Shown here piece by piece: positions 1 to 64,000 of a DNA stretch of 64,000 bases. The translations under genes were made by a program, and so were the position numbers. Location: assembly GCF_000717995.1 (NCBI RefSeq), contig NZ_JODM01000001.1, positions 62,001 to 126,000 on the forward strand, written 5' to 3'. The stretch comes from Streptomyces violaceorubidus. Its GTDB lineage: Bacteria > Actinomycetota > Actinomycetes > Streptomycetales > Streptomycetaceae. Within the stretch, counting starts at the first letter, position 1. Every line of letters starts with the position of its first letter. The notes beneath the pieces were generated by a model, which was not told the origin of the DNA, did not search any database, and saw only the letters and a program-made list of their open reading frames with translations.

Positions 1-2
1 AC

Positions 3-680
3 GCCCGCGTCCCCGTCCGTAGCCGGGCCGCCCGGGCCGCCGTCGGCGCCGCCGCCGCGGCGCTGCTGGTGTCCGCGTGCAGCTCCGGCGGCACCTCGGG
101 CGGCGGCGGCCAGACGGGCTTCATCACCGGCTCCGACGGCATCGCCACCGCGAAGGAGGGCGAGCGCGCCGACGCCCCCGAGCTGTCCGGCAAGACCGTC
201 GACGGGGGACAGGTCGACGTCGCCGACTACAAGGGCAAGGTCGTCGTCCTCAACGTCTGGGGCTCGTGGTGCCCGCCCTGCCGGGCCGAGGCCAAGAACT
301 TCGAGAAGGTCTACCAGGACGTCAAGGACCAGGGCGTCCAGTTCGTCGGCATCAACACCCGCGACACCTCCACCGGCCCGGCCCGCGCCTTCGAGAAGGA
401 CTACGGGGTCACCTACCCGAGCCTGTACGACCCGACGGGCAGGCTGATGCTCCGCTTCGAGAAGGGCACGCTCAACCCGCAGGCCGTCCCCTCCACGCTC
501 GTCATCGACCGGGACGGCAAGGTCGCCGCGCGCACGCTCCAGGCGCTCAGCGAGGAGAAGCTGCGCAAGATGCTCGCTCCCTACCTCGCCGACGAGTCCG
601 GCAAGTCTGCTAAGTCCGATGATTCCGGCAAGTTGGACCAGTCCGGCGGAACCGCCGACTCCGCCACGTCGGAGAAGTGA
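3..680 (+). CDS. TlpA/ResA-like thioredoxin lipoprotein (5' end outside window)
   Basis: The frame is open to the left edge, so the true start lies upstream. The first residues end a lipoprotein signal with lipobox L-V-S-A-C (Cys codon at 78-80). A thioredoxin fold follows with active site WCPPC (about 265-282) and a conserved Val-Pro-Ser-Thr cis-proline loop near 487. A charged Lys/Ser/Asp tail closes the protein. The family consists of membrane-anchored, extracytoplasmic thiol-disulfide reductases that keep apocytochrome c haem-binding cysteines reduced. It is followed one base after its stop by ccdA, whose product would supply electrons, then resB and ccsB, so a role in cytochrome c maturation is well supported by context. 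Confidence 0.93.
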   Translation, partial: ARVPVRSRAARAAVGAAAAALLVSACSSGGTSGGGGQTGFITGSDGIATAKEGERADAPELSGKTVDGGQVDVADYKGKVVVLNVWGSWCPPCRAEAKNFEKVYQDVKDQGVQFVGINTRDTSTGPARAFEKDYGVTYPSLYDPTGRLMLRFEKGTLNPQAVPSTLVIDRDGKVAARTLQALSEEKLRKMLAPYLADESGKSAKSDDSGKLDQSGGTADSATSEK

Positions 681-681
681 C

Positions 682-1455
682 GTGTCGGCAGCGATCACCC
701 TCGCCGAGACGGCGGGCAACAACGGCACGGTGCTCAACGGCGCCCTGCTGGTGGCCCTCCCCATCGCCCTGCTCGGCGGCCTCGTCTCCTTCTTCTCCCC
801 CTGCGTCCTGCCCCTCGTCCCCGGCTACCTCTCCTACGTGACCGGGGTCACCGGCACCGACCTCGGCGACGCCCGGCGCGGCCGCATGGTGGCCGGCGCC
901 TCCCTCTTCGTCCTCGGCTTCACCGCCGTCTTCGTCTCCAGCGGCGCGCTCTTCGGCTACTTCGGCCAGACGCTCCAGGAGAACCGGGGCGTGCTGACCG
1001 ACATCCTGGGCGGGCTCATGATCCTCATGGGCGTCTTCTTCATGGGCCTGATGCCCTGGCTCACCCAGCGCGAGTTCCGCTTCCACAAGAAGCCGGTGAA
1101 CGGCCTGGTCGGCGCCCCGATACTCGGCGCCCTCTTCGGCATCGGCTGGACGCCCTGCATCGGCCCGACCCTCTCCTCCGTGCTGATCCTCTCCTCCCAG
1201 CAGGGCACCGCCGGCCGCGGCGCCGTACTGACCGTCGCCTACTGCCTCGGTCTCGGCGTCCCCTTCGTCCTCGCCGCCGTCGCCTTCCGCAAGGCGCTCG
1301 GCGCCTTCGGCTGGGTCAAGCGGCACTATGTCTGGGTGATGCGCGTGGGCGGCGTCATGATGATCGCGACCGGGCTGCTGCTGCTGACCGGCGTGTGGGA
1401 CAGCATCGTGCAGGACATGCAGACCTGGTCCAACGGCTTCACTGTGGGGATCTGA
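682..1455 (+). CDS. ccdA: CcdA, thiol-disulfide electron-transfer membrane protein
   Basis: This is a 257 aa CcdA/DsbD-gamma family protein with about six hydrophobic segments. It passes electrons from cytoplasmic thioredoxin across the membrane to the extracytoplasmic thioredoxin-like protein. The two diagnostic cysteines sit in the half-repeats FFSPCVLPLVPGYLSY and GWTPCIGPTLSS. I chose GTG at 682 because GGAGAAG lies about 5-11 bases upstream, inside the end of the preceding gene; an in-frame ATG at 619 would make an unlikely 21-residue overlap extension. The gene is the second in the four-gene cytochrome c biogenesis operon. Confidence 0.93.
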   Translation: MSAAITLAETAGNNGTVLNGALLVALPIALLGGLVSFFSPCVLPLVPGYLSYVTGVTGTDLGDARRGRMVAGASLFVLGFTAVFVSSGALFGYFGQTLQENRGVLTDILGGLMILMGVFFMGLMPWLTQREFRFHKKPVNGLVGAPILGALFGIGWTPCIGPTLSSVLILSSQQGTAGRGAVLTVAYCLGLGVPFVLAAVAFRKALGAFGWVKRHYVWVMRVGGVMMIATGLLLLTGVWDSIVQDMQTWSNGFTVGI

Positions 1456-1458
1456 CCG

Positions 1459-3219
1459 ATGAGCACCACTTCGAAATCCACCCCCGCCACCGCCTCCGGC
1501 GAGCAGCCGAAGGCCGAGGGCGGTGACCAGGACCTCGGCGCCGCCGGCTCCCAGCTGTCCACCGCCCCCGCCGAGGAGGCCCCCAACCTCCCCTCGCTCG
1601 GCGTGATCGGCTGGACCCGCTGGTTCTGGCGCCAGCTCACCTCGATGCGCGTCGCGCTGATCCTGCTCCTGCTGGTGTCGCTGGGCGCGATCCCGGGGTC
1701 GCTGATCCCGCAGGACGGCATCGACGCCGTGAAGGTCGAGGAGTTCCGCGCCAACCACGACCTCCTGGCGCCGGTCTACGACAAGCTCGGCCTCTTCCAC
1801 GTCTACAGCTCGGTGTGGTTCTCCGCGATCTACATCCTGCTGTTCGTCTCCCTCATCGGCTGCATCGTCCCGCGCACCTGGCAGTTCGTCGGCCAGCTCC
1901 GCGGCCGCCCGCCCCGCGCCCCCCGGCGCCTGGACCGGCTGCCCGCCTACACCACCTGGCGCACCGGCGCCGAGCCCGAGGAGGTCCGCGAGGCCGCGCG
2001 GAAGCTGCTGCGCAGGCGCCGCTTCCGCGTGGAGGCCGCCGGTGACGCCGTCGCGGCCGAGAAGGGCTACCTGCGGGAGGCCGGCAACCTCGCCTTCCAC
2101 ATCGCGCTGATCGTGCTGCTGACCGCCTTCGCCTGGGGCCAGCTGTTCAAGTACGAGGGCAACAAGCTGATCCTGGAGGGCGACGGCTTCTCCAACACCC
2201 TCACCCAGTACGACGACTTCAAGTCCGGGAACCTCTTCGACGCGGACGACGACCTGACGCCCTTCAGCTTCACCCTGAAGGACTTCCACGGCACCTACGA
2301 GGCGACCGGCCCCAACCGCGGCACCCCGCGGATCTACGAGGCCAAGGTCACCTACACCGAGGGCGCCGAGGGCACCGAGAAGTCGAAGACCATCGAGGTC
2401 AACAAGCCGCTGCACATCGACGGCTCCAAGGTGTACCTGGTCAGCCACGGCTACGCCCCCATCCTCACCGTCAAGGACGCCAAGGGCGACGTGGTGATGG
2501 ACAAGCAGGCGGTGGCCCTGCTGCCGCTGGACGGCAACGTCACCTCCTCCGGCGCCGTCAAGGTCATGGACGGCTACCGCAACGCCAAGGGGGAGAAGGA
2601 ACAGCTCGGCTTCAACGCGTTCTTCCTGCCGACCTACGGCGGCACGGGCAGCGGCATGCAGTCCACCTTCCCGGCGCTGGTCAACCCGATGCTCGCGCTC
2701 TCCGCCTACCACGGCGACCTCGGCGTGGACGCGGGCATCCCGCAGAGCGTCTACCAGCTCGACAAGACCAACCTGAAGGAGTTCAAGGACTCCGACGGCA
2801 AGCTGTTCAAGCAGCAGCTCAAGGTCGGCGACACCATGACCCTCCCGAACGGCGCCGGCTCGGTCACCTTCAACGGCGTCCAGGAGTGGGCCGGCTTCCA
2901 GGTCACGCAGCAGCCCGGCAGCGGCTGGGCGCTCGGCGGTGCGGTCGTCGCCATCTTCGGCCTGGCCGGCTCGCTGTTCGTCCAGCGCCGCCGCGTCTGG
3001 GTACGCGCCGTGCGCGGCGCCGACGGCGTGACCGTCGTGGAGATGGCCGGCCTCGGCCGCAGCGAGTCCGCGAAGGTCCCCGAGGAGCTGGGCGACCTCG
3101 CCGGGGTCCTGTACGACCAGGCACCGCCGGCGCCCGACGGGCCCGAGAACGACGACACCCCCGATACCCCCGATACCCCCGACACCCACGTCGTACCTGC
3201 CGAAGGGGCTGAGAAGTGA
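1459..3219 (+). CDS. resB: ResB, cytochrome c biogenesis protein
   Basis: This 586 aa protein matches the ResB (Ccs1) family. It has a cytoplasmic N-terminal stretch, two adjacent hydrophobic segments near residues 65-90 and 115-140, a third near 210-230, a large extracytoplasmic domain, and a last TM near 490-510 followed by a cytoplasmic tail. With CcsB it forms the system II haem lyase that exports haem and attaches it to apocytochrome c. The last ~20 residues contain a perfect Asp-Thr-Pro repeat from a 9-base unit repeated about four times (3154-3189). The stop overlaps the ccsB start. Confidence 0.93.
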   Translation: MSTTSKSTPATASGEQPKAEGGDQDLGAAGSQLSTAPAEEAPNLPSLGVIGWTRWFWRQLTSMRVALILLLLVSLGAIPGSLIPQDGIDAVKVEEFRANHDLLAPVYDKLGLFHVYSSVWFSAIYILLFVSLIGCIVPRTWQFVGQLRGRPPRAPRRLDRLPAYTTWRTGAEPEEVREAARKLLRRRRFRVEAAGDAVAAEKGYLREAGNLAFHIALIVLLTAFAWGQLFKYEGNKLILEGDGFSNTLTQYDDFKSGNLFDADDDLTPFSFTLKDFHGTYEATGPNRGTPRIYEAKVTYTEGAEGTEKSKTIEVNKPLHIDGSKVYLVSHGYAPILTVKDAKGDVVMDKQAVALLPLDGNVTSSGAVKVMDGYRNAKGEKEQLGFNAFFLPTYGGTGSGMQSTFPALVNPMLALSAYHGDLGVDAGIPQSVYQLDKTNLKEFKDSDGKLFKQQLKVGDTMTLPNGAGSVTFNGVQEWAGFQVTQQPGSGWALGGAVVAIFGLAGSLFVQRRRVWVRAVRGADGVTVVEMAGLGRSESAKVPEELGDLAGVLYDQAPPAPDGPENDDTPDTPDTPDTHVVPAEGAEK

Positions 3220-4343
3220 CTCTCGCCGCCGCAACCGAGTTGGCCACCGCGACCAACGAGCATCTCGCGAACGTCAGCAACACGCTGATCTACTCCGCGA
3301 TGGCCGTCTACACCCTGGCCTTCTTCGCGCACATCGCCGAGTGGCTCTTCGGCAGCCGCAGCAAGGTCGGCCGTACCGCCGCCGCTCTCACCGCCGATGT
3401 TGCGGGCAAGTCCGCGTCCGGGCCACCCGTCACCGTGAGGAAGGCCGGCGGCACCGCCGTACTCGAACGCCCCGCGGTCGTCGTCCGCTCCGGCTTCCGC
3501 GACGTGCCGGACGGGCCGGGCGCGCACGGCGGCACCGAGAAGGGCGACCTCTACGGGCGGATCGCCATCGCGCTCACGGTCCTCGCGTTCGCCCTGGAGG
3601 CCGGCGGCGTTCTCGCCCGCGCCCTGTCGGTGAAGCGGGCGCCGTGGGGCAACATGTACGAGTTCAACATCACGTTCACGACGGTCGCCGTCGGCGTGTA
3701 CCTCGTGCTGCTGGCCCTGAAGAAGAACATCCGCTGGCTCGGCCTGCCCCTGGCCACCACGGTCCTGCTCGACCTCGGCCTCGCCGTCACCGTCCTCTAC
3801 ACGGCGAGCGACCAGCTGGTGCCCGCCCTCCACTCGTACTGGCTGTACATCCACGTCTCGACCGCCATCTTCTGCGGCGCGGTCTTCTACGTCGGCGCGG
3901 TCGGCACGATCCTGTACCTCTTCAAGGACAACTTCGAGAACAAGCTGGCCTCCGGCGGCACCCCCGGCCGGTTCGCCAGCTCCGTCCTGGACCGGCTGCC
4001 CGCCGCCGCCTCCCTCGACAAGTTCGCCTACCGCGTCAACGCCGCCGTCTTCCCGCTGTGGACGTTCACGATCATCGCGGGCGCCATCTGGGCGGGCGAC
4101 GCCTGGGGCCGGTACTGGGGCTGGGACCCCAAGGAGACCTGGTCCTTCATCACCTGGGTCGCCTACGCCTGCTACCTGCATGCCCGGGCCACCGCCGGCT
4201 GGAAGGGCCGCAAGGCCGCCTACCTGGCTCTGGTCGCCTTCGGCTGCTGGCTGTTCAACTACTACGGCGTCAACATCTTCGTCTCCGGCAAGCACTCCTA
4301 CGCCGACGTGGGCCTCGGCGTCCTCCAGTCGGCGGGCTTCTGA
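3216..4343 (+). CDS. ccsB: CcsB (CcsA/ResC), haem-handling cytochrome c synthase subunit
   Basis: This 375 aa polytopic membrane protein carries the tryptophan-rich WWD signature (GRYWGWDPKETWSFITW), which presents haem at the outer face, plus conserved histidines in flanking helices (LHSYWLYIHV, GKHSYADVG). The start GTG overlaps the resB stop in a GTGA, implying translational coupling. A long soluble loop of about 80 residues separates the first TM from the rest, as in other actinobacterial members. It is the last gene of the operon and is followed by a hairpin terminator. Confidence 0.93.
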   Translation: MTLAAATELATATNEHLANVSNTLIYSAMAVYTLAFFAHIAEWLFGSRSKVGRTAAALTADVAGKSASGPPVTVRKAGGTAVLERPAVVVRSGFRDVPDGPGAHGGTEKGDLYGRIAIALTVLAFALEAGGVLARALSVKRAPWGNMYEFNITFTTVAVGVYLVLLALKKNIRWLGLPLATTVLLDLGLAVTVLYTASDQLVPALHSYWLYIHVSTAIFCGAVFYVGAVGTILYLFKDNFENKLASGGTPGRFASSVLDRLPAAASLDKFAYRVNAAVFPLWTFTIIAGAIWAGDAWGRYWGWDPKETWSFITWVAYACYLHARATAGWKGRKAAYLALVAFGCWLFNYYGVNIFVSGKHSYADVGLGVLQSAGF

Positions 4344-4355
4344 ACGAGGCCCGGC

Positions 4356-4398
4356 GAAGGCCGGTTCCCGTGACCCAGGTCACCTGGGACCGGCCTTC
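4356..4398 (+). terminator. Hairpin terminator after ccsB
   Basis: GAAGGCCGGTTCCC pairs with GGGACCGGCCTTC with one bulged T, and an inner GTGACC/GGTCAC stem extends it. It begins 13 bases after the ccsB stop and ends 42 bases before the stop of the oppositely oriented condensation-domain gene, so it may serve both. Confidence 0.75.
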
Positions 4399-4440
4399 TC
4401 GTATGCCGTCTCCGGAGGCGCGAGGTGTCCGCGGAGAGCC

Positions 4441-5856
4441 TCACCGAGCGGTGAGCGGCGGACCGAAGTCCCCGCGGGCGACGCCGGTGACGACGTCCCG
4501 CAGCCGCTCGACGTACAGCCGCAGGTTCTTGTGGGCGACGTCGGTGTCCGGATAGCGGCTCGCGAACCACAGGCCCTCGGGGAGCCGGGTGACCCAGGCG
4601 CACACCTGGTCGCCGTACGACACCCTCAGCAGTGCGTACGCCGTCCGGTCCGGCCAGCTGTCGGCGCCCGGCACGCCGCGGGCGTCGACGTACGACACGA
4701 TCGAGTACAGGTCGGGCGAGGTCGGCCGGAAGTCCGTGCCGAGCAGGCGCAGCACCCGGTCGATCGGCATGCGGGACATCCGCCGGTTGGCCTGGAGTTC
4801 GGCGCGGACGGTGCCGAGGGCGCTGGGGAAGTCGTGGGCCCGGTCCACCGGGACCTCGATGGGCGCGCCGCCCACGTACCAGCCGACGGACTCCGTCCAC
4901 TGCGACCGCGACCGGGTGTGGAAGGGCACGACCGTGCGGTAGACCGGCTCGCCGCCGATCTCGTGGACGATCAGGGCGGTCGCCGCGAGCACGCCGACCA
5001 GGCTGCCCCCGTGGGGGCGGCAGTACGCCTCGAACGCGGCGGCGTCGGCCGCGTCCACCAACGGCTCGCGCAGCAGCCGCTGTTCGGGCAGCGGGTCGCC
5101 GGGCCGGACGCCGAGGTCGACGGGGAAGGACGGCAGCCGCCCGTCGCAGCGCCGGATGAACTCCCGCCAGCGGCCCACGATGTCGTGGTCGCCGTCGATC
5201 CGGTCCGCGTCCGCCCGCTCGGCCTGGCAGAAGTCGACGTAGGAGCCCACCCGGGGCCGCGGCACGGTCCGCCCCGCCGCACCGGCGGCGTACAGCTCGC
5301 CGACCTCGGCGGGGATGCGGTAGATGGAGTACGCGTCGACGTTGCTGTGGTCGAAGGCCATGTAGACGCTGACGCCGTCGTCGCGGACGACCGCCGTGTA
5401 GATGAGGTTGGGCCAGCGCAGCGCGTCCGCGACCCGGTCGAAGCGGTCCTGGAGGTGCCGGGCCAGGTCCGTCGCGTCCGGGAAGTCGCCGACGTCCTCG
5501 CGGTGCAGGGCCACGGCGTCCGCGTCGAGCGTGAACCGCCGCATCGTGTCGCCGCTTTCGCCGCTCCACCGGAATCCGCTGCGCAGCGTCTCGTGCCGCA
5601 GGGTCCAGGCCCGCAACGCCTCCTGGAGCACGTCGAGGTCCACCGGCCCCGGGATGTCGAAGGCGGCCCCGAGCCAGGTCGGTACGAACAGGCCGTCCTC
5701 GCGCACCGACCGGGCCGTCCGGATGTGCGACTCCTGGATGTACGCGGGCGGTCGCGTGTCCTCGGGCAGCGCCGCCGCGATGTCGAGCGTCGCGGGACTG
5801 AGCGTCCACTCGACGAGGCGCCCGGGCCGGATCTCGCAGCGCTGGATGTCGGTCAT
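4441..5856 (-). CDS. Stand-alone condensation-domain protein
   Basis: This 471 aa protein has the two-lobed chloramphenicol-acetyltransferase-like fold of NRPS condensation and PapA-type acyltransferases. The catalytic motif appears as DHSNVDA: the second His and the Asp of HHxxxDG are kept, while the first His is Asp and the Gly is Ala. No adenylation, carrier or thioesterase domain lies nearby, so it is an orphan that probably joins an acyl or aminoacyl donor to an unknown acceptor, or is non-catalytic. I list ATG 5856 (MTDIQRC); GTG 5862, two codons upstream, has the better-placed GGAGA and is equally possible. Confidence 0.8.
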   Translation of the reverse strand: MTDIQRCEIRPGRLVEWTLSPATLDIAAALPEDTRPPAYIQESHIRTARSVREDGLFVPTWLGAAFDIPGPVDLDVLQEALRAWTLRHETLRSGFRWSGESGDTMRRFTLDADAVALHREDVGDFPDATDLARHLQDRFDRVADALRWPNLIYTAVVRDDGVSVYMAFDHSNVDAYSIYRIPAEVGELYAAGAAGRTVPRPRVGSYVDFCQAERADADRIDGDHDIVGRWREFIRRCDGRLPSFPVDLGVRPGDPLPEQRLLREPLVDAADAAAFEAYCRPHGGSLVGVLAATALIVHEIGGEPVYRTVVPFHTRSRSQWTESVGWYVGGAPIEVPVDRAHDFPSALGTVRAELQANRRMSRMPIDRVLRLLGTDFRPTSPDLYSIVSYVDARGVPGADSWPDRTAYALLRVSYGDQVCAWVTRLPEGLWFASRYPDTDVAHKNLRLYVERLRDVVTGVARGDFGPPLTAR

Positions 5857-6039
5857 TCGCACGAGGAGGTCTCCGTTCGCAGATGTACAGACCCGACCAA
5901 GGGAATGCCGTCTCCGCGACCGCGCACCTGGTGTGTCGGCACTGTTCAACGGAACGGATGGCCTCTCGAACGCCGATCCGGCCCCGGGGCGCGGCGCCCT
6001 TCACCCTTCCCCCGTGCCGCCTTCACCCGTCACTCCGGT

Positions 6040-6065
6040 CCGGGTACGCGGTATCCGGTACCCGG
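6040..6065 (-). terminator. Inverted repeat downstream of the 6089-7369 gene
   Basis: CCGGGTAC (6040-6047) and GTACCCGG (6058-6065) form an 8-bp stem with a 10-base loop, 24 bases past the stop of the minus-strand gene. The rest of 5857-6088 holds no convincing gene. Confidence 0.45.
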
Positions 6066-6088
6066 TGCCGTGGCCCCGCCGGGTGAGA

Positions 6089-7369
6089 TCAGCGGTCGTG
6101 GTCGTGGTCGTGGTCGTGGTCGCGGTCGGTGCGGTCGGTGCGGTCGGTGGCGGGCTCGGTTGTCGTGCGCAGGGCGTCGTCGGCCACTTCCGCGAGGAGG
6201 GCGTAGTACTCCTGGGGACGGTTGCCGAAGTCGACCCGCGCGGAAAGGCCGACCGGACCGTCGTCCGCGACTCTCAACAGGTCGACGGACGCCTGGTTCA
6301 ACCGCTCGGCGAGACCCTCCCGCTCGGCCTCTTCGAGCAGCGTGCGCAACTCGGCCACGGCGTCCGGCACACACCGGCGTTCCTCCGGTCCCGCGTTCAG
6401 CATCTGCCTCCACCCGGCGCCGGGGGCCGCCTCGGACAGTTCGTCCTCCAGGGCCGCGGCCAGCCGGTCGCCCGCCTCCGCCGCGTCACGTGCCGCTGGC
6501 CCGGCCTCCACCAGGACCCGCAGCGCGTTGAGCAGTTCCACGGTGCGCGCGTCGGGCCGGTCCGCGTCCAGCCGCAGCGTGGTGTCCTGACCCACCTCGT
6601 CCGCCGCCCGTCGTGCGGCCGCCCACACCCGCTCGGCCTCGCGCCGCCCCAGGCCCGAGGCGTGGGCCACCCCCCATGCCCCTTTGTCGAGAACGTCCCG
6701 CACGCTGCGGATGCCGTTGCGCTCCAGCTCGGCCACCGGCAGGCGGTCCGCCGCGACCCCCGGCAGCTCGGTGACCGGCAACCGGCCGACACGCTCCCGC
6801 ACCAGCTCGTCGTGCAGCGGCCTCCAGGCCCTGCGCACCGCCTCCACGGCTCGGTCATGGTCCCGCGCCGTCCGAGCAGCCGTTTCCCTCAGCTGCTCGG
6901 CCCGGCGCACGACCCCCGGGTTCATGCCGCTCAGGCGCGCCAGCGAGCGGATGTTCCCACCGATGAGGCCGACGACCGTCAAGAACAGCCCGAGGAACAG
7001 CAGTTGGTCGGACGCCTCGATCGACTCGCCGACGTCGTCGTCCTCGTCCAGGGAGTGCAACGCGCCCTTGTCCGGCCCCTCGGCGAGCACGAAGCCCGTA
7101 TCCCAACCGAGGTTGGTCCCCGGCTCGTAGTCCGGGGCCTTCAGCACGGGATCCCGCTCCGGGTCGCACTGGTACGGCCCCGTGCGCTCGACGAGGTCGT
7201 AGGGGTCCGTCCAGCGCACCGTGCACGTGCCGTCGGTTTCCTCGCGAAGGACGGTCAGGTCGACCTGTTCCAACTCGGGGTAGTCCGTCGCCGCGTAGAG
7301 GCCCGCCGAGCAGCCGATCAGCAGCACGCCCACGGTGACGACCCACCGGAAAAAAGGCACATGCTTCAC
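6089..7369 (-). CDS. Two-TM membrane protein of unknown function
   Basis: This 426 aa protein has an N-terminal TM (residues about 5-25), a ~90-residue extracytoplasmic segment with two cysteines, a second TM near 125-148, and a long helical, Arg/Ala/Glu-rich cytoplasmic part. The cytoplasmic part includes a helix-hairpin-helix-like stretch (ELERNGIRSVRDVLDKGAWG) resembling those in topoisomerase- or DNA-repair-type proteins. The extreme C-terminus is a repeat of Thr-Asp-Arg then His-Asp, made by DNA repeats at 6094-6150. GTG 7369 was chosen for its GGGGGGCAGGG upstream; the TTG at 7420 is less likely. I do not recognise the family. Confidence 0.7.
   Translation of the reverse strand: MKHVPFFRWVVTVGVLLIGCSAGLYAATDYPELEQVDLTVLREETDGTCTVRWTDPYDLVERTGPYQCDPERDPVLKAPDYEPGTNLGWDTGFVLAEGPDKGALHSLDEDDDVGESIEASDQLLFLGLFLTVVGLIGGNIRSLARLSGMNPGVVRRAEQLRETAARTARDHDRAVEAVRRAWRPLHDELVRERVGRLPVTELPGVAADRLPVAELERNGIRSVRDVLDKGAWGVAHASGLGRREAERVWAAARRAADEVGQDTTLRLDADRPDARTVELLNALRVLVEAGPAARDAAEAGDRLAAALEDELSEAAPGAGWRQMLNAGPEERRCVPDAVAELRTLLEEAEREGLAERLNQASVDLLRVADDGPVGLSARVDFGNRPQEYYALLAEVADDALRTTTEPATDRTDRTDRDHDHDHDHDR
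6094..6150. repeat. Hexanucleotide and nonanucleotide tandem repeats
   Basis: GGTCGT occurs four times and GGTCGC once in tandem (6094-6123), followed by three 9-base GGTCGGTGC/G units (6124-6150). They encode the His-Asp and Thr-Asp-Arg tail of the minus-strand protein, so copy-number change would only lengthen or shorten the tail in frame. Confidence 0.85.
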
Positions 7370-7500
7370 ACCCTGCCCCCCGTCTTCCGCGCCCTCGCGG
7401 CGGTTCCCGCCGCCCGCCAAGTGTGTCCGTGCCCCACCACGTCAGCAAGGACGGAGTCCGGCAACTCCGGCCCCCGATCGGCTTCCGGCAACAGGACGGA

Positions 7501-7539
7501 GGCCCTGGGCCGTGGCGGGGGAAGCCACGGCCCAGGGCC
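7501..7539. terminator. Perfect 16-bp hairpin in a gene-free stretch
   Basis: GGCCCTGGGCCGTGGC (7501-7516) pairs perfectly with 7524-7539 around a 7-base loop. It lies between the start of the minus-strand gene (7369) and the decayed lectin remnant. It is likely a bidirectional terminator left from the remnant's neighbourhood, or the terminator for leftward transcription from the LysR gene. The flanks 7370-7500 and 7540-7604 show nothing else I can support. Confidence 0.6.
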
Positions 7540-7604
7540 GGTCCGTGGCGGCGCGGCGGCCGCTACCGGGCGTCGGCGACGCGGGCGTGAAGGCGGCCCG
7601 TTCG

Positions 7605-8129
7605 GTCAGTCGCTCGGTGAGGGCCTCCGGCCACAGCGGCGGCTCGTACGGTGACCCGGCCCCGGAACCAGAACCCGAGCCGTCACCACTGCCCGCACCG
7701 GCGTCTGCGACGGATCTGGCTCCGGGTCTGGCTCCGGCTCCGGAGACGGCGACGCGGCTGGATCAGGTGGCTTCATGCTCAGGAACGCCAAGACCGGTCG
7801 GTGCATGACCACCGCCGTCTCCGACGCCCCGTACGACGGCGACTGCACGGGCGACGCGGCCACCTGGACCTTCCGGAGCAGGCCGAACGGCACCGTGTGG
7901 ATCGTCAACGGGCTCTTGGGCCAGTGCACCTACACCGCGGCGATCGGACACCCGGTCTTCTCGTTCCCCTGTGGCCGTAACCACCGGCCAGGAGTGGCGG
8001 GTGGGGTCCGGCGGCACCCTCAAGAACGCCGCGACCGGCGGCTGCGTCACCGTCAGCGCGATGAGCGGCACCGGCGTGCGCAACGAGGCCTGCGACCAGT
8101 CGGCGGCCCAACGCTGGACGCGGAGCTAG
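7605..8129 (+). pseudogene. Frameshifted ricin-type (beta-trefoil) lectin-domain remnant
   Basis: Three segments read like one secreted protein tail spread over two frames. One frame gives a Pro/Glu/Ala linker at about 7640-7730. Another gives a Ser-Gly repeat and then MLRNAKTGRCMTT...CTGDAATWTF..VNGLLGQC from 7715 to about 7965. The first frame returns with TGQEWRV, LKNAATGGCVTV and CDQSAAQRWTRS to the TAG at 8127. The paired cysteines and the QEW/QRW tripeptides are ricin-B-lectin signatures. No intact start or signal peptide is visible. The stop shares CTAG with the LysR stop on the other strand. Confidence 0.65.
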
Positions 8130-8989
8130 GCGGCGTCGTACGCCGCGATCGCCGTCCGGACGAACGAGCGGACCAGCGGGCTCGGGTCGGCCCGCGGCCA
8201 GGCCAGCAGCACCGGGCTCGGCGGCAGGCCGGTCAGCGGGACCACGGTGAGGCCCTCCGCGGGCACGTGCTCGGCGAGGGTCATCCCGACCGTGCCGTTC
8301 CACAGGACGACCTGCTGGCACTCCCGGACGGTGCGCACCACGGGCCCCCGGCGCGGCTCCCCGCCGTGCCAGTACGCCTGCCACAGCGGGTCCGTGCCCG
8401 CCGGGAAACGGAACCAGCGCCGGTCGGCGAGGTCCGCCGGCGTCAGGCTCGCACGGCCGGCCAGCGGATCGTCGGCGCGCAGCAGGGCGCCCACCGGGTC
8501 GGCGCGCAGGGTGTGCGTGGTCAGGCCGGTCGGGTCGAAGGGGCCGCGGGTGAGGGCAACGTCGACCAGGCCGGCGTGCAGCCCGCAGGTGGGGTCGGTC
8601 AGGTCGGTCTCGCGGATGGTGACCTCGACGTGCGGGTGGCGCCGGCGGTAGGTCTCGGCCAGCCGGACCACGTCCGGGTCGGTGCTGTCGCCGAGGATGC
8701 CGACGGTGAGGGCCGCGGCACCGGCCGCGGTGGCCACGCGCGCGCGTACCCGGTCGGCCCGGTCGAGCAGGGCGCGTGCCTCGTCGAGCAGCACCGCCCC
8801 GGCCCCGGTGAGGATGACGCCGGTGGAGGCGCGGTGGAACAGCGTGGCGCCGAGTTCCGTCTCCAAAGCCCGGATCGCCCGGCTCAGCGGCGGCTGGCTC
8901 ATGTGCAGCCGGACGGCGGCCCGGCCGAAGTGGAGTTCCTCGGCGACCGCCACGAAGTAGCGCAGCGTACGCAGCTCCAACCGGTCCAT
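8126..8989 (-). CDS. LysR-family transcriptional regulator
   Basis: This 287 aa protein starts with a winged helix-turn-helix (residues 1-60: ELRTLRYFVAVAEELHFGRAAVRLHMSQPPLSRAIRALE) and continues with a periplasmic-binding-like effector domain (about 90-285). It is divergent from the cupin/DoxX pair, with only 80 bases between the starts and an ATAC-N7-GTAT LysR box in that gap. It therefore probably autoregulates and controls the cupin gene; the effector is unknown. Confidence 0.9.
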   Translation of the reverse strand: MDRLELRTLRYFVAVAEELHFGRAAVRLHMSQPPLSRAIRALETELGATLFHRASTGVILTGAGAVLLDEARALLDRADRVRARVATAAGAAALTVGILGDSTDPDVVRLAETYRRRHPHVEVTIRETDLTDPTCGLHAGLVDVALTRGPFDPTGLTTHTLRADPVGALLRADDPLAGRASLTPADLADRRWFRFPAGTDPLWQAYWHGGEPRRGPVVRTVRECQQVVLWNGTVGMTLAEHVPAEGLTVVPLTGLPPSPVLLAWPRADPSPLVRSFVRTAIAAYDAA

Positions 8990-8996
8990 CCTGCGA

Positions 8997-9015
8997 CGAT
9001 ACCCGTGCGGTATCG
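8997..9015. promoter_or_regulatory. LysR-box inverted repeat between lysR and cupin genes
   Basis: CGATACC (8997-9003) and GGTATCG (9009-9015) form a perfect 7-bp inverted repeat with a 5-base spacer. It includes the ATAC-N7-GTAT form of the family T-N11-A motif. It starts 8 bases upstream of the LysR start codon, in the shared promoter. Confidence 0.65.
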
Positions 9016-9069
9016 GGTGCGCGGAACGGGTCTTGGACGCCTGCGCCGCCCCGGCGGTGGAATCGGGCC

Positions 9070-9579
9070 ATGACCGACGAACCGCAGAACAGTGAGCCGG
9101 GCCGGGACCCCGCCGTGTCGGTGGTCGGCCCGGGAGAAGGCGAGACGATTCTCCTCGGCACCACCCGCATGCGCGTCCTGGAGGACGGCAGCCACACCGG
9201 CCACCGCCTCGGCATGGCCGAGTCCGTCCTCGCCCCGCACACCCCCGGACCGCCCCAGCACCGCCACGCCCGGCACGACGAGGGCTTCTACGTCCTCTCC
9301 GGCACGGTGCGGTTCACCGTGGGGGACGAGGACATCGACGCGATGGCGGGCACGCTCGTGATGGTCCCGCCCGGGGCACCGCACACCTTCGCCAACACCA
9401 CTGGCGAACCGGCCCGCATGCTCAGCACCTTCACCCCGGACCTGTACGTGCGGTACTTCCGGGACCTGCGGGAGCTGTACGCCGACGGCCGCACCCCGAC
9501 CCCCGGCGAGAGCCTCGCGACGATGAGCCGCTACGCGACCGAGCCCGCCACCGACTTCGGCCGGGGCGCCGGGTCGTGA
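9070..9579 (+). CDS. Cupin-domain protein
   Basis: This 169 aa single-domain protein has a conserved beta-barrel cupin core. Motif 1 is PQHRHARHDEGFYVLSG (His-x-His-x(4)-Glu, metal ligands), and motif 2 lies in GTLVMVPPGAPHTFANT. Such proteins range from quercetinase-like dioxygenases to sugar-binding sensors, so the substrate cannot be assigned. The gene overlaps the next one by a GTGA and faces the LysR regulator. Confidence 0.88.
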   Translation: MTDEPQNSEPGRDPAVSVVGPGEGETILLGTTRMRVLEDGSHTGHRLGMAESVLAPHTPGPPQHRHARHDEGFYVLSGTVRFTVGDEDIDAMAGTLVMVPPGAPHTFANTTGEPARMLSTFTPDLYVRYFRDLRELYADGRTPTPGESLATMSRYATEPATDFGRGAGS

Positions 9580-9938
9580 ACGTCGCGTACTGGATCGTCG
9601 CCGGACTCCTGGCCGCCTTCTCCCTCTACGGGGGCGTGCTGAAGGCGGTGCGGAGCCGGGAAGCGCTCCGGCCGATGATGGCCTGGGTGGACAGCACGCC
9701 GCTGCCCGCCGTCCGCGCCCTCGGGGTGGTCGAGGTGCTCGGCGCGGCCGGGCTGGTCCTTCCGCCGCTGACCGGCGTCGCGCCCTGGCTGGCCCTGGCC
9801 GCGGCCGTCGGGTTCGTCGTCCTCCAGATCGGCGCGACCCGGGTCCACCTGCGCCTCGGGGACCGCCGGGTCGGCCTCAACCTCACCCTGCTGGCCACCG
9901 CCGCCGTCACCGCCTCGCTCGCCACGACCTGGCTGTGA
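9576..9938 (+). CDS. DoxX-family small membrane protein
   Basis: The protein has 120 aa and four hydrophobic helices, the usual size of the DoxX-like/DUF4267 group. The GTG start overlaps the cupin stop (GTGA), so the two are translationally coupled. DoxX-like proteins are often tied to redox or detoxification functions, which fits a LysR-cupin neighbourhood, but no activity can be read from the sequence. It ends 28 bases before the convergent WYL-regulator gene. Confidence 0.85.
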   Translation: MNVAYWIVAGLLAAFSLYGGVLKAVRSREALRPMMAWVDSTPLPAVRALGVVEVLGAAGLVLPPLTGVAPWLALAAAVGFVVLQIGATRVHLRLGDRRVGLNLTLLATAAVTASLATTWL

Positions 9939-9966
9939 CCCGACGCCCGACGCCCGACGCTCGCCG

Positions 9967-11412
9967 TCAGCCGTTCGGCGGGGGGTGCCGGGCCGCCGCC
10001 ATGAGCCGGCCCGCGAGAGCGGCGACGAGTCCGCGCAGTTCGTCCGGCCGCTCGACGACGAACGGGCGGTCCAGCGAGGCGAGGACGCCCGGCAGCCAGT
10101 CGAGGCGCTCGGCCCGGATCTCGACCCGGCACCAGGGCTCGCCCCCGGCCCCGGTGGCCTCCCCGGAGGCCCCGGGCCCGGCCGCTTCTCCGGGGGCCCC
10201 GGACCCGGCGGCCTGCCCGGGGGCCCCGACCTCGGCCGCTTCCCCGGGGGTCTCGGCCCTGGCCGTCTCTCCGGGGGTCTCGGCCCCGGCCGTCTCCCCG
10301 GGGGCCTCGCTCCCGTCCGCCTGCCCGGGGGGCCCGACCTCGGCCGCTTCCCCGGGGGCCTCGCTCCCGTCCGCCTCCCCGGGGGTCTCGGCCTCGGCCG
10401 CTTCCCCGTCCGTCTCCCCGGGGGTCTCGGCCCCGTCCGTCTCCCCGGGGGCCCCGGACCCGGCGGCCTGCCCGGGGCCGGCCGCTTCCCCAGGGGCCCC
10501 GATCCCGACGGCTCCACCGGGGGACCCGATCCCGTCGGCTTCCCCAGGGGCTCCGGCCCCGACGGTCGGCGGGACACCGGTTCCGGCCGTCCGGGCGGCC
10601 CCGCTCCCGTACCCCTCCGCGCTCACGATCGCCACGCTGCCCGGCAGCAGGGCGCGGAGCTCCTCGGGCGTCCCGCGCACCCGTACCGTCACCTCGTGCC
10701 GGTAGGGCGCGGTGGCCAGCGCCGTCAGCACGCGCTCCGCCGGGCCGGGCCCGGGCGGGGGTTCGAAGGTGCCGGGCAGGACCCGCGCGCCGCTGATGCG
10801 GTCGAGGCGGAACGTCCGCTCCGCCCCGGCCGACAGGTCCCGGCCCGTCACGTACCACCGGCCGGCGTGCGCGACGAGGCCGTACGGGTACAGGGTGCGT
10901 TCGCCGCGTCCCGCTCGGCCGCCGGTGTACCGGATCGCCACCGGCCGGTGATGGCGCACCGCGTCGGCGACCGGGAGCAGGACGGCGGCCTCCGGGGCGG
11001 CGGACCCGGCCGGCGCGGTCGTGAAGGTGAGGGAGTCGAGCACCGCGTCCAGGCGGTGGCGGAGCCGCTCCGGCAGCACCCGCCGGACCTTCGCCGCCGC
11101 CGTCTCGCCCGCCGTGCCCGCCGCCGCCGTGATCCCCGTCCGCCGCCCGGCGACCAGGCCCAGCAGGACGGCCAGCGCCTCGTCGTCGGTGAGCATCAGC
11201 GGCGGCGTGCGGTGACCGGGGGCGAGCCGGTAGCCGCCGTGGCGGCCGCGTACCGACTCCACGGGGACGTCGAGATCGACGAGGTGGTCGACGTACCGGC
11301 GCACCGTGCGCTCGCCGACGCCGAGCCGGTCGGCCAGTTCGGCCACGGTCCGCAGGCCGCCCGACTGGAGCAGTTCGAGCAGGGTCAGCACACGGGAGAC
11401 GGGACGCGACAT
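9967..11412 (-). CDS. WYL-domain transcriptional regulator with a large PGE-repeat insertion
   Basis: This 481 aa protein is about 150 residues longer than the usual 320-335 aa. The DeoR-like winged HTH occupies residues 1-60 (SRVLTLLELLQSGGLRTVAELADRLGVGERTVRRY), and the WYL domain lies at about 140-230 (RTLYPYGLVAHAGRWYVTGRD). The C-terminal WCX domain begins near 250 (YRHEVTVRVRG) and finishes with RVEIRAERLDWLPGVLASLDRPF. It is split by ~130 residues of imperfect Pro-Gly-Glu-Ala repeats. ATG 11412 is divergent from the VOC gene, 93 bases away, with a strong inverted repeat between, so it probably represses itself and that gene. Confidence 0.88.
   Translation of the reverse strand: MSRPVSRVLTLLELLQSGGLRTVAELADRLGVGERTVRRYVDHLVDLDVPVESVRGRHGGYRLAPGHRTPPLMLTDDEALAVLLGLVAGRRTGITAAAGTAGETAAAKVRRVLPERLRHRLDAVLDSLTFTTAPAGSAAPEAAVLLPVADAVRHHRPVAIRYTGGRAGRGERTLYPYGLVAHAGRWYVTGRDLSAGAERTFRLDRISGARVLPGTFEPPPGPGPAERVLTALATAPYRHEVTVRVRGTPEELRALLPGSVAIVSAEGYGSGAARTAGTGVPPTVGAGAPGEADGIGSPGGAVGIGAPGEAAGPGQAAGSGAPGETDGAETPGETDGEAAEAETPGEADGSEAPGEAAEVGPPGQADGSEAPGETAGAETPGETARAETPGEAAEVGAPGQAAGSGAPGEAAGPGASGEATGAGGEPWCRVEIRAERLDWLPGVLASLDRPFVVERPDELRGLVAALAGRLMAAARHPPPNG
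10148..10560 (-). repeat. 27-base tandem repeat array inside the WYL regulator
   Basis: About 13 imperfect copies of a 9-residue unit close to P-G-E-A-D-G-S-E-A (variants PGQAAGSGA, PGETAGAET, PGEAAEVGA) run through the protein; the DNA period is 27 bases. Two units are shortened and one is lengthened, all in frame. The glycines are not at every third position, so this is not a collagen triplet. Confidence 0.85.
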
Positions 11413-11430
11413 GCCCCCAAGTCTGCCGCC

Positions 11431-11457
11431 GATACCGGCCGGATGGTGACCGGTATC
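11431..11457. promoter_or_regulatory. Inverted-repeat operator between WYL regulator and VOC gene
   Basis: GATACCGG (11431-11438) and CCGGTATC (11450-11457) are perfect 8-bp arms with an 11-base spacer (19 bases centre to centre, about two helical turns). They lie midway in the 93-base divergent gap, the expected position for the adjacent regulator to bind. Confidence 0.65.
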
Positions 11458-11505
11458 CCTCCTAGCGTGGGGGCGCAGGCACTGATCCGCCCCAGGAGGC
11501 ACCCC

Positions 11506-11913
11506 ATGAATCTCGTCTCGATCCGCGTCATCACGGGTGACGTCGCCCGCCTCGTCGGCTTCTACGAGCGCGCCACCGGTCTGCGCGCGGCCTGGGCCAC
11601 CGAGGACTTCGCGGAACTGCGCACCCCCTCGGGCACCCTCGCGATCGGCAGCACCTGCACCGTGCCGCTCTTCGCCCCCGGCTCCGCCCGCCCCGCCGAC
11701 AACCGCAGCGTGATCATCGAGTTCCTGGTGGACGACGTGGACGCGGTGCACCGGAACCTGACCGGCTTCGTGGGGGAGTTCGTCAAGGAGCCCACGACCA
11801 TGCCCTGGGGCAACCGCGCGCTCCTCTTCCGCGACCCCGACGGCAACCTGGTCAACTTCTTCACCCCGGTCACCCCGGCCGCCGTCGAGAAGTTCGCCGG
11901 CGTCACCCGCTGA
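11506..11913 (+). CDS. VOC-superfamily (glyoxalase/dioxygenase-like) protein
   Basis: This 135 aa protein shows the beta-alpha-beta-beta-beta pattern of vicinal oxygen chelate proteins. It begins NLVSIRVITGDVARLVGFYERATG and ends with the characteristic RDPDGNLVNFF. AGGAGG lies 6 bases before the ATG. Divergence from a WYL/YafY-type regulator with a shared operator is a common arrangement in Streptomyces for an inducible detoxification or antibiotic-binding protein; the ligand is not evident. Confidence 0.9.
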   Translation: MNLVSIRVITGDVARLVGFYERATGLRAAWATEDFAELRTPSGTLAIGSTCTVPLFAPGSARPADNRSVIIEFLVDDVDAVHRNLTGFVGEFVKEPTTMPWGNRALLFRDPDGNLVNFFTPVTPAAVEKFAGVTR

Positions 11914-11939
11914 GAGCCCCCTGTGCTGGACCCGCCCCG

Positions 11940-12170
11940 GTGCTGGACACCGGCGCGGGCCGCAGCTTCACCGTCGCCGCCCGGGTCCGCCTCGCCGTCG
12001 TGCCGGACGCCTTCGCCACCGCCGTCAGCCGGGACAGCGCCGACGCCAGCGGCTTCTACCTCCAGTACTTGCGCGAGGACGACGGCTGGGCCTTCTCCCG
12101 CCCCGGCCTGACGGCCACGACGTGCACCGGCTCCGCGTCCCAGCGCTGGACCAGGATCCCGCCCGAACCA
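11940..12170 (+). pseudogene. LamG-like domain remnant
   Basis: A reading frame starting around GTG 11940 gives TGAGRSFTVAARVRL, FATAVSRDSADASGFYLQY and DDGWAFSR, which is the core of a concanavalin-like LamG domain. It then gives CTGSASQRWTR, which looks like a ricin-type QRW end. There is no signal peptide or upstream coding sequence, and the frame runs on into the oppositely oriented 12199-12507 gene. I read it as the eroded 3' end of a secreted carbohydrate-binding protein. Confidence 0.5.
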
Positions 12171-12198
12171 GCCCCCTGCCGGGGCCCCAGTCCCAGTC

Positions 12199-12507
12199 CT
12201 ATTCCTTGTCCCCGTCCCTGTCCTTCTCGTCGTTCCTCTCCAGGGACTTCAGGAAGTCCGGGTTGTCGTCCGGCGCGACCCACTGCCGCCGCCCGCCGCC
12301 GACCTGCCAGGGCGAGGAACCGGCCGGCTGCCGCTTCTTGCCGGCGATGATCCAGGAGACCGAACCGACCAGCGGGAAGAGCAGCACGAGGATCGCCCAC
12401 AGCGGCTTGGGCATGTGGCGGATGTCCTCGTCCTTCGTGCTGATGCAGTCGATGAACGCGTACACGCTCAACGCCAGTGGCACGAGGAACATCAGCACCC
12501 GGAGCAT
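12199..12507 (-). CDS. PLDc_N-domain small membrane protein
   Basis: This 102 aa protein has two TM segments (residues 2-20 and 35-56), the second ending in [10 protein letters not shown]. That is the phospholipase-D nuclease N-terminal (PLDc_N) signature found in many short actinobacterial proteins. The C-terminal tail is highly charged (Asp/Lys/Glu). Its start is 87 bases from the divergently transcribed UbiD-like gene. The function of the stand-alone domain is unknown. Confidence 0.85.
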
Positions 12508-12594
12508 GGGCTTCTCCAGCTCAAGCGAGGGGTGGGGACGCGTCAGGGCCCCCAGGTACAGGGCCAGGGTAGCGGCTCGGGGATACTGGACCGC

Positions 12595-14052
12595 ATGGCT
12601 TACGACGATCTTCGCTCCCTGCTCAGGGCGCTGGAGCGCGAGGGCGACCTCAAGCGCATCAAGGCCGAGGTGGATCCGTACCTGGAGGTCGGGGAGATCG
12701 TCGACCGGGTGAACAAGGCGGGCGGCCCGGCGTTGCTCTTCGAGAACGTGAAGGGCTCCGACATGCCCCTCGCGATGAACGTCTTCGGCACCGACCGCCG
12801 CCTGCTCAAGGCCCTCGGCCTCAAGGCGTACTCCGAGATCTCGGACAAGATCGGCGGGCTGCTCCGTCCCGAGCTGCCGCAGGGCTTCGTCGGCATGCGC
12901 GAGGCCTTCGGGAAGCTCGGCACGATGACGCACGTACCGCCGAAGAAGGTGAAGCCGGGCAGCGCGCCCGTCCAGGAGGTCGTCCTCACCGGCGACGACG
13001 TGGACCTGGAGCGCCTCCCGGCCCTGTTCACCTGGCCGGAGGACGGCGGTTCCTTCTTCAATCTGGGCCTGACCCACACCAAGGACCCGGAGACGGGCAT
13101 CCGGAACCTGGGCCTGTACCGGCTCCAGCGCCACGACAAGCGCACCATCGGCATGCACTGGCAGATCCACAAGGACAGCCGCAACCACTACCAGGTCGCC
13201 GCCCGGCGCGGTGAGCGCCTGCCGGTCGCGATCGCCTTCGGCTGCCCGCCCGCCGTGACCTACGCCTCCACCGCCCCCCTCCCCGGCGACATCGACGAGT
13301 ACCTCTTCGCCGGGTTCCTCCAGGGCAAGCGGATCGAGATGGTCGACTGCAAGACGGTCCCGCTCCAGGTCCCGGCGCAGGCGGAGGTCGTCGTCGAGGG
13401 CTGGCTGGAGCCCGGCGAGATGCTCCCCGAGGGCCCCTTCGGCGACCACACCGGCTTCTACACCCCGCAGGAGCCCTTCCCCGCCCTGAAGATCGACTGC
13501 GTGACGATGCGGAAGCGCCCGCTGCTCCAGTCGATCGTGGTCGGCCGTCCGCCGACGGAGGACGGCCCCCTCGGCCGGGCCACGGAGCGCTTCTTCCTGC
13601 CGCTCCTCAAGATCATCGTCCCGGACATCGTGGACTACCACCTCCCCGAGGCCGGCGGCTTCCACAACTGTGCGATCGTCTCGATCGACAAGAAGTACCC
13701 CAAGCACGCCCAGAAGGTGATGCACGCCATCTGGGGCGCCCACATGATGTCCCTCACCAAGCTGATCGTGGTCGTCGACTCCGACTGCGACGTCCACGAC
13801 CTGCACGAGGTCGCCTGGCGGGCACTCGGCAACACCGACTACGCCCGTGACCTCACCGTCGTCGAAGGCCCGGTCGACCACCTCGACCACGCCTCCTACC
13901 AGCAGTTCTGGGGCGGCAAGGCGGGTATCGACGCCACGAGGAAGCTCCCCGAGGAGGGGTACACGCGCGACGGGGGCTGGCCGGACATGGTGGTGTCCGA
14001 CCCGGATACGGCGGCGAAGGTCGACCGCCGCTGGAAGGAGTACGGACTGTGA
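12595..14052 (+). CDS. UbiD-family decarboxylase of menaquinone biosynthesis
   Basis: This 485 aa protein matches the UbiD superfamily, prenylated-FMN-dependent decarboxylases. Visible family blocks include [19 protein letters not shown] and [12 protein letters not shown]. In futalosine-type menaquinone synthesis the UbiD, UbiA-like and UbiX homologues finish the pathway from 1,4-dihydroxy-6-naphthoate; here they are adjacent. A TATA-like GATACT ends 7 bases before the ATG and no Shine-Dalgarno is visible, so the mRNA may be leaderless. The stop overlaps mqnP (GTGA). Confidence 0.9.
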
Positions 14053-14954
14053 CGTCGGCTTCCGCCGCCCTGCCGCAGCAGCCGGGGCGCACCAAGGCGT
14101 TCCTGCGCCTGGTGATGATCGAGCACTCGGTCTTCGCGCTGCCCTTCGCCTACATCGCCGCGCTGACGGCGATGTACACGTGGGACGAGAACATCCACTG
14201 GGGCCGGCTGCTCCTGGTCACCGTCGCCATGGTGGGCCTGCGCACCTTCGCGATGGCGGTCAACCGGATCATCGACCGCGAGATCGACGCCCGCAACCCG
14301 CGCACCGCCCACCGCGAGCTGGTCACCGGCGCCATGTCGGTCAAGCACGCCTGGACCGGGGCGCTGATCGCCCTGGTCGTCTTCCTCGGCGCGGCGGCCC
14401 TGCTCAACCCGCTCTGCCTGGCCCTGGCCCCCGTCGCGGTGATCCCGATGGTGGTCTACCCGTACGGCAAGCGGTTCACGAACTTCCCGCAGGCCATCCT
14501 CGGCCTCGCCCAGTCCATGGGCCCGATCGGCGGCTGGCTGGCGATCAGCGGCGAGTGGTCCTGGGAGGCCGTGATCCTCGGCCTCGCGGTCGGCATCTGG
14601 ATCGGCGGCTTCGACCTGATCTACGCCTGCCAGGACGTCGAGACCGACCGGCAGGTCGGCGTGAAGTCCGTCCCCGCCCGCTTCGGCGTCCCGGCCGCGA
14701 TCTGGGGCGCCCGCGCCTGCCACACGGTCACCACGGCCCTGTTCGCCTGGTACGCCGTCGCCACCGACGCGGGTACCTTCTTCTGGCTCGGCCTCGTGAT
14801 CGTCGCGGGCGCGTTCCTCTACGAGCACACCATCGTCCGCCCCACCGACCTGTCCCGCCTCAACAGGGCGTTCTTCAGCGTCAACGGCTTCATCGGGATC
14901 GCTCTCTTCGTGTGCGCGCTGCTGGATCTGCTCGTCAGGGGCCTCACGGTCTGA
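14049..14954 (+). CDS. mqnP: MqnP, UbiA-family prenyltransferase
   Basis: This 301 aa integral membrane protein has 8-9 helices and the two Asp-rich motifs of UbiA prenyltransferases: [18 protein letters not shown] and [16 protein letters not shown]. These bind the Mg2+-diphosphate of the polyprenyl donor. It is expected to prenylate the 1,4-dihydroxy-6-naphthoate-derived ring in the futalosine route. It is coupled to the preceding decarboxylase gene by a GTGA overlap and followed after 31 bases by ubiX. Confidence 0.92.
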
Positions 14955-14985
14955 AAAGCATGAGCCTGCGACTAGGCTCGGCATC

Positions 14986-15660
14986 ATGAAGCCAGGACAG
15001 ACGCAGCGCGTGCCTTGGATCGTGGGGGTGTCCGGGGCCTCCGGCACCCCTTACGCCGCCGCCGTGCTGCGTGCGCTGCTCGCCGCCGGTGAGAGCGTCG
15101 ACCTGGTGGTCAGCCGGGCCTCGCGGCTCACCCTGCTCGACGAGACCGGCATCTCCTTCCGCGACGCCCACTGGCAGCAGGACCTGCGCGAATGGCTGGC
15201 CCGCGGAGCCGACGGAAAGCCGGACACCTTCGACGCGGACGTCAGCGGCGTACGGCACTGGAGCGCGGGCGACCTCGCGGCCGGGCCGTCCTCGGGGTCG
15301 TACCCGACGAAGGGCATGCTGATCGTGCCCGCGTCGACGGCCTGCGTCGCCGGGGTCGCCCTCGGGCTGTCCAAGGACCTGCTCCAGCGCGCCGCGAGCG
15401 TGACCCTCAAGGAGCGCCGCAGGCTGGTCGTGGCCGTACGGGAGACCCCGCTGGACGGCCGGACGCTCAGGCACCTGGTGACCCTGGACGACGCCGGCGC
15501 GAGCGTGGTGCCCGCCTCCCCGGCCTTCTACGCGGGGGCGACGCACATCCAGGACCTGGTGGACTTCGTCGCCGGACGCGTCCTCGACGCGGCGGGCGTC
15601 GGACACGACCTGTACCGCCGCTGGCGCGGCGACCTCGGCGGGGCCCGCCCCACCACCTGA
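14986..15660 (+). CDS. ubiX: UbiX-family flavin prenyltransferase
   Basis: This 224 aa protein has the UbiX signature GVSGASGTPYAAAVLRALL at the N-terminus (FMN binding) and the C-terminal block LVTLDDAGASVVPASPAFYAG. UbiX makes the prenylated FMN cofactor required by UbiD, explaining its proximity. TAGGCT ends 7 bases before the ATG with no Shine-Dalgarno, suggesting a second, leaderless promoter within the cluster. Confidence 0.9.
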   Translation: MKPGQTQRVPWIVGVSGASGTPYAAAVLRALLAAGESVDLVVSRASRLTLLDETGISFRDAHWQQDLREWLARGADGKPDTFDADVSGVRHWSAGDLAAGPSSGSYPTKGMLIVPASTACVAGVALGLSKDLLQRAASVTLKERRRLVVAVRETPLDGRTLRHLVTLDDAGASVVPASPAFYAGATHIQDLVDFVAGRVLDAAGVGHDLYRRWRGDLGGARPTT

Positions 15661-15725
15661 GCACCACCTCCCCACACGTTGGTTACCCACATCTTCAGAA
15701 CTCTTCAGTGGAAGGCTTCGATCGC

Positions 15726-16181
15726 ATGGACGCGGTGGACAGGCAGCTCATCCAGGCCCTGAGGGAGAACGGCCGGGCCTCCTACGCGGAGCTGGGGCGC
15801 CTGGTCGGCCTCTCCGGACCCAGCGTCACCGACCGCATCAACCGGCTGGAGGCGGCCGGTGTCATCACCGGCTACCGTGCCACCGTCGACGCCGCCTCCC
15901 TCGGCCTCGGCGTCACCGCCCTGATCGGCGTCTCGCTCTCCGACGCCGCCGACCACGAGGACGTGGCCCAGCGCCTCAAGGAGCTGCGGGAGATCGAGGA
16001 CTGCTGGTTCATCGCCGGCGACGACTCCTACATGCTCAAGGTCCGCGCCGCGGACGTCGACGGCCTGGAGAGCATCATCCGGCGGCTGTCGGGCACCAAG
16101 GGCGTGTCCCGGACCCGTACCACCATCGTTCTCTCCACCAAGTGGGAGAACCGGGTGGGTGAGCTGCCCGAAGAGGCCTAG
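15726..16181 (+). CDS. Lrp/AsnC-family regulator
   Basis: The protein has 151 aa. An N-terminal HTH (residues 1-55: MDAVDRQLIQALRENGRASYAELGRLVGLSGPSVTDRINRLE) is followed by a RAM/AsnC ligand-binding domain (about 65-145). The first GTG/ATG candidates upstream lack homology, so ATG 15726 is preferred. It sits between ubiX and mqnE in the same direction, so it could regulate menaquinone genes, but this is inference from position only. Confidence 0.92.
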   Translation: MDAVDRQLIQALRENGRASYAELGRLVGLSGPSVTDRINRLEAAGVITGYRATVDAASLGLGVTALIGVSLSDAADHEDVAQRLKELREIEDCWFIAGDDSYMLKVRAADVDGLESIIRRLSGTKGVSRTRTTIVLSTKWENRVGELPEEA

Positions 16182-16259
16182 GGACCGGCCCTGGCCACCG
16201 CGACCGGCCCCCGCGCCGGGGCGTACGGTTGACGAGTTCGTCTCAGAAAGAGGTATCGC

Positions 16260-17423
16260 ATGGACGCCGGGCTCAAGCGCGAGCTGGAGCAGAAGGTCCG
16301 CTCCGGTGAGCGGCTGACCCGCGAGGACGGCATCGCGCTGTACGAGTCGGACGATCTCGCCTGGCTCGGCGGCCTCGCGCACGAGGTGCGGACGCGGAAG
16401 AACGGCGACGTGGTCCACTTCAACGTCAACCGTCACCTCAACATGACCAACGTGTGCACCGCCTCCTGCGCGTACTGCTCCTTCCAGCGCAAGCCGGGGG
16501 AGAAGGACGCGTACACGATGCGCATCGAGGAGGCGGTGAAGCTCGCCAAGGCGATGGAGGGCGAGAACCTCACCGAGCTGCACATCGTCAACGGCCTGCA
16601 CCCCAACCTGCCGTGGCGCTACTACCCGCGCTCGCTGCGCGAGCTGAAGGCCGCGCTGCCGGACGTCTCGCTCAAGGCGTTCACGGCCACCGAGATCCAC
16701 CACTTCGAGACCATCTCCGGGATGTCCGCCTCCGACATCCTGGACGAGCTGATCGACGCCGGTCTGGAGTCCCTCACCGGCGGCGGCGCGGAGATCTTCG
16801 ACTGGGAGGTGCGGCAGCACATCGTCGACCACCGCACCCACTGGGAGGACTGGTCCCGCATTCACCGCCTGGCCCACGAGAAGGGCCTGAAGACCCCGTG
16901 CACCATGCTCTACGGCCATATCGAGGAGCCCCGCCACCGCGTGGACCACGTGCTGCGCCTGCGTGAGCTGCAGGACGAGACGGGCGGCTTCCAGGTCTTC
17001 ATCCCGCTGCGCTACCAGCACGACTTCGTGGACATGAAGGACGGCAAGATCAGGAACCGGCTCCAGGCGCGTACGCAGATGGCGACCGGCGCGGAGGCCC
17101 TGAAGACCTTCGCCGTCTCGCGCCTCCTCTTCGACAACGTGCCGCACGTCAAGGTCTTCTGGGTCATGCACGGCGTCCAGACGGCCCAGCTGGCTCTCCA
17201 GCACGGCGCGGACGACATGGACGGCTCGGTCGTCGAGTACAAGATCACGCACGACGCGGACGACTTCGGCACCCCGAACAAGCTGACGCGCGAGGACCTG
17301 CTGGACCTGATCCGCGACGCCGGGTTCCGGCCCGTCGAGCGGAACACGCGGTACGAGATCCTCCGGGAGTACGAGGGACCGGACCCGGCGCGCCGGGAGG
17401 CGCCGCAGCCGATGCGGGTCTGA
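16260..17423 (+). CDS. mqnE: MqnE, aminofutalosine synthase (radical SAM)
   Basis: This 387 aa radical SAM enzyme has the CX3CX2C cluster motif at Cys66, Cys70 and Cys73 (VCTASCAYCSF). It adds the adenosyl radical to 3-[(1-carboxyvinyl)oxy]benzoate, giving 6-amino-6-deoxyfutalosine, the second step of the futalosine pathway; MqnA at 28620 makes its substrate. AAAGAGG precedes the ATG by 6 bases. It is separated from the Lrp gene by 78 bases. Confidence 0.95.
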   Translation: MDAGLKRELEQKVRSGERLTREDGIALYESDDLAWLGGLAHEVRTRKNGDVVHFNVNRHLNMTNVCTASCAYCSFQRKPGEKDAYTMRIEEAVKLAKAMEGENLTELHIVNGLHPNLPWRYYPRSLRELKAALPDVSLKAFTATEIHHFETISGMSASDILDELIDAGLESLTGGGAEIFDWEVRQHIVDHRTHWEDWSRIHRLAHEKGLKTPCTMLYGHIEEPRHRVDHVLRLRELQDETGGFQVFIPLRYQHDFVDMKDGKIRNRLQARTQMATGAEALKTFAVSRLLFDNVPHVKVFWVMHGVQTAQLALQHGADDMDGSVVEYKITHDADDFGTPNKLTREDLLDLIRDAGFRPVERNTRYEILREYEGPDPARREAPQPMRV

Positions 17424-17470
17424 TTCCTCACGGTCGTCGTCCTCCCGGGCGCGGTGGCACTCTCGGGGGC

Positions 17471-17564
17471 GGTCCCGTCCGCCTGCCCCGCTGGGGCGGG
17501 GCGGTCCGTCCACCTGCCCCGCTGGGGCGGGGCGGTCCGGTCCACCTGCCCCGCTGGGGCGCGG
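17471..17564. repeat. Three tandem 31-32 bp GC-rich repeats
   Basis: Near-identical units run at 17471-17502, 17503-17533 and 17534-17564. Each contains GGTCC-(N)-CCTGCCCCGCTGGGGCGGGG with an internal GCCCCGCTGGGGC dyad. They fill most of the 216-base gap between mqnE and udgX; the third overlaps the terminator hairpin. Confidence 0.85.
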
Positions 17565-17579
17565 AAAACCGCGCCCCAG
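17554..17579. terminator. Hairpin terminator after mqnE
   Basis: CTGGGGCGCGG (17554-17564) pairs perfectly with CCGCGCCCCAG (17569-17579) around an AAAA loop. No U-tract follows, as is common in Streptomyces. Confidence 0.7.
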
Positions 17580-17639
17580 CCGCAGACCACCCGCACCCCG
17601 CACGGATCCGACCGGCCCCCGGCGGGTACCCGCATCCTC

Positions 17640-18278
17640 ATGGCCACCGAGGACGACTACACCGCGCAGCCCTTCGTTCCCGACCGCGGCGGCCTTCCCG
17701 CCCTGCGCAGGGCCGCCGCGGGGTGCCGGGGCTGCCCCCTGCACAGGGACGCCACCCAGACCGTCTTCGGTGCCGGTGAGGCGTCCGCCCGTCTCATGCT
17801 CGTCGGGGAGCAGCCCGGCGACCAGGAGGACCGGCAGGGCAAGCCCTTCGTCGGCCCCGCCGGACACCTCCTCGACCGGGCGCTGGCCGAAGCCGGCATC
17901 GACCCGGCGGACGCGTACGTGACGAACGCCGTCAAGCACTTCAAGTTCACCCGGGCCGAACCCCGCAAGCGCCGCATCCACAAGGCGCCCACCCTGCGCG
18001 AGACCACCGCCTGCGGCCCCTGGCTGGCCGCCGAGCTGGACCGGGTGGAGCCCGAGCTGATCGTGGTGCTGGGCGCCACGGCCGGCAAGGCGCTGCTCGG
18101 CTCCTCGTTCCGGGTCACCCGGGTGCGCGCCACGGTGCTGGAGGAGGAGATCCACGGGCGGCGGGAACGGCTGGTGCCGACCGTGCACCCCTCGGCGGTG
18201 CTGCGGGCGGACGACCGGGAGGCGGCCTACCGGGGACTGGTCTCGGACCTGAGAATCGCCGCACAGACCCTTGCGTAA
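17640..18278 (+). CDS. udgX: UdgX-type uracil-DNA glycosylase
   Basis: This 212 aa protein belongs to the uracil-DNA glycosylase superfamily. It has the motif GEQPGDQEDRQGKPFVGPAG and the UdgX-specific insertion KRRIHK, whose His forms a covalent bond to uracil-DNA in the mycobacterial homologue (established knowledge). Three cysteines are visible (CRGC near the N-terminus and TTACGPW), consistent with the Fe-S-binding branch, and the C-terminal HPS motif (TVHPSAVLR) is present. No clear Shine-Dalgarno precedes the ATG. It would excise or trap uracil in DNA during repair. Confidence 0.9.
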   Translation: MATEDDYTAQPFVPDRGGLPALRRAAAGCRGCPLHRDATQTVFGAGEASARLMLVGEQPGDQEDRQGKPFVGPAGHLLDRALAEAGIDPADAYVTNAVKHFKFTRAEPRKRRIHKAPTLRETTACGPWLAAELDRVEPELIVVLGATAGKALLGSSFRVTRVRATVLEEEIHGRRERLVPTVHPSAVLRADDREAAYRGLVSDLRIAAQTLA

Positions 18279-18294
18279 TGGTTACTATCGTGCA

Positions 18295-18819
18295 GTGTCC
18301 CTTACTTTTACTCTCGATCCGGCCGTCACCCCCGACCTCCGTGACGGCGTCCTCGACCTGTGGACCGACGTCTCCAACGCCGGCGGCTCCGTGGGCTTCG
18401 TCCCGCCGGTGACGCGGGAGGACATCCGTCCCGAGCTGGTCAAGCACCTGGCGGCCATGGCCGAGGGCCGTACCCGCCTGCTCGTCGGCCACGACGCGCA
18501 GGGGCGGCTCGCCGCCTGCGCGTTCCTCACCCTCAACACGCACCGCCTGATGCGGCACTGGCTGTGGCTCTACACGGTCATGGTCCACCCGCGCCACCAG
18601 GGCCGGGGCTACGGCCGGGACCTGATGGCCGCCGCCGCCGACGCCGCCCGCACCTGCGACGGCATCGAGGCGATACGGCTGACCTGCCGGGGCGGGCTCG
18701 GCCTGGAGCGGTTCTACGAGTCCTGCGGCTACAAGGAGGTCGGCCGGGTCCCCGGCGCGATCCGGGTCGCGCCGTGCGACGACCGGGACGACATCTTCCT
18801 GCTGCTGCCCCTGGGCTGA
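18295..18819 (+). CDS. GNAT-family N-acetyltransferase
   Basis: This 174 aa protein has the acetyl-CoA-binding motif HPRHQGRGYGRDLM and a GNAT C-terminal block GLERFYESCGYKEVGR. The substrate cannot be inferred. GTG 18295 is preferred because a TACTAT -10 element ends 6 bases upstream and no Shine-Dalgarno is present, the pattern of a leaderless mRNA; the alternative upstream start would extend into the udgX stop. Confidence 0.88.
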   Translation: MSLTFTLDPAVTPDLRDGVLDLWTDVSNAGGSVGFVPPVTREDIRPELVKHLAAMAEGRTRLLVGHDAQGRLAACAFLTLNTHRLMRHWLWLYTVMVHPRHQGRGYGRDLMAAAADAARTCDGIEAIRLTCRGGLGLERFYESCGYKEVGRVPGAIRVAPCDDRDDIFLLLPLG

Positions 18820-18897
18820 CCCCCGTGCAGGCTCCGCGGAGCGGCATGTTTCACTGGACAGTGCCTCTTTGTGCCAGAAACGGAAGAGTGGATTGAG

Positions 18898-19197
18898 ATG
18901 CTCCGCTACACGCTGATGCGCCTCGGGATCTTCGCAGGCTGCCTCCTGGTCGTCTGGGGGCTCGTCTACGCCGGAGTGTTCCCGCGCGGCCTCGGCGATT
19001 CCAACGGCATGTGGATCCTCCTGCTCTCCCTGCTCATCTCCGCCCCCATCAGCTACGTCGCGCTGCGCAAGGAGCGGGACCGGGCCTCGGTCCAGGTCGC
19101 GGGCCGGGTGACCCGCATGAAGGCCAACCTGGAGGCCAACCGCGGCCAGGAGGACACCGCCGACGACGCCGCACGGGCGCAGGGCCAGACCTCGTAA
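18898..19197 (+). CDS. DUF4229 small membrane protein
   Basis: This 99 aa protein has two N-terminal TM helices (residues 8-28 and 40-60) followed by a short basic then acidic cytoplasmic tail, the layout of DUF4229 proteins that are widespread in Streptomyces. GGAAGAG lies 9 bases before the ATG. No function is known. It is followed by a good hairpin terminator. Confidence 0.88.
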   Translation: MLRYTLMRLGIFAGCLLVVWGLVYAGVFPRGLGDSNGMWILLLSLLISAPISYVALRKERDRASVQVAGRVTRMKANLEANRGQEDTADDAARAQGQTS

Positions 19198-19216
19198 CGT
19201 CCCTCACGCACCCGCA

Positions 19217-19251
19217 CGCCCCGGCTTCCAAAGTCACCGGAAACCGGGGCG
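19217..19251 (+). terminator. Hairpin terminator with T-rich tail after the DUF4229 gene
   Basis: CGCCCCGGCTTCC and GGAAACCGGGGCG pair with a single mismatch around a 9-base loop, and CTTTGCGTTTTA follows. Confidence 0.75.
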
Positions 19252-19285
19252 CTTTGCGTTTTACGGGCAGGAGCGCACTCCTGCC

Positions 19286-19329
19286 TCTCAAAGTATGGCT
19301 TTGAGTGTCTCAAAGCATGGGTGTTAAAG
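19286..19329 (+). promoter_or_regulatory. Promoter and repeat operator for leader peptide/symporter
   Basis: Two direct repeats TCTCAAAGYATGG (19286-19298 and 19308-19320) are 22 bases apart, two helical turns. The first is part of a perfect TCAAAG-N5-CTTTGA dyad (19288-19304). A plausible promoter overlaps them: TTGAGT (19301-19306), 17-base spacer, TTAAAG (19324-19329). Initiation would fall within a few bases of the leader ATG at 19338. Confidence 0.5.
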
Positions 19330-19337
19330 TCGTGTGC

Positions 19338-19439
19338 ATGAAGCACGCAGCCGCGCCCACCACACCACAGCGCCTCGCGCTCGTGGCGCGCCTGCACGTG
19401 GACCTCTGCCGGTGCGCGTCCGCGAACTGTCGCCCCTGA
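19338..19439 (+). CDS. Cysteine-containing short leader peptide
   Basis: This is a 33 aa ORF (MKHAAAPTTPQ, RLALVARLHVDLCRCAS, ANCRP). It matches the Streptomyces putative leader-peptide pattern R-x-H-V-D-L-C-R-x-x-S-A-x-C, known upstream of sulfur or cysteine-related and other transport genes. It has three Cys codons in its last 10 positions. It starts within ~10 bases of the predicted transcription start and ends 74 bases before the symporter ATG. A role as an attenuation or translation-coupled sensor is inferred. Confidence 0.7.
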   Translation: MKHAAAPTTPQRLALVARLHVDLCRCASANCRP

Positions 19440-19513
19440 CGTTCCCCCGTTCCCAGTCGTTCCCACGTCAGCTCAGCGCGTCCCCACCCCGCGTCCCGTC
19501 CCCCCTACGGAGC

Positions 19514-20836
19514 ATGTCCGTGTCTTCACCCTCTTCCTTCACGAAGTACCTCAAGGTGCCCTTCTGGGCCCAGATACTCGCCGGTCTCGTCCTCGGCGTC
19601 CTGCTGGGCTGGCTGGCCCGCAGCCAGGACATATCGTGGCTGGTCACCACCCTGGAGAAGGTCGGTGACACCTTCATCGGCCTGCTGAAGCTGGCCGTCG
19701 CACCGCTGGTCTTCTTCGCGATCCTCGTCTCCATCACCAACCTGAGGAAGGTCAACAACGCCGCCCGCCTGGCGTCCCGCACCCTCCTCTGGTTCATGAT
19801 CACGTCGCTGATCGCGGTGGCCATCGGCCTCGTCATCGGCCTGGTCACCAACCCCGGCTCCGGCACCGGCCTCACCCCGGCCGACGGCGGCAAGCCCGAG
19901 CACACCGGCTCCTGGATCGACTTCCTGACCGGCATCGTGCCGACCGACGTCATCACGCCGTTCACCGAGCTGAACGTCCTTCAGATCGTCTTCATGGCCG
20001 CCGTCGCCGGCATCGCCGCCCTCCAGCTCGGCGAGAAGGCCCAGCCGATCCTGAACCTGAGCGAGTCGGTCCTCGAACTCCTCCAGAAGGCCCTGTGGTG
20101 GGTCATCCGCCTCGCCCCGCTCGGCACCGTCGGCCTCATCGGCAAGGCCATCGCGACCTACGGCTGGGACCTCATCGGCAAGTACGCCACCTTCACCGCC
20201 GACATCTACGTCGGCTGCGCCCTCGTGATGTTCGTGGTCTACCCGACGCTGCTCGCCACCGTCGCCAAGGCCAGCCCGCTCCAGTTCTTCAAGGGTGCCT
20301 GGCCCGCCATCCAGCTGGCCTTCGTCTCCCGCTCCTCCGTCGGCACCATGCCGCTGACCCAGAAGGTCACCGAGCGCCTCGGCGTCCCGAAGGAGTACGC
20401 GTCCTTCGCCGTGCCGTTCGGCGCGACGACCAAGATGGACGGCTGCGCCGCGATCTACCCGGCGATCGCCGCGATCTTCGTCGCGCAGATCTTCGACATC
20501 CAACTCGGCGTCGGCGACTACCTGCTGATCGCCTTCGTCTCGGTGGTCGGCTCCGCCGCCACGGCCGGCCTCACCGGCGCCACGGTCATGCTCACCCTGA
20601 CCCTGTCCACCCTGGGCCTGCCCATGGAGGGCGTCGGCCTCCTCCTCGCCATCGACCCGATCCTGGACATGATGCGCACGGCGACCAATGTCGCGGGCCA
20701 GGCCCTCGTGCCCGTCATCGTCTCGGCCCGCGAGGGGCTGCTCGACCGTACGGCGTACGACGCGGCGCACGCCTCGCCGATCGACGAGCCCGAGTGGGAG
20801 AAGCAGGACGCGGAGCCCGTTCCGGTCGCCGCCTGA
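19514..20836 (+). CDS. Dicarboxylate/amino-acid:cation symporter (DAACS, GltP/DctA type)
   Basis: This 440 aa membrane transporter is of the Glt/DctA family. It has a Ser-rich hairpin loop (SRSSVGTMPLTQ), a TKMDG motif (FGATTKMDGCAAIYPAIAAIF) that binds substrate and cation, and the second hairpin region with VGSAATAGLTGATVML. It imports C4-dicarboxylates or acidic amino acids with H+ or Na+. CGGAG precedes the ATG by 5 bases. The 180-base leader carries the peptide ORF and repeat operator, so import is probably tuned by amino-acid supply. Confidence 0.93.
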   Translation: MSVSSPSSFTKYLKVPFWAQILAGLVLGVLLGWLARSQDISWLVTTLEKVGDTFIGLLKLAVAPLVFFAILVSITNLRKVNNAARLASRTLLWFMITSLIAVAIGLVIGLVTNPGSGTGLTPADGGKPEHTGSWIDFLTGIVPTDVITPFTELNVLQIVFMAAVAGIAALQLGEKAQPILNLSESVLELLQKALWWVIRLAPLGTVGLIGKAIATYGWDLIGKYATFTADIYVGCALVMFVVYPTLLATVAKASPLQFFKGAWPAIQLAFVSRSSVGTMPLTQKVTERLGVPKEYASFAVPFGATTKMDGCAAIYPAIAAIFVAQIFDIQLGVGDYLLIAFVSVVGSAATAGLTGATVMLTLTLSTLGLPMEGVGLLLAIDPILDMMRTATNVAGQALVPVIVSAREGLLDRTAYDAAHASPIDEPEWEKQDAEPVPVAA

Positions 20837-20907
20837 GCGTCGTGGTCGGGGCGCCGGCGCCGCGCTGACGTCCTGATCACCGCCGCACGGACCGTACGCT
20901 GATTCGC

Positions 20908-21645
20908 ATGGGTGCTGGAAAGACCAAGCGGATGCCGCGTGCGGTCCGTGAGCAGCAGATGCTGGACGCCGCCGTGAGCGTCTTCGGACGGCGCGGGTAC
21001 ATGGCGGCGTCGATGGACGAGATCGCCGAACTGGCGGGCGTGTCCAAGCCGCTGGTGTATCTGTACCTGAACTCGAAGGACGACCTCTTCAGCGCCTGCA
21101 TCGGCCGCGAGGCCCGCGCCCTCACCGAGGCGGTGCGGGCCGGGGTGCGTCCGGGGCTCTCCGCCGACGGGCAGCTCTGGTCGGGGCTGCGGGCGTTCTT
21201 CAGCCACACCGCCCGGCACCCGGACGCCTGGCGCATGCTGCACCTGCACGCCCGTACGCACGGGGAGCGGTTCGCGGCCGAGGTGGCGGCGATGCGCGCG
21301 GAGATCGTGGCGTTCGTGACGCAGCTGATCGCCGCCGCGGCGCGGGACGCGCACCGGGACCCGCATCTGCCCGAGGGCGAGGTCGCCGGGCTGGCCGAGG
21401 CGCTGGTCGGTGCCGCGGAGTCGCTCGCCGACTGGGCGGGCGCCACCGAGGGGGTCACCGCCAAGCAGGCGGCGGCGACCCTGATGAACTTCGCCTGGGC
21501 GGGCCTGGGCGACCTGATGACGGGCCGGCCGTGGACCCCGCCCGAGGAGCCCGAGCCGGTGCCGGTGCCGGTGTCGGTGCCGGTGCCGGACCCGGCGCCC
21601 CGCGCCGCGCCGTCCCCGGCGCCGGTGGCTCAGGGCGCCGGGTAG
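20908..21645 (+). CDS. TetR-family transcriptional regulator
   Basis: This 245 aa protein begins with a basic tail and a TetR HTH (residues about 12-60: REQQMLDAAVSVFGRRGYMAASMDEIAELAGVSKPLVYLYLNSKDDLF), followed by a helical ligand domain. The last ~35 residues are Pro-Val repeats and lie over the 3' end of the oppositely oriented MaoC gene (16-base overlap). TACGCT ends 7 bases upstream of the ATG with no Shine-Dalgarno, suggesting a leaderless transcript. It borders the fatty-acid genes and is the obvious candidate to bind their palindromes. Confidence 0.9.
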   Translation: MGAGKTKRMPRAVREQQMLDAAVSVFGRRGYMAASMDEIAELAGVSKPLVYLYLNSKDDLFSACIGREARALTEAVRAGVRPGLSADGQLWSGLRAFFSHTARHPDAWRMLHLHARTHGERFAAEVAAMRAEIVAFVTQLIAAAARDAHRDPHLPEGEVAGLAEALVGAAESLADWAGATEGVTAKQAAATLMNFAWAGLGDLMTGRPWTPPEEPEPVPVPVSVPVPDPAPRAAPSPAPVAQGAG

Positions 21646-22508
21646 GGACGGACCTCGCCGGACAGGTGCAGTCGCCCGTCATGGGCGCCGCGCAGGGTGA
21701 ACCGCCCGTTCTCGGCCCCGTACGTCACCGTTCCCGGCAGCAGCACCGGGGCCCGGAAGTCCGCCCGCACCACGGCCGCGTCCGGTGTCCCGTGCTCGGC
21801 GAGGCAGCGGGCCACGGTCCACATGCCGTGCGCGATGGCCCGCGGGAAGCCGAACAGGCGGGCGGTGAGCGGGTGCAGGTGGATCGGATTGCGGTCGCCG
21901 GAGGCGGTGGCGTAGCGGCGTCCGACGTCACCGGCCAGTCGCCATTCGGCGCGCGCGGGGAGGGCGTCCCGGTCCCCGGCGGGGGTGTCCCCGGCGGTGG
22001 GCGGGGCGGTGGCGGGGCGGTGCCGGGCCAGGTAGGTGCTGCGGGACTCCCAGACGAGGTCCGCGCCGGCGCGTACCTCCGTGATCACCGTCGCCTCGGT
22101 GCCGCGCCGGTGCGGGGCCAGCCCCTCGACGTGGACGGCGAGTTCGTACCCGCCGGTCACGGGCATCGCGGCCCGCCGGGTGATGCCGATGGAGGTGTGG
22201 ACCAGCCCGAGCAGGGGCAGCGGGAAGCCCCGGCCGCTCATCAGACGCATGGCCATGGGAAAGCCCAGCACGTGCGGATACGTCGGCGGCAGCGCGTCCG
22301 TGCCGGTCGGGAATCCGCATGCCCGCTCGTACGCCGCCAGCCGTGCGAGGTCCACGCGCAGGCCGGGCAGCACCAGCCGGGTGCGGGGGAAGTCCGCGTC
22401 GGGGCGGGGCCGTTTGAGCGGGGAGAGCAGCGCGCCGCGGGCGAGGAGCGGGGCGAGGGCGGGGACGCCGGTCAGGGTGCTGGTGGTCGGGGCGGCGGCG
22501 GTCATCAC
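21630..22508 (-). CDS. MaoC-like hydratase/dehydratase
   Basis: This 292 aa protein carries a C-terminal MaoC hot-dog domain with the catalytic Asp/His loop (ASGDRNPIHLHPLTARLFGFPRAIAHGMW) and an N-terminal hot-dog-like half. It is expected to hydrate enoyl-thioesters or dehydrate 3-hydroxyacyl-thioesters. The GTG start overlaps the fabG stop (GTGATG), so both are translationally coupled and likely act on successive intermediates. Confidence 0.88.
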   Translation of the reverse strand: MMTAAAPTTSTLTGVPALAPLLARGALLSPLKRPRPDADFPRTRLVLPGLRVDLARLAAYERACGFPTGTDALPPTYPHVLGFPMAMRLMSGRGFPLPLLGLVHTSIGITRRAAMPVTGGYELAVHVEGLAPHRRGTEATVITEVRAGADLVWESRSTYLARHRPATAPPTAGDTPAGDRDALPARAEWRLAGDVGRRYATASGDRNPIHLHPLTARLFGFPRAIAHGMWTVARCLAEHGTPDAAVVRADFRAPVLLPGTVTYGAENGRFTLRGAHDGRLHLSGEVRPYPAP

Positions 22509-23797
22509 GCCCCCAGCAGGCTCTGGCCGCAGACCCGTACGACCTGGCCGTTGACCGCGCCGGAGGCGGGGTGGGCGAGCCAGGCGGTCGTCTCGGCGAC
22601 GTCCACCGGCAGCCCGCCCTGGGCGAGGGAGTTCATGCGGCGGCCGGCCTCGCGGATGAAGAGGGGGACCGCCGCCGTCATTTTTGTCTCGATGAAGCCC
22701 GGCGCCACCGCGTTCACCGTCACCCCGTGCCCGGCGAGCGCGCGGGGCGCCAGCGAGCGGACCAGGCCGACGATCCCCGCCTTGCTGGCGCCGTAGTTGG
22801 TCTGGCCCGCGTTGCCCGCGAGCCCGGCGATGGAGGCCGTCGCGACGATCCTGCCGCCCCGGTTGACGGCGCCCGCCGCGAGCAGCGCGTCCGTGGTGCG
22901 CAGGACGCTCGCGAGGTTGACGTCGAGTACGGAACTCCAGCGTTCGGCGGGCATGTTGACCAGACGCCGGTCGCGGGTGATGCCCGCGTTGTGGATCAGG
23001 ATGTCGAGTCCGCCGGGCAGTGCGGCGGCGATGCGCTCGCCCGCGTCGGCGGCCGTGACGTCCAGCGCGAGGGCGGTGCCGCCGAGGCGTTCGGCGGCCC
23101 GGCGCGCCGCGTCCTCGGCCTGCGGCACGTCGAGGACGACGACCTGGGCGCCCTGCCCGGCCAGCGTCTGGGCGACGGCCGCGCCGATGCCCCGTGCGGC
23201 GCCGGTGACCAGGGCGGTGCGCCCGGCGAGGGGGAGGGTCCAGTCGTCGGGGTCGGCGCCCTCACGCGCGCCCGCGACCTCGATCACCTGGCCGCTGACG
23301 TAGGCGGAGGCGGCGGACAGGAGGAAGCGGAGGGTGGATTCGGCGGGCGCCGCGTCGGTGAGCCGTACGAGGTTGACCGTCCTGCCCCGGCCGATCTCCT
23401 TGCCGAGCGAACGCGTGAACCCCTCCAGTGCCTGCTGGGCGGCGGCCTGGTGGTGGTCGGCGGGGTCGAGCGGGGCGCCCAGCACCACCACGCGGCCGCT
23501 CGCGGCGACGGAGCGCAGGACCGGGTGCAGCCGGGCGTGCACCTCGGCCAGCGCGTCGACGTCCCGCACGCCGGTGGCGTCGAGGACGACGGCGGCGGGC
23601 CGGCCGTCCTCCTCCCGGGGCAGGCCGGTGCGGGCCAGGACGGGCGCGAGGCCGAGGGCGGACGTGCCGGCCGTGAGGTGCAGCAGGCCGCCGTCGAGCG
23701 TGTCCCGCCGCAGCTCGGCGGGTTGTGGCAGGCCCAGTCTGCGGGTGAGGAAGCGGCCGGGTGCGGTGCCGGTGAAGCTGAGATAGCGGTCGGCCAT
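22505..23797 (-). CDS. fabG: High-molecular-weight 3-oxoacyl-[ACP/CoA] reductase (FabG-like SDR)
   Basis: This 430 aa protein is about 180 residues longer than canonical FabG. The C-terminal part is a complete SDR: TGAARGIGAA (NAD(P) binding), NAGITRD, catalytic Ser in ATASIAG and YGASKAG. The N-terminal ~190 residues form a second, degenerate Rossmann-like domain. This is the FabG4-type architecture known from actinobacteria, which reduces 3-oxoacyl-CoA rather than ACP esters. ATG 23797 follows GGGGAGACAGGAC. It is divergent from the thiolase, with operator-like palindromes between. Confidence 0.9.
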   Translation of the reverse strand: MADRYLSFTGTAPGRFLTRRLGLPQPAELRRDTLDGGLLHLTAGTSALGLAPVLARTGLPREEDGRPAAVVLDATGVRDVDALAEVHARLHPVLRSVAASGRVVVLGAPLDPADHHQAAAQQALEGFTRSLGKEIGRGRTVNLVRLTDAAPAESTLRFLLSAASAYVSGQVIEVAGAREGADPDDWTLPLAGRTALVTGAARGIGAAVAQTLAGQGAQVVVLDVPQAEDAARRAAERLGGTALALDVTAADAGERIAAALPGGLDILIHNAGITRDRRLVNMPAERWSSVLDVNLASVLRTTDALLAAGAVNRGGRIVATASIAGLAGNAGQTNYGASKAGIVGLVRSLAPRALAGHGVTVNAVAPGFIETKMTAAVPLFIREAGRRMNSLAQGGLPVDVAETTAWLAHPASGAVNGQVVRVCGQSLLGA

Positions 23798-23862
23798 GTC
23801 CTGTCTCCCCAGGGGCTGCGACGTGTCCAGAGGTCCTCCAGAGGCCGGTCTGCCCACAACTG

Positions 23863-23892
23863 CTTACTCTGGAGTAAGGTTACCGGAGGTAA
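23863..23892. promoter_or_regulatory. Two tandem palindromes in the fabG/thiolase divergent promoter
   Basis: CTTACTC-TG-GAGTAAG (23863-23878) is a perfect 7-bp dyad, and TTACC-GGA-GGTAA (23880-23892) follows one base later. Both fit a TTACY-N(2-4)-RGTAA consensus that recurs at 25211 upstream of the acyl-CoA ligase. Confidence 0.7.
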
Positions 23893-23922
23893 GCCTATGT
23901 CACGGGTGAGGAGCAGGTCGAG

Positions 23923-25209
23923 ATGAGCACTCTGGCACCGCGGCCCACGCGCCGCGTAGCGGTCCTCGGCGGCGCCCGCGTCCCCTTCGCCCGCTCCGAC
24001 GGGCCCTACGCCACCGCCTCCAACCAGGAGATGCTCACCGCGGCCCTCGACGGCCTGGTGGAGCGCCACGGACTCCAGGACCCGGGCGCCGTCGGCGAGT
24101 TCGTGGCCGGAGCGGTCCTCAAACACAGCCGGGACTTCAACCTCGCCCGCGAGACGGTCCTCGGCTCGGCACTCGACCCGCGCACCCCCGCCTACGACAT
24201 CCAGCAGGCCTGCGGGACCGGACTCCAGGCCGTGATCGCCGCCGCCAACAAGATCGCCCTCGGCCAGACCGAGTCGGCGATCGCGGGCGGTGCCGACACC
24301 GCGAGCGACGCCCCGCTCGGCGTCAACGACCGTCTGCGCCGCATCCTGCTGGAGGCCCGCCGGGCCAAGTCGGCCGGCGCCAGGCTGAAGGCGCTGGCCA
24401 GGATCCGCCCGGGGCACCTGGTCCCCGACATCCCGCGCAACGCCGAGCCGCGCACCGGCCTGTCGATGGGCGAGCACGCCGCGGTGACCGCGCGCGCCTG
24501 GGGCATCACCCGCGAGGAGCAGGACGCGTTGGCCGCCGCGAGCCACCAGCGGCTGGCGGCGGCGTACGAACGCGGCCTCTTCCAGGACCTGGTGGTCCCC
24601 TTCCGCGGCCTGGCCCGCGACCAGAACCTGCGTCCCGGCTCGACCGTGGAGAAACTGGCCGCGCTCAAGCCGGTGTTCGGGCTCGACGCCCCCGGACCCA
24701 CCATGACGGCGGGCAACTCCACGCCCCTGACCGACGGCGCCGCGACGGTGCTCCTGGCGAGCGAGGAGTGGGCCGAGGCCCGGGGGCTGGAGCCGCTCGC
24801 CCATCTCACCGCCTTCGAGACGGCGGCCGTGGACTTCGTCGGCGGGGACGTGGCCGGGGGCGAGGACGGGCTGCTGATGGCGCCCGCGTACGCGGTGCCG
24901 CGGATGCTGGAGCGGGCCGGGCTCGGAATCGACGACTTCGACCTCGTCGAGATCCACGAGGCGTTCGCGTCCCAGGTGCTGGCCACCCTGGCCGCCTGGG
25001 AGAAGCGCGGCCTGGCCCCGGTGGACCGGGCCCGCCTGAACGTGGCGGGCTCCTCCCTCGCCACCGGCCACCCCTTCGCCGCGACCGGCGCCCGCATCGT
25101 GGCGACCCTGGCCACCCTGCTCGCCGAGCGGGAAGGCCCGGGGCGCGGCCTGATCTCCGTCTGCGCGGCGGGCGGCCAGGGCGTCACGGCGATACTGGAA
25201 CGAACATGA
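23923..25209 (+). CDS. Acetyl-CoA C-acetyltransferase (thiolase)
   Basis: This 428 aa thiolase II-like protein has nucleophilic Cys in QQACGTGLQAV, a NEAF-type motif as IHEAFA, GHPFAATGAR and a C-terminal catalytic CAAGGQG. It would cleave or form acetoacyl-CoA and probably runs beta-oxidation with the divergent FabG/MaoC pair and the downstream ligase. Upstream lie the two palindromic operator sites. Part of the N-terminal half is rich in Arg/Ala (residues about 145-165), as in the FadI-type proteins of actinobacteria. Confidence 0.92.
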   Translation: MSTLAPRPTRRVAVLGGARVPFARSDGPYATASNQEMLTAALDGLVERHGLQDPGAVGEFVAGAVLKHSRDFNLARETVLGSALDPRTPAYDIQQACGTGLQAVIAAANKIALGQTESAIAGGADTASDAPLGVNDRLRRILLEARRAKSAGARLKALARIRPGHLVPDIPRNAEPRTGLSMGEHAAVTARAWGITREEQDALAAASHQRLAAAYERGLFQDLVVPFRGLARDQNLRPGSTVEKLAALKPVFGLDAPGPTMTAGNSTPLTDGAATVLLASEEWAEARGLEPLAHLTAFETAAVDFVGGDVAGGEDGLLMAPAYAVPRMLERAGLGIDDFDLVEIHEAFASQVLATLAAWEKRGLAPVDRARLNVAGSSLATGHPFAATGARIVATLATLLAEREGPGRGLISVCAAGGQGVTAILERT

Positions 25210-25210
25210 C

Positions 25211-25224
25211 TTACCCTCAGGTAA
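25211..25224. promoter_or_regulatory. Third TTACC..GGTAA palindrome, upstream of acyl-CoA ligase
   Basis: TTACC-CTCA-GGTAA lies directly after the thiolase stop, 210 bases upstream of the ligase GTG. The rest of 25225-25434 shows only the AGGAG ribosome site of the ligase. Confidence 0.6.
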
Positions 25225-25434
25225 CCCCCAAGGCTGCACACGCCCGGCGCGGGACCGTCCCCGAACCCGCACCAGGTCCCCACGTGGGCACCGTACGATC
25301 CCCGAACTGACCGCCGGTAGCACCCCTGTCCGCGGAACCGGTGATGAACGCCTCGGCGCGCGAGGCACGTACGTCATGCAGCGAAGCAGCGACCGCAGAA
25401 GCAGTGTCTTTGCTGCACGTCCTAGGAGCCGCCC

Positions 25435-27363
25435 GTGTCCACCCCGCTTCCGTCCTTCGCCGCATCCGCCGCCTACGCCGACTCGCCCGGCCCCACCCTG
25501 GTGGCGCCCGAGACGCGGATGCTGGACGGGTCCGTCCGGGAGGCGTACGTACCGCCGTTCGCGCCGCCGGTGCGCCGCGGGTCCCTCGCCGACCTGCCCT
25601 TCGACAACGCGTCGGCGGTCCCGGACCAGGTCGTCCTCAGCCGCAGGTCGCCGGACGGGGACTGGAGCGAGGTCACCGCGGCCGAGTTCGCCCGGCAGGT
25701 GCTGGCGGTGGCCAAGGGCCTGATCGCCGAGGGGCTGGTGCCGGGCGACCGCATCGCGATCATGGCGCGGACGACGTACGAGTGGACGCTGCTGGACTTC
25801 GCCGCATGGGCGGCCGGCCTGGTCACCGTCCCGATCTACCCGACCTCCTCCCTCTTCCAGACCCGCTGGATCCTCCAGGACTCCGGCGCCGTCACCCTGG
25901 TCACCGAGACCACCGCGCAGGCCGCCGCCCTCGGCCCCGAGCTGGACCGCGTCCCCGACCTCAAGCACCTGTGGGTGATGGAGAAGGGCCACGTCGAGCA
26001 GCTGGCGGAGCTGGGCGCGCGGCTGCCGGACGCGGAGGTGGAGGTGCGCCGCGGCATGCTCGGCCCGCCCACCCTCGCCACCCTGATCTACACCTCCGGC
26101 ACCACCGGCCGCCCCAAGGGCTGCGTCCTGACCCACGGCAACTTCTTCGCCGAGGTCGACAACGCGATCGAGCTGCTCTACCCCGTCTTCAAGGCGGAGA
26201 CCGGCGAGGAGCCCTCGATCCTGCTCTTCCTGCCGATGTCCCACGTCTTCGGGCGCATGGTCGCGGTGGCCTGCGTCCGCGCCCGGGTCCGCCTCGGCCA
26301 CGCCCCGAGCCTCAAGCCCGAGGACCTGCTCCCCGACCTCGCGGCCTTCCGCCCCACCTGCCTGCTGACCATCCCGTACATGCTGGAGAAGGTCTTCAAC
26401 AGCGCCCGCGCCAAGGCCGAGTCCGGCGGCCGGGCCGCGGCCTTCGACCGCGCGGTCTCGGTGGCGGTGCGCTACGGCGAGGCCAAGGAGGCCGGCCAGA
26501 CCGGTGCGGGCGGCGGCCCCGGCCGCGGCCTGAAGACCGCCCGCTCCTTCTACGACCCGCTCGTCTACCGCAGGATCCGGGCCGCCATGGGCGGCCGGGT
26601 CAAGTACGCCATCTGCGGCGGCTCCCCGCTCGGCCGCCGCCTGGCCGCCTTCTACGCCGGTGCCGGCATCGAGATCTTCGAGGGCTACGGCCTCACCGAG
26701 ACCACCGCCGCCGCCACCGTGACGCCCCCGCTCAAGCCGCGCCTGGGCACGGTCGGCTGGCCGTTGCCCGGCACCCGCGTCCGCATCGCCGCCGACGGCG
26801 AGATCCTGATCGCCGGCGAGCAGGTCCTGCACGGCTACTGGGACCCGCAGGCCGGGGGCGTGGTCCAGGCCGCACCCGACGGCTGGTTCGCCACCGGAGA
26901 CCTCGGCAGCCTGGACGACGAGGGCTACCTGACCATCACCGGCCGCAAGAAGGAGCTCCTGATCACCGCGGGCGGCAAGAGCGTCGCCCCGGCCCCCCTG
27001 GAGAACTGGCTGCGCTCCCACCCCCTGATCTCCCAGTGCCTCGTCCTGGGCGACCGCAGGCCCTACGTCTCCGCCCTGCTCACCCTCGACCCCGACGGCG
27101 TCACCCACTGGCGCCGCATGAACGGCAAGCACCCCGTGCCGCCGGAGCTCCTCACCGACGACGAGGAGGTCCACGCCGTCCTCCAGCGCGCCGTGGACGA
27201 GGCCAACAAGCTGGTCTCCCGCCCGGAGTCCATCCGCCGCTTCGCCGTCCTGCCCAGGGACTTCACCGAGTGGGAGGGCCACCTGACCCCCTCCATGAAG
27301 CTCCGGCGCGAAGCGATCATGCGGGACTTCGCGGAGGCGGTGGAGGGGCTCTACGAGGGGTAG
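25435..27363 (+). CDS. Long-chain acyl-CoA synthetase (AMP-forming)
   Basis: This 642 aa ANL-superfamily protein has A3 motif YTSGTTGRPKGC, A5 GYGLTET, and the TGDLGSLDDEGYLTITGRKKE hinge. It activates a fatty acid to acyl-CoA via acyl-AMP. GTG 25435 is preceded by AGGAG at a 7-base distance. It follows the thiolase in the same direction, separated by 225 bases that start with an operator palindrome, so it likely belongs to the same fatty-acid regulon. Confidence 0.93.
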   Translation: MSTPLPSFAASAAYADSPGPTLVAPETRMLDGSVREAYVPPFAPPVRRGSLADLPFDNASAVPDQVVLSRRSPDGDWSEVTAAEFARQVLAVAKGLIAEGLVPGDRIAIMARTTYEWTLLDFAAWAAGLVTVPIYPTSSLFQTRWILQDSGAVTLVTETTAQAAALGPELDRVPDLKHLWVMEKGHVEQLAELGARLPDAEVEVRRGMLGPPTLATLIYTSGTTGRPKGCVLTHGNFFAEVDNAIELLYPVFKAETGEEPSILLFLPMSHVFGRMVAVACVRARVRLGHAPSLKPEDLLPDLAAFRPTCLLTIPYMLEKVFNSARAKAESGGRAAAFDRAVSVAVRYGEAKEAGQTGAGGGPGRGLKTARSFYDPLVYRRIRAAMGGRVKYAICGGSPLGRRLAAFYAGAGIEIFEGYGLTETTAAATVTPPLKPRLGTVGWPLPGTRVRIAADGEILIAGEQVLHGYWDPQAGGVVQAAPDGWFATGDLGSLDDEGYLTITGRKKELLITAGGKSVAPAPLENWLRSHPLISQCLVLGDRRPYVSALLTLDPDGVTHWRRMNGKHPVPPELLTDDEEVHAVLQRAVDEANKLVSRPESIRRFAVLPRDFTEWEGHLTPSMKLRREAIMRDFAEAVEGLYEG

Positions 27364-27381
27364 GGCCTGCCCGGCGGGTGC

Positions 27382-28026
27382 TCAGCGGCGGGCGATGAGG
27401 CAGGCCTGCGGGACCTGGGCGACGGTGGTCTCCTCGGTGATCCGCACCGTCCGGGACAGCACGGTGAACCCGGTCCGCTCCAGCAGCTCCGCCATCGGCT
27501 CGGGCCGCCGCCGTTCGAAGTCCAGGGCGACCGGATGGCCCCACGGGCGGTCGTGGTGGCGGGGCTCGTCGCCGACCTGGAAGCCGAGCAGCAGATGCCC
27601 GCCCGGGGCCAGCACGCGCCGCACCTCCCCGAAGAGGTCCGGCAGCCGCTCCCACGGTGTGTGGATCGACGAGTACCAGGAGACGGCCCCCGCGAGGGCG
27701 CCGTCGGGCAGGTCGAGATCCAGCATGGACCCCTGCTCGAACCGCAGCCCCGGGTTCTCGCGGCGCGCGATCGCCAGCATCGAGGAGGACAGGTCGAGGC
27801 CGAAGACCCGCAGGCCCAGCGAGGCCAGGTGCGCGGTGACCCCACCGGGCCCGCAGCCCAGGTCGGCCACCTGCCCCCCGGGCCCCACGAGCTCGGCGAA
27901 GGCGCCCATCAGCGCCCGGTCCAGCGGGGCGTCGTCGAGCACGGTGCGGAAACGGGCGTGGTAGTCCTCGGCGACGGCGTCGTAGAAGGACCTGGTGGTG
28001 GCCACGAAGGCGGGGTCGGTGGTCAT
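27382..28026 (-). CDS. Class I SAM-dependent methyltransferase
   Basis: This 214 aa protein has SAM motif I VADLGCGPGGVTAHLASLG and a following acidic VFGLDLSSSML (motif II), with SWYSSIHTPWERL at motif IV. The substrate is unknown. It is convergent with the acyl-CoA ligase (18-base gap) and lies downstream of the cold-shock gene, separated from it by a hairpin terminator. Confidence 0.9.
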   Translation of the reverse strand: MTTDPAFVATTRSFYDAVAEDYHARFRTVLDDAPLDRALMGAFAELVGPGGQVADLGCGPGGVTAHLASLGLRVFGLDLSSSMLAIARRENPGLRFEQGSMLDLDLPDGALAGAVSWYSSIHTPWERLPDLFGEVRRVLAPGGHLLLGFQVGDEPRHHDRPWGHPVALDFERRRPEPMAELLERTGFTVLSRTVRITEETTVAQVPQACLIARR

Positions 28027-28071
28027 GGGCGGACCTTAGTGGCAGCCACTGACAGCCGGTGCGGAAAGGGC

Positions 28072-28106
28072 AGGAGCCCCGTCGCCGAAACCGGCGCGGG
28101 GCTCCT
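28072..28106 (-). terminator. Hairpin terminator of the cold-shock gene
   Basis: AGGAGCCCCG (28072-28081) pairs with CGGGGCTCCT (28097-28106); CGCCG/CGGCG continue the stem around an AAAC loop with one bulged T. It lies 17 bases past the csp stop. Confidence 0.8.
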
Positions 28107-28122
28107 TGGGTACTGCTGTCAA

Positions 28123-28326
28123 TCAGACAGGAGTGACATTCTCCGCCTGCGGACCCTTGGGGCCCTGCGTGACGTCGAAAGACACCTGCTGGTTCTCCTC
28201 GAGGGAACGGAATCCCTGAGCGTTGATCGCGGAGTAGTGGACGAAGACGTCCGGGCCGCCGCCTTCCTGGGCGATGAAACCAAAGCCCTTTTCGGCGTTG
28301 AACCACTTCACGGTTCCGTGAGCCAT
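28123..28326 (-). CDS. Cold-shock protein (CspA family)
   Basis: This 67 aa single cold-shock domain has both RNA-binding motifs, KGFGFI (RNP1) and VFVHYSAI (RNP2), with the aromatic residues that stack on nucleobases. It is an RNA chaperone/antiterminator type protein, almost identical in length to the other Streptomyces Csp proteins. AAGGAGGG precedes the ATG. A ~115-base 5' untranslated region lies between the predicted promoter at 28450-28478 and the start, typical of thermoregulated csp transcripts. Confidence 0.95.
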
Positions 28327-28449
28327 AAGCCCTCCTTGGGCCCAAAGGGTTGCCCTGCTCCAGAACCAGCAAGTGTGAAGACTTTTGAATGCCGCACAAC
28401 TGCATACGTCTGAGAACTACGAGAGCCCGCGGTCACATGCTCCGCAGGC

Positions 28450-28478
28450 TCTGTACTGCAAGGGAAACCAAACTGCAA
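28450..28478 (-). promoter_or_regulatory. Predicted csp promoter
   Basis: On the minus strand TTGCAG (28478-28473) and TACAGA (28455-28450) are separated by exactly 17 bases, in a locally A/T-richer stretch (28330-28560) that holds no gene. Confidence 0.45.
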
Positions 28479-28610
28479 CTTGCTGTGAGCCTAGCACGCA
28501 GGCCACCGAGCGCAACAGAGGTCAAGATCACTTCACCCGGACGTTTGAACACCTGCGCCGTTCGGCTGACGCCGGGGGGTGACGACGGGCGGATCCTCGG
28601 GGAGGGCTAG

Positions 28611-29468
<858 letters not shown>

Positions 29469-29574
29469 TCCGCAGCCGGGGCCCCTTTCTCGCTGAGGTT
29501 TCTCCCTGGGGCCCGCCGCGGGTGTCCCACTACCCTGCTGCCAGGTACCGGCGTACGGGGGAGGGGTGGACGCC

Positions 29575-31437
29575 ATGCGGCCGCTCGAAGTCGACGAGCC
29601 CACCGCGGTGGGGCCCTACCGGCTGCTCGGCCGACTGGGCTCCGGCGGCATGGGCCGGGTCTACCTGGGACGCAGCAGCGGCGGCCGCACGGTCGCGGTG
29701 AAGATCGTGCACCCGCACTTCGCCCTGGACGAGGAGTTCCGGGCCCGGTTCCGGCGCGAGGTGGCCGCCGCGCGGCGGGTCGGCGGCGCCTGGACCGCGC
29801 CCGTACTGGACGCGGACCCCGAGGCGCGCGTGCCGTGGGTCGCCACGGCGTACGCGGCCGGTCCGTCCCTGACGGCGGCCGTGGCGGACGGCGGCCCGCT
29901 GCCCGCCCACTCCGTTCGGGCGCTCGGCGCGGGCCTCGGCGAGGCACTGGCCGCGGTGCACGAGCTGGGCCTCGTCCACCGTGACGTGAAGCCGTCCAAC
30001 GTCCTGCTCACCCTCGACGGCCCCCTCCTGATCGACTTCGGCATCGCCCGCGCCACGGAGGGCACCGCCTCCCTGACCTCGACGGGCGTGTCGATCGGCT
30101 CGCCCGGCTACATGGCGCCGGAGCAGATCCTCGGCAAGGGCGTGACCGGGGCGGCGGACGTCTTCTCGCTGGGCGCGGTACTGGCGTACGCGACGACCGG
30201 ACTGCCGCCCTTCCCCGGCGACTCCTCGGCCGCGCTGCTCTACAAGGTCGTCCACGAGGAGCCGCGCCTCGACGGCCTGGACGGTGAGCTGCGCGAGCTG
30301 GTCGCCTCCTGCCTCGCCAAGGACCCGACCGCCCGCCCCGCCCCCGGGGAGGTGGCCAGGCGACTGGCCCCGGAGGGCGCGGCCCGCCTGGTGACCGGCG
30401 GCTGGCTGCCGGGGGCCCTGGTGGAGCGGGTCAGCCGGAGCGCCGTACAGCTGCTCAACCTGGAGGCGGCGGAGACCGGGCCGGGGGCGTCCGCGGGGGA
30501 GGCGTCGGGCCCCGTGGGGTTCAGCCGGCCGTCGCTCACGGCGGGCGGGGCCGGTGCTTCGCAGGGGCCGGGGGAGGGCGGGGCGGCACCCACGGCCGCC
30601 GGTGTCTTCGGTCCCCCGCCGGTGATGCCGACGCCTACGGCGGGGGCGTCGCCGTTTCCGGCCTCGTCGCCGTTTCCGGCCTCGTCGTCGTCCTCGTCTC
30701 CGTCCCCGTCCTCGTCCCCGTTCTCCTCCTCGTCCGTCCCCGGCCGGCGGGAGCCCGGGCCGGGTGGCGGTGCGGGTGTGGGTGTGGGTGTGGGTGCTGA
30801 TGCCGGTGACGCTGCCGGTGCCGGGGCCGGGCAGGGGCTCTCGGGGCCGGGCGCGGGGCACCCGCCCGGCAGGCTCGCCCTCTCCGTAGCGGCGACCTCG
30901 ACGCGGGGTGCCCAGGGGCGGGGGCGGCGGATCAGCTGCACCGTGGCGCTGGCGGTGGCGGGAGCGCTGGCGGCGGTGACGGTGGGGTCGGTGTTCGTCC
31001 TGGACCTGCTGCCGGGCTCGGGCAACGACGCGAACCACGCGGGCGGCGCCGACGGCTCCCACGAGCCGCCCGCCGCCACCGCGGGCACCCTGCCCGGCCG
31101 CTACCTCGGCACCTGGGAGGGACAGGCCGCCGCCCTGGACGGCAAGCTGCCCCTGGGCACCTTCCGGATCACCATCAGGCAGGCGAAGGTGGGCCAGGAG
31201 CTGGGCAGGCTCCACCAGACCGACGCGCTGGGCGGCGTCTGCGTCGACGTGATCACCCTCAAAGAGGTGACGGAGAAGCAGATCGTCGCCGGGTCCGTCG
31301 GCGCCGAGGGCAACCACGACGGCTGCAACCCCGCCCCCACCACCGTCACCTTCACCCCGGTCGGCGACGACCTCGACTACGCGTCGAGGAGCGAGGAGTC
31401 GGGGCGACCGGAGGCGCGGTTGTCGAGGATCGGGTAG
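29575..31437 (+). CDS. Transmembrane Ser/Thr protein kinase
   Basis: This is a 620 aa protein. The Hanks-type kinase domain spans residues about 15-270, with P-loop GSGGMGRVY, catalytic Lys in VAVKIV, HRDVKPSN, DFGIA and GSPGYMAPE. A ~170-residue Ser/Pro/Gly-rich linker includes FPASSPFPASSSSSS and a Gly-Val run. One TM (about 465-485) precedes a ~120-residue extracytoplasmic domain with two cysteines and no PASTA repeats. ATG 29575 has GGGGAGGGG at 8 bases; GTG 29566 is an alternative. It converges on the FHA-containing secretion ATPase, whose FHA domain could read its phosphothreonines (inference). Confidence 0.92.
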   Translation: MRPLEVDEPTAVGPYRLLGRLGSGGMGRVYLGRSSGGRTVAVKIVHPHFALDEEFRARFRREVAAARRVGGAWTAPVLDADPEARVPWVATAYAAGPSLTAAVADGGPLPAHSVRALGAGLGEALAAVHELGLVHRDVKPSNVLLTLDGPLLIDFGIARATEGTASLTSTGVSIGSPGYMAPEQILGKGVTGAADVFSLGAVLAYATTGLPPFPGDSSAALLYKVVHEEPRLDGLDGELRELVASCLAKDPTARPAPGEVARRLAPEGAARLVTGGWLPGALVERVSRSAVQLLNLEAAETGPGASAGEASGPVGFSRPSLTAGGAGASQGPGEGGAAPTAAGVFGPPPVMPTPTAGASPFPASSPFPASSSSSSPSPSSSPFSSSSVPGRREPGPGGGAGVGVGVGADAGDAAGAGAGQGLSGPGAGHPPGRLALSVAATSTRGAQGRGRRISCTVALAVAGALAAVTVGSVFVLDLLPGSGNDANHAGGADGSHEPPAATAGTLPGRYLGTWEGQAAALDGKLPLGTFRITIRQAKVGQELGRLHQTDALGGVCVDVITLKEVTEKQIVAGSVGAEGNHDGCNPAPTTVTFTPVGDDLDYASRSEESGRPEARLSRIG

Positions 31438-31453
31438 CGGGCCGGGTCCGAAA

Positions 31454-31497
31454 GGGGCGGCGGGGCCGAAGGGGGCGGCGGGGCCGAAGGGGGCGGG
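31454..31497. repeat. 18-base tandem repeats between convergent genes
   Basis: GGGGCGGCGGGGCCGAAG is repeated 2.4 times in the 97-base gap between the kinase and secretion-ATPase stops. Confidence 0.75.
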
Positions 31498-31534
31498 CGG
31501 CGAGGCCCACGGCAAGGGCGCCGCCCCCACCGGC

Positions 31535-34500
31535 TCAGCCCGGCACCACCACCGTGCGCAGCTCTCCGTCGCCGAGGTGCAGCATGCCCTTGCCCGGCGT
31601 GACCTGGCCGCCGACCATCTGGCGCGAGACGCGCAGGCCGATGAGGTCGCCGCTGGAGGACTCCTGCGGGGAGAGCAGGATGCCGCGGCGGGCCTTCTTG
31701 GCGTCGACCTGCCAGCCCGAGAAGCCGCTGCACACGTCCTCCTCGTCACCGGCGATGACGAGGGCGAGGCCGCGTTCGGCACCCCGGGAGACGATCTTCT
31801 TCATCTGGCTCTCGGCGTCGCAGTCCTCCAGGATCTCGCCGTCGTCGACCAGGACGGCGATGGGCTCCTCCGGGCTCGCCCCGTCGATCAGCTCCTCGAA
31901 CTCGTCCTCGTCGATGTCGTCCCCGGTGAAGACCTTCAGTACGCCCTCCACGCCGTCCAGTTGGCGCACCGGCGACTGGCGGGGCGCCGCCACGACCAGG
32001 CGGGTGCCCTGGGCGAGGAGGGACTGGGCGACGTTCATCAGCACCGTGGAGCGGCCCGACTTGGCCGGTCCCGCGATGACGAAGGACGGCACGCCGTCGG
32101 CGAGGTCGGGACCGAAGCCGACGATCTCGTCGCCGCCGATGCCGACCAGCGCCCACAGCTTGGAGCGGGACGCCTCCGGGTCGCGCATCTCCCAGGCCTC
32201 GGGGAAGGAGATCCGGCTGGGCAGGCTGTCCACGCGGAACGGACGCCGGGACCGCGGGACATCGGCGTCGCGCGCGGTGGCGGCCTCGCCGATCGCGGAG
32301 ATCGCGGCGGCCTGGCCCTGGCCGGTGGTGTCCTCGCAGAGCAGCGCGAACTGCGTCTCCGTACCGGCCTCGTTGCGGAAGGCGCGGCCCGGCGGGATCT
32401 CCTCGGGCACCTTGCGGGACGGGATGCCGAGCGAGGCGAAGTCGCTGCGGTCGGCCAGCCGCAGGCCGTACTTGTCCTCGGTGAGGGTCGCGATCCGGCC
32501 CACCAGCAGGGTGCGGTCGCCGGTGAGGACCAGGTGGATGCCGACGCTGGCACCCTCGCGCATCATCGTCTGCAACTCGTCGGTCAGCGAGCCGTGGTCG
32601 ACCTCGCCGAGGGTGGGCACCCAGCCCTCCCAGCGGTCGAGGAGCACGACGATGTGCGGCAGCCGCTCACCCTCCTGCACCGAGGCCCGCTGCTCGCCGA
32701 TGTCCGCGAACCCGGCATCGGCCAACAGGTCCTGACGGCGCGACAGTTCGCCCTTGAGGCGGTTGACGAGCCGTACCACCCGCTCGGTCTGGTTGCGGCC
32801 CACCACCGCGCCGCAGTGCGGCAGCCGGGTCAGCGCGTTGAGGGCGCCGTTGCCGCAGTCGATGCCGTAGAGGTGGACGTCGGCGGTGGAGTGGGTGCGG
32901 GCCAGCGACCCCGCGATGGTCCGCAGCACCTGGGAACGGCCGCTGCGCGGAGCACCGCCGATCATCAGGTGCCCGAAGCTCGCGAAGTCGACGACGACCG
33001 GACGGCGGGCCTGGTCCGAGGGCAGGTCCTCGATGCCGTACGGGGCCGGCGGCAGCTTGCCCGGGGCGGCGCCGGCGAGCGCCGGGACCTCGATCTCGTC
33101 CAGCAGCAGCTTCTCGTCGAGCGCCGGCAGCCAGGGGCTGTGCTGGGCGGGGATGCCCATCGTCCGGTTGGCCTCGCGCACCGCGTCGACCAGTACCTTG
33201 AGGTCGGTGATCTCGTCGTCCTCGCGGGACTCGGTCTTCGGCTTGGTCAGCGCCGCCCGGCCCAGGTCCTCCCAGCCCAGCGGGCCGACCCAGGGTGCGA
33301 GCGCGGCCGGGTCGGCGGCGCCGGGCCGACGGCCGCCGACGCGCCCCGACTGGAAGGGGACCAGGGAGGAGTGACCGAGGCGCACATAGGCGCGGCCCGG
33401 GGTGTTCTTGGAGATGTGCCCGGCCTCGGGCGAGTCGATGACGTCCGAGGACTCGCCGCCGTCGGTCACGCGCAGCGCGATCCGGAGGTTGGTGTTGGCG
33501 CGGATCTCGGGGGAGACCACACCGCTGGGCCGCTGCGTGGCGAGCAGCAGGTGGATGCCGAGCGAACGCCCTCGCTGGGCGATGTTGACGAGCCCGGTCA
33601 CGAAGTCGGGAAGGTCCCGGACCATGGAGGCGAACTCGTCGATGACGATGAGCAGCCGGGGCACCGGAGCATGCGAGGGATCGCGCCTGACCAGGTCCTG
33701 GTAGTCCTCGATGTCCTTGGCGTCGGCGGCGGCGAGGATGTGCTCGCGCCGCTTCAGCTCGGCCCCCAGCGACTCCAGCGCCCGCTCGACCAGGTGCGCG
33801 TCGAGGTCGGTCACCATGCCGACGGTGTGCGGCAGCTTCACGCAGTCCTTGAACGCGGAGCCGCCCTTGTAGTCGACCAGCACGAAGGTCATGTTCTCCG
33901 GCGTGTTCGCGACGGCGAGGGCCGCCACGATGGTCTGCAGCAGCTCCGACTTGCCGGAACCGGTCGTACCGGCGATGAGTCCGTGCGGCCCGTCCTTGCG
34001 CATGTCGATGCCGAACGGCCCGTCGTACGACTCGCCGATGACGGCCATCGTCGACTGGCCGCCCATCCGCCACCGCGCCCCGATCGCGTCGGCCGTCGGC
34101 GGCTCCAGCTGGAGCACGTCGAGCAGCCGGCTGGCGCCGGGCAGCGCCGAGTCCTCGGTCTCGCCGCTGATGTCGCGCAGCGCGGACAGCGACCGCGCCA
34201 GCCGCAGACACCAGGCGGGCGTGACGAAGTCGGGCCGTACATCCGTGATCCGCTCGACCCCGGCCTCCTCGACCCGCAGCCGCAGTTTCTCGGTACGGGC
34301 CCGCTGCTCGGGCTCGGCGGGGGAGTCGGTGTGCCACGCCTGGAAGGACGGGAACCCTCCGGCGACCTGCCGCGCGGGCTGAGGCTGCTCGTCCGTCCGC
34401 CCGTTCTCCTCGGCCTTGGGCTCGGCGACGACGAACGCCTGGCACTCGCCCGGCAGGAACCGCTCCTCGGCGTCGAGACAGACGGCGAACATCGACACGG

Positions 34501-36106
34501 CCGGCCCCTCGCGCAGCAGCCGTACGACGCCGGGCAGCGACCGCAATCGCCGCGAGCCGTCCCACACCACCACGATGTCCGGATCGGCGAAGCTGGTCCC
34601 CTGCGCGCCGCTGCCCTTCTGCTCGGCGGCCTTCTTGCGGGCGTCGAGGATCTGCGTCAGCTCGCCGATGCGGGCCCCGACGGTCTCGGCATCGGTGCCG
34701 ATGAGGACGTTGACGTCCTGGCCACCGGAGGGCCGGGCGTGCGGCAGCCACCTCACCCAGTCCCACTCGCTGCGCGCCGAGTTCTCGCTCAGCACGTAGA
34801 ACTGCACGTCCATCGGGCTGTGCAGCGCGGCGGTCTGCGCGACGGCCCACCGCCCCAGCGAGCGCGCCGAGTCCCCGGGCCCCGCGATGCCGACGACCCC
34901 GAGGCCGCGCAGCGACAGCGCGACGGGCGCGTCCTCGATCTTCCAGGTGACCTGGCGGCGGTGGTCGTCCTGCTCCGGGTCGTCGAGCACGACCTCGGAC
35001 GGCAGCCGCCCGGTCCCCACCCGCAGCAGCAGGTGATCACGGTCGGTCCGCCGCCGCTCCCACAGCCGGGTCCGCGGCCCGGTCCCGATGGACAGGACGA
35101 CCGCCGGGTCGGGAATGGCCTGCCGCCGGTCGTCCCGCTCGGCGACCAGCGCGTCCTGCGCGTCCTTCTCGATCCGCGCCTTCTGCTCCTCGTACTCCTT
35201 GACCTGCTTGGCATGGGACTTGCGCCCGTGCTTCTTGTCGTTGAAGTAGTTGGCGAACAGCAGGATCGGGCTGAGCCCCGCCATGATCAGGTAGTACCAG
35301 CGCCCGAACACCGCCACGGCGACCACGGCACCGACGAGCGGCGTCAACGCCATCAGCCAGGGCAGCGGCCGGGCCTCGTACTCGCGGGGCGGCGAGGGCA
35401 GCCGGAAGTTGGTCTGCCGCTCGGCCGGACGCAGCCGGGGCGGCCGGTTGTAGTCCAGGCCCACCCCGTCCTCGGACCACTTGAGCGCGGCGTTGGGCGG
35501 TGCGTAACGGGCCAGCTCCACCAGCGAGTTGCCGACCGCTATCTGCCCCCCGAGCGGCCAGTCGTCTCCCTCCCGGTCCTTGACGGACTCCCCGTCGAGG
35601 GTGACCGCGTCCTCGTCGGCATGCATGGTGACCTTGCAGGTCCCGTCCGTGGCGACGGCCAGGGTGAGGGCACGGGCGTCGACCTCGGCGTCCTCGATGC
35701 GGACGTAGGCGGCCGGACCGCTCCCGATGTCGTACTTCCCCACCCCGAGCCGGTGCACGAACCCGGCCCCCGGCCCGCCGACGACCCGCAACTCCACGAG
35801 CCCGGTGGGCTCGCCGGGCAGACATCCGGAGGGGTCCTGCAGACTGACGACCGCGCCCTCGCGCAACGGCGACCCGATGACCGTGGCGGACGGATCGACG
35901 GCGTACCCGTCCACGTAGACGAGCGGCGCACCGCCGGCCCCCGCCTGCCCCTGGTGCCCGATCGGAATGACCTGCGCGCCCGCGACCCCGACCTGCTTGG
36001 CCAACTCCTCGGCGATGTCCCCGACGGTGGACTCGGGATCCGCGTCGAGCACGACGTCGGCGGAGCCCCCGCCGTACGGATCGACGACGGTCAGAGTCAG
36101 TCGCAC
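31535..36106 (-). CDS. EccC/EssC-type type VII secretion ATPase with ubiquitin-like and FHA domains
   Basis: This 1523 aa protein begins with a ubiquitin-like fold (about 1-100: RLTLTVVDPYGGGSADVVL, ending LREGAVVSL) and an FHA-like domain (about 110-215). Two TM helices follow near 255-300, then three FtsK/SpoIIIE P-loop domains. Domain 1 (Walker A GTTGSGKS near 710, Walker B LLIVIDEF) is canonical. Domains 2 (GAPRSGRS near 1050) and 3 (GPAKSGRS near 1345) have Arg in place of the P-loop Lys and no DE Walker B, as in EccC modules that bind substrate tails. FHA+2TM+ATPase is the Firmicute EssC plan. GTG 36106 follows GGGGAGGA. Confidence 0.92.
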   Translation of the reverse strand: MRLTLTVVDPYGGGSADVVLDADPESTVGDIAEELAKQVGVAGAQVIPIGHQGQAGAGGAPLVYVDGYAVDPSATVIGSPLREGAVVSLQDPSGCLPGEPTGLVELRVVGGPGAGFVHRLGVGKYDIGSGPAAYVRIEDAEVDARALTLAVATDGTCKVTMHADEDAVTLDGESVKDREGDDWPLGGQIAVGNSLVELARYAPPNAALKWSEDGVGLDYNRPPRLRPAERQTNFRLPSPPREYEARPLPWLMALTPLVGAVVAVAVFGRWYYLIMAGLSPILLFANYFNDKKHGRKSHAKQVKEYEEQKARIEKDAQDALVAERDDRRQAIPDPAVVLSIGTGPRTRLWERRRTDRDHLLLRVGTGRLPSEVVLDDPEQDDHRRQVTWKIEDAPVALSLRGLGVVGIAGPGDSARSLGRWAVAQTAALHSPMDVQFYVLSENSARSEWDWVRWLPHARPSGGQDVNVLIGTDAETVGARIGELTQILDARKKAAEQKGSGAQGTSFADPDIVVVWDGSRRLRSLPGVVRLLREGPAVSMFAVCLDAEERFLPGECQAFVVAEPKAEENGRTDEQPQPARQVAGGFPSFQAWHTDSPAEPEQRARTEKLRLRVEEAGVERITDVRPDFVTPAWCLRLARSLSALRDISGETEDSALPGASRLLDVLQLEPPTADAIGARWRMGGQSTMAVIGESYDGPFGIDMRKDGPHGLIAGTTGSGKSELLQTIVAALAVANTPENMTFVLVDYKGGSAFKDCVKLPHTVGMVTDLDAHLVERALESLGAELKRREHILAAADAKDIEDYQDLVRRDPSHAPVPRLLIVIDEFASMVRDLPDFVTGLVNIAQRGRSLGIHLLLATQRPSGVVSPEIRANTNLRIALRVTDGGESSDVIDSPEAGHISKNTPGRAYVRLGHSSLVPFQSGRVGGRRPGAADPAALAPWVGPLGWEDLGRAALTKPKTESREDDEITDLKVLVDAVREANRTMGIPAQHSPWLPALDEKLLLDEIEVPALAGAAPGKLPPAPYGIEDLPSDQARRPVVVDFASFGHLMIGGAPRSGRSQVLRTIAGSLARTHSTADVHLYGIDCGNGALNALTRLPHCGAVVGRNQTERVVRLVNRLKGELSRRQDLLADAGFADIGEQRASVQEGERLPHIVVLLDRWEGWVPTLGEVDHGSLTDELQTMMREGASVGIHLVLTGDRTLLVGRIATLTEDKYGLRLADRSDFASLGIPSRKVPEEIPPGRAFRNEAGTETQFALLCEDTTGQGQAAAISAIGEAATARDADVPRSRRPFRVDSLPSRISFPEAWEMRDPEASRSKLWALVGIGGDEIVGFGPDLADGVPSFVIAGPAKSGRSTVLMNVAQSLLAQGTRLVVAAPRQSPVRQLDGVEGVLKVFTGDDIDEDEFEELIDGASPEEPIAVLVDDGEILEDCDAESQMKKIVSRGAERGLALVIAGDEEDVCSGFSGWQVDAKKARRGILLSPQESSSGDLIGLRVSRQMVGGQVTPGKGMLHLGDGELRTVVVPG

Positions 36107-36393
36107 GCTTGTCCTCCCCAGGCGAGCCCCTGCGGCCGCTTCCACACCACGGTTCACAGTCCAGGCGACGATATCCGCTGGGTGTCGCGGTCCGGCAACA
36201 GGGCGGTGACCGGTCGTTCCCGTTGGCAACGCAGGGATGTGACACCGGTGGCCTCACCCGTAAGCTGCTGCCTCAAGAGCGGACGATCACACCGGTCGTT
36301 ACATCCGACCGGGTCTGACCGGTGCGCCGGTTCGATCCGCAAACGAGGAGCCACGGGGGTTGGCCCTGCGGCGTTGTGAGAGGAAGCGGCTTC
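36107..36393. promoter_or_regulatory. Divergent regulatory region, secretion ATPase / WXG100 gene
   Basis: No gene is visible here. The decamer ACCGGTCGTT occurs twice (36209-36218 and 36291-36300), and further ACCGGT hexamers lie at about 36232 and 36319. They could be sites for a shared regulator of the two divergent genes. Confidence 0.4.
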
Positions 36394-36696
36394 ATGGCCA
36401 AAGACCTTGACATCACATATCAGGACATGCGGGATGCCGCCAAGCATGTCGTGAAGGAGAAGGAAAAGCTCCAGGAGAAGCTCGACGGCCTCCGCAAGTA
36501 CATCGCGAACCTGGTCGAGTCGGGCTACGTCACGAAGTCCTCCTCCAAGGCCTTCGACGACAACTTCGACGAGTTCACTCGCGGCGCCAAGGACACCCTC
36601 GACGGCCTCGACGGCATGGGCGACTACCTCACGACGGCCGCCGACAAGTTCGAGCAGATCGACGAGGAACTGGCGAAGCAGGCGCGGAGCAAGTGA
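36394..36696 (+). CDS. WXG100-like (ESAT-6 superfamily) protein lacking the WXG motif
   Basis: This 100 aa all-helical hairpin protein is rich in Lys/Glu/Asp (AKHVVKEKEKLQEKLDGLRKYIANL, turn, SSKAFDDNFDEF, GMGDYLTTAADKFEQIDEEL). At the turn the usual Trp-x-Gly is SGYVTKSSSKAF: size and the Ala-Phe after the turn are kept, but Trp and Gly are missing. Divergent placement from the secretion ATPase suggests a substrate or structural partner of it. GAGAGGAAG precedes the ATG. A 17-bp hairpin follows. Confidence 0.85.
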   Translation: MAKDLDITYQDMRDAAKHVVKEKEKLQEKLDGLRKYIANLVESGYVTKSSSKAFDDNFDEFTRGAKDTLDGLDGMGDYLTTAADKFEQIDEELAKQARSK

Positions 36697-36727
36697 CTCC
36701 TTGCCGGTAGGCGTGGGCGTTCCCACT

Positions 36728-36765
36728 CGGTGCGGCCCTCGGAACCCGTTCCGAGGGCCGCACCG
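36728..36765. terminator. Strong bidirectional terminator
   Basis: Perfect 17-bp stem (36728-36744 with 36749-36765) around CCCG, between the WXG100-like gene and the convergent 36783 gene. Confidence 0.85.
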
Positions 36766-36782
36766 CTGCCCGGCGTGCAGCC

Positions 36783-37499
36783 TCAGTCCTGGTCACCGAG
36801 GGGGTCGTGGAACGAGAGCGTCTGAAGAATGGTCGACATCAGCCGGTAGATCTCGCTCCAGTGGTCCATGGAGGGCGTGTTGAGAGTGAACACCGCGGTG
36901 TACGGACCTGTGGGAAAAGGGACGTGCACCTGGATCTGGCCGGTGAGGAGCTTCGTCTTCTCGTTCTCGGAGCCGGTCGTGACTCCTGGGTTGAGAGGGT
37001 ACTCACGCAGGGTGATGCAGGAGACCGCCGGGCCGCAGGGGAGATCGACCCAGATGGCGTCGTTGTACGGGTCGCCTGACAGACTCGCGAGTATGCCCTG
37101 GGCGACCACATCGGCGTCCGCCTCGGACTGGTCGGTCGGGATGATTCCCACGGTGAACGCGCAGTGGGCGACACCCTCGGCGGGGTCGTACCGCTTGCCT
37201 TCGTCCGCATCCGAGGCCGCGTCGTCCTCGGCGGTGGAGAAGAGCCCCATCGCGGCGTAGGAGAGGCCGGTGGATGCCATCAGCTCCCCTATGGCCGCGT
37301 AATAAGGGGCAGCGGATTCCCAGATGCGTTCGTCGCCGCGAGAGTAGAGGTTTCGCACCAGCGTCGACGCGCTCTCCACGCGTTCCTCAGGGGTGGCGTC
37401 CAGTGGGAGCGCGAAAAATCCCTCCGGGGCGATGAACCAGAAGGGCGGAAGAAAGTCCATGCCTGGTGCGGCGAGTGGTATGGCTATGTCAGACGTCAT
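36783..37499 (-). CDS. Secretion-island protein, SLxVP..TFRF family (copy 1)
   Basis: This 238 aa protein of unknown function is the last gene of the minus-strand island. Its layout matches the proteins at 40940 and 57592. A short N-terminal strand FWFIAPEGFFALPL is followed by a helix, a GLSYAAMGLF core strand and IQVHVPFPTGPYTAVFTLNTPS. The end, HWSEIYRLMSTILQTLSF, parallels EAFHDIFDAVTGTFRFV. There is no signal peptide or TM. Repeated occurrence beside each large WXG-type protein suggests a dedicated chaperone or immunity protein (inference). Confidence 0.75.
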   Translation of the reverse strand: MTSDIAIPLAAPGMDFLPPFWFIAPEGFFALPLDATPEERVESASTLVRNLYSRGDERIWESAAPYYAAIGELMASTGLSYAAMGLFSTAEDDAASDADEGKRYDPAEGVAHCAFTVGIIPTDQSEADADVVAQGILASLSGDPYNDAIWVDLPCGPAVSCITLREYPLNPGVTTGSENEKTKLLTGQIQVHVPFPTGPYTAVFTLNTPSMDHWSEIYRLMSTILQTLSFHDPLGDQD

Positions 37500-37552
37500 A
37501 GGAAAAGCTGTGCCGTTCTCGTCCAGTGCGGGGCACGAAGTGTGCTCCCTCG

Positions 37553-38467
37553 TCAGGTGAGGAAGTCGTCGGGATGATATTCCGTCAGGGCGAGTTGTTT
37601 ACCATCGGCATCCATAACCGTGGTTAGGTTGGAGTGCCCGAAAAATGCGTGGACTGTGCTGGGAGCCAGTACTTCGATACGAAAGCAACCGCATGCGTTC
37701 TGCTTGACGAGTGGCTCTTGGGCGTCTGGTGCCTGCGCTGACCTGAATCGCTCCGCGGTCTCCTGCTGAGCAGGTGTCAGAGAGTCCAAAGAGATAAAAT
37801 CAAGCGGCTCGGAGAGGTAGCGAGTGAGTCTCTCTCGTTTTACGCTGCTGACTCTGGTCCAGGATCCGTCCGTGAAAGTTATTTTTACGTCGTTTCCGGT
37901 TTTGAAGTCGCGCAACTCAACACTTCTGATCTCGGACCGCGAGATGTCCCACAGGAATTCGTCGTCGATAAGAGTGTCACGTCCCTTGACGTACGGAAAG
38001 CCGACGATCACCAATCGACGGTCCGTGACGACCGCATGCGTGCGGTAGTGGTCAGGAGATGACCGGGCCGGATCCAACTGCCACGGCAAGGTGCGAGCAG
38101 TGGTGCCCGGAGCAGCCCAGATGACCGGGAAGTCTTCGACCTCGTCCGCACGGTCGTGAGAGAAGTCCGCACCCGTCTTTCCGGACGGCCCGCCGACGCT
38201 GCCTCCTTGGGAGGACAGCGCTCCCCACGCCAGGGTGACCGCGGCGATGGCCGTGCCCTTGAGCGTGTTCAGCGCGGTCGCTTTCGGTGCCGACCGTGCC
38301 GTGTAGACCGGTCCTTCCGGCCAGCCGACCAATTGCCGCTGGATGTCGTTGCGTTCTGTGTCGCGGAACCAACGCTTTCCCCTGACACGCATCGCCGCAC
38401 CGGTGGCGAACGTGACGGGGGCGCGAGCGAGGAGTGTCTCACCTCGTGGGGGCAGCCAGAGAGTCAT
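37553..38467 (-). CDS. PH-like domain protein of the secretion island
   Basis: This 304 aa protein has one hydrophobic stretch (about residues 65-85). Its C-terminal half is rich in strands and resembles a bacterial PH-like domain: VVTDRRLVIVGFPYVKG, DISRSEIRSVELRDF and ITFTDGSWTRVSS, followed by a helix. The same pattern (LLVLTPDRVVL, IVFADGSWLTVIT) occurs in the 43764 protein. PH-like domains usually mediate membrane or protein contacts; the role here is unknown. Base composition is noticeably less GC-rich at 37550-38000 than in the neighbours. Confidence 0.72.
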   Translation of the reverse strand: MTLWLPPRGETLLARAPVTFATGAAMRVRGKRWFRDTERNDIQRQLVGWPEGPVYTARSAPKATALNTLKGTAIAAVTLAWGALSSQGGSVGGPSGKTGADFSHDRADEVEDFPVIWAAPGTTARTLPWQLDPARSSPDHYRTHAVVTDRRLVIVGFPYVKGRDTLIDDEFLWDISRSEIRSVELRDFKTGNDVKITFTDGSWTRVSSVKRERLTRYLSEPLDFISLDSLTPAQQETAERFRSAQAPDAQEPLVKQNACGCFRIEVLAPSTVHAFFGHSNLTTVMDADGKQLALTEYHPDDFLT

Positions 38468-38519
38468 AGGGGTTGTTCTCCCTTTACGGCGGGCATGTTG
38501 GTGGCGCGCTCCTCTGGAG

Positions 38520-39740
38520 TCAGTCGCCGGTCACATGCCCATAGATCTTCGGAGCGACCTTAAGGCCGGCATCCAGTGCCATCCCGGCGGCACTGAACGG
38601 GTTCAGATTCACACCTGGTATCAAGTTGGCGCCCTTGGTCCCGATCAATTGGCCCGGGTGGTAGCCGGCGTAGGAGAGACCGCCCATGCGCGACATCAGG
38701 CCGCTGGTCGAGTGAGCGACCTCGTAGACCTCGTCCGAGAAACCGCCGATCTTCACCAGACCGGCCTTGCCCAGGCCTCCTGTGATAGCGGCGGATTCCT
38801 TGCCGAAGGAGAGCAGGACGCGTGCCGTGCCGATCTCGGTGGCTTGGAATCCCTTACCGAGCCTGCTCGCGGTAGCGGTCGCCTTGCCGAGGCCGACGAC
38901 CTTCGCGCCCTTGCCGAGCATACCGATACCCGGCAGCAGTCCCACGGCGTCAAGACCGATTTGTGCCCAGCCCACGTCGGCGCCGGCGGCCTTGGCCACT
39001 CCGTGAGTCGCCAGTGACAGCCCGGCGCCGATGAGCGCCGCCGTGCCGAAGATCGCCGAGAGAGGCGGGAAGGGCAGGGTCACGATGGCCAGCATGCCCA
39101 GAACCGCCGTGATGTCGCTGAGCACGTCACCGATCGCCTTGATCAGGTCGGCGTGCTCCTTGAGCCAGTCGCCGGTGGCGTCCCAGGCGTCGGCGATGCC
39201 CTTGCCGAGCTTGTCCCAGAAACCGGGCTCGTTGGGGGCGATGTCGGCGGCCTTGTCCAGCTCCTTGCCGATGTTGCGAGCCGCTTCCCTGAAGCGTTCC
39301 TCCAGGTCGTGGACCTTCTGGATGACGCCGTCGACCGCACTGGACGCCTCGCCGAGCTCCTTGCTGCCCTTGCCGTCGGCCTTGGCCTCGGCGTCGGCCC
39401 TCGCATCGAGTTTGTCGCCGGCCGACTTCTCGAGCCGGTTCGCCTCGTCCTGGAACTCCTTCAGCTCGTTGGACCAGCGGTGCAACGCGCGTGAGGCCTT
39501 GTCGAAGGAATCGAAGCTCTTGCGGATGAGCGGGGTGACGTCCTGGCCGATGTACTCGGTGAACGCGATCGCGGTCTTGCCCTTCCAGGCGCCGCATTCG
39601 ATGCGCTCGAGTTCTCTCACCGCGGTGCCCAGGTCACTGGCCAGACCGCCGAGCTTCTTGGCGAGGTCGCGGGTGTCCTCGACGTCTCCGGGGGTGGGAT
39701 CCCAGCCTATGTTCGGGAACGCTGGACGCGTACCGGCCAC
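38520..39740 (-). CDS. Large WXG-helical putative type VII substrate (copy 1)
   Basis: This 406 aa protein has an N-terminal ~190-residue helical region beginning GWDPTPGDVEDTRDLAKKLGGLASDL, with GAWKGKTAIAF as a W-x-G turn and a heptad-rich ALHRWSNELKEFQDEANRLEK. A hydrophobic Ala/Gly-rich middle (about 205-265) and a Gly/Lys-rich tail follow. This is the architecture of LXG/WXG polymorphic substrates, although no known toxin domain is recognisable at the C-terminus. It lies 2 bases after the small WXG-like gene 39743, as LXG effectors lie next to their helical partners. Confidence 0.8.
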   Translation of the reverse strand: MAGTRPAFPNIGWDPTPGDVEDTRDLAKKLGGLASDLGTAVRELERIECGAWKGKTAIAFTEYIGQDVTPLIRKSFDSFDKASRALHRWSNELKEFQDEANRLEKSAGDKLDARADAEAKADGKGSKELGEASSAVDGVIQKVHDLEERFREAARNIGKELDKAADIAPNEPGFWDKLGKGIADAWDATGDWLKEHADLIKAIGDVLSDITAVLGMLAIVTLPFPPLSAIFGTAALIGAGLSLATHGVAKAAGADVGWAQIGLDAVGLLPGIGMLGKGAKVVGLGKATATASRLGKGFQATEIGTARVLLSFGKESAAITGGLGKAGLVKIGGFSDEVYEVAHSTSGLMSRMGGLSYAGYHPGQLIGTKGANLIPGVNLNPFSAAGMALDAGLKVAPKIYGHVTGD

Positions 39741-39742
39741 GT

Positions 39743-40048
39743 CTACTTCCCCTTCTTGGCCTTGGCGGCTTTGAGGGACTCGGCCAGCTCCAGGTCGAGG
39801 TCGCTGAACGTGTCACCGATGTGGTTGATCATCTTCACGGCGCCCTGCGTGTGCTTGCCCAGCTGCTTGATCCCGTAGCCCCACTCGTCCGCGAAGTCCT
39901 GGACGTCGTCGATGAGTTTCGGTTCACCGACAGCCGAGGCGTCGGCGCCGCGCAACGTCCGGCGCGTGGCTTCCATGCGGTCGCTGATGGTGGAGAACGT
40001 CTCCTTCAGGTGCTGGAAGATGGTGTCGTCGAGTGTCAGGTCGCTCAT
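39743..40048 (-). CDS. Small WXG100-like partner protein
   Basis: This 101 aa helical protein contains DEWGYGIKQLGKH, a W-x-x-G variant of the WXG turn. It is Lys/Ala-rich at the C-terminus (LKAAKAKKGK). It is encoded just upstream of the large WXG-type protein 38520 and is expected to form a helical complex with its N-terminal region for export. The 207 bases before it (40049-40255) hold no gene. Confidence 0.8.
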   Translation of the reverse strand: MSDLTLDDTIFQHLKETFSTISDRMEATRRTLRGADASAVGEPKLIDDVQDFADEWGYGIKQLGKHTQGAVKMINHIGDTFSDLDLELAESLKAAKAKKGK

Positions 40049-40255
40049 GCGGCGTTCGGGTCCCTCCGGGCGTTGGGGTCAAGCTCACTGACGGTATCGA
40101 TCAGTGGCCCGATCTCGCCACCGCGAACTGGTCAAGTGTCACCGTGCCGCACCGCAGGCCCAGGTCGGACTCCCTGCTCGGACGGCTTTCCCCGGCCTCT
40201 ACCCGAGGAGGTTCTTGTACAGCGTGCACCCGCTCGCTGCCCCCGGCGGCGTCGA

Positions 40256-40894
40256 TCAGTGAGCCGCCCCAGGAAGCTGCAGCGTACGCGCGAAATTGTC
40301 CAGGGGCACCATGGCCGCGGCGATCACTTCCGGATCGTCGTGATGTCCGCGGAGGACGACATCAGGGAGGCCGGGCGGCGTGTGCCAGTGGTACGACACC
40401 GAGGTCATCATGATGCTGCTGTCTGCGGGGTAGGAGCGGATGACCCGGACCCCGTCCTCGCCCAGGTGCGGAGAAGCGAACGGAATGCTGCCGGTTCGCT
40501 GTTGCCACTCGGGGATGGCCGGGTTCGGCACCGTGAGCGCGGTGAACCCCTCGCAGGAGGCCGCGTCACGAGCCTCGCAGCGTAGGCGGGTGGCGTGCAT
40601 GACCAGGGGCATGTAGGTCAGCGGAACGGGGTGGTAGATGAACGCCTCGTCGGCCTCCAGCTTGTCCCGGAGCGTGACGATCGTTTGTTCGTAGAAGCTC
40701 TTGTGGAACCGGCGAAGTTTCCGGGTGAGTTCGACGCCGTGCGCGGCGGCCAGATCGGTCAGAGTTGCATCCAGCCATTCCTTGAAGGTCTTCTTGTCCG
40801 TCTGGAGCCAGAGATAGCCCCAGAGGCCCTTATTCGCATCCGTATCGATATGAAGTGCACCGAGGTCGGCGCTCCACAGGGTGCCTTCAGACAT
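40256..40894 (-). CDS. Secretion-island hypothetical protein
   Basis: This 212 aa soluble protein has no signal peptide or TM. It starts LWSADLGALHIDTDANKGLWGYLWL, has a helical Lys-rich segment (about 30-75) and then alternating strands, including SSIMMTSVSYHWHTPPG. The size, central strands and C-terminal helix recall the SLxVP..TFRF family in the neighbouring genes, but I cannot show homology by eye. It is encoded between the 39743 and 40940 genes in the same direction. Confidence 0.7.
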   Translation of the reverse strand: MSEGTLWSADLGALHIDTDANKGLWGYLWLQTDKKTFKEWLDATLTDLAAAHGVELTRKLRRFHKSFYEQTIVTLRDKLEADEAFIYHPVPLTYMPLVMHATRLRCEARDAASCEGFTALTVPNPAIPEWQQRTGSIPFASPHLGEDGVRVIRSYPADSSIMMTSVSYHWHTPPGLPDVVLRGHHDDPEVIAAAMVPLDNFARTLQLPGAAH

Positions 40895-40939
40895 GAGCGG
40901 TCTCTTTCGTCGGGCGCGGTCGATGGGGTGGGGATGCCG

Positions 40940-41572
40940 TCATGCGTAGCTCCAGCGGAAAGTGCCCATCACGGCATCGAAAAGTTCCACGAGCGTGTCG
41001 TAAAAGGCGGGATCCGTGTCGGGCGCGATCAGTGCGCTGAAAGCGAAGGTGAGGTACCGGTCGGGAGCGCTGTCCGGGACCGGAACGAAGTACTCGACCC
41101 GGCGGTGAGCGACGTCGACGCCTTGGGCCACGTCGGCGGGTACCTCTCGCTCCGATCGCAGGGCTGCGGTGTCGTCGAGCGTCCGCGTCACGGCACCAGG
41201 AGTCACGGAGGCGAGCGCGGCCAGGACCGCTTCCGGGCCGCTGTCGGACCTGACCCGTGGAATTTCGATCGGCTCGGACGCCACGATCGAGACAGGCAAT
41301 GCGAAGCCGTGGAGGCGTTCGGTCGGGAGGTAGAGCGTCATTCCTCCCTTGGCGCTGGCCCGGCGGATGACCTTCTTCATTTCCTGATTGAGCTTCAACC
41401 GGGCCTTGGGAATGTCATCCTTGGGAAAGTCGACGGGCAACTGCGCCACGGCCTTACGGATGATGCGGTCCATCGCTTCCTGGGTCCCGGTGTGCAGCGG
41501 GATCACGTCCCAGCCGGGTGGCGGCACCAGATTGAAGCCGTTCGGGGTCCGAGGGTGCTCAGCGGTGGCCAT
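40940..41572 (-). CDS. Secretion-island protein, SLxVP..TFRF family (copy 2)
   Basis: This 210 aa protein starts NGFNLVPPPGWDVIPL and ends YDTLVELFDAVMGTFRWSYA, matching the ends of the 57592 protein (SLSVPESWWEF...FHDIFDAVTGTFRFV). The middle has GGMTLYLPTERLHGFALPVSIVAS, equivalent to GALYLGCMDENFDGVPLSATVTVSV. It is cytoplasmic by sequence. It overlaps the upstream 41559 gene by 14 bases and follows the large WXG protein 41982. Confidence 0.78.
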   Translation of the reverse strand: MATAEHPRTPNGFNLVPPPGWDVIPLHTGTQEAMDRIIRKAVAQLPVDFPKDDIPKARLKLNQEMKKVIRRASAKGGMTLYLPTERLHGFALPVSIVASEPIEIPRVRSDSGPEAVLAALASVTPGAVTRTLDDTAALRSEREVPADVAQGVDVAHRRVEYFVPVPDSAPDRYLTFAFSALIAPDTDPAFYDTLVELFDAVMGTFRWSYA

Positions 41573-41972
41573 GGTGCTCCCGCATCCCTTCCACTGCGTA
41601 GGCGACGCCGACGAAGAGAGCCCACGCTGGGGCGGCGATGATGCCCGGCCAGAAGCCGAGCATCAAAGAAGGCAGAAAGAAGCCGCTGCCCATGGCGAGG
41701 TCTCGGGTGAGGTAAGGTGGACGCCCCGCATGTCGAGGGTAATTCTTAAAGACCCAGACATAGTGGAGAAGGCAGCCGATGATCCCGGCTTCATAGACGT
41801 ACAGAACGTCGTCCCTCAGAAACTTCGGCACGAAGATCATGATTCCGATCACCGGAAACACCAAGGGCATTCCGATGAACAGCGTCAGCCTGAGCTGCCG
41901 GTTGGGGCCGGTACCGAGTCCCGTGCGAGCTGCTTCGGCTTCGGCGATGCGCTGCGCCGAGGACAGGTCCAT
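41559..41972 (-). CDS. Small polytopic membrane protein
   Basis: This 137 aa protein has three to four hydrophobic helices (about residues 28-48, 55-75 and 95-125) and an N-terminal amphipathic helix beginning MDLSSAQRIAEAEAARTGLG. It is squeezed between the large WXG protein (10 bases) and the 40940 protein (overlap), so it is probably part of the same operon. No family is recognised; a membrane immunity or export accessory role is only a guess. Confidence 0.72.
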   Translation of the reverse strand: MDLSSAQRIAEAEAARTGLGTGPNRQLRLTLFIGMPLVFPVIGIMIFVPKFLRDDVLYVYEAGIIGCLLHYVWVFKNYPRHAGRPPYLTRDLAMGSGFFLPSLMLGFWPGIIAAPAWALFVGVAYAVEGMREHHGHR

Positions 41973-41981
41973 GATCGTTCC

Positions 41982-43337
41982 TCACCAGTGGGTATCGGGG
42001 GCGGGCTTCAGAGTGTTGTCTTTCCAGTCGGAATAGCCCTGGTTGTACGGCTTTTCGCCGGTCCCGAGCTTTTCGTGTGTCCAACTCGTCAGGTCGCTCT
42101 TGCCCAGCACCTTGTCCGTGACGTCCATTCCCATGCCGGTCCACGCGATGCCGAGACCTACCTGGTAGGACTTGTACGCCTTGTCCGCGGCAGCCCCGGC
42201 GGCCGCCGGGAAGGCGGCCTTGTTCGCCGCCAGCATCTTTGCCATGCCTGCCATTTCCTTGTCGCCCAGGTGCAGAAGGGTCGACAACGGGCTGACCCGC
42301 AGAGGCCCCTTAGCTACTAGGCCGACGTTTTGAGAGATGGACTTGCGTATGTCGTTACGCGCCACACGGACGATTTGGCGCCCCGCTCCTTCCGGCATCT
42401 TGGTCATCAACCGCCCCATGTCGTCCATGACGCCCTTGACGCCCCTAAGTCCTCGGCTCAGGCCGGCGGTCCGGGCGGCCTGAGCGGCGCCCACGGTGGC
42501 CTTGGCACCGCTGGCGAGCTTCGCGGCGGCCCCGAGGCCACCCACGACGAGGAGTCCACCCACGACGTCGAAGATGGCATCCGTCCAGGTGGCGTCGCCG
42601 GATGCCACCAGCAGGAGTCTCAGTCCGATCGTGAGCGCCGCGATGCCTAGGACGAGCAGGTTCAAGCCGGGAATGGCGAGCGCCAGAAAGCCCGCAAACG
42701 TTGCGACCCAGCCGAGAACATCGATGAACGCCTTGATCCCGTCCGCATGGTCATGGACCCACCCCTTGACGTCGTCCCACCACGAGTCCTCGATCACGTC
42801 GTCGATCTCGTCGCGGATCTTGCCCGCGTAGTGGTTGGCCCGGGCGTCCCGGTCGCCGGTAACGGTGTGCAGCCGAGTGCGGTACGACTGCAGGGGGTCG
42901 TCGATGGGACTGGTGCCACTGGGCGACGTCTGCGGAACGTCCTTGTCCTCTGAGTCGGACTCCTTGGCCTTGTCGGCCTCGACCTCCTCCTGCTTGGCCT
43001 TGGCCTGGCGCAGGATCTTGTCGGCGTCGCCCTGGAAGTCCTCCAGCTCGGTCGACCACTTGGCGAGGTGACCGTGCACACGCTCGTATCGGCTGGCTAC
43101 CTCCCGCATGTGCTTCTCCAGCGTGGAGGACTCGTCGCGCAGGGCCTTGACGTACTTGCCCTTGAGGGTCTCCTCGTCGCTGATCGCCTTCAGGTTCTTG
43201 GCCTGGTCACGGAGCTTCTTGGCTACCGAGATCATGTGCTTGACCTCGGCACGGATCTCCTCTGGCTCCCCGGGAACGGGATCGGCCTCGCACAGCGGCT
43301 GCCAGTCCACCGGACGGCGCTTGGATGTCGGTGTCAT
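41982..43337 (-). CDS. Large WXG-helical putative type VII substrate (copy 2)
   Basis: This 451 aa protein starts DWQPLCEADPVPGEPEEIRAEVKHM, followed by a coiled-coil helical domain to about residue 150 (HMREVASRYERVHGHLAKWSTELEDFQGDADKIL). A linker contains SWWDDVKGWVHDHADGIKAF, then come strongly hydrophobic helices (about 225-300) and a C-terminal region ending in YSDWKDNTLKPAPDTHW. The same WW..DW-hydrophobic arrangement occurs in 38520 and 58215. Start ATG 43337 is 5 bases from the stop of small WXG protein 43342. Confidence 0.82.
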   Translation of the reverse strand: MTPTSKRRPVDWQPLCEADPVPGEPEEIRAEVKHMISVAKKLRDQAKNLKAISDEETLKGKYVKALRDESSTLEKHMREVASRYERVHGHLAKWSTELEDFQGDADKILRQAKAKQEEVEADKAKESDSEDKDVPQTSPSGTSPIDDPLQSYRTRLHTVTGDRDARANHYAGKIRDEIDDVIEDSWWDDVKGWVHDHADGIKAFIDVLGWVATFAGFLALAIPGLNLLVLGIAALTIGLRLLLVASGDATWTDAIFDVVGGLLVVGGLGAAAKLASGAKATVGAAQAARTAGLSRGLRGVKGVMDDMGRLMTKMPEGAGRQIVRVARNDIRKSISQNVGLVAKGPLRVSPLSTLLHLGDKEMAGMAKMLAANKAAFPAAAGAAADKAYKSYQVGLGIAWTGMGMDVTDKVLGKSDLTSWTHEKLGTGEKPYNQGYSDWKDNTLKPAPDTHW

Positions 43338-43341
43338 GACG

Positions 43342-43641
43342 TCACTTCTTCTGCTTCTTCTTGCTTGCCTCGGCCAACTGCTTGTCGAGGTCCTCAAACG
43401 CCTTCTTGCTGCCGGCCACGAGCGTGCCGACCGATTCGATGGACTCGATGAGTCTGGTGCGGTAATCGTCCCAGTTGTCGACGAAGTCCTCCATGGCTCC
43501 GGCGACAGCACCGGACCCCCAGTGCTCCTTCATGTCGTCCCGGCGGCTCTCGATGTCCTCGAAGGTCTTCTTGAGCTGGCCGAGCTTACGTTCGCAATCC
43601 GCGAGAAATTCGTAGTCGACCGTCAGGTCCGGCTCGCCCAT
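43342..43641 (-). CDS. WXG100-family protein
   Basis: This 99 aa helical hairpin has a true W-x-G at MKEHWGSGAVAGAMEDF and a Lys-rich C-terminus. It resembles the 57228 protein along its length (LGQLKKTFEDI..., VAGAMEDFVDNWDDYRTRLIESIESV versus VNDALDDFESNWEDGREDITQQLDAL). It is expected to be secreted with, or to chaperone, the large protein encoded 5 bases downstream. It starts the minus-strand subcluster; the 122 bases before it probably carry a promoter. Confidence 0.87.
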   Translation of the reverse strand: MGEPDLTVDYEFLADCERKLGQLKKTFEDIESRRDDMKEHWGSGAVAGAMEDFVDNWDDYRTRLIESIESVGTLVAGSKKAFEDLDKQLAEASKKKQKK

Positions 43642-43763
43642 GCAGTGTCCTTCCCCCGTGTCCGATCTGACTGTGCCGTGCGCCGTGAGGCAAATGTTCG
43701 GCCAAGACGAATGACGTTAGTGGTGGGGTTGGCGGTTTCGCCAGCGCGCACTTCCCCGACGGT

Positions 43764-44441
43764 TCAGGACACGGTGTGGAGCCGCCGCATGAGGTGCTTG
43801 TGGATCTCGCTGCGTTCTTCGTCGGTGATGACGGTCAGCCACGATCCGTCGGCGAACACGATGCGGAGCCTGTCACTCCGATGCACGCCGAGAAGCGGAT
43901 CCTCCACTCGGGCTTCCGACGCGGGAAGCTCGGCGACGACCACCATCCGCTCGGCCTGCCGGACGGACACCCGCTTGGGAGGAGCAGCCAGCACGACGCG
44001 GTCCGGTGTCAGCACGAGCAGGCGCTTGGGGTGCGACGAGTGCCCGTACCAGCGCAGCAAGAACTGTCCAGCCGTCGCCGTCCAGTCCCCGTCGAAGAAC
44101 TGGTCCAGGGCGTGGGCCGTGATTGCCTTCTTCCGCTCCTCCTCGTCCAGGGCCCGAGCGCGGGCCCTGGAGCGCACCTTGGAACTCAGGAGCCACTCCG
44201 CCATGTCCTCCAACGAAGCGAGCAACGCGAAGAGCGCCCCGACGGGCCAGAGGACGGCTACCAACGCGACCCCCAGCATGCCGAGCGGCCGGATGAACGC
44301 AGGGCGTACGGGCGCGCCGCCCGCAGCCTTGCGTATCTCCGACGGCGGTTCTGGAATCTTGCTGATCCGACACCAGGCGGCACAGTCCGCCTCAAGCGCG
44401 AGTCGCGTCTTCGCGACCTTCGCGAGCCCCGTTGATCTCAT
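43764..44441 (-). CDS. PH-like membrane protein of the secretion island
   Basis: This 225 aa protein has two hydrophobic segments (about residues 52-75) and a C-terminal PH-like domain with LLVLTPDRVVLAAPP, RLRIVFADGSWLTVITDEERSEI, similar to the 37553 protein. Its ATG overlaps the stop of the secreted protein 44441 (TGATG), indicating one operon 46194-43764 running lipoprotein, secreted protein, PH-like protein. It is probably membrane-bound at the inner face. Confidence 0.75.
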   Translation of the reverse strand: MRSTGLAKVAKTRLALEADCAAWCRISKIPEPPSEIRKAAGGAPVRPAFIRPLGMLGVALVAVLWPVGALFALLASLEDMAEWLLSSKVRSRARARALDEEERKKAITAHALDQFFDGDWTATAGQFLLRWYGHSSHPKRLLVLTPDRVVLAAPPKRVSVRQAERMVVVAELPASEARVEDPLLGVHRSDRLRIVFADGSWLTVITDEERSEIHKHLMRRLHTVS

Positions 44442-45526
44442 CAGCGGTTGACCGCCTGGATCTCCTGGACCGTGACCGCCTGGGCGTTCTCGAAGGTGCC
44501 GTCGGGCAGGTCGCCGCCCGTGCCGCCGGATCCGGTCCAGGCGATTTCCCAGGTGATGGTGGCCTGGAGGTCGAAGGTGCCGTCTCCCGAAGAGCGGAGG
44601 TACTTGATGCCGCAGGGCGGCGTCCGGTCGGCCTTGCCCTTGGCGTAGGGCTCGCCGATGGAGCCGTCGTCGTTGATCGTGCACTCGCCGGACGCCGGGT
44701 ACGTCTCGGCGTCAGGGGTGCCCGGCTCCAGCCTGAGCGACACTGGCTTCGCGGTGGTCGTGGCCGTGAGGGCGAATCCGGGGACATTGATGGCCGCGGT
44801 GGCCTGGACCTCGTGGAAGTCGGCCTTGTCGAGCCAGGCCCAGGTCGGCAGGTTCACCTTCGTGGTCTGGGCGGGGGCGAGGGTGACCTCGGTGCCGGGA
44901 AGCTCCATGTGCTGGTAGGCGAGGGCGGCGAGTATCTCCGGGGTGATGGCCTCCTCGTACTGGGGCGGCGGGGCCTCGCCGTTGTCCACCCAGAAGGGGA
45001 GGTCGGTACAGGAGTTGCGCTTCAGATAGTCCGGCTCGTTGGGATTCTCGACGCCGGCCCAGAACATCCCCTCGCCGTCCTTGGCGACGTTGTAGTCCTT
45101 GTAACCGGGGGCGTCCGTCCAGCCGTACTCGTCCTCGTAGTGCGCCTTCGTCTGGCCGATCGCCGCAGCCGGGGTCCCCGTCATGCCGGGGGCGCTCGCG
45201 GCTTCCTTGATCTCGGCGGACATCTTCTTCTTGAAGTCCTTGGCGCCGAGATAGGGGGCGTACCAGCAGGGTGGGGGAGTCCAGTTGACGTCGGCGGACG
45301 TCACGTTTCCCGTGCCGCCGTTCGGGGCGACGGCACCGGAGTAGGTGATGCGCACGGCGGAGTGGATGCCGGTTTCGTCGGTGCCGCCCTCTTGCTGCGC
45401 ACTGCCGCCCTTGCCGGTGTCCACCGGTTCTGCGGTGGCGTTCGGGGCAAGGAGGTAGATCAGGCCGGTCGCGACGGCCAGGGCAGCGGCGCTGCTGCCG
45501 AAGAAGCTTCGCCGTGGTCTGCTCAC
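44441..45526 (-). CDS. Secreted protein, coupled to a lipoprotein (pair 1)
   Basis: This 361 aa protein has a Sec/Tat-like signal: SRPRRSFFGSSAAALAVATGLIYLL followed by APNATA. The mature protein has several Cys (WTPPPCWYAP, RNSCTDLPFWV, SGECTI, TPPCGIKYL) and ends AVTVQEIQAVNR. It is paralogous to the 62186 protein, with shared NLPTWVWLDK-type and KGKADRTPPCGI blocks. GTG 45526 overlaps the lipoprotein stop in a GTGA. Function is unknown; disulfide-stabilised beta-rich surface protein is the best description. Confidence 0.85.
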   Translation of the reverse strand: MSRPRRSFFGSSAAALAVATGLIYLLAPNATAEPVDTGKGGSAQQEGGTDETGIHSAVRITYSGAVAPNGGTGNVTSADVNWTPPPCWYAPYLGAKDFKKKMSAEIKEAASAPGMTGTPAAAIGQTKAHYEDEYGWTDAPGYKDYNVAKDGEGMFWAGVENPNEPDYLKRNSCTDLPFWVDNGEAPPPQYEEAITPEILAALAYQHMELPGTEVTLAPAQTTKVNLPTWAWLDKADFHEVQATAAINVPGFALTATTTAKPVSLRLEPGTPDAETYPASGECTINDDGSIGEPYAKGKADRTPPCGIKYLRSSGDGTFDLQATITWEIAWTGSGGTGGDLPDGTFENAQAVTVQEIQAVNR

Positions 45527-46194
45527 TGGCACTTCTTGGCCTCCGTCTCGACGAAGACCTTGGACGCCTGCCACAGGCTTTCACCAGTGGGGTACTTGGT
45601 CATGATGATCTTGTAGTAGTCGAAGTCCTTCAGGCTGGGCTCGGACTTCAGCACCTTCCCCGTCTTGACTTCTTTTCCGTAGAACTTCCCGGTGTCCGCG
45701 CAGAATGCGACCTCAACCGAGTTGCCGTTCGGAGCAGATCGTGTCGTGGCGTCGTAGTGACGCCGGGTGCCGGTGCCGGTCCAGCCGCCCTTGATCCACT
45801 CGTTGATCTGCGTCTCGGCGTAGTGGATTCCGTCCCCCGTGGCGTACGCGGCCAGGGCGGCGTCCTTGGTCGTGCGCTTGTCGACGCCCCGGTAGATGGC
45901 GCGCAGGTAGTTCGCGGCGTCGTCCATCGCGGCCGCCTCGTTCTTGTCCTTCGGCCTATCCCAGTCGAAGACGAGGTTCATGTCCTTCGGGAGGGACAGG
46001 TCCACGCCGTCCGGCTTGTCCTCCGCCGGTGCCGCCGAAGACTCCGCTGTCCCACTCGGGGTCGCAGCCCCCTGGTCCGCCCCCGCGATCTTGTCGTTGT
46101 CGCTGGACTGGTCGTCCCCGCCCCCGCAAGCCGTCAGTAGCAAGGCTGCTGAGGCGACGAGCGCGGCAGCAACGGGCAAAGAGCGGCGCTTCAC
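45523..46194 (-). CDS. Lipoprotein of the secretion island (pair 1)
   Basis: This 223 aa lipoprotein has lipobox L-L-T-A-C followed by GGGDD, an Ala/Ser/Asp-rich linker, and a globular part with LPKDMNLVFDWDRPKDKNEAAAMDDAANYLRAIYRG. The 63292 protein has LPEDLKLVFDFERPSDAEQAAALEDAANYIRAL in the same place. GTG 46194 has GGGGAG upstream. The C-terminal Cys and the GTGA coupling to the secreted protein suggest they form an extracytoplasmic complex. Confidence 0.87.
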   Translation of the reverse strand: MKRRSLPVAAALVASAALLLTACGGGDDQSSDNDKIAGADQGAATPSGTAESSAAPAEDKPDGVDLSLPKDMNLVFDWDRPKDKNEAAAMDDAANYLRAIYRGVDKRTTKDAALAAYATGDGIHYAETQINEWIKGGWTGTGTRRHYDATTRSAPNGNSVEVAFCADTGKFYGKEVKTGKVLKSEPSLKDFDYYKIIMTKYPTGESLWQASKVFVETEAKKCQ

Positions 46195-46335
46195 AGTGGA
46201 CTCCCCGTGAGACAGAAGTGCGGTCAAGGCTACTGACGGTATCTGCGTGCTTCCTGGTTTCGCCAGAGTGAACTGCGTCAGGAATCGCTACGGTGCCCTG
46301 GACATACGAGGGGCTAGTGAGGGGCGGGGAGGCAC

Positions 46336-46971
46336 GTGGCGGACGTCATGTCCGGGGACGGGACCAGGATCGGATCCGACCTGGTGCGGTGGCTGGTGCT
46401 CAGTCTGCTGTGTGCCGGGGGTTCGCTGGGGTTGTCCTGGCTGGGGCCTGTCGTGCCGCTTCCGACCGTGGTGCGCGGGGTGGGGGGCCTGTTCGCGATT
46501 CTGATCCTTCCGCTGGCCTCGTCCCTGGTCCCGGTACTTTTCCTGCGCCGTGTGCCGCGCAAGAAGCGGAAGATGGCGTGGCAGTTGATCGTGCCGGTGA
46601 TTGCCGGAGTGGCCCTGGGGGTTTTCGGCTCGGGTGCCGGGGACGCGACCGCCTTGGCGGACCGGGGTGTGTGGGCCGACGCCGTGGTCGTCAGCGCGGA
46701 CTACAGCAGCACCAACCACTGCGACCTGCGCACCGTCGACGGACGGGACATCTCACCCTCGCTCTCGGAGAGCGACGGTTGCCAGGACACGACGTCGAAG
46801 GGTGACGAGCTACGCGTGCGGTACGACCCCGAAGGCGTTGCGAGCCCGGACGACGGGCACACCAGCTCCGACGGCGTGTTCCTCGCCACGCTCTTCGGAG
46901 CGGCCGTCGTGATGGGCACGTGGGGCGGCGTGCGGCAGAGCAGGTGGGATCGGTCGTATGACGGGGCGTGA
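46336..46971 (+). CDS. Membrane protein of unknown function
   Basis: This 211 aa protein has about five hydrophobic helices (residues 15-35, 43-65, 80-98 and near 180-200) and a ~90-residue extracytoplasmic loop with two cysteines (TNHCDLRTVDGRDI, SDGCQDT) that may pair. GTG 46336 has GGGGAGG upstream; an internal ATG lies four codons later. It is divergent from the lipoprotein gene with a 141-base gap and overlaps the next gene by 14 bases. Confidence 0.75.
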   Translation: MADVMSGDGTRIGSDLVRWLVLSLLCAGGSLGLSWLGPVVPLPTVVRGVGGLFAILILPLASSLVPVLFLRRVPRKKRKMAWQLIVPVIAGVALGVFGSGAGDATALADRGVWADAVVVSADYSSTNHCDLRTVDGRDISPSLSESDGCQDTTSKGDELRVRYDPEGVASPDDGHTSSDGVFLATLFGAAVVMGTWGGVRQSRWDRSYDGA

Positions 46972-47554
46972 GCGGCCCGTGGACGAGGTGGTGGCGGATC
47001 GCGACCGGCGCTTGCGGGTGCGGGTGCGGGACGGCGTCGGACTCGTGCTGTTCCTCGTGGTCGGGGCGGTGGTGGTCGTCGGCTTGTTCGGAGGGGCGAG
47101 GTGGGCCGCCCGCGAGAGTGCGCCCTTGCTGTACGACCTGCCCGGAGGATCCTGGGGCGTCGGGGGCGTCCTCGGGCTGGTCACGCTCCTCGGGTGGGGC
47201 GGCGCCGTGTCGGGGCGGCTTGAGATGCCCACCGCGAACGGCTCCGGGAAGGCGTCCGGGGCGGTTCTGCGCCGACTTGCCCGGGGCGTGTGCGCCGCAG
47301 CTCCCGTCGCGCCGGTCCTCTTCCTGATCAGCGGGCTGCAGGGCAAGAACTGCCGGACGTACGAGCCGGATTGCTCGTACGTCCCCGGTACCGGCCCCGC
47401 GCTCCTCGTGTACGCCGGTTGCGTGGCCGTCGTGGGATGGCTTACCCACCGTCGGCGTCGTGCCGTTCTCGAAGCGCGCCGTGCACACGGACGTCAACGG
47501 CTGCGGAAGCTGCGCACGAGGGGTAGGGGAAAGAGCCGCGCCGCCCGCCGCTAG
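46958..47554 (+). CDS. Membrane protein of unknown function
   Basis: This 198 aa protein has four TM helices (about residues 25-45, 65-83, 110-128 and 145-165), two conserved-looking Cys in an extracytoplasmic loop (KNCRTYEPDCSY), and a very basic cytoplasmic tail. It is co-transcribed and overlapping with the 46336 gene, whose product shares the two-Cys loop design. I do not recognise the family. Confidence 0.75.
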   Translation: MTGRERPVDEVVADRDRRLRVRVRDGVGLVLFLVVGAVVVVGLFGGARWAARESAPLLYDLPGGSWGVGGVLGLVTLLGWGGAVSGRLEMPTANGSGKASGAVLRRLARGVCAAAPVAPVLFLISGLQGKNCRTYEPDCSYVPGTGPALLVYAGCVAVVGWLTHRRRRAVLEARRAHGRQRLRKLRTRGRGKSRAARR

Positions 47555-47906
47555 CGGTGAGTTGGGGTATGACCTGAGCTGCCAACCGCCCCCGCGACCG
47601 CCAACTCTGTCAGTACCCAGGCCGCCAGCCGGGATACGCACAGGCAGTAGAGGAAGACGGCCGCGCCCGTACGGCGAAGGTGAGCGCGGTGGCAGCCTTC
47701 GTACGGCCTGCGGCGGGCGACGGATGCAGGCGTGCCGCGACGACGTGGTCCAGGGCCGCGCCCGCGACCGGGAGACGGAAGCCGAGTCCGCAGCCCGGGC
47801 CCACTCGGACAGTGCGAGCCGGGACACCGGCGGCGGTGCCGTCAGGGCGACGGAGACCCCGCGCCCCGTGACGCCGGCCGTGACGCGCGGCCGGAGGGGA
47901 GGTCAC
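47555..47906. other. Gene-free stretch, possible decayed membrane-protein gene on minus strand
   Basis: No frame has a clear start and family. On the minus strand one frame gives ALDHVVAARLHPSPAAG near 47700, and another frame gives a hydrophobic AAVFLYCLCVSRLAAWVL near 47650. This could be two pieces of a frameshifted membrane protein, but the evidence is thin. Confidence 0.3.
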
Positions 47907-48671
47907 TCATGACCCCGAACCCGCCGCCAGCTTCCCGTTCTGCGCCTTCACCACCGTCGGCGACAGCCTCGCGTCGCTCGGTCTGGCGTTGGCGATGGCC
48001 ATGCCGTCGACCGAGAAGTAGACGGCGAGTACGTCGCCGCCGCGGACGATCTCGCCGTGCAGGACGTGCCGGACGCCGCGGGAGGCCATCGTGGACGTGA
48101 AGCCGAGCGACTCGTCACCGGCCGGGGTGACCTGCTCCGCCGTGACGGAGTCGTACGGGCTCTCGTTGCCGTTCGCCTTGGCGGTGAAGCCGTCCCCGCA
48201 CGCGTCCACGGCCTTCCGCGCGTCGGCGAAGGCGGACCGCGCCTTCCCCGGGGCGTAGGAGGCCAGGGTGACGTACGTGAAGGTGACGCCCTTCGTCAGC
48301 TTCGTCGGCGCGTCCGTCGGTCCCGAGGCCAGGCGGGTCAGGTCGGCCTCGGGGGCGCCGAGGGGCAGTTGGTTCATGGCGCGGGCCAGGGGTGCGCAGA
48401 CGGGCTTGTCGGTCGTCACCTCGTCCGCCGACTTGGCGAAGGCGTACTCGGCGTCCGGCTCGGCCACGTTGAAGCCGTCGGTGTCGGCCTTTGTGACGAT
48501 CGTCGCGGCCAAGTGCTCGGCGGGGGAGGGGGTCTTGGCCGCGGAGGCCGACGTGCTCGCCTCCGGCTTGTCGGCCGCCGGGGCTGTGTCCGAGCTCCCT
48601 CCGCACGCGGTGAGCGCGGTGACGGACAGCAGGGACAGGGCGGCGAGGGCTGTGGACGTGGGGCGGTTCAC
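47907..48671 (-). CDS. Lipoprotein of unknown function
   Basis: This 254 aa lipoprotein has lipobox V-T-A-L-T-A-C followed by GGSSDTAPAAD and a ~150-residue domain with two cysteines (KPVCAPLARAMNQLPLG, AVDACGDGF). The layout is that of the PknH-sensor-like/DUF3558 group of actinobacterial lipoproteins, but I cannot confirm membership. The GTG start is 37 bases from the upstream 48709 gene, so they may form an operon. Confidence 0.82.
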   Translation of the reverse strand: MNRPTSTALAALSLLSVTALTACGGSSDTAPAADKPEASTSASAAKTPSPAEHLAATIVTKADTDGFNVAEPDAEYAFAKSADEVTTDKPVCAPLARAMNQLPLGAPEADLTRLASGPTDAPTKLTKGVTFTYVTLASYAPGKARSAFADARKAVDACGDGFTAKANGNESPYDSVTAEQVTPAGDESLGFTSTMASRGVRHVLHGEIVRGGDVLAVYFSVDGMAIANARPSDARLSPTVVKAQNGKLAAGSGS

Positions 48672-48708
48672 GGGTGCTCCATTGCTCCGTAGGTGGGGGA
48701 GTGGGGGG

Positions 48709-49626
48709 TCACTGGTGGCCGTCGAGCAGTGCGCGCAGCTGCGGGGAGAGCTCCGGTACGCGTGCGCCCGCTGCCTGCGCGGCCTCCAGTTCCTTCACGT
48801 ACTTCAGGGCCTCCTCGCGCAGTTCCTCCTTCTCGCGGCCCTGACGACGGCCCGCCAGCCAGACCCAGGCGGCCAGGGGAACGAGGAGGAGGGCCGCGTA
48901 TCCGACGCCGGTGCCGACGGTGGCGGCCCAGGTCACGCCGCCCGCGCCGGCGAGGAGCAGGAGGCAGCCCGTCTCGTCGTGCCAACCGCCCGCGTCCGCC
49001 GTCTGCTCGTAGTACGAGACGGCCCAGGGCTTGGGCGGTACCGGTACCGGTACCGGTACGGAGGGCGTGGCCGTGGTCGAGGGCGAGGGCGAGAGGGTCG
49101 GTGTGGGCTCCGCGGGGGCCTCCGGTGCCGGTTCCACCGGCGGGTACGTCGGGATCGGTGCCGCGCCCTTGCCGCCTCCGCTCGTCGTCCGGCCCTCCAG
49201 CCACGGCGGTATGTGGGCCAGCGGGATGCCGTGGGCGCGGGCGATGCCGAGGATCTCGCGGTAGCCGGCGAGGGGGCCGCCGTGCAGGGCCCGCTTCCAT
49301 TGGGTCCGGGCGTGCACGAGCAGGGCCGTGCCGACGACGGTCAGGCCGGCCGCGGCACCCAGCAGGGCGAACAGGTGGGCGTCGAGTGCCGGGGACAGCG
49401 GGAGTCCGAACGGCAGGAACAGGCCCGCCATCAGCGCCAGCAGGCCAAGCCAGGCCGCCGGTCGGCGTTGCTCCGCCTCCAGGGCCTTGCGGCGCTCCGC
49501 CAGCAGCGCGGTCACGGCCGCGTCGTCGGTGTAGTCGACGCCGTACCGGATGCCGATGTCCCGCGCGGCCTCCCGTACCCGGGTGTCGGACCGCAACACC
49601 GTCCCGCTCACCGGAAGTAGGTCCAT
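48709..49626 (-). CDS. Multi-pass membrane protein of unknown function
   Basis: This 305 aa protein has a cytoplasmic N-terminal helix, a TM pair (about residues 58-105), a ~90-residue Pro/Thr/Ser linker, a second TM pair (about 220-262) and a charged helical C-terminus. The linker includes a Pro-Val run made by four tandem GGTACC hexamers at 49038-49062. No family is recognised. It is encoded upstream of, and in line with, the 47907 lipoprotein. Confidence 0.72.
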   Translation of the reverse strand: MDLLPVSGTVLRSDTRVREAARDIGIRYGVDYTDDAAVTALLAERRKALEAEQRRPAAWLGLLALMAGLFLPFGLPLSPALDAHLFALLGAAAGLTVVGTALLVHARTQWKRALHGGPLAGYREILGIARAHGIPLAHIPPWLEGRTTSGGGKGAAPIPTYPPVEPAPEAPAEPTPTLSPSPSTTATPSVPVPVPVPPKPWAVSYYEQTADAGGWHDETGCLLLLAGAGGVTWAATVGTGVGYAALLLVPLAAWVWLAGRRQGREKEELREEALKYVKELEAAQAAGARVPELSPQLRALLDGHQ

Positions 49627-49937
49627 CCCGTAGCCCCCAAGCTCTCCGTGGTCGCCCCGTCACCGATCCGAGCGAAGATCATGGCACGGGCCGTCGGGGC
49701 CCTCGTGAGTGAATCGTGCAGGACCGATGGGCGCTCCGTGACGAACAGCACGCGGACGGTGTCCGGTTCCGGGCGGGGTGGATTCGCGCGAGCACAGTGG
49801 GAGCGGCTGCTTGGCGGTCGGCGCACAACGGGCTTGTTCTGGCGCGAAGTTGCAGATGAGTAACGGTGGACCGGGCGGTCGGGCAGGGGGCGGGCATGCC
49901 TTGAGGGGCTTATGTGCGGCTGATACGGTGCGATGGC
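49627..49937. other. Gene-free stretch before the tad promoter
   Basis: Short frames exist on both strands but none has a plausible start, composition or family. The leftward promoter of the 48709 gene should lie here; no clear element was picked out. Confidence 0.4.
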
Positions 49938-49966
49938 TTGACACTCGCCTTACTGCTGGTTATTCG
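49938..49966 (+). promoter_or_regulatory. Consensus-like promoter of the tad operon
   Basis: TTGACA (49938-49943), a 17-base spacer and TATTCG (49961-49966) match a housekeeping sigma (HrdB) promoter. The predicted start near 49973 gives a ~155-base leader before GTG 50128; the leader contains no recognised RNA element. Confidence 0.65.
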
Positions 49967-50127
49967 CCCAGGTCGGGCGGGTGCGTCAGGGGTTGCCCCG
50001 GGACGTCAACGGTCGGGCGGGCACGGGTGAAGTGTCCGAAATTGCAGAGGATTCTGCGTACTTGGGGGCTCCGCGTCCAAGTGGGTTCGTGGCAGACAAT
50101 TTTCTTGGTTGTACGGGGAGCGGTTGC

Positions 50128-50847
50128 GTGAAGATCCAGGAGCGTACGGGGGCGGGCGCGGGACGTTCCGCGGCTCCGGCTCAGCCGTCGGTCGGTGACC
50201 GGCTTCCCAGCCCTCCTCGCGAGCGCAAACCGGCGCTGGCCGCTCTGGCGGTGCTGCTGATCCTGGTGGGTGCGCTGGGCGCGACGATGCTGGTGCTGCG
50301 GGCCGGGGACCGGGTGGAGGCCATCCAGCTGACGGCCGACGTCAAGGCCGGTGAGTCCATCACCGAAGACAACATCAAGTCCGTCATGGTGAACGACGAC
50401 TCCGGTGCCCACTTCGTCGCCTGGTCCCAGCGCGCGGGCCTGATGAAGCTCCAGGCCAAGTCCACCCTCTACAAGGGCACGGTCGTCGTCGGCGAGATGT
50501 TCGCCGACAAGTCCGCCGTGGAGGAGGGCAAGGTCACGGTCGGCGTCTCCCTCAAGGAGGGCCAGTACCCGAAGGGCCTGGACTCGGGCGACAACGTCGC
50601 CGTCTACCGCGTCGGCAACAAGGCGGCCGGCGGCGGCGACCAGGACGGCGCCTCCGGCTCGGCCGGTGCCGCCAACTCGCTGCTGGTCGAGCGGGCGGTG
50701 GTGGAGGACGCCACCGCGTCCTCCGGCGACAGCTTCTCCGGCACCAACCTGCCCGTCACGCTGACCGTCGACGCCGACGACGCCGCGGCACTGACGCAGG
50801 CCGCGTCCGCCGGCGAGGTCGCCGTCGTCCTCATCCCCGGCAACTAG
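50128..50847 (+). CDS. SAF-domain protein (CpaB/RcpC-like) of the Tad system
   Basis: This 239 aa protein has an N-terminal TM (about residues 38-58) followed by a SAF domain (VEAIQLTADVKAGESITEDNIKSVMV...). CpaB proteins stabilise Tad/Flp pili. It is the first gene of the tad operon. GTG 50128 has GGGGAG 7 bases upstream; longer in-frame starts would run into the promoter leader. Confidence 0.87.
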   Translation: MKIQERTGAGAGRSAAPAQPSVGDRLPSPPRERKPALAALAVLLILVGALGATMLVLRAGDRVEAIQLTADVKAGESITEDNIKSVMVNDDSGAHFVAWSQRAGLMKLQAKSTLYKGTVVVGEMFADKSAVEEGKVTVGVSLKEGQYPKGLDSGDNVAVYRVGNKAAGGGDQDGASGSAGAANSLLVERAVVEDATASSGDSFSGTNLPVTLTVDADDAAALTQAASAGEVAVVLIPGN

Positions 50848-50865
50848 AAGGCGACCGAAGAAGCC

Positions 50866-51747
50866 ATGGCCCTCATCGCCCTCGCCGCCGACAAGGGTTC
50901 CCCCGGCGTCACCACCGCGGCCGTCGCCCTCGCGGCGGTCTGGCCGCGCCGTGTCCTGCTCGCCGAGACCGACCCGGCGGGCGGCGACCTGGTGTACCGG
51001 TCGGCAGCCGCGCACGGCGGTCCGCTGAACCCGAACACCGGCATGCTCTCGATAGCCGCCACCGCGCGCCGGGGCCTGGTGCCCGACCAGCTCTGGGACC
51101 ACGTACAGCCGCTCAGCGGCGGCCTCGAAGTCCTCGTCGGACTCGGCATCTCCGAGCAGGCCGCCGGGCTGGCCGGCCTGTGGCCCACCCTCGGCCGGGC
51201 CTTCGCCTCCCTCGCCGACTCCCCGAACGCGCCCGCCGACGTCATCGCCGACTGCGGACGCGTCAGCGGGGACTCCCCGGCCACCGAGCTCTTCCCGCAC
51301 GCCGCCCTGGTGCTGCTGCTCTCCCGTACCGAGCCCGAGGCCATCGCCCGGGTACGGGACCGCGCCGCCGCCCTGTCCAACAAGCTGCACGGCGGACCGC
51401 GCGGGGCCGCGAGCCTCGGGATGCCGCTGATCGGCGTCGTCCTGGTCGCCGACCCCAACAGCGCCGCCAAGCTCTCCGGGCAGGTCAACGACATGCTGGT
51501 GCACGCCCAGACCGGCGCCCGCGTGGTCGGCACGATCGCCGACGACCCGGCCGGTGCCGACCAGTTGGCCGGGCGCAGGCGCGGGCGGCTGGAGAAGTCG
51601 CTGCTCATCCGCTCGGCCCGCAAGGTCACCTCGGACCTGTACCAGCAGTTCGGGGCCGCCTGGTCCATGCCCACCGGCCCCGGCGCCGCAGGTCCCACCG
51701 GTCCCGCCGGCACCGGCATGTCCGGCCACGCGGGGGCCGGCCGATGA
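50866..51747 (+). CDS. TadZ/CpaE-like MinD-family ATPase
   Basis: This 293 aa protein begins with a deviant P-loop-like segment ALAADKGSPGVTTAAVALA and the switch I-like ETDPAGGDL. The nucleotide-binding lysine of a deviant Walker A (KGG) is displaced, so ATP binding is uncertain. Downstream blocks (VIADCGRV) fit the MinD/CpaE fold. TadZ proteins localise the pilus machine at the pole. The C-terminal tail is Gly/Pro/Ala-rich (GPTGPAGTGMSGHAGAG). It overlaps tadA by ATGA. Confidence 0.82.
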   Translation: MALIALAADKGSPGVTTAAVALAAVWPRRVLLAETDPAGGDLVYRSAAAHGGPLNPNTGMLSIAATARRGLVPDQLWDHVQPLSGGLEVLVGLGISEQAAGLAGLWPTLGRAFASLADSPNAPADVIADCGRVSGDSPATELFPHAALVLLLSRTEPEAIARVRDRAAALSNKLHGGPRGAASLGMPLIGVVLVADPNSAAKLSGQVNDMLVHAQTGARVVGTIADDPAGADQLAGRRRGRLEKSLLIRSARKVTSDLYQQFGAAWSMPTGPGAAGPTGPAGTGMSGHAGAGR

Positions 51748-53051
51748 CCGCTGTCGACCACTCCCTGGTCAAGCGGTTCCGGCAGGACGCCGGCGACCGC
51801 ATCGCCGAGCAGCGCCGCCAGGACCAGGCCGCGGGCGTCACACCGATGTCCACCGAGGACGAACGGCACTACGCGCGCGCCGTCATCGCGCAGATACTCG
51901 AGGAGTACGCCCGCGCCGAGATCAACGCCGGGCGTACGCCGCTGGACGCGGAGACGGAGGAGGCGTACGCGGCCGCCGTGCACGCCGCGCTCTTCGGCGT
52001 CGGGCGGTTGCAGCCGCTGCTCGACGACCCCGAGGTCGAGAACATCGACATCAACGGCTGCGACCACGTCTTCGTCGGCTACTCCGACGGGCGCGAGACG
52101 CGCGGCGAGCCGGTTGCCGAGACCGACGAGGAGCTCATCGAGCTGATCCAGATCCTCGGCGCCTACTCGGGCCTGTCCTCCCGCCCCTTCGACTCCGCCA
52201 ACCCGCAGCTGGACCTCAGGCTGCCCGACGGTTCGCGTCTGTCGGCCGTCATGGACGTGGCCCGGCGCCCGGCGCTCTCCATCCGACGTGCCCGCCTGGG
52301 CAAGGTCTTCATCTCCGACCTGGTCGGCAACGGCACCCTCACCCCCGAGCTGGGCCACTTCCTGGCCTGCGCGGTCCGGGCTCGCAAGAACATCATGATC
52401 GCGGGCGCCACCAACGCCGGCAAGACGACGCTGCTGCGCGCCCTCGCCAACGAGATCCCGCCGCACGAGCGGCTGATCACGGTGGAACGCGCGCTGGAGC
52501 TGGGCCTGGACACCTTCCCCGAACTCCACCCCAACGTCGTGGCGTTCGAGGAGCGGCTGCCCAACTCCGAGGGCCAGGGCGCCATCAGCATGGCGGAGCT
52601 GGTCCGCCGCTCCCTGCGGATGAACCCCTCCCGGGTCATCGTCGGTGAGGTGCTCGGCGACGAGATCGTCACCATGCTCAACGCGATGTCGCAGGGCAAC
52701 GACGGCTCGCTGTCCACGATCCACGCCAACAGCTCGCACGAGGTCTTCAACCGCATCTCCACCTACGCCCTCCAGGCGACCGAGCGGCTGCCCATCGAGG
52801 CCAGCCAGATGCTGGTGGCCGGCGCCGTCAACTTCGTCGTCTTCGTCCAGCGGCGCAACGACTTCCAGAGCGGTGGGCGCCTCCAGCGCACGGTCACCTC
52901 GGTCCGCGAGGTCAACGGCGTCGACGGCCGCGTGCTGTCCAGCGAGGTGTTCGCCGAGACACCCGACGGCCAGGTCGTCCCGCACGCCCCCATCGCCTGC
53001 CTGGAGGATCTCATCGCCTACGGCTACCGGCCCAACGGAACGTGGGGGTGA
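51744..53051 (+). CDS. tadA: TadA, Tad pilus assembly ATPase
   Basis: This 435 aa protein is a secretion-superfamily ATPase (VirB11/CpaF). It has Walker A GATNAGKTT (about residue 218), an Asp box NPSRVIVGEVLGDEI and the His box STIHANSSHEVFNRI. It powers assembly of the Flp pilin fibre. ATG 51744 overlaps the preceding stop, and TadB follows immediately. Confidence 0.93.
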   Translation: MTAVDHSLVKRFRQDAGDRIAEQRRQDQAAGVTPMSTEDERHYARAVIAQILEEYARAEINAGRTPLDAETEEAYAAAVHAALFGVGRLQPLLDDPEVENIDINGCDHVFVGYSDGRETRGEPVAETDEELIELIQILGAYSGLSSRPFDSANPQLDLRLPDGSRLSAVMDVARRPALSIRRARLGKVFISDLVGNGTLTPELGHFLACAVRARKNIMIAGATNAGKTTLLRALANEIPPHERLITVERALELGLDTFPELHPNVVAFEERLPNSEGQGAISMAELVRRSLRMNPSRVIVGEVLGDEIVTMLNAMSQGNDGSLSTIHANSSHEVFNRISTYALQATERLPIEASQMLVAGAVNFVVFVQRRNDFQSGGRLQRTVTSVREVNGVDGRVLSSEVFAETPDGQVVPHAPIACLEDLIAYGYRPNGTWG

Positions 53052-53065
53052 CCGGGAGAATGCGG

Positions 53066-54112
53066 ATGACCACGCTCGCGGCACTGGACTCGCTCGGCTC
53101 CATGGGCGGACTGTTCTCGACCTCGATCCTGTACGCGCTCGGCTGCGGTGTCGCCGTCGGCGGCGGCCTCGCCCTCTTCCTGGTCGCGGTGCGCGGACTG
53201 CCCGCCAAGCCCGAGCACGAGAAGCGGCAGGCCAGCGAGCGCGTCAACGAGCTGATTCGCTGGGCGGGCCGGCGGGGCTCCGCCGCGGCCCTCGTCGGTC
53301 TCCTCGTCCTGCTCCTGACCCGCTGGGCGGTGCTGGGCATCGCGGCGGGTGTCCTGGTCTTCTTCTGGGACCGACTCTTCGGCGGCGCCTCCGAGGAACG
53401 CGCCGCGATGAAGCGGGTCGAGGCCCTCGCCTCCTGGACGGAGTCGCTGCGCGACACCATCGCGGGCGCGGTCGGCCTGGAGCAGGCCATCCCCGCCTCC
53501 GCACGAGCCGCCGCGCCCGTACTCCGCCCCCACCTGGACGCCCTGGTCGACCGGCTGCGCTCGCGCACCCCGCTGCCCGACGCGCTCCAGCACCTCGCCG
53601 ACGAGATCGACGACGCGTCCGCCGACATCATCGTCGCGGCGCTGATCCTCAACGCGCGGCTGCGCGGCCCCGGTCTGCGGCAGGTCCTCGGCGCGCTCGC
53701 CAAGTCGGCGCGCGAGGAGGTCGACATGCGCCAGCGCGTGATGGCGCAGCGCGCCTCGACCCGCCGGTCCGTGCAGATCGTGGTCGCGGTGTCGGTCCTC
53801 TTCGTCCTCGGCCTGTCCATCTTCAACCGGGACTTCGTCGAGCCGTACGGCTCACCCGTCGGCCAGCTCGTGCTGGCCTGCGTGTGCGGGCTGTTCGCGC
53901 TCGGCTTCTGGTGGCTGCGCAAGCTGTCGACCATCGAGACACCGGAACGCTTCCTGGTCCGGGACGGCTCCGACGTCCAGTTCGTGCGCCCCCGCACGCC
54001 GGGTCAGCCGGGACAGCCGGGCCACTCCGGTCAGCCGGGACAGCCCGTGCAGCGCCTGCCGCAACCGGCCCAGCCGTCTCCGGCGTCTGGGGACGAGGGG
54101 GTACGACGATGA
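53066..54112 (+). CDS. tadB: TadB-like inner-membrane platform protein
   Basis: This 348 aa T2SSF-domain protein has TM helices near residues 20-40, 75-100 and two at about 235-285, enclosing the cytoplasmic domain with SWTESLRDTIAGAVGLEQAI. The C-terminal tail is a Gly-Gln-Pro repeat (TPGQPGQPGHSGQPGQP). ATG 53066 has GGGAGA at 6 bases; GTG 53048, overlapping the tadA stop, is an alternative. It overlaps tadC by ATGA. Confidence 0.88.
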   Translation: MTTLAALDSLGSMGGLFSTSILYALGCGVAVGGGLALFLVAVRGLPAKPEHEKRQASERVNELIRWAGRRGSAAALVGLLVLLLTRWAVLGIAAGVLVFFWDRLFGGASEERAAMKRVEALASWTESLRDTIAGAVGLEQAIPASARAAAPVLRPHLDALVDRLRSRTPLPDALQHLADEIDDASADIIVAALILNARLRGPGLRQVLGALAKSAREEVDMRQRVMAQRASTRRSVQIVVAVSVLFVLGLSIFNRDFVEPYGSPVGQLVLACVCGLFALGFWWLRKLSTIETPERFLVRDGSDVQFVRPRTPGQPGQPGHSGQPGQPVQRLPQPAQPSPASGDEGVRR

Positions 54113-55029
54113 ACCTGACCATGCCGGTCCTGGTCGGCGCCGTCATCGGCCTGGGCGTCTACGCCCTGATCCGCGCCCTGATGCCGAGCAGACGCAGCCC
54201 GATCCAGCAGGTCGCCCGGATCGACGCGATGCGGGCGCGCGGGGCGGCGTACGAGTCGTCCCGCGCGGTGAAGGACACCGGCCGTCTCGGCTCGCTGCGG
54301 GCCCAGGTCGGCGCCCGGGTCGCGGAGCTGTACCTCCAGCAGGGCTGGGAGCAGCGCTCGCTGCGCGCGGACCTCGCGGTGCTGGACCGCAGCTGGGAGA
54401 AGTTCCTGGCGACGAAGGCGCTGCTGGCGGTGGGCGGCCTGTTCTTCGGCCCGTTCCTGTTCGCGATCGTCTGGCAGCTGGGCTTCGGGGACAGCCCGAT
54501 CATCCCGGTCTGGCTGGCCCTGCTCTGCGCCGCGCTCTTCTTCTTCCTCCCCGACCTGGAGGTCCGCCGGGACGCCGCCGAGAAACGCCGTGACCTGCGG
54601 CGCGTGATCGGGGCGTACCTGGACCTGGTTTCCATGAGCCTGGCCGGCGGCCGCGGCCTGCCGGAGGCGCTGATGGCGGCGGCCGAGGTGTCGGACGGCT
54701 GGGCCACCCACCGCATCCGCAACGCGCTGGCCGACGCGCGCATCACGGGCATCAGCCAGTGGCAGGCACTGGGCCAGCTCGGCGAGGACCTGGGCGTCGA
54801 GGAACTCAAGGACCTCTCCGCCTCCCTCGCCCTGGTGGCGGACGACGGCGCCAAGGTCCGCGAGTCCCTCGCCTCCCGCGCCGAGACCATGCGCCACCGC
54901 GAACTCTCCGAGATCGAGGGCAGCGCGGGCGAGAAGTCCCAGTCGATGCTCGTGGCCCAACTCCTGCTGTGTGCCGGGTTCCTGGTGTTCCTGATCTACC
55001 CGGCGGCGATGCGGGTGTTCCAGGTGTGA
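54109..55029 (+). CDS. tadC: TadC-like inner-membrane platform protein
   Basis: This 306 aa T2SSF-domain protein has an N-terminal TM, a pair near 105-150 and a last TM at 280-300. The cytoplasmic core contains LDLVSMSLAGGRGLPEALMAAAEVS. TadB and TadC together form the platform on which TadA acts. ATG overlaps the tadB stop. Confidence 0.9.
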   Translation: MNLTMPVLVGAVIGLGVYALIRALMPSRRSPIQQVARIDAMRARGAAYESSRAVKDTGRLGSLRAQVGARVAELYLQQGWEQRSLRADLAVLDRSWEKFLATKALLAVGGLFFGPFLFAIVWQLGFGDSPIIPVWLALLCAALFFFLPDLEVRRDAAEKRRDLRRVIGAYLDLVSMSLAGGRGLPEALMAAAEVSDGWATHRIRNALADARITGISQWQALGQLGEDLGVEELKDLSASLALVADDGAKVRESLASRAETMRHRELSEIEGSAGEKSQSMLVAQLLLCAGFLVFLIYPAAMRVFQV

Positions 55030-55118
55030 CGCAGTCTCCGGCGCACCCGCCGCAGCCCCCATCCAGCAGCTCCGAGCCGCTTCGCTCCCAGAACTGATAC
55101 GAGAGGACAGAACCCACC

Positions 55119-55379
55119 ATGAACGGACGGAACCTCCGCACCGGCACCACGGGCATCGTGCCCGTCGACTTCCTGATCACCTTCCTGCGGGCCCGCGTGG
55201 ACCGCGCCCGCTCCGGGGAGCTGGACCGCGGCGCCTCCGCGGTCGAGTGGGTCATCATCTCCGCGGTCGTCGTCGCGATCGTCGGCGTGGTGGCCGCCAT
55301 CATCAACGCCGCGCTCAGCGACGGCGCCAACAAGGTCGGCGACTGCATCAAGGGCGCGGACGCGGGCAAGACCTGCTGA
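55119..55379 (+). CDS. Flp-type pilin
   Basis: This 86 aa protein has a long leader (about 37 residues) and then RGASAVEWVIISAVVVAIVGVVAAI. That is a class III prepilin site (cleavage after Gly, Glu at +5) followed by the hydrophobic assembly helix. The mature pilin would be ~48 residues with two C-terminal Cys (DCIKGADAGKTC) that could pair. GAGAGGA precedes the ATG. It is probably the major subunit. Confidence 0.85.
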   Translation: MNGRNLRTGTTGIVPVDFLITFLRARVDRARSGELDRGASAVEWVIISAVVVAIVGVVAAIINAALSDGANKVGDCIKGADAGKTC

Positions 55380-55410
55380 CCGGCCGACGCCAGGTTCTGA
55401 CGGGGACGAC

Positions 55411-55968
55411 GTGACGGGACAGACGGGGACGAGGACGCCGGGCGTTGTGCGCGGCGTGCTCAGCGGCGCGCTCAGCGGCGCGCTCGGGGACGCGCTCGGG
55501 GACGTGCTCGGGGGCGTGCACAGGCGGGTGCGCCGCAGGGTGGAGGTGGCGCGGGAGGCCGCGACCACCCGGGGCGACGACTCCGGCATGACCGCGATCG
55601 AGTTCGTGCTGCTCACTCCGGTCCTGTTCTTCATGATCTTCGCGACGGTGCAGTTCGGCCTGTACTTCTTCGCCGACCACGTGGCGCAGGCCGCGGCCCA
55701 GGCGGGCGCGCGCAAGGCCCGCGCGACGGCCGACGCCCGGCCCGGCGCGTGGCGGGGTGAGGCCCAGGACGTGGTCGACAGCTACATCCGCCAACTCGGC
55801 CCGCAACTGGTCCTGTCACCCGACGTGAAGATGCTCCAGCCGGAGCAGAACACGGTCGGAGTGGAGATCACGGCCCGTATCCCCACGGTCTTCCCGGGCC
55901 TGGACCTGACCGTGCACGCCCAGTCGGCGGGCCCGGTCGAACGTTTCGTGCCGGAGGGGGACAACTAG
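55411..55968 (+). CDS. TadE-like pseudopilin with a repeat-bearing leader
   Basis: This 185 aa protein has an N-terminal leader of ~58 residues, containing a 4-residue repeat (VLSG, ALSG, ALGD, ALGD, VLGG from five 12-base units at 55456-55515). GMTAIEFVLLTPVLFFMIFATVQF then forms the class III prepilin-like segment (Glu at +5). A ~100-residue globular part follows. It overlaps no neighbour but abuts the next gene directly. Confidence 0.85.
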   Translation: MTGQTGTRTPGVVRGVLSGALSGALGDALGDVLGGVHRRVRRRVEVAREAATTRGDDSGMTAIEFVLLTPVLFFMIFATVQFGLYFFADHVAQAAAQAGARKARATADARPGAWRGEAQDVVDSYIRQLGPQLVLSPDVKMLQPEQNTVGVEITARIPTVFPGLDLTVHAQSAGPVERFVPEGDN

Positions 55969-56403
55969 ATGAACCCCTCCGGTCCCATGGACGGTCGCCG
56001 GCGTCGCGACGACGCAGACCGGGGCCTGTCCACCATCGAGGTGGTCATCCTGGCCCCCGTGATGATCCTCTTCATCCTGGTCCTGGTGGCCTTCGGCCAG
56101 CTGGTCGACGGCCGCGGGGCGCTCGACGGCGCCGCCAGGGACGCGGCCCGCGCGGGCTCGATCCAGAAGGACCACGGCAGGGCGATCGCGGAGGCGAAGA
56201 AGGCCGCCGAGGCCAACCTCGCGGACGTCTGCTCCGGCCCGGTCTCGGTCGTCCAGAAGAGCGCGGGCTTCGAACCGGACACCCTCTTCACGGTCGAGGT
56301 GAGCTGCGAGGTGCGCGGCCTGGCCTCGATCGGCCTGGACATCCCCACCACCCTGTCGGCGACCTTCAGTTCCCCGCTGGACCCGTACCGGAGGACGGCG
56401 TGA
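55969..56403 (+). CDS. TadE/TadF-like pseudopilin
   Basis: This 144 aa protein has a short Arg/Asp-rich leader, then RGLSTIEVVILAPVMILFILVLVAFGQ (prepilin-like segment, Glu at +5). The mature domain has two cysteines (DVCSG, VSCEV). It starts one base after the preceding stop and overlaps the next gene by GTGA. Minor pilin of the Tad system. Confidence 0.87.
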   Translation: MNPSGPMDGRRRRDDADRGLSTIEVVILAPVMILFILVLVAFGQLVDGRGALDGAARDAARAGSIQKDHGRAIAEAKKAAEANLADVCSGPVSVVQKSAGFEPDTLFTVEVSCEVRGLASIGLDIPTTLSATFSSPLDPYRRTA

Positions 56404-56861
56404 GATCTCTGGTACGCGCGTGGCTCGCGGACCGGCGCACCCGGCTGGACGACCGGGGCTCGGGCGCCGGCGCGGTCATCGTCTTCGCGCTGGTCTTCCT
56501 CTCCCTCTCGGCCTTCGTCATCGATGGCGGCATGTCCATCTCCAAGCGGGAACGCGCCGCGGACATCGCGGAGCAGGCCGCCCGCTACGCCGCCCAGGAC
56601 ATAGACCGCGAGGCCCTCTACGACGATGTGGGAGGCCCCGCCCCGATCAACTACGAGAACTGCAACGCCCGGGTCAAGGCCTTCGCCGCCGAGATGGACA
56701 TGACCGGCGCGGACATCGCCGCGACCCACTGCGTCACGGCCGACGCGGCCCAGGTCCAGGTCGAGGTCCAGCTCACTTACTCCCCGGTCTTCACCGGCAT
56801 GTTCTACGGCGGCGACGTGGTCGTCCACGGCCAGGCGGTGGCGGAGAACGAGGTGGGGTGA
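56400..56861 (+). CDS. TadG-like pilus-assembly protein
   Basis: This 153 aa protein starts with GSGAGAVIVFALVFLSLSAFVIDGGMSIS after an Arg-rich leader, the TadE/TadG-type N-terminal helix without the usual +5 Glu. The mature part has Cys in ENCNARVK and ATHCVTA. It is the last tad gene; no prepilin peptidase (TadV) follows, so that enzyme must be encoded elsewhere. Confidence 0.85.
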   Translation: MRSLVRAWLADRRTRLDDRGSGAGAVIVFALVFLSLSAFVIDGGMSISKRERAADIAEQAARYAAQDIDREALYDDVGGPAPINYENCNARVKAFAAEMDMTGADIAATHCVTADAAQVQVEVQLTYSPVFTGMFYGGDVVVHGQAVAENEVG

Positions 56862-56906
56862 GCGGGCGTCCCCGGCAGGTGTCGGCCACTCAATCCTTGC
56901 CAGTCC

Positions 56907-57203
56907 TCAGCCGAAGTACTTGCGGACCTCCCGCTCAGGGCTCCCCGGTTTGCGCCACTGTGCGGCCAGGTGTGAGGCCAGCAGAACGAAATTCTCGTCG
57001 GCGTTCACCGAATGGAACGTTCCGTCATTGAGATCCAGCCTGCGAACCCCGACCGGGTGACCGTCCTCGTCGGCCGGACGGACTGAACCCGCCTCTCGGT
57101 CCAGCAGGAGATGCAGCACGACTTCGTCGTCGACCTCTGCCCGGAACAGAAAGGCGGAGGAGGAGACACCTCGCACGAAGGTCAGTCGCAGAGAGAATGC
57201 CAT
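56907..57203 (-). CDS. Small hypothetical protein of the secretion island
   Basis: This 98 aa protein has alternating strands (SLRLTFVRGVSSSAFLFRAEVDDEVVLHLLLD) and a helical C-terminus (ENFVLLASHLAAQWRKPGS). No signal peptide or TM. It is convergent to the tad operon and downstream of WXG protein 57228 in the same direction, 24 bases away. Unknown function. Confidence 0.7.
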   Translation of the reverse strand: MAFSLRLTFVRGVSSSAFLFRAEVDDEVVLHLLLDREAGSVRPADEDGHPVGVRRLDLNDGTFHSVNADENFVLLASHLAAQWRKPGSPEREVRKYFG

Positions 57204-57227
57204 CGCCAGTACCGGCCCCCAACGGCG

Positions 57228-57569
57228 CTACTTCTCCCCACCGCCACCTTTACTTCCCTTCCGCTTGTCCTCCGTCTTCACCGCGTCGTTGACCTGCTTG
57301 GTGAGTTCGTCGTCGAGCTTCTTGAACTCGCGGACCACGGCGTCCGACATGCTGGCGAGGGCGTCGAGCTGCTGGGTGATGTCCTCGCGGCCGTCCTCCC
57401 AGTTGGACTCGAAGTCGTCGAGCGCGTCGTTGACGCTGCCGTCGCCGATGTCGTCCTTGTAGGACTCGAAGAGCTTCTTCGTGTGGTTCAGCCGCGTCTT
57501 GAGCGACCGCAGCCGGCGTCCGTAGTCCTCCAGCTCGGTCAACGGCAGTGCGAGGTCGCTCTTGCCCAT
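57228..57569 (-). CDS. WXG100-like protein (paralogue of 43342)
   Basis: This 113 aa helical protein has a turn IGDGSVNDALDDFESNWEDG, where the W-x-G is replaced by I-G-D-G, and a highly basic Gly-rich C-terminus. It aligns end to end with the WXG100 protein at 43342. Here it lies downstream of the large and SLxVP..TFRF-family genes rather than upstream, so gene order differs from the 43 kb copy. Confidence 0.82.
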   Translation of the reverse strand: MGKSDLALPLTELEDYGRRLRSLKTRLNHTKKLFESYKDDIGDGSVNDALDDFESNWEDGREDITQQLDALASMSDAVVREFKKLDDELTKQVNDAVKTEDKRKGSKGGGGEK

Positions 57570-57591
57570 GGCCCGAAGTCCTCTCTGCGGT

Positions 57592-58215
57592 TCAGACGAA
57601 ACGGAACGTGCCGGTCACAGCGTCGAAGATGTCGTGGAACGCCTCGGCGAGATCCAGCACCGGGCTGGCTCCGGAGACGAGGACGACCTGGTCGGTGGTT
57701 CCCGGGACGGGGATGTACGTCTGCGTCAGCACCATACGAAGGGTACGGCTGTCGCCCGGCGCCACGGGCACGTCCTCCACGCCGTACGTCCGTGCGGCCG
57801 GGCCCACTTCGGGAATGTCGACGGTCGTCACCTTCCGCCAGGCGTCCCCTTCGCGCCGCGCGGTGATCGTCCGCAGGCTGTCGGCGATGGCCCGGGGATC
57901 GGTGGACAGGGCGACCCCCTGCTTGTTCTTGGCACCGAGGACGGACACGGTGACGGTCGCGGAGAGCGGAACACCGTCGAAGTTCTCGTCCATGCAGCCC
58001 AGGTAGAGCGCACCGGAGTCGTGAGCGTCCTTGGCCATCTTCCGGAGCATGGCGGTCAGGTCGGGACGGTAAGGAGCCAGGTCAGGCGCCTCGCCGACAC
58101 GTTCGTCCACCAGCGCGCGGATCGTCGACTCGCGGCCTTCGGGACGGGTGTCGAACTCCCACCACGATTCCGGGACCGAAAGGGATACACCAAGGGGCGT
58201 GGAACGTGTGGACAT
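57592..58215 (-). CDS. Secretion-island protein, SLxVP..TFRF family (copy 3)
   Basis: This 207 aa protein shows the family pattern most clearly: GVSLSVPESWWEFDTRPEG, GALYLGCMDENFDGVPLSATVTVSVL, LTQTYIPVPGTTDQVVLVSGASP and LDLAEAFHDIFDAVTGTFRFV. There is no export signal. The ATG overlaps the stop of the large WXG-type gene (TGATG), so the two are translationally coupled, supporting a chaperone or immunity role (inference). Confidence 0.8.
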   Translation of the reverse strand: MSTRSTPLGVSLSVPESWWEFDTRPEGRESTIRALVDERVGEAPDLAPYRPDLTAMLRKMAKDAHDSGALYLGCMDENFDGVPLSATVTVSVLGAKNKQGVALSTDPRAIADSLRTITARREGDAWRKVTTVDIPEVGPAARTYGVEDVPVAPGDSRTLRMVLTQTYIPVPGTTDQVVLVSGASPVLDLAEAFHDIFDAVTGTFRFV

Positions 58216-59486
58216 CAGGCCTCGTCGTCGTAACTGACCGGGGAGTAATCCTGGGCGTATTCCGTGAGGAACACGACCGCTTCACGAGGTAGGCGCAGCG
58301 GGGCGCGCGCCGTGTACTCAAGCAGCAGTTTCGGTGAGTAGTAGTCGATCGCTTCGTATTCCATGACGTCCGGCTCGTAGCGATCCACGACGCCCAGGAC
58401 GGACAGCAGGGACGACTTGTAGCCCTCGTCGCGCAGCTCCTTCGGGACGATCGTCGTCACCTCGTCCCCCTGGAAGAGGCGCATCTGTCCCGCGGGGTTC
58501 TGTACGACTGCGTGTTCCACTCCGTGGAACTGCTGAAGTTCGGACATGTGGGATATGTTGACTTCGTTGGGCGAGATGCGAACGGGCCCTTTGGTCAGGT
58601 ACCTTGCCAATTGTCGCGCCTTTGGGGTGAGGACCCGATAGGGGATCGTGCCACCGAAAGGGCGGGTAGATCCTTTGAACGGGCGGTAGATGCCGCGTAG
58701 GCGCCCTCCCGACCTCAGCTGCTGAACCTTCTTGAGCAGCCCTCCGCCGATGCCCTTCATGAACCCGGCGCCGAGTGCCTTCAGCCCGCCCGCCTTCCAC
58801 AGCTTGCCCAGCTTGGCGAGGCTGGTGAAGCCCTTGGTGGCGGGGATGCAGTCCAAGGCGGCCCATAGGAGATCGCCCCAGCCGGCTTCCCCTTTGATGA
58901 CCTTTCTTATCGTGTCCGCCATCACGACAAGCGCCGCAGCGAACACCAACCAGCCCAGTGGGCCGCCCACGATCATCACGATGATGCCGACGATCGTCAC
59001 GACCCACTTGCATATGGTGACGATCTCGTCCCAGTGGTCGGAGGCCCAGGCCGGGTCCTACGAGTCGGTCTTCTCGGTCGCCCTGCGCACCCAGTCCTCG
59101 GCGCCGGTCAGGGCCGTCTGCGCGGTGGAAAGCTCCTCGCGGGCCTTGCGGCCGTCGCGCAGCGCCTTGTCGGCCTTCTCCTGGGCGTCCTGGAGATCGG
59201 GCCAGAAGGTGGCCAGCGCGTCGCCCGCCAGGTTGTACGACTTCTTGAGCTTGCGCAGCTTTTTCGGGGCGTCCTCGAACTCCTCGGCGAACACCTCCGC
59301 CGTCTTGCCCGCCCAGGAGAGGATCTCCTCCTCCTTGGCGATGCCCTTGAGGTCGCGCAGGACGTCGGACACGTCGTCCGCGAAGTCGTGCAGGGTACCG
59401 GCGAGTTTGCGAATGCGGTCCGGGTCGCCCGGCGTCGGGTCCTTGTCCAGGTCGAGTACGTACCAGTCCGCCGGCCTGTGCGACAC
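58215..59486 (-). pseudogene. Large WXG-type putative substrate split by an in-frame TAG
   Basis: Codons from ATG 59486 give an N-terminal WXG-like helical domain of 142 residues (DWYVLDLDKDPTPGDPDRIRKLAG..., ILSWAGKTAEVF). A TAG follows at 59060-59058, and the same frame then continues with DPAWASDHWDEIVTICKWVV, TM helices, GPVRISPNEVNISHMSEL and a 110-residue C-terminal domain to 58215. Joined, it would be ~422 residues and match the plan of 38520 and 41982. Either a nonsense mutation has inactivated it, the C-terminal part is re-initiated (GTG 59000), or TAG is read through. Confidence 0.82.
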
Positions 59487-59564
59487 CGTGTTCTCCCCCG
59501 TGCACGTGCGATGCCCTCACTTGGAACGCGCGTATGAATTTATCGCACCCGATCGTGCTGTCGG

Positions 59565-59771
59565 TCAGACGGCGGCCCTCTTGAGGCCCTGTATGAGGGC
59601 GGCGAAAGATCTGACCGGGATGGTGACCGTGCCCCGGGAGGGTGCCTTCGAGTCGCGTATGGCCACGCGGGTGGGCAACGCTGCGATCTCCACGCAGGTG
59701 TTGCCGTCGCCTCCCTCGGAGTAGGAGGACTTCCGCCAACGGGGGCGTACGGTCACGGTCCCGTACCTCAC
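59565..59771 (-). CDS. DUF397 protein
   Basis: This 68 aa protein has the DUF397 pattern WRKSSYSEGGDGNTCVEIAAL...AIRDSKAPSRGTVTIPVRSFAALIQGLK. It is paired with the XRE regulator by a GTGA overlap, the standard Streptomyces arrangement in which DUF397 proteins act as small partners of the regulator. Confidence 0.93.
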   Translation of the reverse strand: MRYGTVTVRPRWRKSSYSEGGDGNTCVEIAALPTRVAIRDSKAPSRGTVTIPVRSFAALIQGLKRAAV

Positions 59772-60619
59772 AATTCCTTCGCCAGCTGGTGGATGAAATC
59801 ACGCGTCCGGTTGGGATCGAGTGACGCCTGCTCCACCTTACGAAACAGCGTTCGAAAGCGCTCCAGTTGGGACTGAGCGTCCAGGAACGCCGTGCCGTTG
59901 GGGGAGTCGCGAAGCACGGTGTCCAGCTGAGGGAGGGGCCCGCCCACATGCATCATGGCGGCGCTGGCGCCGGCGAAGTGATCGGCGTCGAACGGGATGA
60001 CCCGCACCGTGACGTGTTCCCTCTCCGACTCGTCCAGGAGCCTGTGCAATTGCGCTCGTGACACTGCGCGGTCGCCCACACGGATGCGGAGCGCGGCTTC
60101 GTGGACCACGGTCTCGTAGGCCGCCGGGGCGTCGCGCTCGATCACCGCCCGGCGCCTCAGGCGATGCTCCACGCGTGGTCTCAGCTCGCTGTCCGGCAAC
60201 TCCGGCACCATGTAGCCGAAGACCGCGCGTGCGTAGTCGGGCGTCTGCAGCAGTCCCGGGACGTGAGTGATCACGACCTCGTGCAGGAACGTCGCGTGGT
60301 GTTCCAACTCGGCGACGTCCTGGAACACCGGAGGCAGGACCCCCCGGAACTCCTCCCACCAGCCCCGAGTGCGATCGGTCGCCATCGCCACCAGGGCGTC
60401 GACCAGGGCCTCGTCGGCGCAGGCGTAGTGAGCGGCCAGCCGTCGCACACGCTCCTCGCTCGCCCCGGCGAAGCCTGCCTCAACCTGACTCATCTGGGCC
60501 GAGGTCGAGCTGATCAGCCCCGCCACCTCGCGCGCCTTCAGCCCGGCGGCCTCGCGCAACCTGCGCAGTTCCGTACCCAGACGTACCTGCCGCGCCGTTG
60601 GTCGACTCCTTGGCGCCAC
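59768..60619 (-). CDS. XRE-family regulator with DUF5753 domain
   Basis: This 283 aa protein has an N-terminal HTH (about residues 12-65: LGTELRRLREAAGLKAREVAGLISSTSAQMSQVEAG) and a DUF5753 C-terminal domain (FLHEVVITHVPGLLQTPDYARAVF...). With the DUF397 protein and the divergent ATPase it forms the classic developmental-regulator triad of Streptomyces (WhiJ/AbaA-like). Confidence 0.93.
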   Translation of the reverse strand: MAPRSRPTARQVRLGTELRRLREAAGLKAREVAGLISSTSAQMSQVEAGFAGASEERVRRLAAHYACADEALVDALVAMATDRTRGWWEEFRGVLPPVFQDVAELEHHATFLHEVVITHVPGLLQTPDYARAVFGYMVPELPDSELRPRVEHRLRRRAVIERDAPAAYETVVHEAALRIRVGDRAVSRAQLHRLLDESEREHVTVRVIPFDADHFAGASAAMMHVGGPLPQLDTVLRDSPNGTAFLDAQSQLERFRTLFRKVEQASLDPNRTRDFIHQLAKEL

Positions 60620-60674
60620 GTGCTTCCTCCGGGCCTCAACTCACCTGTCGTCGTACCGCTTACGGGGCCAGATT

Positions 60675-60710
60675 AGAGCAACAGCTTGCGGGGGCAAAAA
60701 TTTTTGCTCT
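60675..60710. promoter_or_regulatory. AT-rich palindromic operator in the XRE/ATPase divergent region
   Basis: GCAAAAATTTTTGC (60694-60707) is a perfect 14-bp palindrome in an otherwise GC-rich sequence. AGAGCAA at 60675-60681 is a second, inverted copy of its outer TTGCTCT (60704-60710). The rest of 60620-60831 shows nothing else I can support. Confidence 0.6.
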
Positions 60711-60831
60711 ACCGTCGGTGATGCGCCGCACACGGAGTGCTGTCGATGTGCCGGAAGTGCACCGCGCCGTTCTGTCCATGACGGTTGCGGCGATGCCACC
60801 TGCCTCTCCCTCTCACTGAACGGAGTTCCCC

Positions 60832-61257
60832 ATGCCCGAATCCGAGCCCGTCGACCCGGCGGCCCCCTGGGAGTACACCCTCTACATCCTCAACGACCTG
60901 CGCGCCGTCACCGTCTGCCGCCGCACCCTCCGGCTGATCCTCACCATGCACGGCCTCATCCGCCTCGTGGACACCGCCGAGTTGATCGCGACCGAGCTGG
61001 TCTCCAACGCCGTACGGCACACCAAGGGGCCCGCCGCGCTGCGGGTGCGGTGGGCGGCGGGTGTGCTGCGGGTCGGGGCGTGGGACGCCGACCCGGGGCC
61101 GCCCGAGCCGCCCGGGAACCTGGACGCGCTCACGGAAGCGGAGGAGGGGCGGGGGCTCGCCCTCGTGCGGGCGTGCGCGGACGTGTGGGGATGGCAACCG
61201 CTGGCCAGGGGCGGGAACCGGGGCAAGTACGTCTGGTGTGACCTTGTCGCGGCGTAG
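60832..61257 (+). CDS. Anti-sigma-type ATP-binding protein (HATPase_c)
   Basis: This 141 aa GHKL-fold protein has an N box ATELVSNAVRHT, a G1-like VGAWDADPGPPEPP and a G2 GRGLALVRACADVWGW. It belongs to the RsbW/SpoIIAB-like group that accompanies XRE-DUF397 pairs. It may act as an anti-sigma factor or kinase for a partner. CGGAG precedes the ATG. Confidence 0.9.
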   Translation: MPESEPVDPAAPWEYTLYILNDLRAVTVCRRTLRLILTMHGLIRLVDTAELIATELVSNAVRHTKGPAALRVRWAAGVLRVGAWDADPGPPEPPGNLDALTEAEEGRGLALVRACADVWGWQPLARGGNRGKYVWCDLVAA

Positions 61258-61290
61258 CGCGTTGATCGCGTCGTACAGGAGGGAGAGCTG

Positions 61291-62196
61291 ATGGTCGGCT
61301 CGTCGCACGAGGCGCTGCACCGGGTCTTTCAGAAGGACCCGGCGCTGTTGACCCGGGCGTTTCAGAAGGTGCTGCGCGTTCCCTTTCCGGAGCCGCGTGA
61401 CTTCGCGGTCCTGAACGCCGATGTCACGGAGATCGAGCCCGTCGAACGGCGTGTGGACACGCTGATGCGTGTGGAGACGGACGAAGGGGCCTACCTCCTC
61501 GTCGTCGAGGCGCAGGGGAAGCAGGACGAAAGGAAGCGGGGCAGCTGGCCGTACTACCTTGCGTACCTGTACGAGAAGTACCGCTGTGAGCCGGTACTCG
61601 TCGTGATCACGCAGAACAGCACGACGGCACGGTGGGCCGCGCAGCCCATCCGGCGGGGATTGCCCGGTTGGGAGTCGCTGACGGTGCGACCGTTGGTGAT
61701 CGGTCCGGACAACGTGCCGGTGATCGCGAGTGAGCGGGAGGCGGAGAGGGATGTCCCGCTGGCCGTTCTGTCGGCCATGACGCACGGGCGGGGCGAACGG
61801 GCCGCCGCCATACTGGAACCGTTGGCTTTCGCTCTGCGGACCGTCGACGGTGACAGCGCCGCGGTGTTCGGACAGCTCATCGAGTCGTGTTTGGCCGATT
61901 CCCGGGCCAAGGAGATCTGGAGGGACCTGATGTCGGAGATCCGCTACTTCTTCAACAACCCGGTGGCCGAAAAGGTCCGCGAGGAAGGCCGTGTGGAGGG
62001 CCGTGTGGAGGGCCGGGAAGAGGGGCGGCTCGAGGACCGGGCCGGGATGACCCTCCGGATTCTGGAGTGGCGGGCCATCCCGGTGTCCGAGGCCGTGCGC
62101 GAGCGGGTGCTGGCCTGTTCGGACCTCGACCAGCTCGAAATCTGGGCCCGCCGTGCGGTGACCGCCGAGCGGGCCGAGGATCTGTTCAGCGATTGA
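61291..62196 (+). CDS. PD-(D/E)XK nuclease-family (Rpn/YhgA-like) protein
   Basis: This 301 aa protein has an N-terminal region with RRVDTLMRVETDEGAYLLVVEAQGKQ (Asp...Glu-x-Gln/Lys nuclease-like core) and a C-terminal helical part with the repeat EEGRVEGRVEGREEGRLEDR, as in Rpn/YhgA-like transposase-associated and DUF4351-type proteins. Such proteins may be DNases acting in recombination. The stop overlaps the stop of the convergent 62186 gene by 11 bases. Confidence 0.78.
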   Translation: MVGSSHEALHRVFQKDPALLTRAFQKVLRVPFPEPRDFAVLNADVTEIEPVERRVDTLMRVETDEGAYLLVVEAQGKQDERKRGSWPYYLAYLYEKYRCEPVLVVITQNSTTARWAAQPIRRGLPGWESLTVRPLVIGPDNVPVIASEREAERDVPLAVLSAMTHGRGERAAAILEPLAFALRTVDGDSAAVFGQLIESCLADSRAKEIWRDLMSEIRYFFNNPVAEKVREEGRVEGRVEGREEGRLEDRAGMTLRILEWRAIPVSEAVRERVLACSDLDQLEIWARRAVTAERAEDLFSD

Positions 62197-63295
62197 TGGA
62201 CTGGATCTCCTGGACTTCCATGTCCCGGGTCGTCTCGAAAGTGCCGTCCGGCAGGTCGCCCTGGGCGCCGCCGGTGCCCTCCCAGGAGATCTCCCAGGTG
62301 ATCGAGGCGTTCAGCGGGTACGGCTCGCCGTTCGACGCGCGGAGGTAGCGGATGCCGCAGGGCGGCGTCCGGTCGGCCTTGCCCTTCGTGTACGGCGTAC
62401 CGATGGACCCGTCGGCGTTGATCGCGCAGTCGCCGGAGGCGGGGAAGGTCTCGGCGTCGGCCGTTCCGGGCTCCAGGTGGAGGGCGACGGGCTTCGCGGT
62501 CGTCTCCGCCCACAGGCCCGTGTCGGGCAGCTCGGCCCGGACCTTGACCTCCTTGAAGGTGCCCTTGTCCAGCCAGACCCAGGTGGGGAGGTTCACGGTG
62601 GACCTGGTCTGCGGCTTCAGCTCGACCTCGGTCTTCGGTACGTCGATCTGGTCGTACGCGTAGGCGGCGAGCGTCTCGGGAGTGGGGGCGTGTTCGTCGT
62701 CCGGGATCGTGCCGGCGTCCTGCCAGAACATGACGCGGCCGCAGTCCCAGGCCCTGGTGTCCTGCTCGTGCCCCTTGCGGACCACGCTGCGCCAGAACAT
62801 CCCGTCCTTGCCCAGGTTGTAGTCCTTGTAGCCCTTGGCCATGGTGTTCTTCGACGTGTTGATGTCGAAGTTGTCCTGATCCTCGCCCTCCTCGTAGTGA
62901 TCCACGAAGATGCCCGAAGTCCAGAACTCATGGGCGTTCACGGCGCCCAGGCCGCCGTTCTTCTTCAGGTCCGCGACCGCGGACTTGAGCTGTTCGGGAG
63001 TGAACACCGGCTCGTACCAGCAGACAGGCGGCTCCCAGTTGGGGTCGACGGAGGTCAGGTCCTCCATGGAACCGCTGCCGGTCCGGCCGTCGGGGTAGGT
63101 GAGCCGAATCCTGGACTGGGAGACCGACGACAGCAGGGTGCGGCCGTTCGCATCCCCCCGGGGGCTCTCGTCGGCTGGAGGGGTCGTGGTGTTGCCGGGG
63201 GTTCCATTGGCCTGGGCCGCCGGGGCCAGGCCCCCGACCAAGGCAATCGAGAGAGCTGCGGAGGACCAGTAAAGGGTGCGACGACGCACGGTCAT
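62186..63295 (-). CDS. Secreted protein, coupled to a lipoprotein (pair 2)
   Basis: This 369 aa protein has signal TVRRRTLYWSSAALSIALVGGLAPAAQA and mature domains matching 44441: VDPNWEPPVCWYEPVF, MFWRSVVRKGHEQ, NLPTWVWLDKGTFKEVKV, FPASGDCAI, KGKADRTPPCGIRYL and an end MEVQEIQSINR. ATG 63295 overlaps the lipoprotein stop (ATGA). The N-terminal third is more diverged between the copies than the C-terminal part. Confidence 0.85.
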   Translation of the reverse strand: MTVRRRTLYWSSAALSIALVGGLAPAAQANGTPGNTTTPPADESPRGDANGRTLLSSVSQSRIRLTYPDGRTGSGSMEDLTSVDPNWEPPVCWYEPVFTPEQLKSAVADLKKNGGLGAVNAHEFWTSGIFVDHYEEGEDQDNFDINTSKNTMAKGYKDYNLGKDGMFWRSVVRKGHEQDTRAWDCGRVMFWQDAGTIPDDEHAPTPETLAAYAYDQIDVPKTEVELKPQTRSTVNLPTWVWLDKGTFKEVKVRAELPDTGLWAETTAKPVALHLEPGTADAETFPASGDCAINADGSIGTPYTKGKADRTPPCGIRYLRASNGEPYPLNASITWEISWEGTGGAQGDLPDGTFETTRDMEVQEIQSINR

Positions 63296-63951
63296 CCCTT
63301 GCACTCTTTCACTCGCCCCTGTACCTCGATCTGCCGCGCCTGCCACACCGCCGCCGACGCCTCGGACGGGCTCATCAGCAGGCTGAACTTCTGGTAGCTG
63401 TCCAGGTTCTCGTCGGTGTAGTTGACCTTCCCGGTCTCGACCTTCTTGCTGTAGAACTTCGCCTGGTTGCGGCAGAAACTGACGAGCACCGACTTGCCCT
63501 CGCCCACGGGATCGATGTCGGCGTTGAAGTACCGGTCGTTTCCGGTGACCGTCCAGCCGTCCTTGACCCACGCCTCGATCTGGGACTTGGCGTACTTCTC
63601 GGCGCCGCCTGTCGAATAGAACTGGTACGCCGGGTCGTTCGGATCCTGCTGCGCGATGCCGTGGTCCAGGGCACGGATGTAGTTCGCGGCGTCCTCCAGC
63701 GCAGCGGCCTGCTCCGCGTCCGACGGCCTCTCGAAGTCGAAGACCAGCTTCAAGTCCTCGGGCAGGCTCACGTCCGGACGCTTCACGTCGGCCGCACCCG
63801 ACGCCGAGGCCGACGGGGAAGAGGCGCTCGTTCCCGTTCCCGCCCCCTTGATGTCGTCCGGCGAGGAGTCCCCTCCGCCGCAGGCGGTCAGGAGCAGGGC
63901 CGCCGTCGCGGCGAAGGTGGCGGCGGTCATGGTGAGGGCGCTGCGGGCCAC
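63292..63951 (-). CDS. Lipoprotein of the secretion island (pair 2)
   Basis: This 219 aa lipoprotein has lipobox L-L-T-A-C followed by GGGDSS, a Ser/Ala-rich linker and the domain LPEDLKLVFDFERPSDAEQAAALEDAANYIRAL shared with 45523. GTG 63951 has GGGGGGAA at 6 bases. The next 49 bases to the window edge hold no feature. Confidence 0.85.
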   Translation of the reverse strand: MARSALTMTAATFAATAALLLTACGGGDSSPDDIKGAGTGTSASSPSASASGAADVKRPDVSLPEDLKLVFDFERPSDAEQAAALEDAANYIRALDHGIAQQDPNDPAYQFYSTGGAEKYAKSQIEAWVKDGWTVTGNDRYFNADIDPVGEGKSVLVSFCRNQAKFYSKKVETGKVNYTDENLDSYQKFSLLMSPSEASAAVWQARQIEVQGRVKECKG

Positions 63952-64000
63952 TGGTGTTCCCCCCGGGATACGACGTGTGCGACAGGGAACGAAGCTACCA

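Follow-up and report, generated by a model that had tools for sequence, protein, structure and literature searches.

A candidate type VII-like secretion locus in Streptomyces violaceorubidus, with an EssC-like ATPase that carries a fused ubiquitin-like domain

Introduction

What does an EssC-like secretion ATPase do in an actinobacterium when the usual ESX partners are not beside it? The 2024 survey PMC11217815 divides type VII secretion systems (T7SS) into ESX (T7SSa) in Actinomycetota, T7SSb in Bacillota and eight more types, of which T7SSd alone is placed in Actinomycetota. In a window of 64,000 nucleotides, the whole stretch of S. violaceorubidus DNA that was analysed, a first-pass annotation made from the letters had seen an EssC-like ATPase at 31535..36106, and this observation was confirmed. 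We consider it probable that the gene encodes the motor of a type VII-like secretion system, from an EssC-type lineage distinct from the EccC of ESX. By the features tested, the system belongs neither to T7SSa nor to T7SSb, and one of the features that define T7SSd, the FHA motif, is missing.

The ATPase

The gene is located on C1, one of the 282 contigs that make up the 7.65 Mb genome. Its reading frame runs on the minus strand from 36106 to 31535, with a GTG start and GGGGAGGACAAGC just ahead of it. The protein and its parts are:

31535..36106, minus strand: EssC-like ATPase of 1523 aa (ubiquitin-like domain, FHA, hydrophobic hairpin and D0-D3)
35828..36106, minus strand: ubiquitin-like (YukD/EccD-type) domain, residues 1-93
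35501..35803, minus strand: FHA fold that has lost the phosphothreonine motif, residues 102-202
35237..35380, minus strand: hydrophobic hairpin, residues 243-290, found by alignment in a region that aligns with EccC/YukB
33317..34039, minus strand: D1, the first FtsK/SpoIIIE ATPase domain, Walker A intact

The ATPase reaches up to 98% identity with those of named Streptomyces records, one of which is labelled Kitasatospora. Pfam gave FtsK_SpoIIIE (212 bits, in two stretches), and the EssC-like plan claimed at first pass is borne out by a nearly full-length match of the NCBIfam EssC model to residues 218-1484, though its score (561.6 bits) misses the cut-off of 778.4. The EccCa (424.5 bits, cut-off 509.15) and EccCb (322.5 bits, cut-off 346.55) models also remained below their cut-offs, and their summed scores are as high as that of EssC. 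At family level these profiles point to a membrane-bound ATPase of the EccC/EssC type, as expected for type VII secretion, while the curated cut-offs of the named subfamilies are missed. The best solved relatives were EccC (4nh0), Bacillus subtilis YukB and EccC5. The hairpin region, in which a hydropathy scan scored one segment, probably forms two membrane helices. At the position of the Walker A lysine, all 41 rows compared have lysine in D1, whereas D2 has arginine in 27, lysine in 12 and threonine in 2, and D3 arginine in 35, lysine in 5 and valine in 1.

A search of plasmids with the ATPase gave 564 records, each with less than 60% identity at its best place. Since the two best plasmid rows among the matches listed, from Embleya (51%) and Streptomyces (45%), are both full-length, relatives of the ATPase are present on large plasmids too. 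A second paralogue was observed on contig C3 (L010:8705-12568, corresponding to G000:C3:308704-312567); its N-terminus is similar, its FHA looks canonical by eye, its FtsK part is degenerate, and the gene is divergent from an adjoining Ser/Thr kinase gene (6655-8487).

The N-terminal domains

The fused ubiquitin-like N-terminus proposed at first pass was found again by three approaches. Comparison with the ubiquitin-like domains of EccD by hhalign, using an alignment of 29 of 30 loci (L200 left out), gave 96.4; the YukD HMM matched orthologues of the ATPase below its cut-off; and the topology of residues 1-93 in a structure model is consistent with a YukD/EccD ubiquitin-like domain. Pfam showed no match for this domain on the window's ATPase, and a call from Pfam alone was for that reason dropped. 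Fold searches listed FHA rows only and have no bearing on the ubiquitin-like domain; for the FHA domain itself, also part of the first-pass description, the beta-sandwich is present.

The phosphothreonine motif of the FHA domain is intact in 0 of the 18 rows of the window's clade, against 18 of 23 other rows at the aligned positions. These positions were read from locus L146, with the letters usual for FHA domains; L009, which is the EccC of this genome, and the paralogue on C3 were left out of the counts. Having lost the motif, the FHA of the window probably binds its protein partners in a phosphate-independent way, as reported for EssC, whose FHA is likewise without a phosphothreonine motif (PMC11217815). 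For the same reason a phosphothreonine switch acting through the ATPase's own FHA was rejected.

Related N-terminal ubiquitin-like segments were also observed in seven T7SSd-like and kindred ATPases (L146, L148, L159, L164, L165, L169 and L173). In the open-access papers listed we saw no account of the locus, nor of a Streptomyces protein that fuses YukD, FHA and EssC parts.

The cassette beside the ATPase

Conservation of the neighbourhood was evaluated in 81 loci, namely the best 80 of 168 Streptomyces loci plus the window, with a GC3-based gene caller and single-linkage clustering; all counts over loci in this section refer to that set. Rates for the divergent WXG100 protein, the kinase, the effector-like family, the Mog1-like families and mqnA were taken only from loci with enough flank. 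The neighbours in the window are:

29566..31437, plus strand: Ser/Thr kinase, predicted to have a single membrane helix followed by a C-terminal part
36394..36696, plus strand: divergent WXG100 protein of 100 aa, candidate EsxA/TsxA (Pfam WXG100 65.2 bits, cut-off 27.3)
36783..37499, minus strand: Mog1-fold superfamily protein, cluster 10 (hhalign 97.3 to the modelled family, cluster 5)
37553..38467, minus strand: conserved 304-aa cassette protein (cluster 14, 24/81 loci)
38520..39740, minus strand: candidate substrate 1, 406 aa, with WXG100-like helices followed by two hydrophobic stretches (T7SS_signal 23.5 bits, below cut-off)
39743..40048, minus strand: small WXG100-like protein paired with substrate 1 (grouped with the WXG100 family by clustering; no Pfam hit)
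40256..40894, minus strand: cassette protein of 212 aa whose relation to the Mog1-fold families is weak at best (hhalign 18.3, 1.3 and 25.5)
40940..41572, minus strand: Mog1/PsbP/LpqN/Eag-fold protein, by fold match
41559..41972, minus strand: small 137-aa cassette protein, hydrophobic by eye (cluster 21, 14/81 loci)
41982..43337, minus strand: candidate substrate 2, with two hydrophobic stretches
43342..43641, minus strand: small WXG100-like protein paired with substrate 2 (21.5 bits for WXG100, below cut-off)

The divergent WXG100 gene adjoins the start of the ATPase in 64 of 76 loci and was not called in the other 12. As in type VII secretion, a WXG100 protein is present at the window's locus; the letters W-x-G are absent from the window's copy. 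This protein and the small partners of the substrates agree with the first-pass remark that WXG100-like partners surround the ATPase. The suggestion of a minimal, stand-alone exporter found no support in that wording, given the recurrent WXG100, kinase and effector-like cassettes, the Mog1-fold proteins and the Tad pilus genes. The Ser/Thr kinase is within four genes of the ATPase in 51 of 71 loci and missing in 20, a kinase beside the ATPase being a feature of T7SSd as well. The effector-like family was found in 70 of 74 loci, at least one of the Mog1-like clusters 5, 10, 12 and 13 (12 weakly so) in 70/74, and mqnA in 59/65. WXG100-like and effector-like genes also adjoin the ATPase in two genomes negative for EccB, G073 and G101 (loci L130 and L131). 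The gene order is presumably that of S. coelicolor SCO4503-SCO4508. The upstream region of sco4508 served as a promoter in one paper.

Members of the effector family are 269 to 607 residues long, mostly 385-531, and every one of the 111 contains one or more strong hydrophobic stretches, with two in each of the window's members. Mean pairwise identity (600 random pairs among the 103 of 111 members with 380-520 residues) lies at 0.23-0.37 over the first 300 residues and at 0.16-0.22 beyond them, which makes the tail the most variable part. The cassette (36107-47600) has 65.6% G+C, against 71.9-73.9% in three surrounding stretches, in keeping with a possible frequent replacement.

The 40940..41572 protein has a fold match to Eag chaperones, while DUF1795 (Eag) gave no Pfam match to it up to E 1. 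Compared with the Eag chaperones of type VI secretion (T6SS), such as SciW and EagT6, its identity is only 8-10%, LpqN and TplEi score above Eag and Mog1 equals it; the fold alone is thus undecisive on function.

No conserved membrane partner that could replace EccB/D/E or EssB/EsaA was detected among the recurrent neighbours of the 81 loci, save the optional kinase. Neither was a large Ig-rich gene like TsdI, the ATPase being the only long recurrent family among the 60 largest.

Several other genes were observed on the cassette side or elsewhere. Two families, in the window at 44441-45574 and 45523-46227, occur in 52/81 and 40/81 loci; their products are apparently exported, as judged by eye, and that of 44441-45574 has no Pfam match. 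An orphan WXG100 protein of 142 aa (59058-59486, minus strand; 29 bits, over the cut-off), which resembles the start of the effector family, is placed near the Tad genes. Outside the window, a WXG100-like stretch (G000:C1:268120-268335; 25.9 bits, below cut-off) lies in an open frame of 1515 residues, possibly a large substrate. Two f17 proteins of about 1700 residues (L139:961-6066 and L140:1141-6279) cluster with the window's effector family and are perhaps long versions of the substrates.

Phylogeny of D1 and relation to T7SSd and T7SSb

The tree of D1 was built with IQ-TREE from 46 rows and 281 of 359 columns, L010 being left out; one row has the species label 'Mxe'. Four EccC rows are split from the other 42, YukB among them, with support 100/98. 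The window's D1 groups with three genomes of its own genus (100/99) inside an 18-row set from eight families (98/98), which is nested in a 27-row group (95/95). The YukB branch is long (2.46), the bootstrap of the tree had not settled, and the deep join may be false. The term EssC-type should consequently be read as a statement on architecture with an unsure deep placement, because the summed EccCa and EccCb score also equals that of EssC.

We call two loci of the wider family T7SSd-like for what they encode: L146 has genes for PP2C, FHA and kinase proteins, while in L148 an Ig/fn3-rich stretch of 1068 residues lies upstream of the ATPase. Of 7990 candidates scored against the L146 ATPase, 731 proteins were relatives at E <= 1e-30. 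Those of the 120 listed that have a name in their source are called FtsK/SpoIIIE domain-containing, FHA domain-containing, S-DNA-T family FtsK/SpoIIIE or cell division protein FtsK, and 'type VII' is in none of these names.

Could the locus be an outlying member of the named T7SSd rather than a separate variant? That system (TsdA/C/D/H/I, in Olsenella and Bifidobacterium) shares with ours the phylum, an FHA-bearing FtsK-type ATPase, a WXG100 protein and a membrane Ser/Thr kinase (PMC11217815); the first-pass idea that an FHA-bearing ATPase is the Firmicute plan is for this reason out of date. The T7SSd-like loci moreover have an N-terminal domain related to that of the window group (hhalign 97.4 between the two). 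However, in the D1 tree L146, L148 and their kin form a separate group of 12 rows (95/71), with no named TsdC among the rows. The FHA motif lost in the window's clade is reported as well conserved in TsdC (PMC11217815), and here the ubiquitin-like domain is fused, the kinase optional and TsdI lacking among the recurrent neighbours. We regard membership of T7SSd as unlikely.

T7SSb (EssC/YukB) resembles our system in its single chain of FHA, hairpin and D0-D3, in its FHA lacking the motif (PMC11217815) and in the WXG100 gene near the ATPase; it differs in that its ubiquitin-like protein is a separate gene, and in that the window's ATPase misses the EssC cut-off. EssB/YukC had no match up to E 1 in the whole genome.

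Linkage to Tad pilus genes

The window holds one further group of genes:

49981..56861, plus strand: Tad/Flp pilus genes (CpaB-like, CpaF, TadB, two TadE and TadE/G-like, by Pfam; RcpC/CpaB below cut-off)

In a sample of 296 genomes of the class, CpaF was matched at E <= 1e-100 in 71 and at E <= 1e-200 in 46. Among these 46 close-CpaF genomes the ATPase is on the same contig, 3.3-23.3 kb away, in 37 (same strand in 20, opposite in 17), on another contig in two and 2.09 Mb away in one (G089), and six have no listed hit. In five of the six an ATPase relative covering most of the length is beside CpaF, while G271 has only a 29% EccC-like match. Altogether the ATPase is less than 30 kb from a close CpaF in 42 of 46 genomes from four families (f1, f17, f19 and f26), the genomes not being independent samples. 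Loci with this linkage are the window, L135, L142, L170, L214-L218 and L227-L237. A diverged CpaF (36-38% identity) adjoins the ATPase in L149, L168 and L172.

Two observations concern the surroundings of the Tad genes. A LysM-like/BTAD protein, 1026 aa long in L142, is often beside them, its BTAD part identified by Pfam and its LysM part by eye. The stretch L232 (G271:C20) holds a close CpaF and no EssC-type ATPase, the 29% identical EccC-like match lying about 5 kb away.

This linkage would be explained if the ATPase mainly served the Tad pilus, in assembly or in secretion of pilus-associated proteins, with the WXG100 cassettes secondary. Against this reading stand the distance in G089 and the fetched stretches of f12, f13, f16, f18, f28 and two f17 genomes (L139/L220 and L140), which hold no close CpaF near the ATPase, many being extended on one side only; in Streptomyces, besides, the WXG100 and substrate genes are nearer to the ATPase. 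We hold a mainly pilus-serving role to be quite improbable. Still more speculative, and slightly less probable, is a composite exporter made of the ATPase together with the linked Tad apparatus. In it the ATPase would load substrates guided by WXG100 proteins, Mog1-fold (Eag-like) chaperones would keep these substrates soluble, and Tad platform proteins would replace EccB/D/E or EssB/EsaA. If true, such an exporter would add one more type VII architecture to ESX and T7SSd in Actinomycetota. Since the linkage recurs in four actinobacterial families, a functional tie is testable.

Independence from ESX

The first-pass annotation had recognised no EccB, EccD, EccE or mycosin in the window and had called for a search of the rest of the genome for EccB, EccD and EssB, among others. 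Profile searches of the genome gave no match to EccB, EccD or mycosin at the ATPase locus. The single EccB and the single YukD-type match (EccD) are on contig C18, together with an ESX-type EccC and a WXG100 pair; the best mycosin match, over the cut-off, is on C33, with one below it on C18 and none on C1. The search thus turned up EccB and EccD, elsewhere in the genome, and not EssB.

With the ATPase (P0002) as query, 203 of the 296 genomes gave a match at E <= 1e-40, ESX EccCs counted in, and 102 gave EccB. At a best E <= 1e-200 the ATPase was found in 68 genomes, 20 with EccB and 48 without, at most five EccB candidates being scored per genome; the figures are 30 with and 61 without at 1e-150, and 37 and 85 at 1e-100. 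All 20 strong-match genomes of f19 are EccB-negative, as are 3 of 10 in the window's genus. The system is patchy in that genus, with a strong match in 10 of 28 sampled genomes (own included), and the ATPase is undercounted in f17, where BLAST hits are split. In 22 chosen EccB-negative genomes YukD was over the cut-off in three (G101, G197 and G174) and at E <= 0.01 in six, partly through the ATPase's own N-terminus, which in G073 is the sole YukD match; the other 16 have none at that threshold. A phylum-wide sample gave a match at E <= 1e-40 in 48 of 246 genomes (EccCs and genomes of the same class included), 27 of the 48 outside the class.

By gene content the ATPase system is therefore independent of ESX. 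This accords with the first-pass proposal of an exporter distinct from the ESX locus of the genus, and an ESX core accompanying the ATPase in all genomes, named there as grounds for rejecting it, was not found. T7SSa is alike in its D0-D3 ATPase relatives and in the EccD ubiquitin-like domain, and unlike in that the window's ATPase bears an FHA, misses the EccCa and EccCb cut-offs and has no EccB, EccD or mycosin beside it. The idea that the ATPase is an additional motor of the ordinary ESX machine encoded on C18 would fit the presence of that machine in the same genome and the EccD-like matches that persist in EccB-negative G101 (64.5 bits, with an EccC-like match as well) and G197 (85.2 bits), both of which may have a partial or missed ESX; the EccB-negative genomes contradict it unless EccB was missed there, and we deem it very improbable. 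A DNA translocase of the FtsK/TraB kind, as the FtsK_SpoIIIE domains and database names such as 'FtsK/SpoIIIE domain-containing protein' might suggest, is scarcely credible with TraB at 29 bits and FtsK at 68.5 against 561.6 for EssC, in a WXG100 and YukD-like context unfit for DNA transfer.

Proposed working and significance

Anatomy, conservation, independence from ESX and linkage were observed, and from them we infer how the motor of a type VII-like system might work. The ATPase would sit in the membrane via its hairpin, with D1 as the main engine driving transport, by analogy with EssC/EccC. D2 and D3, in which arginine replaces the P-loop lysine, may mainly bind substrate signals at C-terminal domains. 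The fused ubiquitin-like domain would act in cis as EsaB/YukD does in T7SSb or the EccD domain in ESX, docking near D1 during assembly, and the FHA would be a protein docking module and not a phosphothreonine reader. The divergent WXG100 protein could be a co-secreted activator. The WXG100-like proteins that contain membrane-helix stretches, and that are each paired with a small WXG100-like partner, are the likely substrates; the adjoining Mog1-fold proteins may be chaperones of those stretches, or immunity proteins. In its working the locus appears to resemble a type VII system.

The joining of a ubiquitin-like domain to the motor itself is a second fusion. PMC11217815 describes T7SSd as 'surprisingly' without a ubiquitin-like protein, and the related domain fused to the T7SSd-like ATPases of L146 and L148 could explain that remark. 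That survey also reports a linkage of ATPase and Tad pilus genes for T7SSg and T7SSh, in few genera of Bacillota and with ATPases lacking FHA; the linkage recurs here in another phylum, in four actinobacterial families. The membrane-helix substrates beside Eag-fold proteins suggest, by analogy, that a chaperone logic like that of T6SS may operate in type VII secretion. More broadly, an FHA-bearing lineage of the EssC plan is present in many families of Actinomycetota, including genomes without detected EccB.
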